From Cinnamomum chago (lineage: Eukaryota > Streptophyta > Magnoliopsida > Laurales > Lauraceae), in NCBI GenBank assembly GCA_038049695.1, contig CP142461.1:40039501-40103500 (forward strand): 64,000 nt of DNA, given 5' to 3'. Each line of letters starts with the position of its first letter. Within the stretch, counting starts at the first letter, position 1. Below are positions 1 through 64,000 of this stretch, piece after piece. The notes beneath the pieces were generated by a model that worked only from the letters and a program-made list of their open reading frames with translations, was not told the DNA's origin and made no database searches. The translations under genes and the position numbers were made by a program.

Positions 1-500
1 CTGAGTTTATATCAAATTTATTTGTGTCCTGTGCAATTGTATCTGTGTTCTGTGTGATGTTGAATCAATGTCTCTTAACTTTATCTGAGACTAAAAGCAA
101 GAGAGTCTGATGCTGGACTGGAAATCCACCAAATCTTTTGTCTATTTCATGAGTTTATCTGAGTTTACATCAAATTTATCTGAGTTTAGATCAATTTTAT
201 CTGAGTTTATATCAAATTTATCTGTGTCCTGTGCAATTGTATCTGTGTTCTGTGTGATGTTGAATCAATGTCTCTTGACTTTATCTGAGACTAAAAGCAA
301 GAGAGTCTGATGCTGGACTGGAAATCCACCAAATCTTTTGTCTATTGCATGAGTTTATCTGAGTTTATATCAAATTTATCTGACTTTGTAACAATTTATC
401 TGAGTTTAATATAAATTTATCTGTGTATTGTGCAATTGTATCTCTAATCTGTATTCAGTTGTTTTAATATTTTGGTGATATGAATCTGAGTTATTTTACT
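1..500 (+). repeat. TTATCTGA array A (about 21-bp units) with a 200-bp duplication
   Basis: Units of about 21 bp carry TTATCTGA or TATCTGTG on the plus strand. On top of that a 200-bp block is duplicated: the text starting tgaatcaatgtctctt at 61 recurs at 261. The array runs up to the acceptor site of the first visible ULP exon (AG at 507-508). No gene is seen in it. It is probably intron or 5' flank of the MULE-borne gene. Confidence 0.85.
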
Positions 501-508
501 ATATGCAG

Positions 509-2760
509 GAATAAAACATAACAAGAGAAAAAGGGTGGAAGATAAACCATCAAACAAGAAGGAAGTCAGTAAGGACATAAATGATGAGAAGACTAGCGCT
601 CATTACCAGTTCAGATCAAATTTGGCCTCAACTGTGTCACTGGTCAACAGCATCAAACAAATGGTCACAGAAGTCCACATAGTTGAATTAAGAAAGACTC
701 CATTCTGGAGCCTCATAGAATGCATGCTGGCCAACAAAATATCTGAAAAGATGTGCAGAAAGTTTGACAAGGACATTATGTTGATCCTTGATACATACAA
801 CACACAGAGAAGACAATTCAGATTAGGAAGGTCCTACGTGCCGTTAACTGCAAATGACATATCGCTTATCTTCGGCATACCAAACGGAACAAGAGAACTT
901 GATCTAAAATATTCAAAAAGGAAAACAACTGAATTCATATCTAGAAGATTCCATGGTTGTTCAAGGGTGTCGGCTCCACAAATAAAGCAACAGCTCCTTC
1001 TAGCATTGAATGGAGTATCAGAAACTGACATTGCTGATGTTGCTAGGCTACTTTGCCTGTATATCCTTGTCGTACTATTTTTTGCAACCCATGGAAACAC
1101 CATAGGATGGGCATATGTGGGATATGTTGAAAACTACATGGATATGAAGCACTATGCCTGGGCAGAAGAGATTTCAAAGTTTCTCATGGAGTCGATACAC
1201 AACAGAAGTCGTGGGTCTGATAGAGTAATTGGTTGCCTTATTGCATTACCGGTATGATATACAGCTACAAATTTACAAATTCGAATTTCAATATACAAAG
1301 ATTTATTGACCTACATTTATGTTTTATGATTTTGTAACAGTATTGGTTGTGTGAGCATACGACGATCATCAAACCAGATGATTCGGTGCATTTCCCACGA
1401 GTACTAAAGTGGAATCTAAGGGCACTGAGTATGGCACTTAGGAAAAGGCCCCTTCATTCACTAGTAGCTACTGAGGTATTTTTCACAACTTTCACTCTCT
1501 AATTTTATCTAAGTTTTTAATCTAACATGTTCTTTTTAACATTTGTATCAAATGCAGGTCCTGGGGGACGAATTAGATATCACGCTGCTTGAAGTGCAGT
1601 GATTACAGTCCTTGTCGGACAGTGACGCTAGTGACAAGGAGGTCATGATGGATATAGAAGGAGAGCAACATAATGGCCAAACACACAAAAAGCAAGGAGA
1701 TGGGGGAGAAATAGCAGTAGGAATAGAAGGAGAAAATGTTGATCAAGGAGACGATCAAGAGGATGGAAATGAAAACATCCAGGAAGAATTGGAAGAAGGA
1801 GATCAGGGAGAACAGATGAAAATGATTGAAGTCACCCACCCAGATACAGACATACTGACAGACACATTGGTTGTATCCGAGTTGGAAGAGCAGCTGCAAA
1901 ACAGTAACAGTGAAGAAACAGATTTTCCTGTTGTGGCAAAACAGTCAATAGCATTTGGTGCAGAGATGGCGGGCTATGAACAGACGTCCCAACAAACAGA
2001 TCTGCTGGTTGCAAACATCTTAGCTGACATAATTGGCAGCGCCAGCAACACAGTAAATGAAGAGCCATCTGAAGCACACTCTGGATCCTTACCAGAAGCT
2101 GGTGATACATTGCCTAGTCCCAGACAACAATCCCAAACTCCCGAAAACAACGAGATCAAAACTCTTACTGAGGAGCGTGACAGGGCAAATTCTTTAGTCA
2201 TCCAACTCACTAAGGAGAAGACAGAATTACAAGAGCAGATCCAACGGATGGCTATTGACCTTGAAAGGACGTCGGCCGAAAACAATAGCATAAAAAAGCA
2301 GCGGCTTGAAACTGAACAAATGATCACCAGCTTGCTAAAAGAAAGAGATGATGCTCTATTGTTGGTTGAGCAATTGACAAAGGAGAAGACTTCGCTTGAA
2401 ACACACAGTGTGGACAAAGATCATACTTTAGAGGAGTCAACTCGAATGGTCAGCTCCCTCAAAGAGCAGCTGAAACACACCATCAATGTGTCAGATATAC
2501 AGTCCTCGAGAGCTACGACTGCAGAAAATGAGGTAAAGGGCTTGAAGAAAAAGTTGGTTAATCTGGAATCAAACAACTTCAAACTGCAGCAGCTCTTGAG
2601 GGAAATGACAATTGAATATACAGAGAAAGGATTGCAGTGGGCTGGGAAGACTCTAGATGATATCTTCCAGCCTACAAGAAAAACTACTACACGACAGAAA
2701 GCAGCGAAAGAGGCTGCAACTGATCGTAATATTGCAGAAGATGTACCTGAGGATCTTCAG
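509..2760 (+). CDS. MULE-borne ULP gene, 5' visible exons: PMD/DUF1985-like domain and coiled coil
   Basis: Three exons are visible: 509-1251, 1341-1475 and 1558 (or 1609)-2760, joined by GT-AG introns with compatible phases. Exon 1 begins in mid-codon after TATATGCAG, so earlier exons lie upstream, out of the window. It starts with a basic KHNKRKR stretch, then a helical domain whose signature FRLGRSYVPLTANDISLIFG resembles the plant mobile domain/DUF1985 heads of transposon ULP proteins. Exon 2 continues with YWLCEHTT. Exon 3 is acidic, then a heptad-rich coiled coil (about 2140-2650). With the 1558 acceptor an in-frame TGA lies at 1600-1602; the alternative acceptor at 1607-1608 (ATTACAG) also keeps phase 0 and skips it, so the gene need not be broken. 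The donor is at 2761. The gene continues at 34228. The exact domain family is uncertain. Confidence 0.72.
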
Positions 2761-2779
2761 GTACACAACCATGCTTGTT

Positions 2780-3261
2780 TAGATAAATTTATCTTTGCAT
2801 TGAATTCATGTTTTGCATATCTATCAAATTTATCTGACTTATGTGTCATTTTATTTGAGTTTATAGCAAATTTATCTGACTTTCTAACAATTTATCTGAG
2901 TTCTGTATCAAATTTATCTGACTTCTGTGTCATTTTATCTGACTTTCTAACAATTTATCTGAGTTCTGTATCAAATTTATCTGACTTCTGTGTCATTTTA
3001 TCTGACTTTCTAACAATTTATCTGAGTTCTGTATCAAATTTATCTGACTTCTGTGTCATTTTATCTGACTTTCTAACAATTTATCTGAGTTCTGTATCAA
3101 ATTTATCTGACTTCTGTGTCATTTTATCTGACTTTCTAACGATTTATCTGAGTTCTGTATCAAATTTATCTGACCTCTGTGTCATTTTATCTGACTTTCT
3201 AACAATTTATCTGAGCTCTGTATCAACTTCTAAAACTTTTCATTAAATTTATCTAACTTCT
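2780..3261 (+). repeat. TTATCTGA array B, 63-bp (3 x 21) tandem units, in an intron of the ULP gene
   Basis: About six copies of a 63-bp unit, itself three 21-bp subunits each with TTATCTGA, follow the donor at 2761. The Gypsy element inserted in this array (TSD CTTCT at 3257-3261 and 34109-34113). Decayed units continue at 34114-34170. Because 63 is a multiple of three, the array stays open in the frame of exon 3 and would encode a 21-residue repeat if the intron were retained; the good donor suggests it is normally spliced out. Confidence 0.85.
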
Positions 3262-6031
3262 TGATGGAACGCGCTCCGTGGCCCCGGGCGCTACCGGGCG
3301 TCGGCGGACGTGGGAGTCCGTTTGGTCCGACCCTTTCGCCCCCGGAGGGCGGAGCGTACATCAACGCTTTTGGGTGTTTGGGTGGGTGTGCCAGATTTTC
3401 TATTTTACTTGGAATTGCAAGTGATGATCCGGAGATCAATCTTCGCAAGTAAAAAAGGAAATCAACTTCTTTTCAAGTTTCCATTGCACACATATTTAAG
3501 AAAAAAGACAGTTTTTTATTTTGCCGTAAAAGGCGAGTTTTGGCATTTATAGCCGATTTTTGGCGTTTATAGCCGATTTGTGGCGTTTATAGCCGATTTA
3601 CAATTCTCATCAATAATGAAAGACAAGAGTTGTGGTTTTTTGTCTCTTAAAAAAATACGAAATACAATGAAAAGCGAGAAAGGAAAAATCTAACTTTTCA
3701 GGAGATTGTGGGAGGGACCCGTTTAGATTGACGGTCGCGAGTCATGTATGGACTCCGCCATCATCCATGCAAATGAGAACGTCGGATGCTTTGAATTCGC
3801 TTGGCTTGGCTTTCGCTTGGCTTGGCTATATCCTCAGATTTTTAGAGAACAAAGACCGAGAGAAGGTCTTATGTTCAATAAAAAGCCGAGTAGACGGGCT
3901 GAAGAGCCATGTCTAAACCACTTTTGTTGAAGTAGAAGGTAAAGGACCTTGGGGGGAAGTGCCCCCCCCAAGGGACTTTTGTCACCTTGTAGTGGAGGCT
4001 GCTGCGGAATTCCGACAGAGGTTTCTTTCTCTCTGAGCTTCTGGATCTCTAGAGCAGGAATTGCTGATGATTTCCGATCCGATGATTCTGATCCCCCGGA
4101 ATGCTTGGAGGGGACTCCTATTTATAGGCTTTTGGTGGCCTTTAGGAGTGATTTATGAGCCTTTATGGTAATAAAGCTCATTAAGGGAGGAGTTACAAGT
4201 TTTAATTGTCTCTTGATTTGTAACTCCTGCCCCTTGGATTTCATTGGCCGGAGGAGAGTCATGGGCATTTAATCGCCTTTAATCTCCATTATGTTAGGAG
4301 TTTCATGACTTGAATGCCATGATTGCTTGGACTTGTAACTCCTGAACAGAGGCTTCTGATTGGGCCGTCCAAGATAATGGGTTAATGACCGCATTAACTT
4401 GCCATAAACAGGCCAATTGATAGCATTAAGTGGCCGCCTTAGTAGCTGAAGAGTCGCGGGCCATGTTGTGTCTTTTGGAATCCCCTTTGCGATGATCATC
4501 GATGGATCCTTATGTAAATCAACATCAGATGATCATGTAGTTTCAGACATTGGTTGATACCAGCGGGCCGGCAGCATCTGTCCAGTTGATTTCACGATCG
4601 GGCGGGCAGAAAGTGCACTTTTTTGGTTGTTCGGCTGGCGATCAATGAAGTTTTTGAAGTTCTGGAAAGGAGTCATGTGATCTTGATGAATATCAGTGAA
4701 TTTGGAGCCTCAAAAACCTGAATCTGGAAAAATCACAGGGACAGAACAACTCGTCTCGCGAAAACGGACGAAACGAGGGGTCCCGGGGCGAAATCGGCGC
4801 CCCGGACCCCATGGCCCAGGGTCGCAGGGGTCTGCGACCCTGGGGAAAAATCCCTTCCCGGGGCCCCTTTTTGGCCGTTTCTCGTCGTTTTTCGCTTCCG
4901 TTTTTTTTGCTTATTTTCTCTGACATTTCTCCACATTATTTGGCTTGATTTCCCTCTGAAAAACCTGATGAGAATCCTTGCAAATTGGTTTGCAAAGTTT
5001 CTGATTTTCCGGGAAAAGCCGAACGCAGAACTGCTGATTTTCCGCCAGAAGCTGAAACAGGATCAAACGATGTCGGAATGACCTGAAATTTGAGGTGAAG
5101 CTTCTTGAGCATTAACTAAGACTAACCATGGGCTTTTGTTTGAGTTTTGATGCCGTTTGGGGTCATGCAAACGCTTGCCTTTGATTTCACCGCGAGGGAA
5201 ATGCCGAGCTTTGACTTTCGGTCAAACTATGTCCGATTGACCTGAAATTCGACGGGTGACTCCCTCATCAGTAGATAAGACCAACCATAGGCTTTCGTTT
5301 GAGTTTTGAAGCCATTTTGGGTCATGCAAACGCTTGCCTTTGATTTCACCGCGAGGGAAATGCCGAGCTTTGACTTTCAGTCAAACGATGTCCGATTGAC
5401 CTGAAATTCGACGGGTGACTCCCTCATCAGTAGATAAGACCAACCATAGGCTTTCGTTTGAGTTTTGAAGCCATTTGGGGTCATGCAAACGCTTGCCTTT
5501 GATTTCACCGCAAGGGAGATGTCGAGATTTGACTTCTGGTCAAACGATGTCCGATTGACCTGAATTTCGACGAGCAGCCTATTGGAGTCATTTTGAGATG
5601 ATCCACAAGCTCCGAATTGGGTGCCATGGTCCCGGGGTGCTCTGCCGCTGGTAGGCTTGATTCAGCCGTTGGACAGTTGATGATGGGTCAAACGTTGCTG
5701 GTTTGACTTGAGACTTGACGTGGAGCCTTTTGGACATATTTTGAGAACATCCATAGGCCCTGATCGAAGATTTGGTGTCTCCGATTCTGCCGCCGCCGAG
5801 AGCGCTTGTTTAGCTGTTGGAGAAGTGAAGCTAGGCCAAATGATGTCGGAATGACCCAAAACTTCATGTGTACCTCTCTTTTGGTTGTTTTGAATGACCT
5901 TGCAGTTTTTGTTTGATTCTGACAAGATCTGATTCTTGGAAGTAGCATCGCCTATTTATGGCAGGTTGCGTCTTCATGTGGCTTCTTGATGTTGAAGAGG
6001 CAAAGTGACACACATTTTTTTTGTGTCAACA
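3262..6031 (-). repeat. 3' LTR of the Tat element (left copy)
   Basis: This copy pairs with 31330-34108. It holds a GC-rich head, three TTTGGCGTTTATAGCCGA-like units near 3538-3600, and three tandem units of about 160 bp at roughly 5089-5570, each with the text AACCATAGGCTTTCGTTTGA or a variant. ORFs in it are shadows of these repeats. The purine-rich stretch on the minus strand just inside (about 6032-6045) would be the plus-strand primer, but it is short. Confidence 0.95.
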
Positions 6032-6700
6032 GATGCCCTCTCGAGGTACAACGACGAGTTGCTTGGCTTTTGAAGTCGATGTGCCTCGAAGAGATCTGTG
6101 AAGGAGAGCTTATGTCTTGACCAAGAGTCTTTGAGCGGTCTTTCTTTTGGTATTGTAGCCTTTTGAACTTCCAGGGGGTTTGTATGGTAGTGATAGGAAT
6201 CATGTACCATCTTGATTCAAAGTATTGAAGATGACATCAGGGATGCGGATTTGGATTTTTGTTTTGACCTTGAGTCCTAACAGGCTGTATGTGGCAAGTT
6301 AGGGGGTCGGATTTGGTTTTGACCGTGTGACCCAACAAGCTGTATGTGGAATGTTGGGGGGGGTCAGGTTTTGGTTTTTGGTTTTGGTCTTGTGACCTAA
6401 CAAGCTGTATGTGGAATGTTAGGGGACCGGTTTGATTTTTGGTGAAATGTCAATTTCAAGGTTTGGCTCAATTTGGCTCATGAGGTGAGATGGTTAGGTT
6501 TCTTGGAAGCTCATGGGGCCTGGATTTTTGTATGGTATGGTCCAATCAACTCAAAAGAGGCATGGAACCATTTTTTTATATGCTCTTGGTAAGAGAAATT
6601 TTGACTAAAAGCCACTTTTAGTGCCTAGGTGGTCAAACCTGGCTCATATGGGCTAACCCATGGGACCTTAAGCTTTTGGGAATGGCTTAGATCTCATATG
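6032..6700. other. Non-coding spacer of the Tat element, with three tandem hairpins
   Basis: No ORF of merit lies between the left LTR and the antisense-gene promoter. The segment 6262-6430 holds three tandem copies of a hairpin (see the separate entry). The rest is T- and G-rich unique sequence. Confidence 0.7.
6262..6430. repeat. Three tandem hairpins with compensatory stem changes (family H1)
   Basis: Each copy (6266-6308, 6321-6365, 6386-6428) has a 4-bp outer stem, a 6-nt 5' spacer, a 6-7-bp inner stem and a loop of about 14 nt (AGCTGTATGTGGAA). Inner stems are CCTAAC/GTTAGG, CCCAACA/TGTTGGG and CCTAACA/TGTTAGG. Outer stems are GACC/GGTC, GACC/GGTC and GGTC/GACC. Paired bases changed together while pairing was kept, which points to selection or conversion for a folded RNA or DNA. 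The function is unknown. Confidence 0.7.
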
Positions 6701-6930
6701 GTTTTATTTTGGAAAGAATTTCTAAAGATATCTCTTTTGGATAGAGAATATCTAAGAATATCTTAACTTGGAGAGAATTTCTCAAGTTCCCTTGATTTTT
6801 AGAGAGAATTTCTCAAAGTCTCCTTCTTTGGGGGAGAATATCTCTCATTCCTTTGTTTTTGGGAGAGAATTTCTCAAAGAATATTCTCTTTAGGAGAGAT
6901 TATCTCATATTCCCTTTTCTTTTGGGGAAG
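6700..6930. repeat. Palindromic GAGA-TCTC motifs upstream of the antisense promoter
   Basis: About six units 35-40 bp apart contain small palindromes of the form GAGAATTTCTC, GAGAATATCTC or GAGATTATCTC, separated by CT-rich text. They end about 70 bp before a TATA box, so they may be upstream regulatory sites of the plus-strand gene in the Tat element. This is inference from position only. Confidence 0.5.
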
Positions 6931-6993
6931 GTTGCTAATTTTTAGCACTTACCTCCTTGCTTTTCTCTTCTTTCCTCTTTTGGTTTGCTCTCT

Positions 6994-7003
6994 TCTATAA
7001 AAG
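6994..7003 (+). promoter_or_regulatory. TATA box of the antisense gene in the Tat element
   Basis: TCTATAAAAG lies 122 bp upstream of an ATG (7125) that starts an exon with a good donor. A transcript start near 7030 would leave a leader of about 95 nt. Spacing and sequence match a plant TATA promoter, but no transcript is known here. Confidence 0.6.
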
Positions 7004-7134
7004 CAAGTGAGGTGGGATCTCTTGCTTTTGTTGTTTTCTTTTTTTCCAGAAGTCTTCAAGAGTTGCTCCAAGTGCAAGAGTTCTCCTTCTTTAAGAGTCT
7101 TCAAGTTCTTCTTCTTCTCCATCCATGGCTTCAA

Positions 7135-7137
7135 GTA

Positions 7138-7168
<31 letters not shown>

Positions 7169-7884
7169 ACAAGAAATCCATGTAGAAATAGGATGGGGAA
7201 AAAGAAAGTGTTTCTTTTCTTTTTTTCTTTTTTTTTTCTTTCTTTTTTCTTTCTTTTTCTTTTCTCTTTTTTTTTTCCTTTTTGCACGTTTTTTTTTCTC
7301 TTTTTTTTTTCGTGCTTCTCTTTTTTCTTTTTTTTTATTTTTTCTTTTTTTTTTTGGGTGGGCCGTACGGATCTGGCCGTACGGCCCGTGACCTGTGGGC
7401 CACGGCCCACAGGCCAGCCCCTTTTTTTTTCTTTTCTCTCTCTGTTTTTTTTTTCTTTTTTTTTTTATCTTTCTCCTTTTTTTTTTGAGAAAGTTTTCTT
7501 TCTTTTTTTTTTTTTATCATAACAATGCATCCTTTTTTTTTTTGTTGCATATCAAGATGTTCATACATGCTTTTGTTTTTGTAACAATTGATGGCATGAT
7601 GCAGTGACATACCTGAAAACCTTTGCAAAGTTAGGAACTTGGAGCTCGCAGCAATGTTGAGCCCTTCCTGATTTTGCGGAGTTTTTCAAGGTTTCGAAAG
7701 TTTGGAGTTTTGGAGCTCACAGTGATGTTGAGCCTATCTCCAAGCTTTCTATTTCTGTCGGGGTACTTCTTTTTCTTTGGAATTGCCCCGAGGTCATGCC
7801 GAAATTTCGCCAGATTTTTTTAGCAAAATCTCGTCATTTTGATGATAATTCTTTCCTCCTTTTTTTCTTTTTAACCTTTTACAG
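7135..7884 (+). other. First intron of the antisense gene, poly-T rich
   Basis: The 750-bp segment runs from GTAAGT to TTTTACAG and is dominated by T runs broken by C, with a short GC-rich palindromic patch near 7362-7420 (GGCCGTACGG and GGGCCACGGCCC). ORFs of poly-Phe or poly-Lys seen here are low-complexity artefacts. Confidence 0.65.
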
Positions 7885-8971
7885 GTGGTCCTTCCAGAAC
7901 AGACAAGGGTAAAGATCCTATCACAAGCGTACCTCATCGATCTGCGCAATCTTCTAATCCAGCCGTCCAGCAGGCCTGGGAGAAGGTGCAATACGTCGAG
8001 CAGCACCTCGAGGAGTGTGACTCCCTCAATAGAGAGGAGGCGCGGCAGGCACTGATTGCTCGCAAAGGAGAGGATTTCTATAAGATCATGGTAAGCAGCC
8101 GTCCCTGGGTGATGGAGGATCAGAGGGTGTTGCCCAAGCCAACCTTCTTCTTTGGTGATGCAGCCCCAGCCGATATGACGTATCAGAGGAGATGCTTCCA
8201 GTTTTCCTACACGGTTGATGGTGTGAAGAAAACTGTTGCCACCCGATCGACTTTTGATCGTACTATCTCGATCATGAGTCTCTCTCCCACGTGCCCGAAG
8301 AGGGAAGATCCTCCAAGATGGGTGAAGAGGACCAACGTGGTCAAGACCGGGGTTTTCATTGGCAGTTCTCCTGGACATATGGAGAAGTCGCCTGCTGACA
8401 TGGACATCTTGATGCCGGCCAGCAACTACCAGGGCGCAGATTATCCATCAGTTGATTTGAGACCGATGGGCCTTGGCATCTTCAGTGGTGATGGTAGCAA
8501 CTGGGTGAAGCCTTTTCGACTCCGCGGCCGCTTCAGTGCTGACTCCGAGTGGAAGTCTTGGACTGACCATATCTTGTTTGTTGGGGGCGCCATTTTGAAG
8601 GAAGCCGGGATCTTTGATGCGGTCCGTGCATTTAGGGAGACCGTGATCTTTTCCGACAAGGCCTTCATGGCCATGCTTGAGTCATTCCTCCCTCAAACCA
8701 ATACCTTCATAGTGACGAATGGTGAGATTGGTTTTTCTCTGAAGGAGTTGAGTGCCATTACCGGGTTGCCCATCCTTGGGGAACTCTATGAGGAGTTCAT
8801 GCCGATTGACAGCGTCCTTGAGGAGAGGTCAAAGGAATTCAGGCTTTTATACTTTCAGCTCATCGTCTTCTACGATTTTTTGAAGGAGAAGGAGGGCTCG
8901 AAAGTAAGGTCTAGCAGCTGGAAGAGTTTCGGCTCTTCTTTTCTCAGTTTCCTTGACAGCAAGGGGCCTTC

Positions 8972-10724
8972 TGAAAGTCCAAGAGGATCCTAACCCTAGA
9001 GGGGGGGGTGAATAGGGTGAGCTACAACTATGACTAATTATGACCAATTTTAACTTCTTAGCATAAACTAGTCACATGTGATGATTAACAAACAAAATGC
9101 GGAAGCTAATACAAATACAATCACCACATAGCATGCACCACAACACCAATGTTTATAGTGGTTCGGCCTCAATGCCTACATCCACTACCGGCTTGTGAAT
9201 CCAATCACCCCACCGGATTTCCACTATTTATGCTTTTAACTAGGCTAAGCAATAACCCTTACAAAATGCTTTTTAAAGGCTAAGCAATAACCCTACAAGA
9301 TGCTTTTTAAAGGCTAAGCAATAACCTTACAAGATGCTTTTCAAAGGCTAAGCAATAACCTTACAAGATGCTTTTCAAAGGCTAAGCAATAACCTTTACA
9401 AAGTTGATTTCTCAAAGAAGGTGTCTTTCCAAAAGATCACTCTAAGAGATTACAATTTAAGCTCATATGAAATTGCCTCTTGAATAGGCTAATATGAAAG
9501 TTTAATACAAATTACAAACATACACTTAAAACAAGCTAAAGTGTGTGCACAAGTGTATGAGTGTGTTTCTTCAATCAATCTTAACAAAGAAGCTCTTAAA
9601 TGAATGCATGATGCATTTTAAAATCAAAGCTTATAAAATGATGATTGAAGAGAAAACTAATCACATGTGAAATTCAAACAACTTTAATAAATGAACTAAA
9701 CAAGTTGTATGAATGTAAAAGTCTAAGAAAGCATGTGATTTAGTTAAGAGAGTTTGCAAACTAATCTAATTTACCAAGGAAGATATTGAGTTTGCAAAAC
9801 AACTCTTTATAGGCTTGAAATCATGCATAAATGAAAATACCAAGGATTTGAACATGCATGAATTTCATTTGAATGGAAATCAAAATAACTTAGAAGATGT
9901 ACCTTTTAAATACTCATGAGTTTGATTTCCAAATAGCCCTCTAGCCTTTCCAACTTCTTCCCCTTTCTTTGGCTCCAAAATGCTCTCAAAAGTTCATAGT
10001 TCAAGCCTTGAAAAAGGTTGGAAATGAATGGACTTTATAGCCAAAAAGTTGCCAACGGCTAGTTCTCGGTCGACCTAGACACAGGTCTCGGTCGACCGAG
10101 AAAGCACAACGGTCATATTTCTGACCGTTGGCCTGAAACAGTTCAAAAACTGTCCATTTGCCCTGCAGTGTTCTCGGTCGACCGAGACACAGGGCTCGGT
10201 CGACCGACGACACTGTCGGGCGAGTCCCTGGGCCAAAATTCCAACTTTTTCCATTTTCAAAGTTTTTCTTTGGTGGATCTTTTGGCCACTAAATCAAGCT
10301 TAAATAACATGTTTTAAGGTATTCTAAGATGTTTAAAAACATGAGAAACACAAAGCCTAAAAAGATTCACAAGATTAAAACCAAAGGCTAGCTTGATTTG
10401 AATACAACTCTTTTCAAATGAAATTGCATACAAAATGATTCTTTTTGTGAAGAATGTATGCAAGACTTAAACCTAAATACACAAGATGATTTTCCAAATG
10501 TAGTGCACAAGGAAATAGGTTTTCAAAAGAGTTTTGGGTTCTAAAACCAATGCATCCAAGTTTAAAACCAAAACATGCATAAAACAAAAGCTTTTCCAAA
10601 TCTTAAAAGCTATGCATGGGTAAAACTAGATTTCAAGATATTTTAAATCAATGCATGTGTGTGAATTCAAATGATGCCAATATGCAAATGCATCCACCAA
10701 ATTGCAAAAACAAAATACCTAACA
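8972..10724 (-). repeat. 3' LTR of the Sirevirus (left copy)
   Basis: It is offset by exactly 5744 bp from the right copy. It contains about five tandem units of roughly 34 bp with GGCTAAGCAATAACC at 9241-9400 and the palindrome cluster at 10064-10208. Confidence 0.95.
10064..10208. repeat. SalI-type palindrome cluster in the Sirevirus LTR
   Basis: Four copies of a palindrome close to TCTCGGTCGACCGAGA lie in two pairs (10065-10080, 10086-10100; 10172-10186, 10195-10208), with a perfect 9-bp inverted repeat CAACGGTCA/TGACCGTTG (10107-10130) between the pairs. Conserved LTR palindromes are described for Sireviruses and are thought to be regulatory. The same cluster is at 15808-15952 in the other LTR. 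Confidence 0.85.
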
Positions 10725-10725
10725 A

Positions 10726-11340
10726 TCTCCCCCTTTGCAATTTGATGGCAACTTACTCATCATTGAAATTACACACTCTGTCTTCAGCTCCCCCTCAGCT
10801 GGACAAGTCTTGAAATCTTCTTCTTGGATGCTCCTTCTCTTAGCTTGGGCTCTTGGGCTCTTTTCTTCAATCTTCTTGATGCTTGGTGCTTGATCATTCT
10901 TCAAGCTTTCTTATCATCTTCCTCTCTATGGCCAAGCATCTTCTTTAGCTCCAAGCTTTCTTTCTTCTATTTGCTCTCCCCCTTTGACCATGCTTCTTTC
11001 TCCTCTTGAGAACTTGAAAGCTTTCTCCCCCTTTGATGGATAGGAGATCTTCGAGTACTTGAACTCTCGAACTCTCTCCCCCTTTGAAGAGTAGGAGATC
11101 TTTGAGTCACACTTGAACTCTCTCTCCCCCTTTGACATTAAATTGCAAAGGTACCTACACACATGAGACAAGAAGAATACCTTTAGTAGCACCTGTTAAC
11201 AAATGTAATCGAAAATGACAAACATAACAGGCTATCATGTATGTAAGTTAACTCTAAGGGCTCATTAGCATTCCAAGGGTGAATTTGATCAAAACTAATT
11301 CTTCCTACGAAGGTTTACACTCCCCCTCAATCCATTCTCT
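10726..11340 (-). promoter_or_regulatory. Polypurine tract and further PPT-like motifs of the Sirevirus
   Basis: On the minus strand the tract AAAGGGGGAGA abuts the 3' LTR (plus-strand TCTCCCCCTTTG at 10726). Similar CTCCCCCT motifs recur near 10790, 10976, 11026, 11079, 11135 and 11321. Multiple PPT-like motifs before the 3' LTR are a known Sirevirus trait. Confidence 0.8.
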
Positions 11341-13058
11341 TCTTTTGTCAAGCTTTTGACAAGATATAACTATTAGATTCAAGAAGTAGATGGTTTAACC
11401 AAGTGAGGGTTAACTTCAAGGAAAGGATTAGATTCATTTAACTATAAAGCTCATATGATCAAATTACCAAAAGAGAGCTAGGTCTAATGGGAGAAGCAAT
11501 CATGGATATCAATTGAAATAAACATATCAATTGAGATTAAAGGATATGACTATTAACATAATCACTCTAAAATGGATTTAAAAGTATAACTATTATGAGA
11601 AATCCAAATTAGAGCTATCCATGATGCAATAGGGTTTACTCAAACATAGCATCAATCAATATAACTTATGAAAATCATATGCTATGTAAGTTTTGAAATC
11701 ATTTCATTCAAACAATAAATATGACTATTAATGTGCAAGAATGAGTGAAATGAAATTCAATCATGAAGCCAACCTCAACTAATAACCAACCAATATTATG
11801 AACATATAAACATGGTGGTCATGATATATACCTATATGAGCAAAAGAGGTGGCAACATGAGCATTATGATGCTAATGGTGTGAGACATGGAATGATCATA
11901 TTACTTATCAAGTTTAGTCCAATGCACACAAGGTCTATCACATACACAAGATAAGATATCAATTGGATATGAAATCAATGGAAAGTTATACCAAATGAAA
12001 CCAATTGAATGTGATAACATGAGTAAAAGCAAGGATGTGATAAACTACCATCAAGCATCATAAATGCATATTCATCACTTTTAATGATATTCCTAAAGAG
12101 CATAGTGATGAGCAAGGCAAATTGCAATGCAAAAGGATAAAGCTTTGTAATGCATGCAATTTCCAAAGTGTCTAGATCATATGAATTCAACACTAAGAAA
12201 TCCATCAAACAAGAGATATAACTATGAAATACAAGTAATGGATTTCAAAAAGGTTCATATGATCAAGAACACTAATATGAGGTTGAAACATGTATAAGGA
12301 TGATATCAAGAGAATACACATGAATCAACATCATAACCATCCACAAAGAAATGACTATTAGGCATAGAGGATGGATTTGGGTTCTAGTATGGTTTTTACA
12401 AATACTACCAATATCACAACCATACATGGAACCAATTGTCATTTGCATATAAAAAGAATAACTAAATAAGCAAAGATGCAAACAACATACATTTCCATTT
12501 CTAAAGATAATACAACCAAAAGAAAAGGAAATGAGAATCATGGAACATGCTTTGATGAATCTAACTAATGAAGTTATAGAGCATTTCCAATCAATTTTCA
12601 ACATGTATATTAAAAGATATAACTTAATTGAAACACATACAAGTTGAATTTTCAATACAATGATTTTCCATATACAAGTATAACTTAGAAGTCCATGGAA
12701 AAACTTGAATTGAGTCAAATCATTTGTTCAAATAGTCTTACAAATGATTCAACAACAATTGATCATGAATAAATCTAGCTATGAAAGCTTTTAACATCAC
12801 AATCAATTAATCATGTAAAGAAATGCAATGCAAGGCATATGAGTGCAAAAAGCAAATCAAACATGATGAAATTATAATCAAGAGATTTTGAAAACCATGA
12901 AGTGTAACTTAGAATGGTGTATGAAAACAAAATCAATTGATCATAAAAAAACAATGCATCTTAAGAAATGTAACTAAGAGAGAACAAAATGCAAAGCAAC
13001 ATGACCAACAAAAGGATTTAACTTAAAAAGCATAGGTTGGTCAATGAGGTCCAAGACC
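10738..13058. other. Non-coding AT-rich internal region of the Sirevirus
   Basis: No pol-like protein is seen on either strand. The sequence is AT-rich and carries a loosely repeated ATAACTATTA-type motif (for example near 11366, 11546, 11585, 11727 and 12225), whose spacing is irregular. ORFs here look spurious. Confidence 0.7.
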
Positions 13059-14615
13059 CTAAGGTTTGACTAGGTAAATGACTTTAGGAATCCACCTAAG
13101 GTCTTGGGAGGGTTGAACTTTGAGGTCTATTTTGGGCTTCTCACCAACTATAGGAGATTTAATTTGATAAATTTTCAATTTAAACTTATCACCATGATAT
13201 TTAGATTTTACTAAATTTGGCTTAGAATGGTGATTAGTCTTTTGAAGTTGGTGAGTTTGATTCTTAGGGGATTGCTTCACTTTTCTTTTCTTCTTACTTT
13301 CTCCCTTTACTTGACTTTTGAAATTTAGATTTAACTTTGTAAATTTCTTCAAAAGTTCTTTTATGTTTTGACTTAAGGGAGGTAGGTTGAGAAGCTTTTT
13401 GTTAATAGATTCTTTGATTTTTGGTTTAACTTGTTTAATCCTTTTAGAATCTATCTTGGGAGACTCCTTGTTAATTGGTTTCACTTGTTTAAGCTTTATG
13501 GAGTCTTCCTTGGTTTTTAGTGTCTTACCCTTCAAGTTTGATTTTCCATTTTTGAGTTCAAAGATGGGTTTGGACACATTGCTCCTTCTTAGTTTGCACT
13601 CAAACCTAAAGTGTCCTTCAATGCCACAATAATTACATTTAGACATGGGCAAAGAAGTGTGAGTGCTAGAGAATGAGGACTCACATTTCACAAAAGTGTT
13701 GGTGAATTTAGGGTCATAAGATATATTCCTATTAAATCCAATACCCGTCCTATCTCCATGAGATTTACCCAATTTGAATAATTTTTCAAGTTTCTCTTCA
13801 CTTTGGGTAAACTTGCACTCATACTTTTGTTTATTGTTTTCAAGTTGAGTGACTTTGGTTATAAGGATTGAATTTTCATTTTTAACTTTTGAAAGTTCAT
13901 ATTCAATTTCCTTATATTTGCTTAGCTCTTCATTGGCAAGTTTTAATTCATGTTTAAGTTCATTAACAATATTAGATCCAAGTTCTTGTGATTTTAACTT
14001 ACTTTTAATCAACTTGGCTTCTAAGTTGTTAAAGTCTTTATCTTGTTTTTTAATTGTATCTCTTAGGTTCAAATTTTCATTTGTAAGCTCATCACAATTT
14101 ATCTTAATCTCATTTAATTCGTTTTGAGTATTAGATAAATTTTCCTTAGAGATAGTCAATTTAGATTCAAGATTGTTAAAGTCTTTATCTTGCCTTTGTA
14201 ATTGATCTCTTAGCTTTAAATTTTCCTTATTGACATTATCATAACCCATCTTTAATTCTTTTAGCTCATCTTGAATGTTAGATAGATTATTTAAAGAGAT
14301 CATGAACTTAGAGTCTAGGCATTTTATCACTTCTTCTTTCTCTCTAAGCTCATTTTTTGAAGAGTTTAGCTCTTTGGTTAGATTCATAGATTCTTCTCTT
14401 AAACTTTTGTTTCTTTTATCAAGCTTTGAAGATAATGTATATAATTCATTATAGGCTTGTTGAAGATCATCTTCATCATACTCATTTTCTTCCTCTTTTG
14501 AATCAAATTGATATTCATTTAATTTAGAGTTTGAATCTCCATAAGATGGAAGAATGAGGGGTCTAGAAGAATCTACAAAGTCTAGCCTAGTGGAGTCCAT
14601 TCTAAAGATTTTCAA
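13059..14615 (-). CDS. Gag-like protein of the Sirevirus: coiled coil plus CCHC knuckle
   Basis: This 518-aa ORF starts about 100 bp from the primer-binding site. It opens with an acidic stretch, then a long coiled coil (about residues 40-280, rich in N, L, K and E heptads), then a zinc knuckle CNYCGIEGHFRFEC (CX2CX4HX4C) near residue 330, and ends in a very basic Lys-rich tail. This matches the C-terminal half of Sirevirus/Copia Gag; the usual UBN2-type head is not recognisable. It is presumably an RNA-binding particle protein. It is the only protein in the element. Confidence 0.8.
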   Translation of the reverse strand: MKIFRMDSTRLDFVDSSRPLILPSYGDSNSKLNEYQFDSKEEENEYDEDDLQQAYNELYTLSSKLDKRNKSLREESMNLTKELNSSKNELREKEEVIKCLDSKFMISLNNLSNIQDELKELKMGYDNVNKENLKLRDQLQRQDKDFNNLESKLTISKENLSNTQNELNEIKINCDELTNENLNLRDTIKKQDKDFNNLEAKLIKSKLKSQELGSNIVNELKHELKLANEELSKYKEIEYELSKVKNENSILITKVTQLENNKQKYECKFTQSEEKLEKLFKLGKSHGDRTGIGFNRNISYDPKFTNTFVKCESSFSSTHTSLPMSKCNYCGIEGHFRFECKLRRSNVSKPIFELKNGKSNLKGKTLKTKEDSIKLKQVKPINKESPKIDSKRIKQVKPKIKESINKKLLNLPPLSQNIKELLKKFTKLNLNFKSQVKGESKKKRKVKQSPKNQTHQLQKTNHHSKPNLVKSKYHGDKFKLKIYQIKSPIVGEKPKIDLKVQPSQDLRWIPKVIYLVKP

Positions 14616-14695
14616 AAAAGCACAACTCTAGGGTTTTAACTCTAGGTTTTTACACCTAATCAAGAGTTCCAAACACTTGATCCTAAGGGATAGAG

Positions 14696-14713
14696 CACTT
14701 GTCTCTGATACCA
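14696..14713 (-). promoter_or_regulatory. Primer-binding site of the Sirevirus (initiator-Met tRNA type)
   Basis: Read on the minus strand, TGGTATCAGAGACAAGTG starts two bases inside the 5' LTR. Plant Copia elements primed by initiator tRNA-Met use TGGTATCAGAGC, so the first 11 bases match. Confidence 0.9.
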
Positions 14714-14715
14714 AT

Positions 14716-16468
14716 TGAAAGTCCACGAGGATCCTAACCCTAGAGGGGGGGGTGAATAGGGTGAGCTACAACTATGACTAATTATGACCAATTTTAACTT
14801 CTTAGCATAAACTAGTCACATGTGATGATTAACAAACAAAATGCGGAAGCTAATACAAATACAATCACCACATAGCATGCACCACAACACCAATGTTTAT
14901 AGTGGTTCGGCCTCAATGCCTACATCCACTACCGGCTTGTGAATCCAATCACCCCACCGGATTTCCACTATTTATGCTTTTAACTAGGCTAAGCAATAAC
15001 CCTTACAAAATGCTTTTTAAAGGCTAAGCAATAACCCTACAAGATGCTTTTTAAAGGCTAAGCAATAACCTTACAAGATGCTTTTCAAAGGCTAAGCAAT
15101 AACCTTACAAGATGTTTTTCAAAGGCTAAGCAATAACCTTTACAAAGTTGATTTCTCAAAGAAGGTGTCTTTCCAAAAGATCACTCTAAGAGATTACAAT
15201 TTAAGCTCATATGAAATTGCCTCTTGAATAGGCTAATATGAAAGTTTAATACAAATTACAAACATACACTTAAAACAAGCTAAAGTGTGTGCACAAGTGT
15301 ATGAGTGTGTTTCTTCAATCAATCTTAACAAAGAAGCTCTTAAATGAATGCATGATGCATTTTAAAATCAAAGCTTATAAAATGATGATTGAAGAGAAAA
15401 CTAATCACATGTGAAATTCAAACAACTTTAATAAATGAACTAAACAAGTTGTATGAATGTAAAAGTCTAAGAAAGCATGTGATTTAGTTAAGAGAGTTTG
15501 CAAACTAATCTAATTTACCAAGGAAGATATTGAGTTTGCAAAACAACTCTTTATAGGCTTGAAATCATGCATAAATGAAAATACCAAGGATTTGAACATG
15601 CATGAATTTCATTTGAATGGAAATCAAAATAACTTAGAAGATGTACCTTTTAAATACTCATGAGTTTGATTTCCAAATAGCCCTCTAGCCTTTCCAACTT
15701 CTTCCCCTTTCTTTGGCTCCAAAATGCTCTCAAAAGTTCATAGTTCAAGCCTTGAAAAAGGTTGGAAATGAATGGACTTTATAGCCAAAAAGTTGCCAAC
15801 GGCTAGTTCTCGGTCGACCTAGACACAGGTCTCGGTCGACCGAGAAAGCACAACGGTCATATTTCTGACCGTTGGCCTGAAACAGTTCAAAAACTGTCCA
15901 TTTGCCCTGCAGTGTTCTCGGTCGACCGAGACACAGGGCTCGGTCGACCGACGACACTGTCGGGCGAGTCCCTGGGCCAAAATTCCAACTTTTTCCATTT
16001 TCAAAGTTTTTCTTTGGTGGATCTTTTGGCCACTAAATCAAGCTTAAATAACATGTTTTAAGGTATTCTAAGATGTTTAAAAACATGAGAAACACAAAGC
16101 CTAAAAAGATTCACAAGATTAAAACCAAAGGCTAGCTTGATTTGAATACAACTCTTTTCAAATGAAATTGCATACAAAATGATTCTTTTTGTGAAGAATG
16201 TATGCAAGACTTAAACCTAAATACACAAGATGATTTTCCAAATGTAGTGCACAAGGAAATAGGTTTTCAAAAGAGTTTTGGGTTCTAAAACCAATGCATC
16301 CAAGTTTAAAACCAAAACATGCATAAAACAAAAGCTTTTCCAAATCTTAAAAGCTATGCATGGGTAAAACTAGATTTCAAGATATTTTAAATCAATGCAT
16401 GTGTGTGAATTCAAATGATGCCAATATGCAAATGCATCCACCAAATTGCAAAAACAAAATACCTAACA
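14716..16468 (-). repeat. 5' LTR of the Sirevirus (right copy)
   Basis: It is nearly identical to 8972-10724 (about two base differences seen). It carries the same 34-bp tandem units (about 14985-15144) and palindrome cluster (15808-15952). ORFs in it duplicate those of the left copy and are not genes. Confidence 0.95.
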
Positions 16469-19400
16469 CCTTCTACCAGTATGTCCAGGGAGGAAAAGAA
16501 TACTGTGGCCATGCAAGAGGAGCTGAAGGGTTTCTTTGCAGGTACCAGTAGTATTTGTTCTGATACCGCACTGCGGAGAGATCTTGCTGTTTACCTCACA
16601 TATTGGCTTGGTGAGGCTATTTTCACTGGAGGAGATGGGACGCACATCCGGCCGCATTGTATTTTTCCGGCTTGTCAGATGGCGTTTGGAGAACAGCTAG
16701 CTTTGGTGCCAGCTTTATACTCCTATTTGTGCACTGAACTGCAGGCAGCTGCTTTCTTGGTCCGGCTTGGGCAACCCATGAACAGGGTATTTTCCGCCCA
16801 TATTTTCTATTCGTGGTTTGTATACCACTGTCCCGGCTTCCATCGGCTGGGTGTTGCGCAGGACGACGACCCTTTGATGATTCGATTGGCTAAGGGAAAA
16901 GCCGTAGTCGAATCTCTTTTGTTTGCCCGCATGAGGATCCGACGATTCAGAGACGTCGAGATGGGGCAGTCTTCAGTGAAGCTTTCTCCGGAGTTGCGGA
17001 AAAAGGCTTTTGATTTTGGTGCCTCCCGCGACTCTACCAGGGCAGGATCTGGAAGGCACTACTCCTTGACGAATGCAGAAAAGGAGTGGCTTTTTAGCAT
17101 ACGAGTCGGCACGATGGTATATCGTAGACATCTTTTTGTGGATATCCAACCGTATGTGCCTTCCCGCTTTGCGCTGCAGCTGGGCTTTTCTCAAGGCGTT
17201 GTTGGAGCGCCTTCAAGCATGGTGAAGCGCTTTGGAAGTTTGCAGGATGGGAGAAACACATGGGCTTTCTATAGTGCTGAGGACACTACTTCCATGATTT
17301 CCTATCCTGTACTGCCGACTTCCCGGACTGCCGGTTTCATGAAGTGGTTCGTGGAGAGCTTCATGGCATACCGGGGTCTTTCCAAGAGGGAGCTAGATGT
17401 GAAGCTGTCATCTGGAAAGGGCCTTGGAAAATTAGATGGCGTCCGGTGGGAGGAAGTTTGGGCCTTCCTTTCCGGAGAGAAGCACAAGATAGGCTTTCTC
17501 GGTGACCAGGGCGTCATTGGCTCTGAGGCTGCTCGGGAAATACTTGATGAAGCTATAGAGCAGCTAGAACAGGAGGAAGCCGAACTTGATGCTTGGATGC
17601 AAGCCGCATAGAGGCGAGCTTCCGTGGAGTCTACTGGCAAGAGCAGGCCATCCAGTGAGGAGTCAAGCGAGAGACCAGACTCTGATGATGGGGCAGGTTC
17701 TTCTAAGAAGAGAACTCGCCGAAGTAAGAGGAAGAGGAGTCAGCATCACAATAAAGACTCTTCTGATAAAGAAGTTCCTCTTACTATCAATGAGGAGGTG
17801 CCCGAGGTTGCTGAGGAGCCTCCGGAAAAAAAAGAGCCGAGAAGAAGATACCGTTGGTGGAGGTATGTTTCCACTTCTCTCTGTTCGCTTTCATGGTATT
17901 TTCCATATTTTGATTTGCTTCTGCTTCTGCTTTTTTTTTTTTTTTTTTTTAGCAGAAGAGGAAGACTTGGCGATCCCTGATGTTGTAACCGATGAGAGGA
18001 CGCCTGACCCTGTGGAGACGCCAGAAGACAAACCAAGGGACTCTGAAATGAATGCAGAATCTCCAATTGGTATTACTTTTTCCGCTTTCTTTTCTTTTTT
18101 GTCTGTGACTTGATTTGCTAACACACATTTTTTTTTTTGTATCAGCTGATTTATCACAGGATTCCAACGACTTTGAACCATCGATGGACGCCAGTGTTGA
18201 CGATATTTCCGATGAGTTCATGGAGAAGGAAAGCATTCCGCCAATCGTTGAAGAAGGTACTTTCATAGTAATAACCCTGATAGTGATTTTTAACAGGATC
18301 ATATTCATACCTTTTTGTGTTTGGCAGATTTTGAAGTGACAGAAGAGAGTCCATCGCTTCCTTCAGAGCCAGAGCCAGGGATGCCAGAAGTTGACCCAGT
18401 AATTGGGACTCCTCCAGCCAATTCTGACGCAGCAGAGGCAAGACCTCATGTTAAGATTCCTTCTCCAGCGGCCCCTATTGGAAAGTGTTCTGTTGTTACT
18501 CTTCCGATGGGACATGACTTGGGCAGCCAATCGACAGAGAAGGATGAGTCTTCATCTGGCCCATCTATTCAGTATGCGAAGAAGGTGGTGATGCGGGTTT
18601 TGAGTTCTTGGATTGAGACCCTCCTTTCTGGACACTTGGATGTTGCACGTAGCAAGATTCCGCATGTGAAGGAGATCCTCAAAGATGCTGAGGAAGATAT
18701 TGGTCTGGATGTTACGGACGCCCGGGCGATCGTTGATAGGATCATTGCATTAGGCGACAGGTGGTTTGAGACCATCAGCTATCCTGATGACCAGTTCTTC
18801 CAAGAGATGTTCCTGAACCCTGCTGAGAAGGCTCAATCGGAATTGAAAGAGACTGCACAGGGCAGGAAGCAGCTGGTTCGGGAGAGGAACCGAGCGGAGT
18901 TAGACATCATCAGGCTGCAGTATGACCTTAGCATCCTTGATGGAGAGGTTGAGGAGGCAAGGAAGCATCTCGAACACTTAAAAGCCCAAGTCGCCAATAC
19001 GTGGACCGCCATAACAGAGGCTCGTGACAGGGAGAGTGCTTTGATTTGCCAAGTTGCAGAGGCCGATCAGATTCTCAATAGGAAGGCTAGAGAGAATGAA
19101 CGATGGCAGACTGCTCGGGATAATCTTCCTGGTGTAGCAGAAGGGATAGAGCCTTCTCCAGCTACTCATGGCAGATTCTTGAAGAAACGTGCCTTGGAGA
19201 CTCTGACGGATGAAGCCAAGAGTTTGCTTGAGGAGCTGAAAGCTTGGCTGGAGAGCATTTTTGGCTGAGGCCCTGTTTTTTTTTTTTTTACAGAAACTCT
19301 TTCTCTCTTTTTATATACCACATGTATTTTTTTTTGTATACATTTGTAGTGCTTGTGAACACTTTTCTTTTCTTCTTTTTTTTTTGGTACCACATGTATT

Positions 19401-19514
19401 TTTGGTACTTTTTTTTTGTTTTCCCTACGCTCACTCAAATATTGTGATTAAAGTGATTGCTAAATGGGATGTGATCAAAACTTTGTCATTTTGTGAGAAA
19501 TCTTTTGACAAATG

Positions 19515-20105
19515 ATTGTTTTGGCATGGGAGCCAGTTTTTGAGACATGTTTTGGCATGGGAGCCAGATTTTGTTTACGGCATGAAAGCCAATTTTTGGG
19601 TGGCATCTATAGCCGGATTTGGGTTTATGGCATGAGAGCCAAAATTTTGGATGGCGTGGAAGCCGAAATTTTGAGGTGGCGTGGAAGCCGATTTTGGTGG
19701 CGTGAAAGCCAAATTTTGGGATGGCATGAGAGCCAATTTTTTTTTTTTGAGATGGCATGAAAGCCGAATTTTGAGGTGGCATGAAAGCCGATTTTGGTGG
19801 CGTGAAAGCCAAATTTTGGGATGGCATGAGAGCCAATTTTTTGAGATGGCATGAAAGCCGAATTTTGAGGTGGCATGAAAGCCGATTTTTTGGAGTGGCA
19901 TGAAAGCCGGTTTTTGTGGTGGCATGAAAGCCGATTTTGGTGGCGTGAAAGCCAAATTTTGGGATGGCATGAGAGCCAATTTTTTGAGATGGCATGAAAG
20001 CCGGATTTTTTTTTTTGAAAACCGAATTTTGTTTTGTTGGCATGGAAGCCGAATTTTGATTTTTGGCATAAAAGCCGAGTTTTTGGCGTGAAAGCCAGGT
20101 TTTTG
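19515..20105. repeat. Array of GGC-N6-GCC mini-hairpins in the Tat element
   Basis: About 20 units of 20-30 bp have the form TGGCATGAAAGCCGATTTT, with variants CGTG and GAGA in the middle. Each keeps GGC and GCC six bases apart, so each can form a tiny stem. The same theme (GGCGTTTATAGCC) occurs three times in each LTR near 3538-3600 and 31606-31668. Long ORFs on the minus strand are by-products of the repeat. Confidence 0.75.
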
Positions 20106-20117
20106 GTTTTCAAAAAA

Positions 20118-20520
20118 TGCAAGTATCGACTAAAAGTCGCCTCCCTGCTGAATGGTATTGCAAGTATCGATGGAATGTCGCTTCCTTGCTCATTCGGTTG
20201 CGAGTATCGATGGAATGTCGCCTCCTCGCGGATTTGGGTGCAAGTATCGATGGGATGTCGCTTCCTTGCTTTTGTCTTCAAAAATTTTTTTGTTTTGTGG
20301 GTACCGATGGAATGTCGCTTCCCCACGATTTTTTAAGTTTGAGGTTTTTTCGAACCTTTGTTTTGTTTTTTGTTTGTTTTGAAATTTGGGTTGTGGATAT
20401 CAATTGGAACGTTGCGTCTCCACGATTTTTGAAATTTTGAGGTTTTGGAAGTATCGAATGGGGTTCGCATCCTTCCGATTTTGGGTTTTGCAAGTATCGA
20501 CTGAACGTCGCTTCCCTGCG
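20118..20520. repeat. Eight tandem hairpins with covarying stems (family H2)
   Basis: Copies start near 20119, 20160, 20200, 20240, 20297, 20394, 20450 and 20490. All follow one plan of 30-31 nt: a 5-bp outer stem, TAT (TAC in one copy), a 4-bp inner stem, a 5-6-nt loop, the inner stem strand, four bases, the outer stem strand. Outer stems are GCAAG/CTTGC (twice), GCGAG/CTCGC, GTGGG/CCCAC, GTGGA/TCCAC and GGAAG/CTTCC; two copies have one mismatch (GCAAG/CCTGC). Inner stems are CGAC/GTCG, CGAT/GTCG, CAAT/GTTG and CGAA/TTCG. Pairing is kept while sequence changes, strong evidence for a folded element. It lies between the antisense gene's stop and the end of integrase. Confidence 0.8.
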
Positions 20521-20899
20521 GTTTTTTGAAAAACCATTTTTTTGTTTAAAGACACGAGGGTCGTAAATTTTGACTCAAAACCATTTTGGTGGTAAAAGTC
20601 GGGGTGGACTAGGGCTGAAGTCCCTAGGTCCTGATTTTGTTTCAAACCAAGAATTTTGGGTTCAAGGATCGAAAATTTTGGTCAAGTTTGGGAAGAGGCT
20701 CCTAAACTTGGATTTTTGGATTTGCTTTTTTTTTTTGAACAATGAAACGATGAAAGAGACATTGTTTTGAGGGTTTTTTTATTTTTTTAGAAATTTCAAC
20801 AAGAGGATGAATATTCCAAAAGGAGTGGGTTTGAAGAGCAGATACCTGGGAATAGGCTTTGGCCGTGCAGGCGTCGCTCTGACCCGATGGAAGAAGCCT
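20521..20899. other. Non-coding segment after the hairpin array
   Basis: This T-rich segment lies downstream of the integrase end of pol. No conserved feature was recognised. Confidence 0.5.
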
Positions 20900-23800
20900 T
20901 CAAGGGTAGTACCGCTTCAAGAACTTTTCATTAATGGGCAGCATACATCTGTCACCCTCCATGTTTAGAAGAGTGTATGCACCGTTGGAGAAGACTTTGT
21001 CGATGACGAAAGGTCCCTCCCATTTTGGTTCAAATTTGCCTTTGGATTTGTGAGTAAAAACCATAGGTCTTTTTACTGTAAGAACCAAGTCTCCTTTTTT
21101 GTAGGCGTGTTGCCTGACCTTCTTATCAAAAGATCCTGCCATGCGTGCTTGGTAGAGTTCAATGCTTTGTAGAGCTTCGAGCCGTCTCTCGTCGAGGTTA
21201 TCCAGCTCTTGGAGTCTCAACTTGACATTACTTTCTTGAGTCATGTTATTTTGTAGAGATACCCTCAGAGAAGGAATTTGTACCTCTAAGGGCACGACAG
21301 CTTCACATCCATAGACCAAGGAGAATGGTGTGCTATGGGTTGGTCCTCGAACGGTAGTTCGATAGGCCCACAAGGCTTCAGAAAGCTTGTCGCCCCAGTC
21401 TCTTTTGTGACTAAAGACTATCTTTTTGAGGATTTTGCAGAGTGTCTTGTTAAAAGCTTCTGCTAGTCCGTTTGCTGCCGGATTGTATGGAGTTGAGGGA
21501 CAACTTTGGATTTTGTATTTATCGCAGAACCTGTAGAATCGGTGATCGCGGAACTGCGGTCCGTTATCATGGACGAATCTTTTAGGTATGTCGAAGCGAC
21601 AAATGATGTTGGTGCGCAAGAACTGAAGGACTGATGAGGTCTTCATTTCACTAAGCGCGAATGCTTCTGACCACTTGGAGAAATAATCCGTAGCGGCGAA
21701 GATGAAGCGATGACCTTTGCTTGATGGAGGGGAGATAGGACCTATGATGTCCATACCCCAGGCTTCAAAAGGCCATGAGATTGCTGTAGGATGCAGCCAT
21801 TCTGGAGGCATGTGGACATAATCTCCATGAACTTGGCATTGTTGGCAGCGCTTAGCAAATTGCATTGCATCAGCCACCATGGTAGGCCAATAATAACCTA
21901 ACCTTTTTATCTGATCGTAGAGCTTAGGGCCAGCCTGATGGGATCCACAAAGACCAGCATGGACTTCTTTGAGTGTTCCTTCAGCTTCTTGTTGTGACAA
22001 GCAGCGTGGAAGTACTCCGTTGTAGGATTTCCTATAAAGCATTTTTGAAGGAATATCCAAATGGAAGTTTGGGGCTCGTCTTTGGATGCTTACCCGTTCT
22101 TTTGGATCTTCAGGTAGGATCCCGAACATAGTGTAATCAATGAACGGATCCCTCCAGTCGCCGACCGAAGTTTGAAGGATAGAAATCCAACTTCCAACCA
22201 CCCTGTGGCATTCTGCAACTGCTTGATGTGTGTTGAGAGGAGGGAGGATTCTTCTTCCGCACACTGTAATTTGCATGTTTTCCCCTTCTTGGATTGCCAT
22301 AGATGCGGCAAGTCCAGCCAGGGCATCTGCACGAATGTTTTCACCTCTGAGGATGTGGGTGATGTGACAGATGTCAAACTTCTGCAAAAGTGATTGTGCC
22401 TTGTTGTAGTAAGGCAACAAATCAGGCTTTCTGACTTCAAATTTTTGATTCATCTGATTGACGATCAGTTGAGAGTCTCCGAAGACTTCCAGTATGGTGA
22501 TACCGGATTCAATGGCAAGTTCCAATCCTAGAATCAGGGCTTGGTATTCCGCTGCATTGTTTGTGCATGGTTCCAGTAGCGAGAAGGCGTGTGGAATCAT
22601 GTATTTGTCGGGGCTAACAAAGAGAATGCCAACTCCCGAGACCGGCTCTCTTTTCTCGTTTGTTCTGGTTGCACCATCGAAGTACATGTGCCAGGAAGCA
22701 CTTGGTGGGAAGGCCTCCACATTGTAGATGGATTCGTCTGGGAGATCATCTCTTAGTGGAGAATCTTCAGGCAACGGATGCTCCGCGAGAAAGTCTGCTA
22801 AAGCTTGGCCTTTGATTGTTTTTTGTGGTATATACCTAATATCAAATTGTGATAGAAGGATAGACCATTTTGCCAGTCTTGCATTGAGAGAACCTGCTTT
22901 CGTGACAAGGACCTTTAAGAGGTTGATCCTTGAGACCAGATAAACTGTGTTGGAAAGCAGATAGTGACGTAGCTTTTGTATGGCAAACATCACTGCAAGG
23001 CATTCTTTTTCGACTGGGGAGTAGCGATGCTCTGCACCTGCCAGCATACGGCTGAGGTAGTATAGAACCGCTTCTTTTCTTCCATCATTTTCTTATGCCA
23101 GCAGAGCGCCCAGAGAATGGTCGAGGGCTCTTGTGTACAAGATGAAAGGTTTTCCGGTGGTAGGTGCTGCTAACACTGGAGGTTTGGTCAGGTATGACTT
23201 GATATCTTGAAATGAGGCTTCACAGTCAGCATCCCAGACAAAGTCTACACCTTTCTTCATCAATCGGGAGAATGAACGACATTTTCCCGAAAGGTTGGAG
23301 ATAAACCGTCTGATATAGGCCAATCTCCCTTGGAGCCCTTTTAATTCTCTCAAGGTTCTTGGAGAGGGCATTTCTAGAATAGCCTTGACTTTGATGAGGT
23401 CAAGTTCTATTCCATCTTTCCGAACAAGGAATCCGAGGAACTTACCCGACGAGACGCCGAAGAAGCATTTTAGGGGATTCATTCGCAGTTTGTATTTGCG
23501 AAGTCGGAGGAATACTTCTCGAAGATCTTTGAGATGGTCTTCTTTTCTTTTGCTTTTGACGGCGAGGTCATCAACGTAGCATTCAACCGTCTTGTGTTGC
23601 ATATCTTGGAATATGTTCATCATAGCCCTCTGATATGTAGCGCCAGCATTTTTCAGACCAAATGGCATGACAGTGTAACAATACACGCCAAATGGGGTCC
23701 GAAATGAAGTATGCTTTTCGTCTTCAGGATGCATCTTTATCTGATTGTAGCCAGAGAAGCCATCCATGAATGTCATTCGCTCGAATCCACAGGTATTGTC

Positions 23801-26062
23801 AATCATAACCTCTGGTATCGGGAGCAGGAATTCATCTTTGGGGCAGGTGTTATTCAGGTCTCTATAGTCAATACAGACCCTAATCTGCCCATTTTTCTTT
23901 GTCACGGGGACAATGTTGGCCAACCATTCAGGATGCTGTTCCTCACGGATGAAGCCGACGCTTTTGAGTTTCTGAACTTCTTGTTCAATTTTATCCATCA
24001 CATCTGGACGGAATCTTCTTTGGCCTTGTTTAACAGGCTTGATATTTTTTTGAAGATTGAGTTTGTGGACTGCTATTTTCGGATCTAAACCGGGCATTTC
24101 AGCATAGGACCATGCAAAGCAATCAACGAACTCACGAAGAAAAGCGATATACTCGGGTAACTCATCATCCTTTATATTCTTGCTTATGAATACAGGACGC
24201 GAGTTATTTGGTGTTCCCAAGTCTATCTTTTGAACAGGATCCTCTGTTGGAAGATTCGAGGGTGGTTCCTCCACAATGTTTTCGGAGGCCTCCAACTCAA
24301 CGAAACCTTCTGGTGTTTCAACAGCATTTCCTTTCCATGGGTCTTCTTGATCAGCAACCTTCTCAAGGCTCGCTATGAGATAGTCCCAATCGCCTGCTGT
24401 TACCGGGTCGAAGTATGGTACTTCTGCTGTAGACGAGGGTTCTTCTGGGTCAGAATCCTGCATGTCTGTATCATCGGACAATTCCTCCATATCATTGGAG
24501 AAATCAAACCAATTGGAGGGGCTTCCCGGATCTTTGTCTGGTGACTCTTCAAAGAGATACCCAGGGAGATCGATGTCTTCATGGACTGGAGCTATTGGGG
24601 CTTGGTCAACAAACTGACTTCTAAACCTTTGCGTTAGCTGTTTTAGAGGGGCGTCAGGATCGAACCCTAACCCATATGAAGACTTTTCTATATAGCCATA
24701 GAGTCTCCAATCTTCCAGCTGATGTTTGGCCAGTACGGGCTCCAATGGTGTGAGAATACCATGGCCTTCCCCCAAGCCAACTAGGTTTTGAGCATCATAT
24801 CCCATCTTCTTCATGATAGCCTGTGCCACAGGACTATACAGAGACAGTAGAGGCATACCTTTGTTTTGGAAAGGTTCAAGCAGGGATTTTGATGAAGCAA
24901 CACTCGATCTATGGAAGAAGATCGGTTTTTCTTTAGATGATATTGCCGGAACAACAAAGGAAGCAGATGCAGGATCTTCTACATCAGCAGGTGTCTCTAT
25001 TGGAGTAAGAGCGGGCTGAACTTGTTGAGTATCATTTTGGCTTGACGAAGTATCGTCTTCTGGATCTGAATCCGAATCTGTATTTTGTTTGATGGACAGA
25101 TAAGAGACAACAAATTTGCCCCCAGACTTTTGTTTTACCTTCTTCCCTTTAGTTGTAATGACCAAAGGTTTTGGAGTCTTGAGGGAGACTACGAAAGGAG
25201 ATTGACTGCTCTCTTCGGGTTTTCCAGAGGGTTTATTTTCTTCCGGTGATTTTTGAGGAGCCTTGCCTTTATCTTTAAGGAGATTTTTGGCGGGAGACGT
25301 CATTTCCTCTGTTTCTTTTTCTCCTTCATACATCTGAGAGTCTGCAAAGTGGACTTCTTTCCCTTTGAAAGGTTTTCTATCCGCAAAGACTCGATGTATC
25401 ATGCCATCGTTGCCGATGAACTTGATGCATTGATGTAGTGTTGAAGGAACAACTCCATTCTCGTGTATCCAGGGGCGTCCGAGAAGGATGTTGTAGCATG
25501 ACGGGGTTTTTATTGCATACATAGTGACTTCAGAGATAAGATCACCGATTTGCAATTTGAACCTGATTTTGTCGATGGGCCTTTGAGAATTGCCATCGTA
25601 TCCAAAGATAGATACATATGTGTGGCTCAGCTTGCTGGGCGGAATGCCCAACTCTTCGAGTGCCGAAGTGGAGATAAGATTTAGTGCAGAACCCGGGTCA
25701 ATCTGAATTCTGCACACCGGCATTTCCTTAATATATCCTGTAAAGTACAGGGGTCGGTTGTGCTTTGTCTCACCAAGCAGGAGATCTTCCTTTGTGAAGG
25801 CGATAGTCGCACTGGTTATCTTTTGAACCGAGAGACATCTACTGCAAGATCCCTCAATTTTCTTCTCTTCTCCTTTTGAGGAAATTTCTGCATTTTTGAC
25901 CCAATAGTCCATTTCAATTTGGAAGACTTGCGGGGCATGTTTGTCAACATCCTCATTCAGTTTTTGCAATTCTGAAATGAGATTATCACGAGTGCGTGGA
26001 GACATTCGTAACAAATCTAGGATGTGCAATCGTGCAGGTATGTGTTTGAAGTGCTCAACCAA
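20900..26062 (-). CDS. pol region of the Tat element: protease, G-patch, RT, RNase H, aRNase H, integrase
   Basis: Read on the minus strand, the parts in order are as follows. An aspartic-protease-like segment has IDPGSALNLIS. A G-patch-like motif follows (MKKMGYDAQNLVGLGEGHGI). The reverse transcriptase has IRVCIDYRDLN, PFGLKNAGATY and the catalytic YVDDL. A Ty3-type RNase H is followed by a second, archaeal-type RNase H (YFDGATR, NNAAEYQALILGLELA, GDSQLIVNQ, RADALAGLA). The integrase has an HHCC head and a DDE core (MDIIGP, VHDNGPQF, GLAEAFNKT). The second RNase H is diagnostic of the Tat lineage. The region is almost fully open, with about one break. Confidence 0.92.
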
Positions 26063-26266
26063 GTCATACTTGAAAGCCTCCTTGGGGTCTGCGCGTTCAT
26101 CATTATTGCCACTGGGGGCCGTTATAACATCTTTCCCAGAAGGGTTTGCATAAGTAAAGGAAGATGTATTGTAATTTTTATGGTAGTCCCGACCAGAACG
26201 GGTGCCTCTACCAACTTCGAGAGCTTCTTGAGAAGAATCTTCACTTGGAAGACTGTCTTCAAGAGG

Positions 26267-27208
26267 CTATCGTACTTCTTCCACTGGGGGTGTTCCTGCA
26301 GCTAAGCTAGTATCCTCAGTGATTGTGTTGCATGGAGCATTTTCCGGGGGTAAGTCCTGAACAGCTTCCTGCAACTTTTCTTCTTCGTCGACCCCTTCAT
26401 CATCCCCAGCCGGGTTTTCTTCATGATGATCAACCGGAAGGGAAGTGCATTCTGAAGTCACAGTCTCAGGTGATGAAACCTGAGAGGATGTTATCTCCGT
26501 GTAGGTCACGTGAGACAAGGTAGCTTCAGAAGATATATTGCTTGACGTCGCCGGAGTATAACTGATATCATCAGACGAGGCCTCGGAAGAGCTATGATCC
26601 TGAATTATAACATTACAGGTAGCTCGAGTGGGAGATGTTGCCTGCTCGGAGTCGGACTCTTCCTCGGATGTAAGAGGATCATCAATCCAACAATTTTCTC
26701 CATTTTCAGGAGTTAGGGGAGAAGGTACCTGAGGGTCTTCAGGGATGCCTGGCTCCGGATTGGGAGGAAGCTCGTTGACGCGGTCGCGCTCTTGTTCGAG
26801 AGCTAGACGCTGCAAGATCCTCGCATATTCTGCAAGACCAGGCATGGGAGCCAGGTCTTTTTCTTCATCATCTCCTTGTGGCTCAACATCGTTGATTTCC
26901 ACAGGATTGACGACGGGTGCTGGAATGACAGCATTTTCTTGTACAACCGCTTGGTCATCTTCATCATCAGACCAGGATCCTTGTGGCTGTAAGGGGTCAT
27001 ACCAGATTACTGGCATAAGATAAGTATCAGGGACCCACTCTTCATCAGAGAGGTATTCTCCTGTCTCAAGGGATTCTTCCCACTCGTCAGTGCCGTCGAA
27101 TCCGTCGTCGGTATCGCTGGACTCATATCCATCCATGGCGAATCCAACTGCCGAGTTGCAAGAGTATGATGCCCCCTGCGTGGCCTCTTCTTTCAGTTGA
27201 GGTGGCAT
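26267..27208 (-). CDS. Acidic linker protein segment between gag and pol of the Tat element
   Basis: About 313 residues, strongly acidic and Ser/Thr/Pro-rich, with no recognised domain. It lies between the gag region and the protease region on the same strand, as part of the long Tat polyprotein region. It may be a spacer; its function is unknown. Confidence 0.6.
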   Translation of the reverse strand: MPPQLKEEATQGASYSCNSAVGFAMDGYESSDTDDGFDGTDEWEESLETGEYLSDEEWVPDTYLMPVIWYDPLQPQGSWSDDEDDQAVVQENAVIPAPVVNPVEINDVEPQGDDEEKDLAPMPGLAEYARILQRLALEQERDRVNELPPNPEPGIPEDPQVPSPLTPENGENCWIDDPLTSEEESDSEQATSPTRATCNVIIQDHSSSEASSDDISYTPATSSNISSEATLSHVTYTEITSSQVSSPETVTSECTSLPVDHHEENPAGDDEGVDEEEKLQEAVQDLPPENAPCNTITEDTSLAAGTPPVEEVR

Positions 27209-27299
27209 GAAATCACTGAGTATGAATTTTCTTACCGCCTTTGAGGTCTTTGAAGCGGTAGAGGAGGCCTCTGCCTTTTCATCGACTTTGGGCCTTCTC

Positions 27300-29849
27300 T
27301 TACTTTTTGAGCTTGAAAAGGTGTCTCCTAGCCTGCCTTCGCTGTCGAGCTGTCGGCTTTGTCTTTACGATCTCCCAATTTTCATCTTCTAGGAGATCAG
27401 GGTGTACCCATAAGGGTTGTCCATCTGGAGTCGGGTAAGGAACCAGCCCCTCGGACGCTTCGATTTTATTTATCACCTTGAAGGAGGTAGTGATCTTCCT
27501 CTTTGGCGATTTTGATGTTTGTCCATACGAGATCATGTTGACGGAGGCGGACCCATAGTTTTTGTCGAAGGTGATGACTCCGTTTTCCCACATCTCGTTT
27601 ATCTTCTCTCTCACAACAAAGCATTGATTGAGAGGGTGTGACACCATCTAGTGGTATGGACAATACCGGGGATCGTTGGTTTTGCCAACATCTTCTGGCC
27701 TCTTTGGCTCAGGCAAGGTGAGCTTGCCATTTGCTATGAGAGCTTCAAAGATCTCGTCAACATCTTCGTCGAACGGGTATTTCTTCTCTACTCGCTCTCT
27801 GAAGGCTTCTGAGGGTTCAGGTCTTTTTCCGGCAGATTTGTTTTCAGCCTTTTTTTGTGGCTGAGGAGTTGACTTGGTCTGCACATTGAGGACCTCTTTC
27901 TTCTTTGGTTTAGAGGTTGCAATGGCGGTTGGCTCCTTCTTTGATGACTTCTGACTGTTGAGGTCTTTGATCACCGTTTCAGCCTCCATAGAAGCTTCTA
28001 GGAGTTCTCCCAAGTTCTTTGATTTGTTGCCGATGATCATGGAGCGGATTCTGGCTCTCATGTTATTTCGGCAGATGTCGACCAGCGACGCTTGTGGCAG
28101 CACATCGGAGCATTTGTACGCCATGGCTTTCCATTTGTGAATGAAGTCGTATGTAGACTCATTCTCCCCCTGTTTCAGGCTGCAGAGCTGAGCCATAGTA
28201 ACAGGATGATCCTCACCTTTGAAGTGAGTCAAGAAGCGTGTCTCCAGCATGGTCCAATTCTGAATGGAGTTCTCTGGAAGAGTGGAGTACCAATCAAAGG
28301 CCGTACCTTTTAGGGTGCTTGCAAAGAGGCGAATCTTGAGTGCATCTTGATCCGCAATAGCTCCCGTCAGGATCTTGAAATGGATCACGTGCTGTCTGGC
28401 TGAACCTTTCCCCGTATATGTTTGGAGAGTAGGTTGCTTGAATTTTGTAGGGAACGGGACCGAGTCCATCCACAAGGGATATGGTGGCTTGATCCCATGC
28501 TCCTTTAGCGTATCCTCTTCTTTTGCTTTGGCGAGGATATCGTCAACGTCCTTTTTGGTAAGGGCGCGTGACTCACTATTTTCCGCATTTTCTTCGTCGC
28601 CTTGATGGCTCGGAGGAGCTTCATTGTTTGGCGGACGTTGGATAGTGAGAAGGAGGTTTTCCATTAGGGCCTCTATTCTCTGCTGTCCTTGTTCCAGCTG
28701 CTGGATGCGTACAGCTACGTCATCATGTAGCGGAGGTTGCTCAGCATTTGTAACCAGGACGTTCACTCTTCGAGAGTCGAAAGAGGATACAGTCTTGGTG
28801 ACTGAGCTAGAGCTCATTCTTTTAGATGAAGAGCTCGAAGAGTGGTCACTCCGATGTCCTTGGCTTGAAGGAGCAGGAGAGTTTTCTTTATGTCTTCGTG
28901 TCCGGGAGACGCTGCGAGTCACTGGACGCCTGACATGGATTTTTGTTGCTGACTTCTGGCGTTTTCTGGTTTTGCCAACCATATGGACAGCAGCAATTTG
29001 GTTGGGTCTTTCTTTTTCAACCCATTTTTGGGAAACTTGGAGTGTAGGAGGTTGAGTCCTCAGTTTCTCTAGTCTCTTTTGTTGGTATGACGCGCGGCGG
29101 CGTGCTCGACGAGCGAGTTGAGCTTCGGTCAGCTCTGGCTGGGCCTTGACGATGAAGGATGTACTCCCTCTGGCGCAGCAGCCGAGCTTGTCTTCTTTGT
29201 AGTTAGGCAAGGACAGGATGCGGACCCGGTCCTTCGCCTGTTGCAGCGAGGCTTTGAATTGTGCAAGCTCGGCCCCTGTAGAGATGAAGGGTCGAACTGC
29301 AGTTTTGCAGGCCTTAGCAGACACTTGGGGAGGCCTGGTGATGTAGGATTTGATTTTTGGCTTGTAGGAACAAGCTGGTTGATGCTGAATTGGCCTGGGA
29401 GTCAGGTCAGAGATGGGTTTCTCCTCTTTCATGTAGAAGAGAGGGTAGAACCGGTTTTCTTTGAGCGGGGCCAGGTATGCTCGCTTGGCAGATGCTCGGG
29501 ACCTCCTTTGTTTTGGTGAAGGCCCTGGGGACCAAGTCTTGGGACGGACCTGGCTGTTTGCGGGCTGAGGCTTCGCGGGGGTCGCCTTTGGTGTCACGGC
29601 GATTGCACATTGGGAGGCGATTTTCTGCTTCTTAGCGGGAGCAGCCTGTTCTTCAGGAAGTGGGAATGGTCCCAACGTCCCAAAGAAAATAGTCCGGGGA
29701 GTCGAGGTCGACCCGAAGTTTGGTGAATTGTTGGTGGTGTTGACGCTGTGGCAACTAGCAGTGCGCTTATGAGTGCGCACATTCTGCTTCTGTTGAAGCA
29801 TCTGCTGGTGCTTTTTCTCGTCGAAGGTGATGGTCAAGGAAGCTGCCAT
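27300..29849 (-). CDS. gag region of the Tat element
   Basis: The protein starts MAASLTITFDEKKHQQML. It has a long basic, Ser/Lys/Arg-rich N-terminal part (to about residue 470), then a Retrotrans_gag-type capsid domain (with FKQPTLQTYTGKGS, AFDWYSTLP and ETRFLTHF, and QGENESTYDFIHKW). The C-terminal part carries CPYH and HPLNQCF, the Cys/His motif typical of Tat gag. It would form the particle and bind element RNA. Boundaries with the linker are approximate. Confidence 0.88.
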
Positions 29850-31308
29850 TGTTAGTAAACTTCTGAAACAAGACCAGATCCATTAGTAATCACAAGAATA
29901 TAATGATTATAAATGGAAAAAAAAAACAATCTATGGGTTTGCCTTTTCAGATCGCTCAAGGGATATGACCCAGGCGACGTGAGAAAGGCAAAAGCCATAG
30001 AGGGCACAATTGTTTTGATTGCAAGTATAGTGAGCCCCTAAATGAGCGTCCCAGTGACTGCTTGAAGCAATTGTAAACCTAAATTCGACTTATCGCGAAG
30101 CAGGTTGGAGTTTTACAAATGCGTCGGTCGCGAATACAGTAGACCCTGAAAGGGCGTACTAGCACCGCTAGACACAAATGCTGGAGATCGCATCCATGAG
30201 ATGGGATCCTCTGGTTTTTGAAATGTCAAAATGGATTTATCAAGGAGAGCATGTGGTATCCCGATCCAAAGACGGGCTCAATGATTTCTGCGAGCACCAG
30301 TACCCCGGAAGGAACCACAATTTCTCGGATCCGAATCCAAAATGACGAGAGTTTTTTTTTTTTTTTTTGAAAGGCCAAGATCAGGTCCATCAAAGAGAGC
30401 AAATGATGTTCCGATCTGAACACGGGCTCAGCGGATAATCGCGAGCACCAGTGCTCAGAAAGGAAGAGACCAAAATTTCTCAGATCTGAACCTAAAAATG
30501 ACGAAAGCTTTTTTTTTTTCTAAGATTTTCTTTTTCTTTTTTTTTTTTTTTGAAAATTTTAGTTTTTTTTTTTTTTTTTTTTTTTGAGATTTTTATTTAA
30601 AAGACAAGAGAGCACACATAGGCTTCCTAACCCGGTCTTATGAAATCACAATTGATAGAATTGCCCCCAGGTAAGGGTAGGATTACTTAATGAACCCGTT
30701 TGGAGGACCCTTGCCTCGAACAGTCAGGCTGTCTCCACACTCTGGACAAGGCTTTTCTTGAATCAACCGAGATCAAAGAACGCAGTTGGTTTGGCCTTAG
30801 CGGTCTATGTCTTTTTTTTTTTTTTTACTAGACTCATTGAAGAGAAGCAATGATCCAAAACCTTAGTCAAACAGGCTCAACATTTCTACAAGCGCGATGA
30901 ACGATAGGATAGGATCAAAACCTCTCAATTTTGAATCCAAAATGAAAAGTTTTGATTTTTTTTTTTTGAAATCTCTAACAGACTCATCGAAGAGAAACGA
31001 TGGCCCAATCCCCGATCCAAGCCGGTCTCAGCGGATAATCGCGAGCGCCAATGCCCAGAAAGGAAAGGATCAAAGTTTCTCAATTTTGAATCCAAAACGA
31101 GAAATCTGAACTTTTTTTTTTTTTTTGAAAAGAGAAAGAATGGAAATAGATTGAAAAAATTCGAAATTCCCAAAAAATCCTATCTCATGCGAAATCCAAC
31201 ATAGGCCACCAGCCAAAAAGTAGCTAAGGAATTTGGAAAAGAAACATAAGCAAAGATATAATATGCGAATATTTCAATTCCAAGCATCCAGTGTTCTCAA
31301 GTAAACGG
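29850..31308 (-). repeat. 5' leader of the Tat element with imperfect tandem repeats
   Basis: The untranslated region between the 5' LTR and gag holds about four imperfect repeats (30226-31130), each with text like CGGGCTCAGCGGATAATCGC and GAGCACCAGTGCTC, separated by poly-T runs. Dimerisation, packaging or translation signals would be expected here, but none was pinned down. ORFs in it are spurious. Confidence 0.65.
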
Positions 31309-31326
31309 GTCCCGCCGGGTGTGCCA
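31309..31326 (-). promoter_or_regulatory. Candidate primer-binding site of the Tat element
   Basis: On the minus strand, three bases inside the 5' LTR, the sequence TGGCACACCCGGCGGGAC begins with the TGG expected opposite a tRNA CCA end. The matching tRNA was not identified. Confidence 0.55.
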
Positions 31327-31329
31327 ACT

Positions 31330-34108
31330 TGATGGAACACGCTCCGTGGCCCCGGGCGCTACCGGGCGTCGGCGGATGTGGGAGTCCGTTTGGTCCGACC
31401 CTTTCGCCCCCGGAGGGCGGAGCGTGCATCAACGCTTTTGGGTGTTTGGGCGGGTGAGCCAGATTTTCTATTTTACTTGGAATTGCAAGTGATGATCCGG
31501 AGATCAATCTTCGCAAGTAAAAAAGGAAATCAACTTCTTTTCAAGTTTCCATTGCACACATATTTAAGAAAAGAGACAGTTTTTTATTTTGCCGTAAAAG
31601 GCGATTTTTGGCATTTATAGCCGATTTTTGGCGTTTATAGCCGATTTGTGGCGTTTATAGCCGATTTACAATTCTCATCAATAATGAAAGACAAGAGTTG
31701 TGGTTTTTTGTCTCTTAAAAAAATACGAAATACAATGAAAAGCGAGAAAGGAAAAATCTAACTTTTCAGGAGATTGTGGGAGGGACCCGTTTAGATTAAC
31801 GGTCGCGAGTCATGTATGGACTCCGCCATCATCCATGCAAATGAAAACGTCGGATGCTTTAAATTCGCTTGGCTTGGCTTTCGCTTGGCTTGGCTATATC
31901 CTCAGATTTTTAGAGAACAAAGACCGAGAGAAGGTCTTATGTTCAATAAAAAGCCGAGTAGACGGGCTGAAGAGCCATGTCTAAACCACTTTTGTTGAAG
32001 TAGAAGGTAAAGGACCTTGGGGGGAAGTGCCCCCCCAAGGGACTTTTGTCACCTTGTAGTGGAGGCTGCTGCGGAATTCCGACAGAGGTTTCTTTCTCTC
32101 TGAGCTTCTGGATCTCTAGAGCAGGAATTGCTGATGATTTCCAATCCGATGATTCTGATCCCCCAGAATGCTTGGAGGGGACTCCTATTTATAGGCTTTT
32201 GGTGGCCTTTAGGAGTGATTTATGAGCCTTTATGGTAATAAAGCTCATTAAGGGAGGAGTTACAAGTTTTAATTGTCTCTTGATTTGTAACTCCTGCCCC
32301 TTGGATTTCATTGGCCGGAGGAGAGTCATGGGCATTTAATCGCCTTTAATCTCCATTATGTTAGGAGTTTCATGGCTTGAATGCCATGATTGCTTGGACT
32401 TGTAACTCCTGAACAGAGGCTTCTGATTGGGCCGTCCAAGATAATGGGTTAATGACCGCATTAACTTGCCATAAACGGGCCAATTGATAGCATTAAGTGG
32501 CCGCCTTAGTAGCTGAAGAGTCGCGGGCCATGTTGTGTCTTTTGGAATCCCCTTTGCGATGATCATCGATGGATCCTTATGTAAATCAACATCAGATGAT
32601 CATGTAGTTTCAGACATTGGTTGACACCAGCGGGCCGGCAGCATCTGTCCAGTTGATTTCACGATCGGGCGGGCAGAAAGTGCACTTTTTTGGTTGTTCG
32701 GCTGGCGATCAATGAAGTTTTTGAAGTTCTGGAAAGGAGTCCTGTGATCTTGATGAATATCAGTGAATTTGGAGCCTCAAAAGCCTGAATCTGGAAAAAT
32801 CACAGGGACAGAACAACTCGTCTCGCGAAAACGGACGAAACGGGGGGTCCCGGGGCGAAATCGGCGCCCCGGACCTCCCAGGGTCGCCGGGCCCATGGTC
32901 GCAGGGGTCTGCGACCCTGGGGGAAAAATCCCTTCCCGGGGCCCCTTTTTGGCCGTTTCTCGTCGTTTTTCGCTTCCGTTTTTTTGCTTATTTTCTCTGA
33001 CATTTCTCCACATTATTTGGCTTGATTTCCCTATGAAAAACCTGATGAGAATCCTTGCAAATTGGTTTGCAAAGTTTCTGATTTTCCGGGAAAACCCGAA
33101 CGCAGAACTGCTGATTTTCCGCCAGAAGCTGAAACAGGATCAAACGATGTCGGAATGACCTGAAATTTGAGGTGAAGCTTCTTGAGCATTAAATAAGACC
33201 AACCATGGGATTTTTTTGAGTTTTGAAGCCGTTTGGGGTCATGCAAACGCTTTCCTTTGATTTCACCGCGAGGGAAATGCCGAGCTTTGACTTTCGGTCA
33301 AACGATGTCCGATTGACCTGAAATTCGACGAGTGACTCCCTCATCAGTAGATAAGACCAACCATAGGCTTTCGTTTGAGTTTTGAAGCCATTTGGGGTCA
33401 TGCAAACGCTTGCCTTTGATTTCACCGCGAGGGAAATGCCGAGCTTTGACTTTCGGTCAAACGATGTCCGATTGACCTGAAATTCGACGGGTGACTCCCT
33501 CATCAGTAGATAAGACCAACCATAGGCTTTCGTTTGAGTTTTGAAGCCATTTGGGGTCATGCAAACGCTTGCCTTTGATTTCACCGCAAGGGAGATGTCG
33601 AGATTTGACTTCTGGTCAAACGATGTCCGATTGACCTGAAATTCGACGAGGAGCCTATTGGAGTCATTTTGAGATGATCCACAAGCGCCGAATTGGGTGT
33701 CATGGTCCCGGGGTGCTCTGCCGCTGGTAGGCTTGATTCAGCCGTTGGAGAGTTGATGATGGGTCAAACGTTGCTGGTTTGACTTGAGACTTGACGTGGA
33801 GCCTTTTGGACATATTTTGAGAACATCCATAGGCCCTGATCGAAGATTTGGTGTCTCCGATTCTGCCGCCGCCGGGAGCGCTTGTTTAGCTGTTGGAGAA
33901 GTGAAGCTAGGCCAAATGATGTCGGAATGGCCCGAAACTTCATGTGTACCTCTCTTTTGGTTGTTTTGAATGACCTTGCAGTTTTTGTTTGATTCTGACA
34001 AGATCTGATTCTTGGAAGTAGCATCGCCTATTTATGGCAGGTTGCGACTTCATGTGGCTTCTTGATGTTGAAGAGGCAAAGTGACACACATTTTTTTTTG
34101 TGTCAACA
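31330..34108 (-). repeat. 5' LTR of the Tat element (right copy)
   Basis: It matches 3262-6031 with about 40 base differences. The triplicated block of about 160 bp lies at roughly 33120-33650. The TSD CTTCT follows at 34109-34113. Confidence 0.95.
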
Positions 34109-34227
34109 CTTCTGTATGATTTTATCACACTATCAGCAAATGTATCTGATGTTATATGAAAATTATCTGCCCTACAACAAATTCTAATTTGATTAATCTA
34201 TATTTTTATATTTGAAATATTGATTAG

Positions 34228-35680
34228 ATCATGCCGTCTGTTGAACCATTAAAACCAATTAAGGAGGTGAAACAATCCTCCATGGTGAAACGAATCAAGA
34301 AAAGAGCAGCAACGAGGAAAATGAACCCAACAACTGTCCCTTTCACACTCCCCAAAAATGCGGTCACTAAGCTTCTGAATGCATCTGACGTAGAGAAGCT
34401 AAAGGAGATTTATGAAGCTGAGGGCAATTCGTAAGTCACATACATATGCACCTAATCAACACCACTGTTTAATTTAAGAAACCTTAATGAAAATGTAGAC
34501 TAATTGGGCCCTTTGTGCAATTGGATTTGCAGGGCGCTCGTCTGGGGATGTGAGGGGATACAAGCTGTATCTTATGAAGACATAGTAGCAGTTTTCAACA
34601 GAGCAGAAATGTCAAGCACTGTAAGCATCACAACACAGACACATTGACAAAATATCCCTACATTTTACACAAACATAATATGGTAGTGTTCAAACAATAT
34701 GCCTAACATTATGTGTCTCAAATTGAACAGGTTATTGACTACTACGCTGAGTTGCTATATAGAGAACAAAGTGAAATCCAACAGCAACTCACAACTGTCC
34801 AACGCACAGAAACGCTGCATCATGACAAATCTTACTTCGTAACAAGTCTATGCTGGGTAAAAGACAATAACTGTCTTGACCGTGTCATCATTTACTTTAC
34901 TTTTATATATAATAAACAGTTACTAAACATGTCTTAATGTAGAAAATTGTTACTTCCTCATCGCCGGAAATGAGGGAAAAGATACTGCACCCTCAGATCT
35001 CCCCAAGCAGAACTGCAGAACACAGATTCGTGCTTTTTCCAATGAATTCAAATGGAAAAAGGAAGGATGCCGAACCCTTCCACTGGACACTGTTGGTGTT
35101 GGATAAGAAAGAAGGAGATTGGCTACATTACAACTCCTTACGACCAAGATCACATAAAGCAGTGGATCATTACTTTGAGGATGCACGACTTCTGGTATGT
35201 CTCACTTACATGGTCATTATTTATTCAAAGATACCGTTAGCATAATCGAAACTGACCCAAAATACGGAATATTTTTTTATTCTGCAGAAACAGTATGTGG
35301 AGAACTACAATTATATCAATGTTGAGGAGACACAGCCATATGGAGCTCCATTGACAAGCGTCGAAGACGCCCCACAACAGAAAATGGGCTCGTAAGTATC
35401 ATTGTGCAACTACATTAATTCAATTGACTTCACGGTGCCTTACTTACAATCGACTAACAATATCATGTCATGTTCCAGTGTTGATTGCGGAGTGATCGTT
35501 TGTTATCTTATGAAGCAACTAACTCACAAACAAGTAATTGCTTCGAAGTTGCCACATCGCGTAATTGACGGATTAAGGGTAGAGATAGTAAGCAAGTTCC
35601 TACACGACAAGCATTGCAGCTGGTCAATTGAAAACTACCAAGCCAGGCAACTAGCTGCTGATGATGACTTCGAAAACTGA
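34228..35680 (+). CDS. MULE-borne ULP gene, 3' exons: Ulp1/C48 cysteine protease
   Basis: Six exons (34228-34430, 34533-34620, 34731-34856, 34943-35194, 35288-35391, 35479-35680) are joined by GT-AG introns. Phases agree with exon 3 of the 5' part, so the visible coding sequence totals 1000 codons plus a stop. The Ulp1 family cleaves SUMO or ubiquitin-like modifiers. The catalytic His is in FHWTLLVLD and the Cys in SVDCGVIVCY. The usual Asp of the YDSL motif is Asn here (HYNSL), which may weaken or alter catalysis. A Gln (PQQKMG) precedes the Cys as the likely oxyanion residue, one residue further off than usual. The stop is TGA at 35678-35680. A basic KRIKKRAATRK stretch in the first of these exons could be a nuclear signal. 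The gene converges on the transposase gene. Confidence 0.85.
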
Positions 35681-35929
35681 CGAAAAAACTACAGCAAGAT
35701 ACAAACAAGTTCTTTTCAATCAAGTTGATGTATTTTATGTAAATCTCTTTATATGAAAAGTGAACGTTCAACAGACTTGTGAATGTATTTTTTTGGTTCA
35801 CATGAAGGTTGGACAAACATTTCTGTCAATGTAATTCTCACATTTGTGAATGAATGTAAATAGAATTATTTCTATCAATGTCTTCGTACATCAGCACTAT
35901 GCAATCTTTTGTTCTAATTTCCGGTGGAA

Positions 35930-36600
35930 TTTTAGCTGACTTCTGATAGAAATTATCTGAGTTCTGACTGAGATCATCTACGTTTTGGATGAAATTATCT
36001 AGGTTCTAATTTTCATTATCTGACTTTTGAATCAAATTGTCTGAGTTTTGTATGAAATTATCTGACTTCTGAATCAAATTATCTGGTTCATGGATGAGAT
36101 TATCTGACTTATATATGAAATTATATGAGTCCTGGATGAAATTATCTGACTCATGGTTGAAATTATCTGACTTCTGCATCAATTTATCTGAGTCATGGGT
36201 GAAATTATCTGAGTTCTGACTCAAATTATCTGAGTACTGTGTGAAATTATCTGAGTTCTGACTCAAATTATCTGAGTCCTGGGTGAAATTATCTGACTCA
36301 TGGATGAGATTATCTGAGTACTGGGTGAAATTATCTGACTTATGAATGAATTTATCTGACTTCTGAATCAAGTTATCCGAGTCATATTGGAAATTATCTG
36401 AGTTCTGACTCTAATTTATCTAACTCATGGATGAATTTATCTGACTCATGGATGAAATTATCTAAGTCCTGGGTGAAATTATCTGACCTATGAATGAAAT
36501 TATCTGACTTCTGAATCAAGTTATCTGAGTACTGGGTGAAATTATCTGACTCATGAGTGAATTTATCTGAGTCTATATTGAAATTATCTGAGTTCTGCTA
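35930..36600 (+). repeat. TTATCTGA array C between the convergent MULE genes
   Basis: About 30 units of 20-22 bp (mostly 21) of the form GAAATTATCTGAGTTCTGA lie between the ULP stop and the MURA stop. Motif orientation is the same as in arrays A and B. The minus-strand ORF with a seven-residue SDNFTQY-like repeat is a product of the 21-bp period. Confidence 0.9.
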
Positions 36601-36863
36601 CATATTTAGCAGGGTAATGTGATTGCTTTGTCTAGCTAATGATTCCAGATAATCTCAGCTCTAATGCAATTTCAATATCAATTTTGAACAATGACTAAAT
36701 GAGTTAGACACATTTTGAAAGTAATTACTTATAAAAGCAAGACCACATTAATCAACATTAAAAGGAATGTCAATTTGACCTTTTTATTCACTAATCAGAA
36801 TTACATCAGATGTATCAACAATATTACACCTAACCTAAATTCAATATCTAATTCAATGAAATC
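36601..36863. other. Spacer and 3' flank of the transposase gene
   Basis: AT-rich sequence with no ORF of merit; it probably holds the polyadenylation region of MURA. Confidence 0.4.
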
Positions 36864-39136
36864 TCAAAAAAGAGTCTCCTTGCACGATTTCTTATTGTGG
36901 CTGCCAATCCGACCACACCGCCCACATTTTATCTGCCGTGTGACCTCCCCTCTTGACAAGATCCTCTTTTTTTTCGGCCTGCCAGCTGGTCGTTTAACAA
37001 TAGGTGGGAGAATAACGACTTCATCGCCTTTTGTCTCTGGCATTCCCACGGTTGGAATTGGAAAAATCTGCTCTTCATACGAAGCCCTATATGTATGAGT
37101 GTGAAAATAATGATCAACAAAGACACTCAATTCCTTTCCACTCTTTTGGATCGCCGCACAAGCATGGGCGCAGGGGAACCCATTGATCTGCCACTGATAA
37201 CACGAACATATGTGATTAAAAATGTCAACCGTCACTGACGGGTAAGAATGCACATCGAAAACAGTTTCACTCGAACGGCTGACCGTCCACGTCCTTCCAA
37301 GCCGGATAGCAGCATCAGACCTCTTATCCATGTCCGGACAGATGACTGACTTCCATCTGCTGGAAGCTTCCTTCCTACTAGCCATCTGCTCCATTATTTG
37401 AACCCTTATTGTGTCAACCATCTTTGTAATTGGAAGATGGCGAGCTTCTCTAATCCATGAGTTGAAAGACTCAGCAGCATTCGAACACATCTCACCATAC
37501 CGCTGCCCCTTAAAATATGCATTGCTCCATCTATCATGAGGCAATCCACAGAGAAATTTATCTACATTAGAACCGCCTTCACGCCTCAACGACTGCAGCT
37601 TTGCATGGAAGGCAGGGATGGTTGGCGCATATGCACATTCCCGCAGCATCATAACCATTCTCTCTCTAAATGCATTAGTGTAACAACCAGACAACTTGTC
37701 CCTCAAATTTGCCTTAAGGTGCTGGAGGCAATACGCATGATGAGCAAAATGAAATACCTTTGATACAGCCTCTATCAGACCTGGATTTCTGTCAGAAACA
37801 AATGTAATAGTGCGATCTGACATAATAATTTTCCTTAAATTCTGCAGAAACCATTTCCAATTGTCCTCCGTCTCTGAGTCCACTACCGCAAAAGCAAGGG
37901 GGAACAAACCTGTCCCATGAATTAACAAATATTTATATTTTTGATACTATTCAGAAAATCAAAACATACTGATCATTAGTATAAATATAAATAAATGGGT
38001 CAATAATATCAGAAAAAACAACATTACAACTTACCTTGATTCCCATTCTTCCCCGTCGCTGCCAACAGGGTTCCCTTGTATCTGCCCTTTAAGAAAGTAC
38101 CGTCCAGAAATAATAAAGGACGAACATGGTTAAAACCAACAATTGAAGCATAGAACGACACAAAGAGACGCTTGAAACACATAGTTGATTGGTCATAATC
38201 TAGCACAAAGAGGCTTCCTGGATTTACCTCCTCCGCCACCTTAATATACCATCGAACATGGTCAAAAGATAGCGATGAATCACCATACAGCTTATTTCTA
38301 GCCCTTTCCACACCCCACCATGCATGATGATATGTAATGGTAAGTCCATAATTTGCCTTAAAGTGGTGCACGATATCAATGGGTCTGGTGAGCGGCTTCT
38401 CACGGATATGATCCACTATTAAATCTGCAACTGTCTCAGAATTCATACGGCTGTTCTTTGACGTTCGAACTGCTGCACCACATGTATGCTCATTGTTTAA
38501 TGTCCTGATACAAAAATGGCCACTAGACTTTTCAATAGATGCATGAACACGCCATCTGCATCCCATCGAATGACTGCAAGAGCATTCAGCTGTCACCCTC
38601 ACCTTATCATTTTTCACATATACAAATTCAAACCCAACCTCAATTGAATATCTGCACAATACACTTCTAAACTCCCCAACACCACCCTCAAACCTCTGCC
38701 CCACATCTCTAATACCACTTGCCCAGCCGGAAGACAACAACATCTTCTCCTTGTGGGTACAAAACTGTGGAAGAAGATCTGTCTCTATATCTGTATCCTC
38801 GTACCCCACTAATGGTAGGGCATCTTCAGCTAAATGATCACCAATTTCCTCTTGATCATCGTCCTCCGATTCCTGCGATTCTGATACAAATACATCAACT
38901 GTCCCCAATCCCATTGAAGAAGCCAGCATGGACAAGCTCATTAGATCCGAATCACTGTCCAGCAAGCACTTTGGGTGGCCAGGCAACGCATAAGTAAAAC
39001 AAACCATGTTCATTGTAATATTTCTCCACTTGTTACAAACTTGACGCATCAAACCATCATAGCTCATACCCCGACTCAAATGAATAACAGCCGTAAGCAT
39101 GCCATACTTACAGAGAAGCAATAACGGCTGTGACAT
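36864..39136 (-). CDS. mudrA: MURA-type MULE transposase, two exons, 715 aa
   Basis: Exon 1 is 39136-38035 and exon 2 is 37909-36864, with a 125-bp GT-AG intron (CAAG/GTAAGT, GGGACAG/GTTTG) that keeps frame. The N-terminus carries a MuDR-type domain. A Cys/His-rich DNA-binding-like segment (CSCSHSMGCRW then CIRTLNNEHTC) precedes the MULE transposase core. The catalytic triad is complete: D345 (FLDGTFLKG), D407 (FVSDRNPGL) and E514 (SNAAESFN). A SWIM zinc finger (CSCYQWQINGFPCAHAC) follows, and the C-terminus has a knuckle-like CGRCGRIGSHNKKSC after a basic stretch. The enzyme would cut and join the element ends. No stop or frameshift is seen, so the protein looks functional. Confidence 0.93.
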
Positions 39137-39177
39137 CTATAAAACAGCAAGATTCAATGGATATAAATGGTTACTAT

Positions 39178-39550
39178 CATTGCCCAAATTGTACATGACT
39201 CAGATAAATGTTGGCTCTAACTCAGATAAATTGTACATGACTCATATAAAGAGATACATAACTCAGAAAATTTTGGCTCTAAACTCAGATAAATTGTACA
39301 TAACTCAGATAATTTTTGGCTCTGAACTCAGATAAATTGTACACAACTCAGTTAAATTGTACATAACTCAGATAATTTTTTGCTCTGAATTCAGATAAAT
39401 TGTACATAACTCAGATAAAGTTTGGCTCTCAACTCAGATAAATTGTACATAACTCAGATAAATTGTATACAACTCAGATAAATTGTACGTAACTCAGATG
39501 AATTCAATACAGACATCAGATATTGTGTATAGAACTCAGATAACATTACA
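39178..39550 (-). repeat. TCAGATAA array D, inverted relative to arrays A-C
   Basis: About 18 units of 20-23 bp such as AACTCAGATAAATTGTACAT lie upstream of the transposase start. The core TCAGATAA is the reverse complement of TTATCTGA, so this array points opposite to the arrays on the other side of the transposase gene. Confidence 0.9.
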
Positions 39551-40543
39551 CAAACTACGATTTGTCTGATTAACAGTCTGATAAATTTCATGCTAAAAGC
39601 CAAATATCTTAGATTACATTACTTCTTCCACAATGCAGCTCTGAAATAAGACTGGTAAATAAGTCATGCTCTAGCTAATCTAAATGCATGACCATCAAAA
39701 CATTTCTACATCAACTGATCTGATACAAATTGAATACTTCATCACCAACAAAACTAAAGAAACCTAACTATCAAAACTCGAAAAGAAAAATGAAAAACCT
39801 CACGTCCATATAAAAGATAGAACTACTACACAAAAGCTAGATCTGAAATCAACTTCACTTCCATATAAAAGATAGAACTGCTACACAAAAGTTAGATCTG
39901 AAATCTGCTATACAGTAAATCAAACTACACAGCTAAAACCCAATAAGAATAGAACTGATCATGCGCATCAGATATATATATGGATATCTACACATTCAAA
40001 TAACAAGAACTGCATAATCTCTGCTTTATACAGAAAAAATCGCTTACCTCATAAAAAATGAATCCCTTCCCAACGTTTGGATCTGGTTTCTGCTTCCAAG
40101 CCAATGAACTGTTTCCCAGCCAATCAATATACGAGACTATAATCCAATTACAATAGAACTCCTACCAAAAGTTTGACCTGCAATCTGCTTCGCAAACAAT
40201 GAATCTCTCTCTCGTTAGGTTTCTACATTCAGATTCAGTATCATAACCGATTGCAGGTTTAGATTCAAAAAACGAGATCTGCGCTGGATGACAGGGGCAT
40301 ATCAGTAATAACTTCCTCACTTATGCACTTAAATCATGGCTAAATAATCGTAACACGTTTGGGACCACTCCATGCATGTTGCGACGGTTACAGGGGTAAA
40401 TTAGTCTTAACAATTGAAACCGTGTGGATAGAGGGACCTTAGGCTGCAAACATCCTAACTGCTTGGACCAGAGGCTTTAAAAAGAATCCGCCTGGACTGG
40501 AGGCCGGAAACATTCCATTCGAGGGACCTTTCGCTAATTAATC
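39551..40543 (-). other. MURA 5' region and right end of the MULE
   Basis: It includes a direct repeat of about 55 bp (around 39807-39910, with AAAGATAGAACTRCTACACA) and, from about 40310, a terminal-like region with short clauses such as AGGGGTAAATTAGTC and GAGGGACC. The last plausible MULE base is near 40543. No inverted partner is available in the window to prove it. Confidence 0.5.
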
Positions 40544-41653
40544 CTTTTTTTAATTCATTTTGTTCCATATCAATTGATACGATAGGGGACTTAGAAATTG
40601 TGGTGAATGGGTTTAAAGATACCATTCGTGAAATAAGAATCATGATAAAATTAAATGGAAACATTGATAGGTTCTCAAATACCATCAAATCTTCTTATGA
40701 GCATTGGCAAAAAGATATCAAAATCTCAAGTCCCATCAAAATGAACGTCTAGAAATGAGATCATTTCAAGACCATAGTGGTCATAAAAACGAAACAGTAG
40801 CCATTGTTCCTCGCACTATACAACTGGATTTTATAGGATTAGAAGGACGTTCCTCGCACTATACAACTGGATTTTATAGGATTAGAAGGACATGACCCAA
40901 TTTGATGGGTTCATCATGCTGACCACTTCAAAAGATTCAATAATCTCTCGGATGATTAGAATGACACCAAGGAATGGAAAAGAAACTTGGCGATTTGACA
41001 TGGCCATTTACCTGCACTTTGTTTCTTTGGACTATAATGACCCCGGAGGAGCACTCTCAAAGTTGTCCAGAACCGTAGATCTTGGTCTATGTCCCCACTA
41101 GAGATTTCTACATGTTAGAACTTAACGGCAGGGGTTCGTTTAAGGGGTCGGGAATGATATATATAGACACCCAAATATTAAACGTTTACTAACTAGCCAT
41201 ATATCCAGGGCATTCATTATCCTGCAATTACTTATAACAATCCATCATTCATTATAATTATAATGTCCGACCATGCATCATCTACCACTTTTCTATTTAA
41301 ATAAATATTACTAGCAATAAAGGCCGGGCTTAATAATAATAATAATAATAAAATTTAGAATTTTTAAATATTTTTGAAAATAACATAAATTCATGATGAA
41401 CAATTTACTATTTATTATTTTAAAATTATATTTATTAAACTTTTTTAAAAGAAAAAAGTGTAATAAACTTAGTTAAAGATGATGATGAAAAGTTATTACT
41501 TTAGTAGTTTGTATTTATGAATGGGATGATGATCCAATTACCCACATGGATGCATGGGAGAATCCTTATGATATTACTTCATGTGGGCTATAATTTAAGG
41601 GATCAATATAGTATAAAAAAGAAGGGAAGGACGTGATACCATGTGCTTGGAGG
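40544..41653. other. Unassigned flank, with a 43-bp tandem duplication and an ATA run
   Basis: No recognisable gene. A perfect 43-bp unit beginning GTTCCTCGCACTATAC is duplicated at 40806-40891. A TAA microsatellite lies at about 41331-41351. Short ORFs here match no family I know. Confidence 0.5.
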
Positions 41654-42028
41654 GTCATTGTCACACCCCAAGATCCGATAACATGGATCCGACGTGATGC
41701 CAGATGACACAGTCATCTAAGGCCACTCAATTGTTTAAATAGTGGGCTTATTTTTCTCTTTTTTTTTAACTAATAATTATGTGTAAACCACATTGCCCAG
41801 CCCTATATCAGGTAAGCCAAGATCATAACCATAAATTACAATCTAAAAATTATTACACCAAATAAACCAAGTACGAAAATTAAATAAATACATCAATCCC
41901 AAAATAAACTAATAAAGTCTTAGACAATAATTAAACTTAATGTCACAAATTCTCATAATTTAAAATTTTGCATTTTGACCATCCAGAATGGCATCGTCAT
42001 AGCCATACTGTGGCACAAGCTCGTATTC

Positions 42029-42274
42029 CTCTTCACCCTCAATCCCTAGGTCCTGTACATCCTCACTCTCCTGCACATCATCTGTGGTGGATGAATGTAA
42101 TGAGCACAACGGTACTCCGCAAGATAACAATTACAAACCAAAACATATATCATCTTCACCCTCAATCCCTGGGTCATGTACATCCTCACTCTCCTGCACA
42201 TCATCTGTGGTGGATGAATGTAATGAGCACAACGGTACTCCGCAAGATAACAATTACAAACCAAAACGTATATT
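42029..42274. repeat. 123-bp tandem duplication in the solo LTR
   Basis: The block beginning CTTCACCCTCAATCCC at 42031 recurs at 42154 with few changes. ORFs across it are artefacts of the duplication. Confidence 0.85.
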
Positions 42275-44967
42275 ATAAGAGGTATAAGATAATGAGGATA
42301 TACATATGATAAGCAATAAATGATATGACATTACCATAGTGGCAATATTTCATAAAATAAATATTGGGCCACCAACATTTCTTGAAATGTCATACAATAT
42401 AAGTTACTTTCAGATATGGAATTTAGGGTCCCAACCCTACATTTGAACCATTCATTAGAACCCATGTGACAATACACTACGCTTAGCACTATTCACTTGT
42501 CACTTGGCCATTATAATACTTTGAGACCTTCCCTTCCATATTGGTAAATCACTCACTTAAAAATCATTACAGAATATCAATCCCTACACTAGGTTGGGTC
42601 TTTGTGTCACTGACCAGTCCAACAATGCACCCATCTACGAAGTGTCTCAGAATTTAACCCCTCCAAGACAAAGGTTATTTTCGGAATACCCGTTATAGGT
42701 AACCGATCACTAATCACTACACTGCACTGAACCACCACACAGTAAGACGTCTTCCCGTGAGGGTTATACAACGTAGTGGGGCTGTGGAACTGGGGTCCCT
42801 ACTTTCGTTTGTTTTCTAACATTTCATTTATTTTAATTAGTTTAGACCTAATTAGAATAAAGCATATTATATGCATACTTATCCTCAAGCGTCCCATGTC
42901 ACTTTGCTTCCATATACACTCTTATGGTTCATCCCTTTCGATCAATATTATTAATTAATATTTTATGGAGTGGGTGTTACAATCATTTATCATCAACACA
43001 TGAGGGTATTATCATATACTTTTCAATATTAAAACAATGCCATACAAACTTTCCATAATTAGCATATTATGCAAAACTTGCCATAAACGACAACATATAG
43101 AAATTTTCATAATTTGAATGCTATGCAACATACCATAATGTCCATAACACTATTACCATATCACCAATTACGTATATACATTTTTAGAAAGTAATTGAAA
43201 CTTACCTTATATGGAGCTTTACTAACCACTTGAGAAAAAGGGTGTTACAATGTGAATTATGCTGCGAAAATAAATTATAATTATTAAACACTAATTATTT
43301 AAATCTTAGTCATTAACCATATTTTAGAATCATCAAAATCCAATTTCTTAACCAATTAATCATCTAAGTGAAAACTAACCCACCAAGGTCCACTAGGGAA
43401 CCTAGTCTAGCCATTTAACATTCTAAGTTTATTAATTATTAAATCCTATATTTTAAGGTGGGGTCCACATGATTTATAAAGTGTCCTAAGGTCCATAACA
43501 ACACCTAACAGTAGCATAAGGAGGAATTAAGCATGACACATCAGTCACTAAACCACACCCACACTAACTAACCCACTAGTCAATTGCCCCTAGTCTAGGT
43601 TTGATTGCTATGACCCCTTTAAATATTTATTCGGGCCTATTAATCTCCACTAATAAAGGGATTTAACCTACTGACCAGCGACTTAATTAAAGTATATAGC
43701 TACTGGTTATGACCTCATTTAATTCATAAAAACATATTTTAGCCACCATAACACATAGACCTAGCATAACCAACTAAACTAGTCAACTAGTCTAGCCAAA
43801 ATGGCTTCCAACTTAGCCAAGGGTGTGACCACACTTCCTAATTCATTTAAACAAGTATTAAAAATTTAATTTATCCTTTAATTAAATTTAGCATATAAAT
43901 AACAGAAAATTATAACATTACAATTTGTCCATATGTGATCAATTGATGGACTAGGGTTAGGTTTTGGGCTTAGTCCATTAAACCAAGACTCATTTAGATT
44001 TAAATCCACCATTTCAGCACGTTAAAATCATTAAAACAGAACCTTATGGTTGCTGGGATTTATTTATATTTATACCAAAATTAATATCTAACCCAAGATC
44101 TACAATTGGTGCACTAATGGGTCATATAGGGTCAAACTGGTTAACCCAAAAAGGGTCCCAATGATCCAACACCTAAAATCATGACTAAAACAGAAACTAA
44201 AAGTTTAATTAAAACCCTCGATTTTGAGTTATTTCAAAGATCTAAACTATTAAAAACTTTGCATATATAGATGAGAATATCCCTAGAACTTTTGGGTCCG
44301 ATCCGACCGTTGATTTGTCAAATCCAAGGGTTCAATAATATCTTTCCTTTATCTTGGATATTTAGGATATCCAAAATCCCCCCTTTTTTATCACTTTTTT
44401 TTCCCATGACATGGATCTTTAAAATAAACTAGATTACAATATAATGGCTAAAAGCATAACAATTTCTTTCATAAAAAAAATAGATTTTAGAAAAAGATGA
44501 AATCCAATAATTATTAAGCTATATGATCATTAAAACTAGTAAAACTAACTCTAATGACTTATTAAAAAAAAACACAAAATGAATTTAATGTTTAAAAATC
44601 TAGTCCCCAAAATACATCTAAACCATAAATTAAGATTTCACCATTTTCCTATCCAAACATTGGTGATGACCCAAGCCTAATCAATAATCGAAACCATGAA
44701 CTTGGATCCCCTCTCCCTTTGGCCAATTTTGGTAAAGAAAATGATATGAGTTGCTTCATCATGGTGCTAAAATACCATTAATGGCCATCAATAAATATGG
44801 AAGAGGGAAGACATTAGAGAAGAAAATGGTGAAAGAAAATAAATAATAAAATATGTAAGAAAATGAAAAGAAACTTACCTCAAAGAAGTCCACCTCCAAG
44901 CAAGCTTCTTCCTTCTCTCTTCTCTCTCTTTCTTCCTTTTTCTTTCTCCCTTAAGCCACACGTCCAC

Positions 44968-44968
<1 letters not shown>

Positions 44969-45004
<36 letters not shown>
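44969..45004. repeat. CT microsatellite
   Basis: About 17 CT dinucleotides in a row, within the solo LTR. Confidence 0.95.
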
Positions 45005-45005
<1 letters not shown>

Positions 45006-46021
45006 ATTCTAAAACACCACACGATGGAGATGGGGGATAGTCCTAACTAAAAAGGATTTAACCACTCCCTCCCTTTAAGGAAATAAATCTAATTACATTC
45101 CCTTGATTAGATATGTAGTCTATCATACCCCTCCATTTAAATTTTATAAAGATCCAAGCCCTACATTATTCTCCATAGATCCCCAATCATCTCCATTTGC
45201 AACTAATCAAGAGGTGTCCAATTTGGAGAGAAATCTCCATTCTCTCAATTATAGTTAGGTCAAACCAATTAGGGATAATTTAGTGCCCCAATTCCTCAAT
45301 TAGATTAATGATTAACAATCAATTATAGGGTTTCCAATTAAGTTTGAAATTTGAAATAAAATGGAAAGTAAAGAGGAGGTAAACAAATAGCCACATCATC
45401 CTCCACTTGGCACAAGTCAAAGTGGGCCCTAAACACACCATTTATAAGAACTTTCCGAAATTAGCATTAATTGTTATTATTATTTCAATAATGTGTGAGG
45501 GTCCGCTAAATTGGATTTAAGCATTAATTATAAAAATCAAATCCAATTAAAATGACACTTTAATTAGCAACATAAGAATGAATAATAATTGATGAAAATG
45601 AAGAAAGTGAAGTGCATGGACAATTAAATAAAATGCATGAAGTAATAATTAAATACATGAAAATAATGGATTAAATACATGTAATAATCATAATAATAAT
45701 TAAATTTCTATTAAAATAATTACCATGAAATAAATTGAAAAACACCCTAGTCATGGGTCTCTAGTGGGTCTAGGGTTGGGCCCAAAGTTGAATCCGAGTT
45801 AGGGTCATTACAGTCATCCATTGGTGGGCCCACCTAGAAAAATAGGTCATACCATAAAGTGGTTGTAGAATGCAATTAAGTTTTAATATGGCAAATGTAA
45901 GACCGAACAAATATGATGATTGAGTTGAGTATTGGGCACCCCATATGAAACTCAAATAGAATTAATAGGCACGAAAAAGAGAAAAGAAGCCATATTCATA
46001 AGCGTGTTAAAAGTAAAAAGT

Positions 46022-47030
46022 GTTTTTTTTATATACCCCTCTAAGGTTTGTAGGATTTGTAAATAGTCCCCTTCATTTTCATTTTAATACATTTTATGTC
46101 CTCAAAATCAATAGGCTTCCAACCACTATAAGTTATTAGAGCGAAATGACACTTTTGTCCATCTCTTTTGTCCTTATATCCATTATCTCAAAAGCTTGGA
46201 CTCAATTTTTTTTATAAAGCATGTGACATTAACAATTGCACTTAGTGGGAGAAAATAACCCTACCTAAACTTTTTTTTTTTTTATCAATACATGACTCAT
46301 CTCATTGAGTCCAAATTGATCATGACGATAATCAATGCCAGTACTTATAGCTGATCATGATTTATCCAATCCATACATGACCTAGCATTGGATTAATGAA
46401 AGTTTCAAAATATTTGATTATGCTTCGTGGGTGTGTGTGTGGGCAAATGTAAGAAAAAAAAATATTTAGAATTTGAGAAAAAAAATTAATTTTTTAACAT
46501 CTCTCAGCTTACTGAGAGATAAAGGTGGGGGCCCTTACATCCATATCTAATGCTAAAAACTTAAATTTGAGGGGCCCCACCTTTATCTCTCATAATAAGG
46601 TGAGAGATGCTCCCACTCAGATATATATATATATATATTAATTTTTAGAATTTCAAGGGGGATTTTAAACTTTTCTCAGATATGGGTGTGGGCTTCACTG
46701 CTTTAGTCCCCAAGCCCTTGTACCTGAGTCCACCCCTGGTCATCTGCATGGGAGAGTTATTAAGAGAAACCGTTGGGGCTTGAAATAAAATAATGATGTT
46801 TTTGTACATAATAATATACTGATTTTTGTTTAATGGATGTAAGGGTAAAGCTGTCATTTATATAAAAATCCAACACAAATCTCATGGTGGCTGCCAATGC
46901 TCGTTAGGAATATTGATTTTGGGGACAAGAAATGTATTAAAAGGAAAAGGCCGGGGCCTATTTACAAATACTAAAATCTCCGGGGCTTGTTTACAAATCC
47001 CACAAACCTTAGGGGGGTATATACAAAAAG
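46022..47030. mobile_element. Non-autonomous TIR DNA element of about 1 kb
   Basis: Imperfect terminal inverted repeats of at least 50 bp (roughly 80 percent) pair 46022-46075 with 46976-47030; both read inward as TATATACCCC, CTAAGGTTTGT, GGATTTGTAAA. Weaker similarity extends further in (AAATGACAC versus AAATGACAG). Long TIRs and no coding capacity suggest a MULE-type MITE. A clear target duplication was not found; AAAAG on both sides is too simple to trust. Confidence 0.6.
46498..46610. mobile_element. Small fold-back MITE inside the TIR element
   Basis: Arms of about 37-40 bp, CATCTCTCAGC...GAGAGATAAAGGTGGGG (46498-46534) and its near reverse complement (46570-46610), enclose a loop of about 35 bp. 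It may be a short MITE or a remnant of one. A TA microsatellite (about 46621-46639) follows. Confidence 0.6.
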
Positions 47031-48019
47031 CTCAAGAAAAAACATATAAAGATATGTAACAACATGCTATATAGATATCAAATGACCGACCACATAACCT
47101 CGAACATTGAACATCTCCAACGCTGTTTTTATATTCTGACTACCAAATCCAAGATGAAAAATAGGATAGGAGAAGAGGCCCTTGCGGAGATTATTTGACC
47201 CATTTGCCTCTCACGCATTCAAAGTAACCCAGGGATCCTATCTACTTCCCAACCTCACCGAACACACTCCCAACTTTTGTTGCAAAACGTTTGTCGACCT
47301 CAAAATATCTCCCTATGTAGAGGATATTAGAAGTAGAGATTAAGGTTGCTATCTTTAACATTTGAATTTCAAAATTGGGTTGATAAAAATTTAAAAAGAA
47401 TTTGAAAAATACTTGGATAGACTCCAACTAGATGAAGAAATCCTGCAGTCTCATCCCTAATGAAGACCCAAGTGCCCCCACAACGACAATGCACACCAGA
47501 CTAGATCACAAAATTTCCTAATAATATAAACAAAGGTCCATGATAAGCATGGGCCCAAAAATAATAATACATTAAAATTTGGATTCTTACTTTCTCAAAG
47601 ATTCTCAATAGATTAAGAATTGAGAGCGATTAGGATTAATAATAAAAAAAAGAGAGACTTTAGGATGAATGACGATGGAAACCGTGTGGACCCCATTGGA
47701 TTTGTTGATGTGAGTATTAAAGAGATAGAAAGATTTCATGGGAAGACTAAATTTACTTGATAAAGGTATTGAAATTCAAAATTCAAAATCCAAAATGAAT
47801 AATGATATGGTAACTAATAAGGAGCTTATCTTTTGGAAAAAAAAGCTAGGAAAATTGTTTGAAAATAGAGAGATTTTAGTGGGGATTGGATAGATGACGA
47901 ATCTCTAAAAGGCAAGGGTTTTACTTGAGATAACCTATGGGTCATATTGAGAAATGGCGTCGCTTTAGAAAGAGGTGTTTTTTCATAAAATAAGGTGCTG
48001 ACATGGCACCATGAGGATG
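47031..48019. other. Unassigned AT-rich sequence
   Basis: Nothing recognisable: no ORF of merit, no terminal repeats. Confidence 0.5.
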
Positions 48020-49069
48020 CATCATGATTATAACGCCCCAATTTCGAATACCGAGTTTACCGCCAAGGTACATGAATTTGGTGTGCTACTTTCCGGAAAA
48101 TCCGAAAACTTCCAAGATCATAGGTCCGCATTGAGGTCCAATTAAAAACTTTTTAACAATGTATTTAATCAATGGTAAAATGCGGAAGCATAAAGAAATT
48201 AATGGTAAAATGCGGAAGCATAAAGAAATTATCGTAGAAGCAATATCAGATAATAGTGGAAGCAGTAAAGGTATCAACTAATTATGAAGTAAATGTAGAA
48301 GGGCACGGGTCTAATCTAAATCTCAAAGTGTAAAATATAAGTACATATCAAATGAATAGTCCCACCATGCTTGCACAAATCATGCTCAAACCCAAAATAA
48401 AGTCTTCCTCAATCCCCAAGTATAGGCACTCCGGTCTTCGGCTCGACCTCCTTATCAGTCGGTCCCCATCTGTACTCATCCGCTACGGGTGCTTCAATGA
48501 ACGCGCGCGTCGTCCTTAGGGTCGGGGATAATAACTAAGCACGAAAGATGGGTCAGATCTAAGGACATAGCAAGACACAGTTTACAAGTAACATATGATG
48601 TATGCATCAACATAGAATATAGACGATAATAATATCATGAGAGTGACAAAGGTACAATGCTAGGCAATCATGTAAAGTATAGCATATGGAATCAACATGG
48701 AAGTAAAGTATCCCATCTATCAATGTGGCACATTCACACGAGCTGGCCACCGCGAGATATTATGCCGCGGCCCTTCCATACTGTCGTCCAGTCGTGGTAG
48801 GGAAAATAAAGTATAATGCAAGGGATGACAAGCCCCGCTAATAATAATAACAATATAACAACCCTAAGAAAGATATAGACCACCACCGAAGTCCACCGGC
48901 TGTCTATGGCTCATCATGATAGCTTCACCCACAAAAAGTAGCTCCCACCAAGGATGATCAGTCCAATGGCTAAGCTTATAACAACCGAGTGAATGTCTAA
49001 CGCCGACTCAAAGAAACAAGTAAAGGTCTGTGAAGGTCTAGGCTATCCTTGCGTGAGCAAGGTCATAAC

Positions 49070-50580
49070 TAGGATTGTTAAAGGGCCGAGCCCGGGCCGG
49101 GCTAGGGTAAGCCCTTACCCTACCCTCATATATGTGGGCCGGGCTTGGGTCAAGTCAAAGCCCTCGGAGCCCATGGCAGGCCTACAATATCGAAGCCCTT
49201 ATCCTACCCTCAAGGGTCAGGGCCGGGCTAGGGTCGGGCCAGGGCCGGAAAAAATGATTATTTTTTTAATATTATCATATATAATTATTCTTCTATACTA
49301 TAATGCTAACCCACCTTTATTCGAGGGGCAATGTAAAACTCAATCTTTTTGTAACACTTCTAAAAGAATACACAAAACAAGTTACTTCATCATTTTTAAA
49401 AAAATATTAGTTAGGATTAAATGAAATAAGGTAATGTGATAGTATTGCGACATGAAACTAAGAAATACACTTTTAAATACCTTAACATACTAGCAGTAGT
49501 TACATAGCTTAAATAATGTGCTCGATTTTGTTTGTTTTCAGTTTTAATAGTTTAAATAATGTGCTCGGTTTTGTTTGGTTTCAGGCTATTATTAAGATTG
49601 TCACAATTGAAGTTTTGCTAGTTGTTGCCTTTTTTACTAGTTCATATTCTATATATTTTTATAAAGCAATAATGTGACCATGAGAACATGTTGGCAAGTC
49701 GTGTCTGATTCAATTAGATTTACTTTAAATAGGCATTCGAATTAATCCAAATAAATGATTTGTATATGTGGTTCAACTAAACATTCGACCTCTCTTGAGT
49801 TAGCATTAACCCTAACTTGTAATTCTTCGAAAAATCACCCTTAGATTTTATAATAAAACAATTAAACTTTAAATACCGAAGATGAATGACAAAGATGATT
49901 TGACTCATGAGTCACAAACTTTTAACTCCGGATGTGGGATCCACATGAACGAAACAACAGTAGTCATAAAAGTAAGGGTATAGAAAGAAATTGGCATCGA
50001 TCAATAGTTAGTAGTTGAAACTCAACCTCACTTAATGATAATGTTAATGATCATCTATCTAAACTCTTAACCTTCAATAGTTTACATTGGTGAAATTCAA
50101 TATGATGAATGACAACTTGAATTCCCTTTTCATTGAAGAATATGTCCGTATTGGGTAAACGTAGAATCAAATATATCGTTCATATGATAACATAGAATTA
50201 AATATAGGTGGCAATATTGTGATCTATGGGGATATCCATTAAAATTCTTTCTAAGCCTTGGTTATTATTTTTTGACAAAATATTAAGTCTTTATCATTAA
50301 TTGCTAATTAGAGGAGTTCTTTATATATATTTTTAAAAATCACTATATATAAATATATATTCTATATTATACATATTATTTGTTTTATATATTAATAGAC
50401 AAAGGGCCGGGCCGGCCCCCCCTCAAGCCCTAGCTCGGCCCTCAAGGTTGCGAGCTTTTCAAAATCGGGCCCTACCCTACCCTCGGGCTTTAGGACAAAA
50501 AGAAAAGCCCGCGCTTTGAGGGCTTTTGCGAGCCGAGCTGGGCCAGACCCCCTCTTCAAAGGGTCGGATTGACAGCCCTT
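49070..50580. mobile_element. Non-autonomous hAT-type element, 1511 bp
   Basis: A perfect 8-bp target duplication GTCATAAC flanks it (49062-49069 and 50581-50588). Ends are short imperfect inverted repeats, TAGGATTGTTAAA and AAGGGCTGTCAATC, followed by GC-rich GGGCCGGGC runs at both sides (49082-49240 and 50403-50570). The layout xAGGxxTGTxAA plus GGGCCGGGC is common in plant hAT elements. The middle is AT-rich without transposase. Confidence 0.85.
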
Positions 50581-51290
50581 GTCATAACATGTCCATACAA
50601 GGTTCGTTATTTAAGTCCAAACCAAACATACAATCTATAGTCCAACTCTATCATAAAATCCATGGCCACGACCCACGATGTCATGGTCTTAGACCAATAG
50701 AATCCCAGTACAAGATCAAGATCCATGTCCAGTATTGTTCAGTCCATTTCTCATTCATAAATGGGTTTATAAATCCATAATACTAGTCCTCTTCATTTAA
50801 TGTATCACATCTATCCATCCTTTCGCCATATGATGGCCCGCCTAGCCACAGATAAAGGTCAAATGATCTCGATCTGTTCATCACACCTGGTCACCACTAG
50901 GAATTCCTAGGTTCAGGTCTTTCATTTTTTATTTAATTAACAAGTATGAAACACTAGATAGATACGAGAATGAACAACAATAAATAAACACTACAAGAAA
51001 AATTACATTTAGCGAATCCACTGCTAAATGTAAAAAAACTGCCGCTAAAGGTATTTGGAGCAGAAAAATGTCCGTCAGAATGTTTATCACGGAATGTCCT
51101 GTCGCTACTTGTATTTGTGGCGAAAAAATTTTTGTCTCAAAAAAATTGCAATAGTGGCGGTTTCTATCTAATCCGCCGCCCAAAGTGCCTTTATTCTACC
51201 ATTTTGTTTTTGTTTTGTCCGCTGCTATTAGTGGAGTTTGTAGTGGCGATATGTTGTTTCCGCCGCCCAAACCCCACAACACTATATCTG

Positions 51291-52229
51291 CATACCACAT
51301 GCGAACACAGAATTCTAGCTTGTATGGGTCTGTTGCTATAAGAAACATTATTCTGCAAAATCTTTTATCCTTTTCACATTTCTAGCCTCAGTTGAAGGCT
51401 GAAATAATACACATGAGAGTCTATTATATGAAACACAACAACTGTGATCCTTTATATCGTAGCTCTAAACTCAGACTTCACTCCAAAGGTCACCACAGTT
51501 AGAAGCTTGAGCACGTCAGGACAAATACTTGATCACACTTGTTGAGTTCCAGTGACTCAACCAATTAATTTGAGTAATTGGTTACTCAGAGCAAATTTTA
51601 ATCTTGTAGAATTTCAGTTGCTATATGTAACTTCCCTTACTTCAATCTTCAATCATGAAGATTCTGATGTGGGCATGTCATTTCCCTCCTCCCCAAAATC
51701 TAGATTTCTTTTCTCTTACTGATGTATTTGCATGGGTTGATCACTGGAAGCTATACTACAGCCGAACCAATATTATGGATATGTAGCATGTGCAGAAGGT
51801 TGGCTTAAATTGTGTAATTTGCTTCACCTGAAAAATGTCAGAACAAGCGTGACATTTCCCACTGCCCAAAATATAGTATTCTACTCTCTTCTTGTGCTAC
51901 TACTATATTTACTTGGGTTGGTCACTGAAAGCTACACTACAGTCAAACCAATTGCATGGAGAGATGTGGCATGTGCAGAACATTGACTCAAAATTTGTCA
52001 TTTGCTTCATTTGAAAAGCGTCAAAAAATGTCAAACGAAGTTCTGAAATCATATTTTTAGTATGTCATGTAACTCAATTGTTACCTTATGCTATCATATT
52101 TTTGCTAGGGCCAAAAAAGGAAATGTAACATCTGGGCTGATCAGTTGGTGGCCATTGTGCAATGATCTGCCTTTTACCAATCCAAGAGACAGTATTTTGC
52201 ACAGTGATGAAAGATCAAACTGCAGAGCT
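51291..52229. other. Internal part of CACTA-1, left of CACTA-2
   Basis: Two imperfect copies of about 200 bp are visible (around 51660-51850 and 51840-52030, both with GCTACACTACAG-like text and GCATGTGCAGAA). No gene was recognised. Confidence 0.5.
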
Positions 52230-53419
52230 CACTACAAGAAAATACATGTTTGGTGACATGAAAAAATGTCACTGAAGGCCCAATTTTTGTCACCTATTAT
52301 TATTGGTGGCACGGGATGGGGTGTCATTGTATCCATGACACTAAAAGTCAAGGGTGACAAAGTTTGTGCACTTGTCACGGAATGATGTCAACGGTGACAA
52401 AAATATGGTGTCGTGGAAGAAAGATTTTCCATGACATAGTAAGGTGTAACTGAAAGCAATGGTGACAACAATGCGGGTGCCATAGAAAAGAGATCTTCTA
52501 TGACAAGAATTGTCATTGAAAATATTTACCCTAACAACCAAATGCGTGTCACCAATAATATTACCAGGTTGGCACACAAAGGTGACATACTCTTTTTGTC
52601 ACAAAAAAACACAATCAAAATATTTGTGCCACCCAAATTATCATTTCGCACTTGCTTACAAAGTTTCAAATATTTGTATCTAGATACACCCATTAACAAA
52701 ACTTATACCACAAAGACACAAAATATCATTCAAATCAAATATCCACAACAAGTCAACATTCTATCATCCAAGTTCACAACCCTTCAAAATATTCATCCTC
52801 CAACAATAAACACTTCAAAGTTATTAGTTTTAGCATAACTACAAAACATCCATACACAGTGTCGTGTCAAATGACAAAAATAATTCAAAACAAGTGTTCC
52901 AGTTAACTACAAAAAAATTTCAACTCCATCTTGATCATCTTGGTTAACTGCCAAAAAGTAACTCCATCTTGATAGTTACCTACCTGTATAAAATCGCAAC
53001 AAAAAAAATGTAATTAGTTAACATGTTATGAAGCACACAACTCAAAACAAACATTTGCAGCTAGGGCTGCTTCCGGACATGCCATTATTAGTTCACTCAC
53101 TTCATTTTTAGTGTTGTTTTCTCAATGAAATGTACTGACTAGGAATTTGACCAATTAAACAAATGAAAGATTATGATCAACAAGCAATAAAAAGATACAT
53201 TTGTAACTGCATCATGGTTTAAATCACCTTGCGCCACCGAGCTGTCAAATTCATATGCAATAATAACATCATCCTGCAATAACAAAAAAGGATAAATAAG
53301 AAGCATAAACACATCTTGGCAAACATTAACGTATACTTCATAAAAATGTTCCTAAGAAAAATTTCTAATGTAAAAGATTTCTAGAAATTTCGGCATAGTC
53401 CCCCTTGTACGGGTGACAT

Positions 53420-53770
53420 TTAATTTAATTTTTTTTTACAACCTGCTAAGTACCTGTACATAACAAAAAAAAAAAAAAAAATTCATATAAACAACTCAGT
53501 GCCCCAACACACTAACTACAAAGTCATTCACCACTACATCATTAGTCATTCACTATTCGACCATAGCACCTCAATAATTTACTTCACACTTACAGCACGA
53601 ATATTAAACAAGTTTTTTTTTTTTTTTTTTTACAATCTGTTAGGTACCTGTGCATAACAAAAAAACTTTATATAAACACCCCACTAGTGCCCCTCCAAAC
53701 TACAACATTCAACACTCACCCATAGCACTTCGATGATTTACTTCACACATACACCATGAATATTAAATAA
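53420..53770. repeat. Imperfect tandem duplication of about 190 bp in CACTA-2
   Basis: The block with TTTTTTACAACCTGCTAAGT, GTACCTGTACATAACAAAA and ATTTACTTCACAC recurs after about 190 bp with moderate change. Poly-T and poly-A runs mark each copy. Confidence 0.65.
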
Positions 53771-54754
53771 AAGGGTTCTTCCCTAAATACAATTTATGTT
53801 ACCATTAAAAAATGGACAAAAAATTGAGTACAGATACTTACACAACTTTCGGTGATGTGCAAAGATGAAGCATTTGCTAGAATGTATATTCAATGTCCAT
53901 TTGTTGCCACTACAATAAACAAAAAAGACAAACCTCAATAGCAAAGAATATCAATATCATATAATAAAAGTAAGAAGATACCATAGACATCCCAAAGGCA
54001 AATGATAACAAGCATTTCAAAACTTCAATTATTGCCATTCAAAAATGAAATTACAACTTCAATGATAAATTAATGCCATAATACACAGTTGAAAAACACA
54101 ATTCAAAATGCGACCAAAGAGTTGAATCCGAGTTGAATCCAACAACCATAAGAGGCATTGAATAGAAGGTATAAGTAAATCCAACACCAAGAAAGAAAGA
54201 AGAAAAAACCCAAACGTACATTCTCACCTAATAGACACCAATAACACTAACAAAACACAAAAGAGAGATGTGGATACAACACCCATTCCCCAAATGAAGG
54301 ACATGGATATGGATATTGGTATCCCATCGTAACAAACTATTTCGATATATTTTTACTGTTTTACTTGAAACGTTTTATCTATGCTACCTCTTTTAAGTTT
54401 TATAACTTAATTAGTTTTTCTAAAACTTAAGTAGTTTTTTTTTTCTTTTTCCTGGTTGGCAACATGACTCAAACCAACAAGTGCAACCTCAAGGTTGCAA
54501 TAGTGAGTAGCTTACACTATGCCACAGGCTTTTGAAAGTATACTAATGAAATATAAAACTCACCAATAATTCAATAAATCACTTCATAGTTAATCAAGCA
54601 TCAGTTAGGCATATATGTGAGGATTTGAGCAAATTTTCTGTGTATCTCAATCTGCAATCAAGGCCAATACAAAACAGAAATTAGAGAAAAAATGAGAAAA
54701 AGAGGGAAAACCAAACTATAATGCAGATGGTATTTTTCAAAAATATAGAATGAG

Positions 54755-55110
54755 ACGGGTGAGATGGGTGAGGGCTACCTCACGTTGGTAGCAAGGGGAC
54801 TGGATGGAGGAAGAGAAATAAAGAATGAAAAGAGAGAAAGAAACAGAGAAATGAAATGGGTGAGGAGGGGCTAATCCACGTTGGCAAGCAAGGGGAAGAA
54901 AAGAAAAACAAATAAAGAAAGAAAGAGAGAAATTGTGGAATGGGTGAGATGGGTGATGAAGGGGTTGATCCATGTGGGCAGTGAGTGAAGAGAGGGGAAA
55001 GGAAATAAAGAAAGAAAAACAAGAAAGAAAACAGAGAAAGGGAGATAGAAATATGGGAGGAAAGGAAGAAACGAGAAATGGAAAATGGGGGAAATAAAGA
55101 GAGATGGGGT
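54755..55110. repeat. Purine-rich imperfect tandem repeats in CACTA-2
   Basis: Three units of about 110 bp, each with GGGTGAGRNGGG, a CCACGTTGG or CCATGTGGG clause and a GAAAGAAAGAGA run. The minus-strand Phe/Ser-rich ORFs are low-complexity. Confidence 0.6.
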
Positions 55111-57690
55111 GGGCTGGGTTCACTGGTGGCTAGTGGCGCCGCACGTGAGTCCGGCGGTGCAGAGAATTCTGTCTATGGGTAGAGAATTCTTGTTAGTTGA
55201 GTGCCTAAGATATCACACAAGCCATAGATGTGTAGGTTCATACTAGAAACATGATCCTTTTTTGCATTATCCAAGCATCATGAATCACTTCACTAGCAGC
55301 AAGCATATATTTTATATGAATGTACAATTCATGTGAACATGAATATTAATTATTTCTTTCTGATTTCAACTTGGGGCATTTACAACTTAACTACTTGATC
55401 GTTATTATTTGTTTGAACCTTAGACTCACCCTTTATTTATTTGGCTAATTTAATTTAATCTTGGTCTTCATTTACTTATTCATTTTTTTGATAATGCAGC
55501 TACGGAAACTCTGTTAATCTCCGCAATTTAATGAACCAAAGACCCAACTTAAATTCACAAACGTGCAGCCCAAGGGAAAGGCTACATAACTAGAAGCAGA
55601 GAGCAAAGAGAATTAACAAATTCTGTCAACGCAGAATGGTGATCAGTCAAAATTGGCTGTTTCGTGGAGTTGCACCACTAGTTACAATGAAGACTCTCTC
55701 TCTCTCTCTCTCTCTGAAGAGGCAGACTGTTTGTGTCTCAGCATGTTATGCATGTAGGCAGTAGGATCTAAAGAACGAGTCCTCTTTACACTGATGTTTT
55801 GTTTTAAGTTCTTGATGAAAGGCAGTAAAATATACACCAGGAGTATTTGTTCTTGTTTGTGTGGATGTGGGATTATGGGGCTCACCTTGAAATCTCCAAA
55901 TTGCTCAAAATGGGTGATCTATAGATTGTTATATCATTAAGAGAATTTTATGTTAATTAAAATTGGAATAACATTATGTTCATTGTGTACATGTTATTAC
56001 ATTTATCAACTCTTTTAAGTTTTTCTTATTTTAATTGCTTGTATTAAGATAGATCTATTTGTGGTGAGTGCAATTCAAATGGGAGTGACTTTTTTTTTTT
56101 AAGAAAAAACAAGGTGGGTGTGAACACAAATTTAGCTGAAAATGCAACCACAAATATAGTGGGGATTTATAATTCTATTGATGAAAGAGTTGGGGGTACA
56201 ATGACTCTAACTCTCTATGGATTCAGAATTGAAAATCAAAGGTTCTCTATGTGCCTTTCACAATTTCTCATCTGAAGTTATTTATATGAAAAAAATGGGT
56301 TGGGAGATAATTTTGACCTTTTCACCTCCAAAATGCCATGGCTTACTGCGCCAGGTTTGGCTCCAAACTCATGTTTTCATTAGGCTAAAGTCAATGAAAA
56401 CGGCTTATTCAAGAAATTGCCTCAAGCTTAAAAGACATTATTGATGTTTATTAATTCATTAAACCATCTAGATATAGGCATATAGCTTAGGACCTGCTTG
56501 TTTCGTATAATTGAATATCTAGGATTGAATTTAAAAGTAAAGAACCAAAGGTGAAATTAAAAAATGATGATCAACTTCCTCTTTAATTGAAATTGGAAAA
56601 AGGGAATATCAGAAATAAAACCCAACATCATCCTAGTAAACTACTATTTAAGAGAAGTATTCTCCTCGTAAGGAGGGGGTGCGTGAGATCAAATGGCCGC
56701 CACTTTGTATTAATGTCATGGAATAGATTTCTCACACAGGAAGTGTCCTTTGGTAGGAAAATCAAGGTCTCATCCGCATCTCCACCTTATTCTTAATCCC
56801 TCGCATACTAAGTCTTCAAACTTCCATGTATTTTATGCAAACAAAAGGCCCTTAAAAACTATGTTAAAAATTAAAATAGGAAACAAAAACCAAAAGAAAG
56901 ATAAAGTTTACAAGAGAAGAAAAGGGAGATAAATGAGAATATCTATTGGTGTTTTGTAGGGGATTAATAAAAATGAGAGACCTACAGGTGGTCTCTCTGC
57001 TCGCGTGCCCCAGTACTACAGGTAGCTGACCTACCCAAGATGTCCGGCACTTGCATGCTCAGACTTCCCTCTCCTTCAATCACAAAGAAAATAAAACTAA
57101 AGAATTGCATAGCAATTTTGTCAGAGCTCTCTCATGCCTTGGAGAGATGTTGACAAATCAGAAATTTTAACAAAATGTTTTCACTTTTCAGTTGACTGAA
57201 GGGCAAAACTATATATACAGGAACAGGAGCATAGTCTTTTTTTTTAATCCCAAGTTTCCAACTAAGGGGGCTAAGTAACCCAAAATCTTCACTACGGAAA
57301 GCAAGGAAATACGAAAAATGTTTCTCACACCATCTAGACAACTCACGTACTCTGTCATACGTCATTCACTTTCCACCATTCAAATAGATGAATATGTTGA
57401 ATTATTGTTTGAATATAAAACTGAGACAATATAAAGCCGCAACAAATGTAACCTTACCAAAAAAAAAAAAAAAAAATTCTTACAAATGTAACAATTTTAG
57501 TGCCATACATAAACATTCCATTCCACAATACAAGCAACCTTACAATATAAACCTAACATTCAATTCATTCCATCTCATTATAACCACATCATAAAGCTGT
57601 AACATCGATATATTTTTGCAAAACAAAAAGAAGCAAATAATTCAGATTTCAATAAATAAATGAAAAGAAGAGAGAAGAGATGAGAAAAAG
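55111..57690. other. Unassigned interior of CACTA-2
   Basis: No gene recognised. A CT microsatellite lies at 55693-55714 and a poly-A run at about 57460-57476. Small ORFs match nothing I know. Confidence 0.5.
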
Positions 57691-57693
57691 AGT

Positions 57694-58290
57694 TTACCTG
57701 CAGAGAGGGGAGAGATGCAGAGGCAGCAAACTTGTGCTGGAGAAACGACCGGAAAAGGGGTCAAACTTGTGCTGGCTTTGGAGAAGACGACCGGAGAAGG
57801 GAGCACCAGTTTTCTTCAGTGGGATGGGTCTGCGCCTGATAACAGAGATGGGTTTTTGAAGAACGACAGAGATGGGTTTTTTGAGATCAACAGAGATGGA
57901 GAGGGTGGGAGGGATCTGTTTGCGTTGATGGAGAGGGTGAGGTCTGCGTGAGTGGCGATGGAGATGATGCCGATGAGGGAATGGAGATGGAGATGGTGAG
58001 GGAGATGAGGGAAAGAGCAGAGAGAGAGAGAGCCGATTGAGAGAGAGCGCCAATTGAGAGAGAGAAGAATAGATCGAGAGAGAAAGAGAGAGCGCCGATC
58101 GAGAGAGAGAAGAACAGATAGAGAGAGAGCGCCGATCGAGAGAGAGAATAACAGATCGAGAGAGAGAGAGCGCCAATCGAGAGATATAGAGAGATGAGCA
58201 GGTGAGAGAGAGAAAAGAGGGCTTTGAGCAGATGAGAGAGTGAAAAAAGGGAAAAGAGGGTTAGGGTTCGAGCAGATGAAAGAGTGGAGA
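57694..58290. repeat. GA-rich minisatellite region
   Basis: GAGAGAGAGCGCCGATCGAG-type units (about 58020-58200) and related GATGG-rich text. The minus-strand ORF is Ser/Leu-rich. A donor-like CTGCAG/GTAAAC on the minus strand at about 57698 raises the chance of a transcribed exon, but the composition is too simple to call a gene. Confidence 0.5.
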
Positions 58291-58309
58291 GGAAAAAAGC
58301 ACAGGATTT

Positions 58310-58645
58310 ACCTACATTTAAATTTCGTCACCAAAAACCTATTTTCGTTGGTAAAAATTATTATATTTTTAACAGCTGAAAAGTTAATCAACTTTTACCG
58401 ACGTTTTAAAAAGAACGTCGGTAATAACTCTTCTGACGCTAATTTTCGTCGGTAAAAAAATAATTCATCGGTACATTTTCTACAAAACGTCGCTAAAAGT
58501 TCATTTTAATATTTATTTTTCACTTCATAATAAAATTGAACTTTCCCGACGTTTTTATAAAAATGTCGGTAAAAGTTGATTTTTACCAACGAATTTAGAA
58601 AAGAGTCGCCAAAAAACGTCCCTAAAGGTGTAACCTATTGTAGTG
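58310..58645. mobile_element. CACTA-type orphan right end (CACTA-3)
   Basis: The segment ends ACCTATTGTAGTG at 58645, the inverse of CACTACAATAGGT. It is filled with CGTCGGTAAAA and ACCGACG subterminal motifs in both orientations, quite unlike the GTGACA motifs of CACTA-2, so it is a third element. No matching left end with a shared 3-bp duplication was found. Confidence 0.6.
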
Positions 58646-59194
58646 TCGAGGGTCGGGATTGAGGTTTTGGGTTGGGCTCAGGTCAGGTTTTGGGTCGGTT
58701 TTGGGTACCCATTTTGGTTTATTGAAAAATGACGAAGGATGCGGGTCTTTATTTGACTGAAAGGGTCACTTAATGAACAACTCGCTTTAGGCGTCGATGA
58801 ATCCCGCATCTTGGAGTCGTTAATCGTGTGTTTTGACGTAGTGTACAAAAGATTAGTATAAGTAAAGATTTTTTGACTTCCGATTCGAACTTTAAATCTA
58901 AAAATCGAATTAAAAACCCACCAATCAACAATCCCTTTGTTTCTGTCGGTGACCCACCACAAGCCCGCCAATGCGAAATTGAGATCTTTCAGTGACAAGT
59001 TTGTACTTGTCACCCAAAATTTTATATTTTGGTGACAAAATTTTTTGTCACCGAATCTCCTCTTTATTTGGTACTTTGGTTAAAGATTTTTCGTGACAAG
59101 CAAAAAAAATTTTTGTCACCTTTGCGTGCGTTCCGTGTCAACATTGATTTTTTGTCACCAAAGGGTGTCACCAATGGTGTTTTTTGTTGTAGTG

Positions 59195-60850
59195 GCTCCA
59201 TTTTACCATTGGATTATAATAAGCAAGAAAAAAAAAAGCTTAAAACTTTTACTGATAAACATTGGATAGCTCCATCTAATTTATTTGGAAAAATCTGACC
59301 AATGCTAAAACAACAATTAAATGAAACATTCATTGGCTACAACTTGCACGAATTGTCCAAAACAAAATCCCCCACCTTGGCTGTTCCATATAGGTTTGCT
59401 GGACCATATCTTGTTACATTGAGAGGACCTTTGGGCATTTCCAATTTGAAATTCAGAATACAATTAGCAGTAAATTGGAAAGAGATGAATAACCAATTAG
59501 AAACCAAGATAAGAAAGCCATTGCCATTGCCACTGATAGCTGATATTTGCTACAAAAATTTGGAGCACTGTAGGTCCTTCCAATGTCCATAAGTAAATAT
59601 ATGACATTAGCACAGGCTGCACCCAGTGGGAGCATTGATAAAACCTGCACACAGAGGAATTTGCCTTAGTTAATAGTTGAGCCTATCATTGCACCCCTTC
59701 AACCCAGTTTTGAATACAGAAATTGGGAATTTCAAACTGAACAGGGGCTGGAATAATCAAATTAATGCTAGTTATGAATGTGTGTATACTTTTTTTTTGC
59801 ACAAGCTTAGAAATGAGAAGAAACAAAACTATGACCATTATGATAACATGGAACAGAAAAACTCCTTCAGTTCAACTCATGCAATCAAAAGTTCCAATAG
59901 AAAGACTCCCTAGGGATTAAAACTTCATTTATATGACAAGGACTCTTTTGTCAATTTTCCAATCACATAGGATATGTCTTTCTCTGTCCACAAACAAGCC
60001 AATCAAGTGGCCAACATTAATAAATCATGATTCATGGACCTTGTCCTCTTGACTTCTGTTTCAGATAAAAAGAGAGAGTTCAGTTTGATGTAGTGCCATG
60101 TCAATTTTCTCTACAGGTTCCATTCCATGATATTACAATATCAGATACCACAGTGTGTGTCGTTATGTCAATTTTCTCTACAAGTTTTCATTCCATGATA
60201 CAATATCCGATGAGTGTGACTGTGAGAGATCAATAGTGTGGGGTATGTCTGTTTTTTCAAGAGATTCCATCAATGTCATAGATGTTTTCTGAAGTAGATA
60301 GGATTTAGATATACTGTTTGTTTCTAATCTTTGTGGTCTCAAGATTAAGGAAATTCATTTCTACCAAATTTGCCCGGTCTATTCTATTTCTGAAGTCCCC
60401 AATTTTGAAAATAGTCAAAATTGGAGGTGCTCATTCTTGTACCAAGTCCTCAATCCCATTAGCAGATCTTGGACAAAATTACAGTCCATGATGAAAATAC
60501 TCGAGTTGCCCATGTTTTTTTCAACATATTCATCAAATGCAAGATAGATTAGTGGGATTGTGGAAGTGCACCTATGATTACCAAGGACTCTCCTTCTATG
60601 AGGAGATCATGAATATATTCATGTTCAGACTAATTTCCAGGCCTACTATATCATTGCCACTATATGAAGAATTCATGTATAATACAAAAGTACTGTTCCA
60701 ATGAGTTCCATACATACCATAACTAATGAAACATCAAATGACTCTATTTTACTTAAATCAAGTTTCATAGAAAACCAAGACAGCATTTGAAAAATAAAAT
60801 AAAAAATAAGTCCCTAATGCATTCTCAAATCAACAATGGTAGTGTAAATA
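59195..60850. other. Internal part of CACTA-1, right of CACTA-2
   Basis: AT-rich. A 96-codon ORF at 59302-59592 was not recognised. No splice-consistent gene structure was seen. Confidence 0.45.
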
Positions 60851-60953
60851 GATGGTGAAGTTGATGTGAACCAACACTTTCAAGGATGCATGATGGATCC
60901 TGCACTGAGGAGGAGGAGGAGCAGAGATGGAAATGGGGGCACTTCCATAGGCC

Positions 60954-61119
60954 ATGTTCCTCATTTCTCTACTTGGATTTTTCATGCCCTGTTTCCAAGC
61001 TACAGATTCTTCCAAAGGGTCCTTCTCTTTCAGTGAACACTTTGATATTATGTGGGCAGAAGATTATTTTAAGACATTGGAGGATGGACAGGTGTGGTAT
61101 CTCAACCTGGACAAGATAT
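60954..61119 (+). pseudogene. XTH (XTH8-like) exon 1 fragment carried by CACTA-1
   Basis: The ORF gives a signal-peptide-like start (MFLISLLGFFMPCFQA) and then FSFSEHFDIMWAEDYFKTLE, DGQVWYLNLDKIS. That matches the N-terminal part of plant xyloglucan endotransglucosylase/hydrolases, closest in my memory to XTH8 types (FEIMW, TSEDGQIW, LSLDK). The match ends where XTH first exons end, just before the expected GCGFQTK. The catalytic DEIDFEFLG part is absent here. XTHs act in the cell wall, cutting and rejoining xyloglucan. It is most likely a captured exon rather than a working gene. Confidence 0.75.
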
Positions 61120-61139
61120 CAGTGATGGTTAGAGCTTAG

Positions 61140-62879
61140 TGGCTTAAGCTGAATTCAAGTGTCCTGTGAGTTTGGATCTACCTTTTCAACTATAACAGGA
61201 ATAGGGGCGGCTGGTGACTGTTCAAGAAAAACCTCTAAAAGGAATATTCCTTTTTTTTAGCTAAAAGAAGGACTTCACACATTAGACATCTATAAAAAAA
61301 ATTTCAATCATGATCTTATAGTGCCGTGAACATTTGCCAATCAATCATTTCTGTGTCATCTAAAAAAATCTGCGAGGGGCAATCTGTTCATTATATTCAA
61401 CAGAACTTAAGATGCAACAATTTATAAGAATTTTTTTTTAATGGAAATCTTTAATTGTCCAATGTAAGGCTATTATATAGATGGTCAAAATAAAACTATG
61501 CTTACCTACTATTTTATTGCTTACATCAAACAATTGACGATGAGCTTGTAGATATCTAGATCTTAAAGTTCTTCTGCATAAGGAAGCTAAGTGAGCCCAT
61601 GAAATCTGTATTATAGTCGTTCTTGATAAACTAAGAAGCTTTTTAATAATGAGAATTGTATAATTAGGTCTCTGCATCATTCCAGTGGCGAAAGCTGCAG
61701 TGGCTTGACATCATTTGTCTTTAATTCTCACCCGCGTAAAGTCAAAGTTCTGCCTTTTTAATCATTAAGGAAAACTTTACTCTAATGAAACATATGTCTA
61801 CTTTCATATTGATCAATCTAAAACATGCTCATTTTGGACCAGAAATCATATTGAAACATCCACTGATCTACTTTGCGGGTAAATCTATAATTTTATTGTC
61901 AGGAAGATGAACCAACCACCTTCCCACTCAACATACCCATGAAACATGCAACATCAAGATTACAGGCAAAAATTATAATACCAACTACTGATGTAACTAC
62001 TGATAAATCGGGAATTGGGAAATGTCAATAAAAATAAGCAAAAGACTGCCACTTGTGAAAGGTTAAGAGCAACATTTCATCTTGGAAAAGAAATATATCT
62101 ATATATGAGTAAGATTCACATAAAGAGAAAGCCTATACATCCTTCCAAAACAACAATAAGCCAAAGGATGGCTGCATAAACTGAGATTGCTCAAACGAAT
62201 AAAAACAGACCTTGGTCCCACATGAAAAGATATTACTGAGAAGGGAACAAGAAGAAACAAGAAATTAAAAAGCAACACCCAAAGATTAAAAAGCTTAAAA
62301 GTAAAATCTTCATTTAGGGAAGAAAGATTTCATACTATTTACGGCAAGCCTCACCCCCCGGGACGAATTCATATAAACAGAATACAAAGGATGCCATCAA
62401 TTCGAATCAAATCTTTAAACTCCTTTCTAAAAAGGGGGAAAAACAAAGGAAGATCACATCTATAGCTCAAAAAATAAAAAATGAGAAACAAAAATCATCA
62501 AACACACTTAAACTACAACCATCAGCTCACACCAAATGAATGGAACATAAAGAAAAACCCCAAAAACTCTGCTCTATCCATTCAAAATCCACAAAATCAA
62601 CAGCAGTAACAAACAAAAAAATCAATAAAACTCCAGATGAAACCTCAAAATGTGAAATCAGAAATCACAAAAATTTCACTCCAAACACTTCAAAGCCCCA
62701 AAATCAATAACAGAAACCATAAATAATAACAAGAAGACCTCAAACGAGGCCGAGAAATCTCCATCACACTCTCATCAGCTCAACTCAAATGAAGAACCAG
62801 AAACCGCAAAAATCCACTCCAAATCATCCAAATTCCCCCAAAATCAACCACAGAAACCCAAAACAACACCCAAATTGAC
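61140..62879. other. Unassigned AT-rich interior of CACTA-1
   Basis: No gene recognised on either strand. The part from about 62290 is A-rich on the plus strand and reads as T-rich, possibly intronic, sequence on the minus strand. Confidence 0.45.
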
Positions 62880-63170
62880 CGGAAAACGAATCCGCGCATA
62901 GAAACCACTGAAATTCGTGACAGAAGGCGCGAAACTGCAAGATCTGAGGTAGATAGTGGAGAAAGATCTGACCTTTCCGCTGAGAGAGATCTTCTCAATG
63001 TCAACGGAAACGGAATCGCTTGAATCCGAAAATGCAGGGAAGTAGATCAGATCTGAAAGCTCGAAGATGTCGATCAGATACCTTCTTCTTCTTCTTCTTC
63101 TTGTAAGGAAGATCTTGAAGTTCAAAAGACACAGAGGATTAGGGTTTTGATAGGTTTTGGGGAAGTCTCG
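62880..63170 (-). pseudogene. Possible captured 5' exon of an unidentified gene
   Basis: On the minus strand the text changes to gene-like composition: AAAACCCTAATCCTCT, a GAA-rich run, then an open stretch with IFELSDLIYFPAFSD and SVDIEKISLSGK, followed by a donor-like GGAAAG/GTCAGA near 62972. It resembles a plant 5' UTR plus first exon. I do not recognise the protein. Confidence 0.35.
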
Positions 63171-64000
63171 ATGATGCGTTTGAGAGAAGTGAGAAAGCCA
63201 AAGGCAAACTTTATGGTTTTGTCGGTACAGATACATATGGTGGCGAAGTATACTTTCCGCTTCTGTACATATAAATACATAGAATGGTGAAGAATACAGT
63301 TATAGTGGCGAAATACCCTTTTCCGCTGCTGTATGTACGAAAACATTTATAGTGGCAAAATACGTTCCGCTGTTATATGTACTTATAGTAGCAAAATACA
63401 CTTTATGCCGCTGTATGAATGAGAAACATAGCGTAAGAAGTACACTTACTAGCAGCGGATAATGGAAATTGCTACTAAAACCTGGCCATTTAGCAGCGGT
63501 CATTGTTATCCGCTGCTATATCACTTACACTCAATATACACTTGAGATGTAGTGACGGATAAATAAAACCGTCGGTAAAAACCACCACTAAATGTCACTT
63601 TTCTTGTAGTGAAAGTTTAACATACCCCTCAATCTAAGCCAATCAATATGAAATAAGAAGGTCCAATCCCTAGGTCATGGCCCCCTTTTCAAAGTCCACG
63701 TCCATGTCAGTTAGTTCAATTCCTAAATGAAGTTTCAGATGCCAAGGATAGTGTATTTGGTGCCCCTGAAGTTACGGGCATCTTCAACGACATTTAAGGG
63801 TTGAATCCAAATCCAAATAAATACCCTAGACCCTACTTTGGTGGCCCCATGAGTCAAGGTCAAGCCCAACCTTTAACTCATGCTTGGCACATCAATGGAA
63901 TTCAATTGGATGGTCAATGGCCCACAGCAGATCAAGAGATTAAAAACTGTAAAATTGGAATTCCCCTGTCTGCAGCGTAATCGGTCGACATCCTCCAGGG

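Follow-up and report, generated by a model that had tools for sequence, protein, structure and literature searches.

Eight tandem hairpins with covarying arms beyond pol in a Tat/Ogre-like retrotransposon of Cinnamomum chago: a candidate cis-acting RNA element

The window, by which we mean the whole stretch of 64,000 nucleotides of Cinnamomum chago DNA analysed here, contains a Tat/Ogre-like LTR retrotransposon (Table 1). Self-blastn delimited a 5′ LTR at about 31328–34108 and a 3′ LTR at about 3262–6031, with 98.06% identity between them, and the termini, read from the sequence, are flanked by the target site duplication CTTCT. The pol region spans two frames, from 26062 to 20900, and its stop is followed by about 380 nt of sequence, the hairpin array that is the subject of this work, a T-rich array of GGC-N6-GCC repeats, and the antisense plant-mobile-domain frames. 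In the second part of pol, RVT_3 matches at 131–245, between RT_RNaseH (2–68) and rve (426–523), which is the order of Ogre and Retand, for which PMC6317226 describes a second domain of the RNase H type lying between RNase H and integrase. The antisense ORF at 16415–17611 holds a PF10536 match (E 1e-08, 35.2 bits versus a cut-off of 34.9), as does the extra ORF of Ogre-like elements, in which the same paper reports a plant mobile domain for 57% of Ogre elements. By domain order, size, and mobile domain, the sequence would fit the Ogre clade of Tat, and the placement of the hairpins in a Tat-class retrotransposon by an earlier note on this DNA is supported.

The two antisense pieces, at 7986–8993 and 16415–17611, are split apart by a nested LTR retrotransposon that sits in the antisense plant-mobile-domain ORF and shows CCTTC duplicated at both ends. 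The Tat/Ogre-like element was itself perhaps inserted in a Mutator-like element, with MULE/MuDR transposase domains at 36864–39136, and related 21-bp TTATCTGAGTT repeats flank it on both sides (2820–3226, 35932–36597, and 39186–39547). In addition, both LTRs hold a 20-bp mini-array, CGATTTTTGGCGTTTATAGC (3534–3599 and 31602–31667), on a similar GGC...GCC plan, as though one repeat type were common to the LTR and the 3′ region. Finally, the region 7300–7760 folds strongly (z down to −8.4), the sole inverted repeat there being a weak one (7184–7239, 71%) that adjoins T-rich low-complexity repeats.

Table 1. Coordinates of the features of the retrotransposon and of its hairpin array in the window.
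Feature	Coordinates	Strand	Remarks
Tat/Ogre-like LTR retrotransposon	3262..34108	-	Self-blastn; about 23 kb without the nested insertion
gag ORF, Retrotrans_gag	27648..29849	-	ORF and domain match
pol, first part: RVT_1 and start of RNase H	23093..26062	-	ORF and domain match
pol, second part: RNase H, RVT_3 (second RNase H-like domain), integrase	20900..23047	-	
Hairpin unit 8	20490..20519	-	First in sense RNA; outer pair 4 A.C on plus, G.U on minus
Hairpin unit 7	20447..20476	-	GGAAG/CTTCC on plus
Hairpin unit 6	20393..20423	-	31 nt; GTGGA/TCCAC; inner stem CAAT/GTTG
Hairpin unit 5	20297..20326	-	GTGGG/CCCAC; internal loop TAC
Hairpin unit 4	20240..20269	-	GCAAG/CTTGC
Hairpin unit 3	20200..20229	-	GCGAG/CTCGC; in-context formation just 0.33 on minus
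Hairpin unit 2	20160..20189	-	GCAAG/CTTGC; formed in context 0.96 on plus, 0.82 on minus
Hairpin unit 1	20119..20148	-	GCAAG/CCTGC; outer pair 4 A.C on plus, G.U on minus
Short GGC-N6-GCC repeats, T-rich spacers on plus	19553..20097		Fast-evolving; adjoins the hairpin array
Antisense reading frames	16415..19268	+	16415-17611, plant mobile domain (PF10536)
Nested LTR retrotransposon in antisense ORF	8972..16468		LTRs 8972-10724 and 14716-16468, 99.9% identical
Antisense ORF	7986..8993	+	End matches plant-mobile-domain profile positions 1-59, below the Pfam cut-off

The array comprises eight hairpins of 30–31 nt each, spanning positions 20119–20519, where the eight tandem units on a common plan described in the earlier note were located, with all the outer-stem sequences that it had listed present among them. 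Every unit combines a 5-bp outer stem, an internal loop with 3 nt on one side and 4 nt on the other, a 4-bp inner stem, and an apical loop of 5–6 nt. The internal loop reads TAT/CNTC on the plus strand and GANG/AUA on the minus strand; among 434 units collected from the genome (see below), the G, A, and G of GANG were found in 421, 431, and 417, its N was mixed (A 198, G 152, T 45, C 39), and the three bases of the AUA side were kept in 433, 433, and 431, a conservation that is partly ascertained because the model used to find the units fixes TAT and CNTC. The apical loop is pyrimidine-rich on the minus strand. Of the loops that had been called conserved, the internal one is so, apart from one base of its 4-nt side that takes all four letters, and the apical one is not, its sequence varying from unit to unit. 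A sequence-only model of the eight units, built without base pairs, recovered those eight in the 64-kb window and no further unit, the 5′ region included (next match, E 2.2). Rfam matches up to E 1 in the region 3000–34300 were limited to one of sub-threshold score, Xist_exon1 at 22183–22274, outside the array. A known RNA family was thus rejected, the array having no Rfam match at the gathering score, and this agrees with the earlier statement that no named RNA of this form was known.

Relatives were searched in one plant genome (1.06 Gb), where the core pattern of the hairpins matched 11,118 times (5,634 forward and 5,484 reverse), versus 40 times for the reversed pattern, and the strict integrase pattern of the family occurred 1,229 times. 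Among 100 integrase-motif matches listed of 3,955, 23 were family-type places, 20 of which were taken as relatives picked independently of the hairpins' own pattern (L059–L078). The proposal had been staked on the presence of the repeats in related elements, and hairpin units were found in 19 of these 20 loci, L076 being the one without them. No units were found in a further 20 Tat-like loci whose integrase motif is spelled differently (best E 0.38; search with model R1 plus a regular expression); these had been selected by hand, for diversity of spelling, out of the remaining 77 of the 100 listed. The array is, then, a family trait. The other loci were either the best-scoring ones (L001–L008) or fetched by the hairpin pattern (L010–L038), and both sets are biased towards hairpins for that reason. 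In all, there were 55 loci with units, with L009 and L011 left out as duplicates; the model gave 471 matches (167 + 137 + 167), of which the best 437 were used and the 34 weakest left out, and 434 units of length 30–31 (250 of them distinct) entered the per-pair test and the loop counts. The aligned rows showed 4–12 units per locus, a count that may be too low where a 1-kb fetch ends inside the array. No relatives came from searching viral and prokaryote genome contigs for the integrase, and a 17-base core was present in one contig among the viral contigs, a match that may be due to chance.

Two variants were seen among the relatives. A second subfamily (L061, L065, L067, L074, L077, and others) carries an extra unit between units 6 and 7, with a GCAAG outer stem and an ACAAGG-like apical part. 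In addition, unit 8 of several copies of this subfamily (L065, L067, L071, L074, and L075) has GCGAG/CCCGC in place of GCAAG/CCTGC, with pair 3 changed on both sides and the A.C of pair 4 retained.

The matching of changes across the stem that the earlier note had read in the arms was confirmed in the eight units, in which 70 of the 72 pair cells are standard (97.2%) and, for six of the nine pairs, one unit or more has both partners changed. None of 500 shuffles equalled these units in cells paired, in pairs changed on both sides, or in covariation score; the number of pair types was not raised over the shuffles (340/500), and sliding the partners by 1–3 columns brought pairing to 27–60%. A tree-based null, in which the observed substitutions were re-evolved on the units' own tree, gave five compensatory events versus 0.47 expected for the eight window units (p ≤ 0.001), and six compensatory branch events versus 0.54 ± 0.69 for the 39 variants present in at least two loci (p ≤ 0.001), whose 351 pair cells are made up of 308 Watson-Crick pairs, 24 G.T, 18 A.C, and 1 other. 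When all 250 distinct units were considered, compensatory events did not exceed the null (2 versus 1.22, p 0.36), possibly a result of decay fragmenting the signal, and Watson-Crick cells were still raised (1,801 versus 1,263 of 2,250). The per-pair tree-aware test on the 434 units was significant for pair 3–29 only (E about 0.05) and ranked pairs outside the structure second and third, with 5 of the 12 top pairs being structural; its weakness arises because most compensations are old differences between units and not between elements. The wider alignment that had been suggested thus brought little new pairwise covariation, and in this respect the support is weaker than the earlier note had it. 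Overall, compensatory pairing argues well for the whole structure and modestly for any single pair.

Genomic copies mostly appear decayed, and rare arm variants in them are seldom compensated (9 of 95 cells; by reading, 4 of 81 where outer pair 2 has become A), so that only differences which several loci have inherited can serve as evidence. On this same scarcity of compensation, DNA-level palindrome correction in genomic copies was rejected. CpG decay was likewise rejected as the source of apparent covariation, as the controls run do not account for it. By reading, 12 of 18 listed units showed the first inner pair C-G changed to T-A, and these were not counted as support because double CpG decay gives the same result and the search pattern demands a two-sided change. 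The G-C to A-T change in the inner stem of unit 6 could also be CpG-driven, and the C-G/G-C difference at outer pair 2 is of another type.

Conservation was measured over 25 loci at pol identity 0.80–0.95 (integrase identity 80–95%). Stems and internal loops were 0.93–0.95 identical, and codon positions 1, 2, and 3 gave 0.938, 0.961, and 0.767, with apical loops at 0.850, linkers at 0.873, and the AT-rich flank 20521–20788 at 0.913. At CpG sites, the fastest-decaying ones, identity to the window was 0.922 in stems and internal loops, 0.909 and 0.927 at pol positions 1 and 2, 0.697 at pol third positions, 0.878 in linkers, 0.749 in the flank 20521–20898, and 0.660 in apical loops. Units 1, 6, 7, and 8, which the fetch pattern cannot favour, reached 0.931 overall and 0.902 at CpG sites (22 of these loci). 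The neighbouring stretch 19553–20097, with about 20 repeats carrying GGC-N6-GCC (TGGCATGAAAGCC), drifts, with identity of 0.75–0.78 and, over the same 25 loci, CpG sites at 0.697, and 160-nt windows at 19600–19900 gave minus-strand folding z values of −3.0 to −3.9. In the motif-picked loci, 17 of the 19 with units entering the Wilcoxon tests, hairpins were more conserved than linkers (p 0.0067) and not better conserved than the AT-rich flank 20521–20788 (p 0.24); CpG values were 0.909 for hairpins, 0.881 for the flank, and 0.857 for linkers, and the contrast was clear at non-CpG G/C sites, with 0.932 for stems and internal loops, 0.774 for apical loops, 0.776 for linkers, and 0.869 for the flank. 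The constraint on stems and internal loops is close to that on the first and second codon positions of integrase, and the selected fold proposed from compensatory changes now has purifying selection on stems and internal loops behind it as well.

Regarding the strand on which the fold acts, the whole 411-nt array gave a folding z of −3.92 on the minus strand and +0.66 on the plus strand. The same analysis on all 19 motif-picked loci with units showed a mean z of −2.96 versus −0.23, lower on the minus strand in 19 of 19, and in-context formation was higher on that strand in 18 of them, with the outer stem formed above 0.5 in 81 of 148 units on minus and 41 on plus. This large in-context difference is likely due to the linkers, 53% T and 6% C on the plus strand and, consequently, A-rich and G-poor on the minus strand. 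Isolated hairpins of the 39 variants were slightly more stable on minus, averaging −8.16 kcal/mol versus −6.65 on plus, with lower energy on minus in 23, on plus in 15, and one tie. Some of this difference belongs to the element in general, whose overall folding is somewhat better on minus (mean z −1.54 versus −0.84), and by energy the array does not stand out from other 160-nt windows (z on minus −2.4 to −0.8, with sd 1.42). Units 1 and 8 are paired with one another in the 411-nt fold.

The wobbles point both ways, as the earlier note had stated. Its two outer mismatches, in units 1 and 8, are both A.C at outer pair 4 and become G.U on the minus strand; over the genome, this pair is A.C in 115 of 437 units versus 1 G.T, and in one common variant the A.C costs several kcal/mol on plus (−4.3 versus −10.9). 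For inner pair 4, on the other side, 172 of 437 units have T.G on plus, versus 5 with C.A; this wobble speaks for plus, and the pair, which closes the loop, has almost no effect on energy (−8.4 versus −8.3 in another variant). The opposing signs thus stand, and for the strand that had been left open folding favours minus; the acting strand is probably, by these predicted energies, that of the gag-pol genomic RNA.

A selected sense-strand fold is, in our judgement, the likely explanation of these results, and other readings were weighed against it. Selection may be unnecessary if slippage or abnormal strand transfer produced the repeats and reverse transcriptase, switching between the arms of an imperfect palindrome, matched them, a process that would generate compensatory changes by itself. 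Unit number does vary between loci, with the extra unit in one subfamily, and in PMC7004042 the tandem repeats of the Tat 3′ region, already known there, are ascribed to illegitimate recombination or abnormal strand transfer and hypothesized to be by-products of replication. However, such correction should make the internal loop complementary, and GANG/AUA remains asymmetric; moreover, the scarcity of compensated rare variants leaves no place for DNA-level correction after insertion, though correction may have acted during reverse transcription, and switching alone does not predict that stems and internal loop match the first two codon positions in conservation, with more drift in apical loops and linkers. 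We consider this origin fairly unlikely. Conservation as protein-coding sequence is highly improbable and was rejected on spacing: a 233-aa ORF on the minus strand overlaps units 1–5, but the spacing between units is mostly not a multiple of 3 (174, 118, and 90 for remainders 1, 2, and 0) and linker length varies (gap fraction 0.15).

The fold could also belong to the plus strand, within the 3′ end of the antisense transcript that encodes the plant mobile domain, acting for example in 3′-end formation or termination. The array does lie between convergent ORFs, T-rich stretches follow units 4–8 on that strand, and the T.G of inner pair 4 and the good in-context formation of units 2 and 5 there are consistent with it. 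Against this, the plus-strand z values and the 41 of 148 units formed are those given above, and the costly A.C of outer pair 4 is set against a gain from T.G that is almost nil; this reading appears unlikely, and termination between the two convergent units, one of the roles first suggested, is not supported because plus-strand hairpins are mostly unfavoured in context. G.T wobbles form in DNA too, so the strand evidence fits a single-stranded DNA fold during reverse transcription, or a DNA hairpin serving in pausing, strand transfer, or as a protein site, equally well, and cannot separate RNA from sense-strand DNA. None of the features seen requires DNA, though, and a double-stranded DNA site needs no varied-but-complementary arms, and we regard a DNA role as rather improbable.

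Macas 2009 reportedly described tandem repeats of the 3′ untranslated, hypervariable region in Tat/Ogre/Retand LTR retrotransposons. The array resembles such repeats in its place between pol and the 3′ LTR, beside an antisense ORF, and in its short, family-specific tandem units of variable copy number; it differs from them in that its stems and internal loop are conserved at about coding level and its arms covary, and it lacks, within this genome, their hypervariability. The function of Tat tandem repeats is called unknown in PMC11963269, whose main text contains none of the words hairpin, stem, or secondary structure; hairpin and secondary structure are likewise absent from the main text of PMC7004042. 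Among the titles and abstract openings listed by literature searches, which covered few subscription papers, no selected hairpins in Tat/Ogre 3′ repeats were found.

Among structured elements of retroviral genomic RNA that recruit an export protein, the closest likenesses are the MPMV/SRV constitutive transport element (CTE), which binds NXF1 and exports unspliced RNA, and the Rev response element (RRE); for the array, protein binding is putative. As outlined in PMC7551171, the CTE is a single 150–175-nt stem-loop with two internal loops, and the RRE is one 234-nt region with several stem-loops, for which cooperative binding of several Rev proteins has been suggested. The array has neither the size nor the two-loop architecture of the CTE, since it consists of about eight distinct hairpins of 30 nt, every one with a single asymmetric internal loop; it would work like the CTE or RRE but has another construction, and we do not assign it to either. 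Retroviral and Ty packaging signals, the latter not precisely defined, are similar in possible role; the array differs from them in lying in the 3′ part, with no unit elsewhere in the window, the 5′ region included.

As for the selected sense-strand fold, the best explanation overall, to which we give an even chance, is a structured RNA element that acts in cis from the non-coding 3′ portion of the genomic RNA. Each minus-strand hairpin presents an outer stem free in sequence, an asymmetric 5′-GANG/5′-AUA loop, and a short inner stem capped by an apical loop rich in pyrimidines, with the A-rich, G-poor linkers keeping the hairpins apart; within the internal loop, G.A pairs may form around an A-U, with the N flipped out. 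Separated repeat hairpins with a fixed internal loop and a free outer stem have the look of a multivalent protein-binding site, and that the repeats are such a platform, the reading we favour, seems to us evenly balanced. The copies might jointly bind one protein, which could be the element's Gag, the product of the antisense ORF, or a host RNA-binding protein, and the bound protein may mark the genomic RNA for nuclear export and/or packaging. That the job is specifically export or packaging is a tentative proposal, somewhat less probable than its opposite, RNA stability being another plausible job past pol, beside packaging and the nuclear export of unspliced RNA. More doubtful still is the full proposal, a new repetitive RNA class in Ogre-type 3′ repeats in which GANG/AUA protein-binding hairpins serve as export or packaging signal.

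To our knowledge, few cis-acting RNA elements of plant LTR retrotransposons have been described. If the proposal is true, the array would provide the first function for Tat/Ogre 3′ repeats and a plant counterpart of the retroviral CTE/RRE. It offers a testable handle, with a defined motif, a defined strand, and a mutate-and-restore prediction, and a tandem-repeat stretch usually taken as hypervariable filler may hold a working RNA element.
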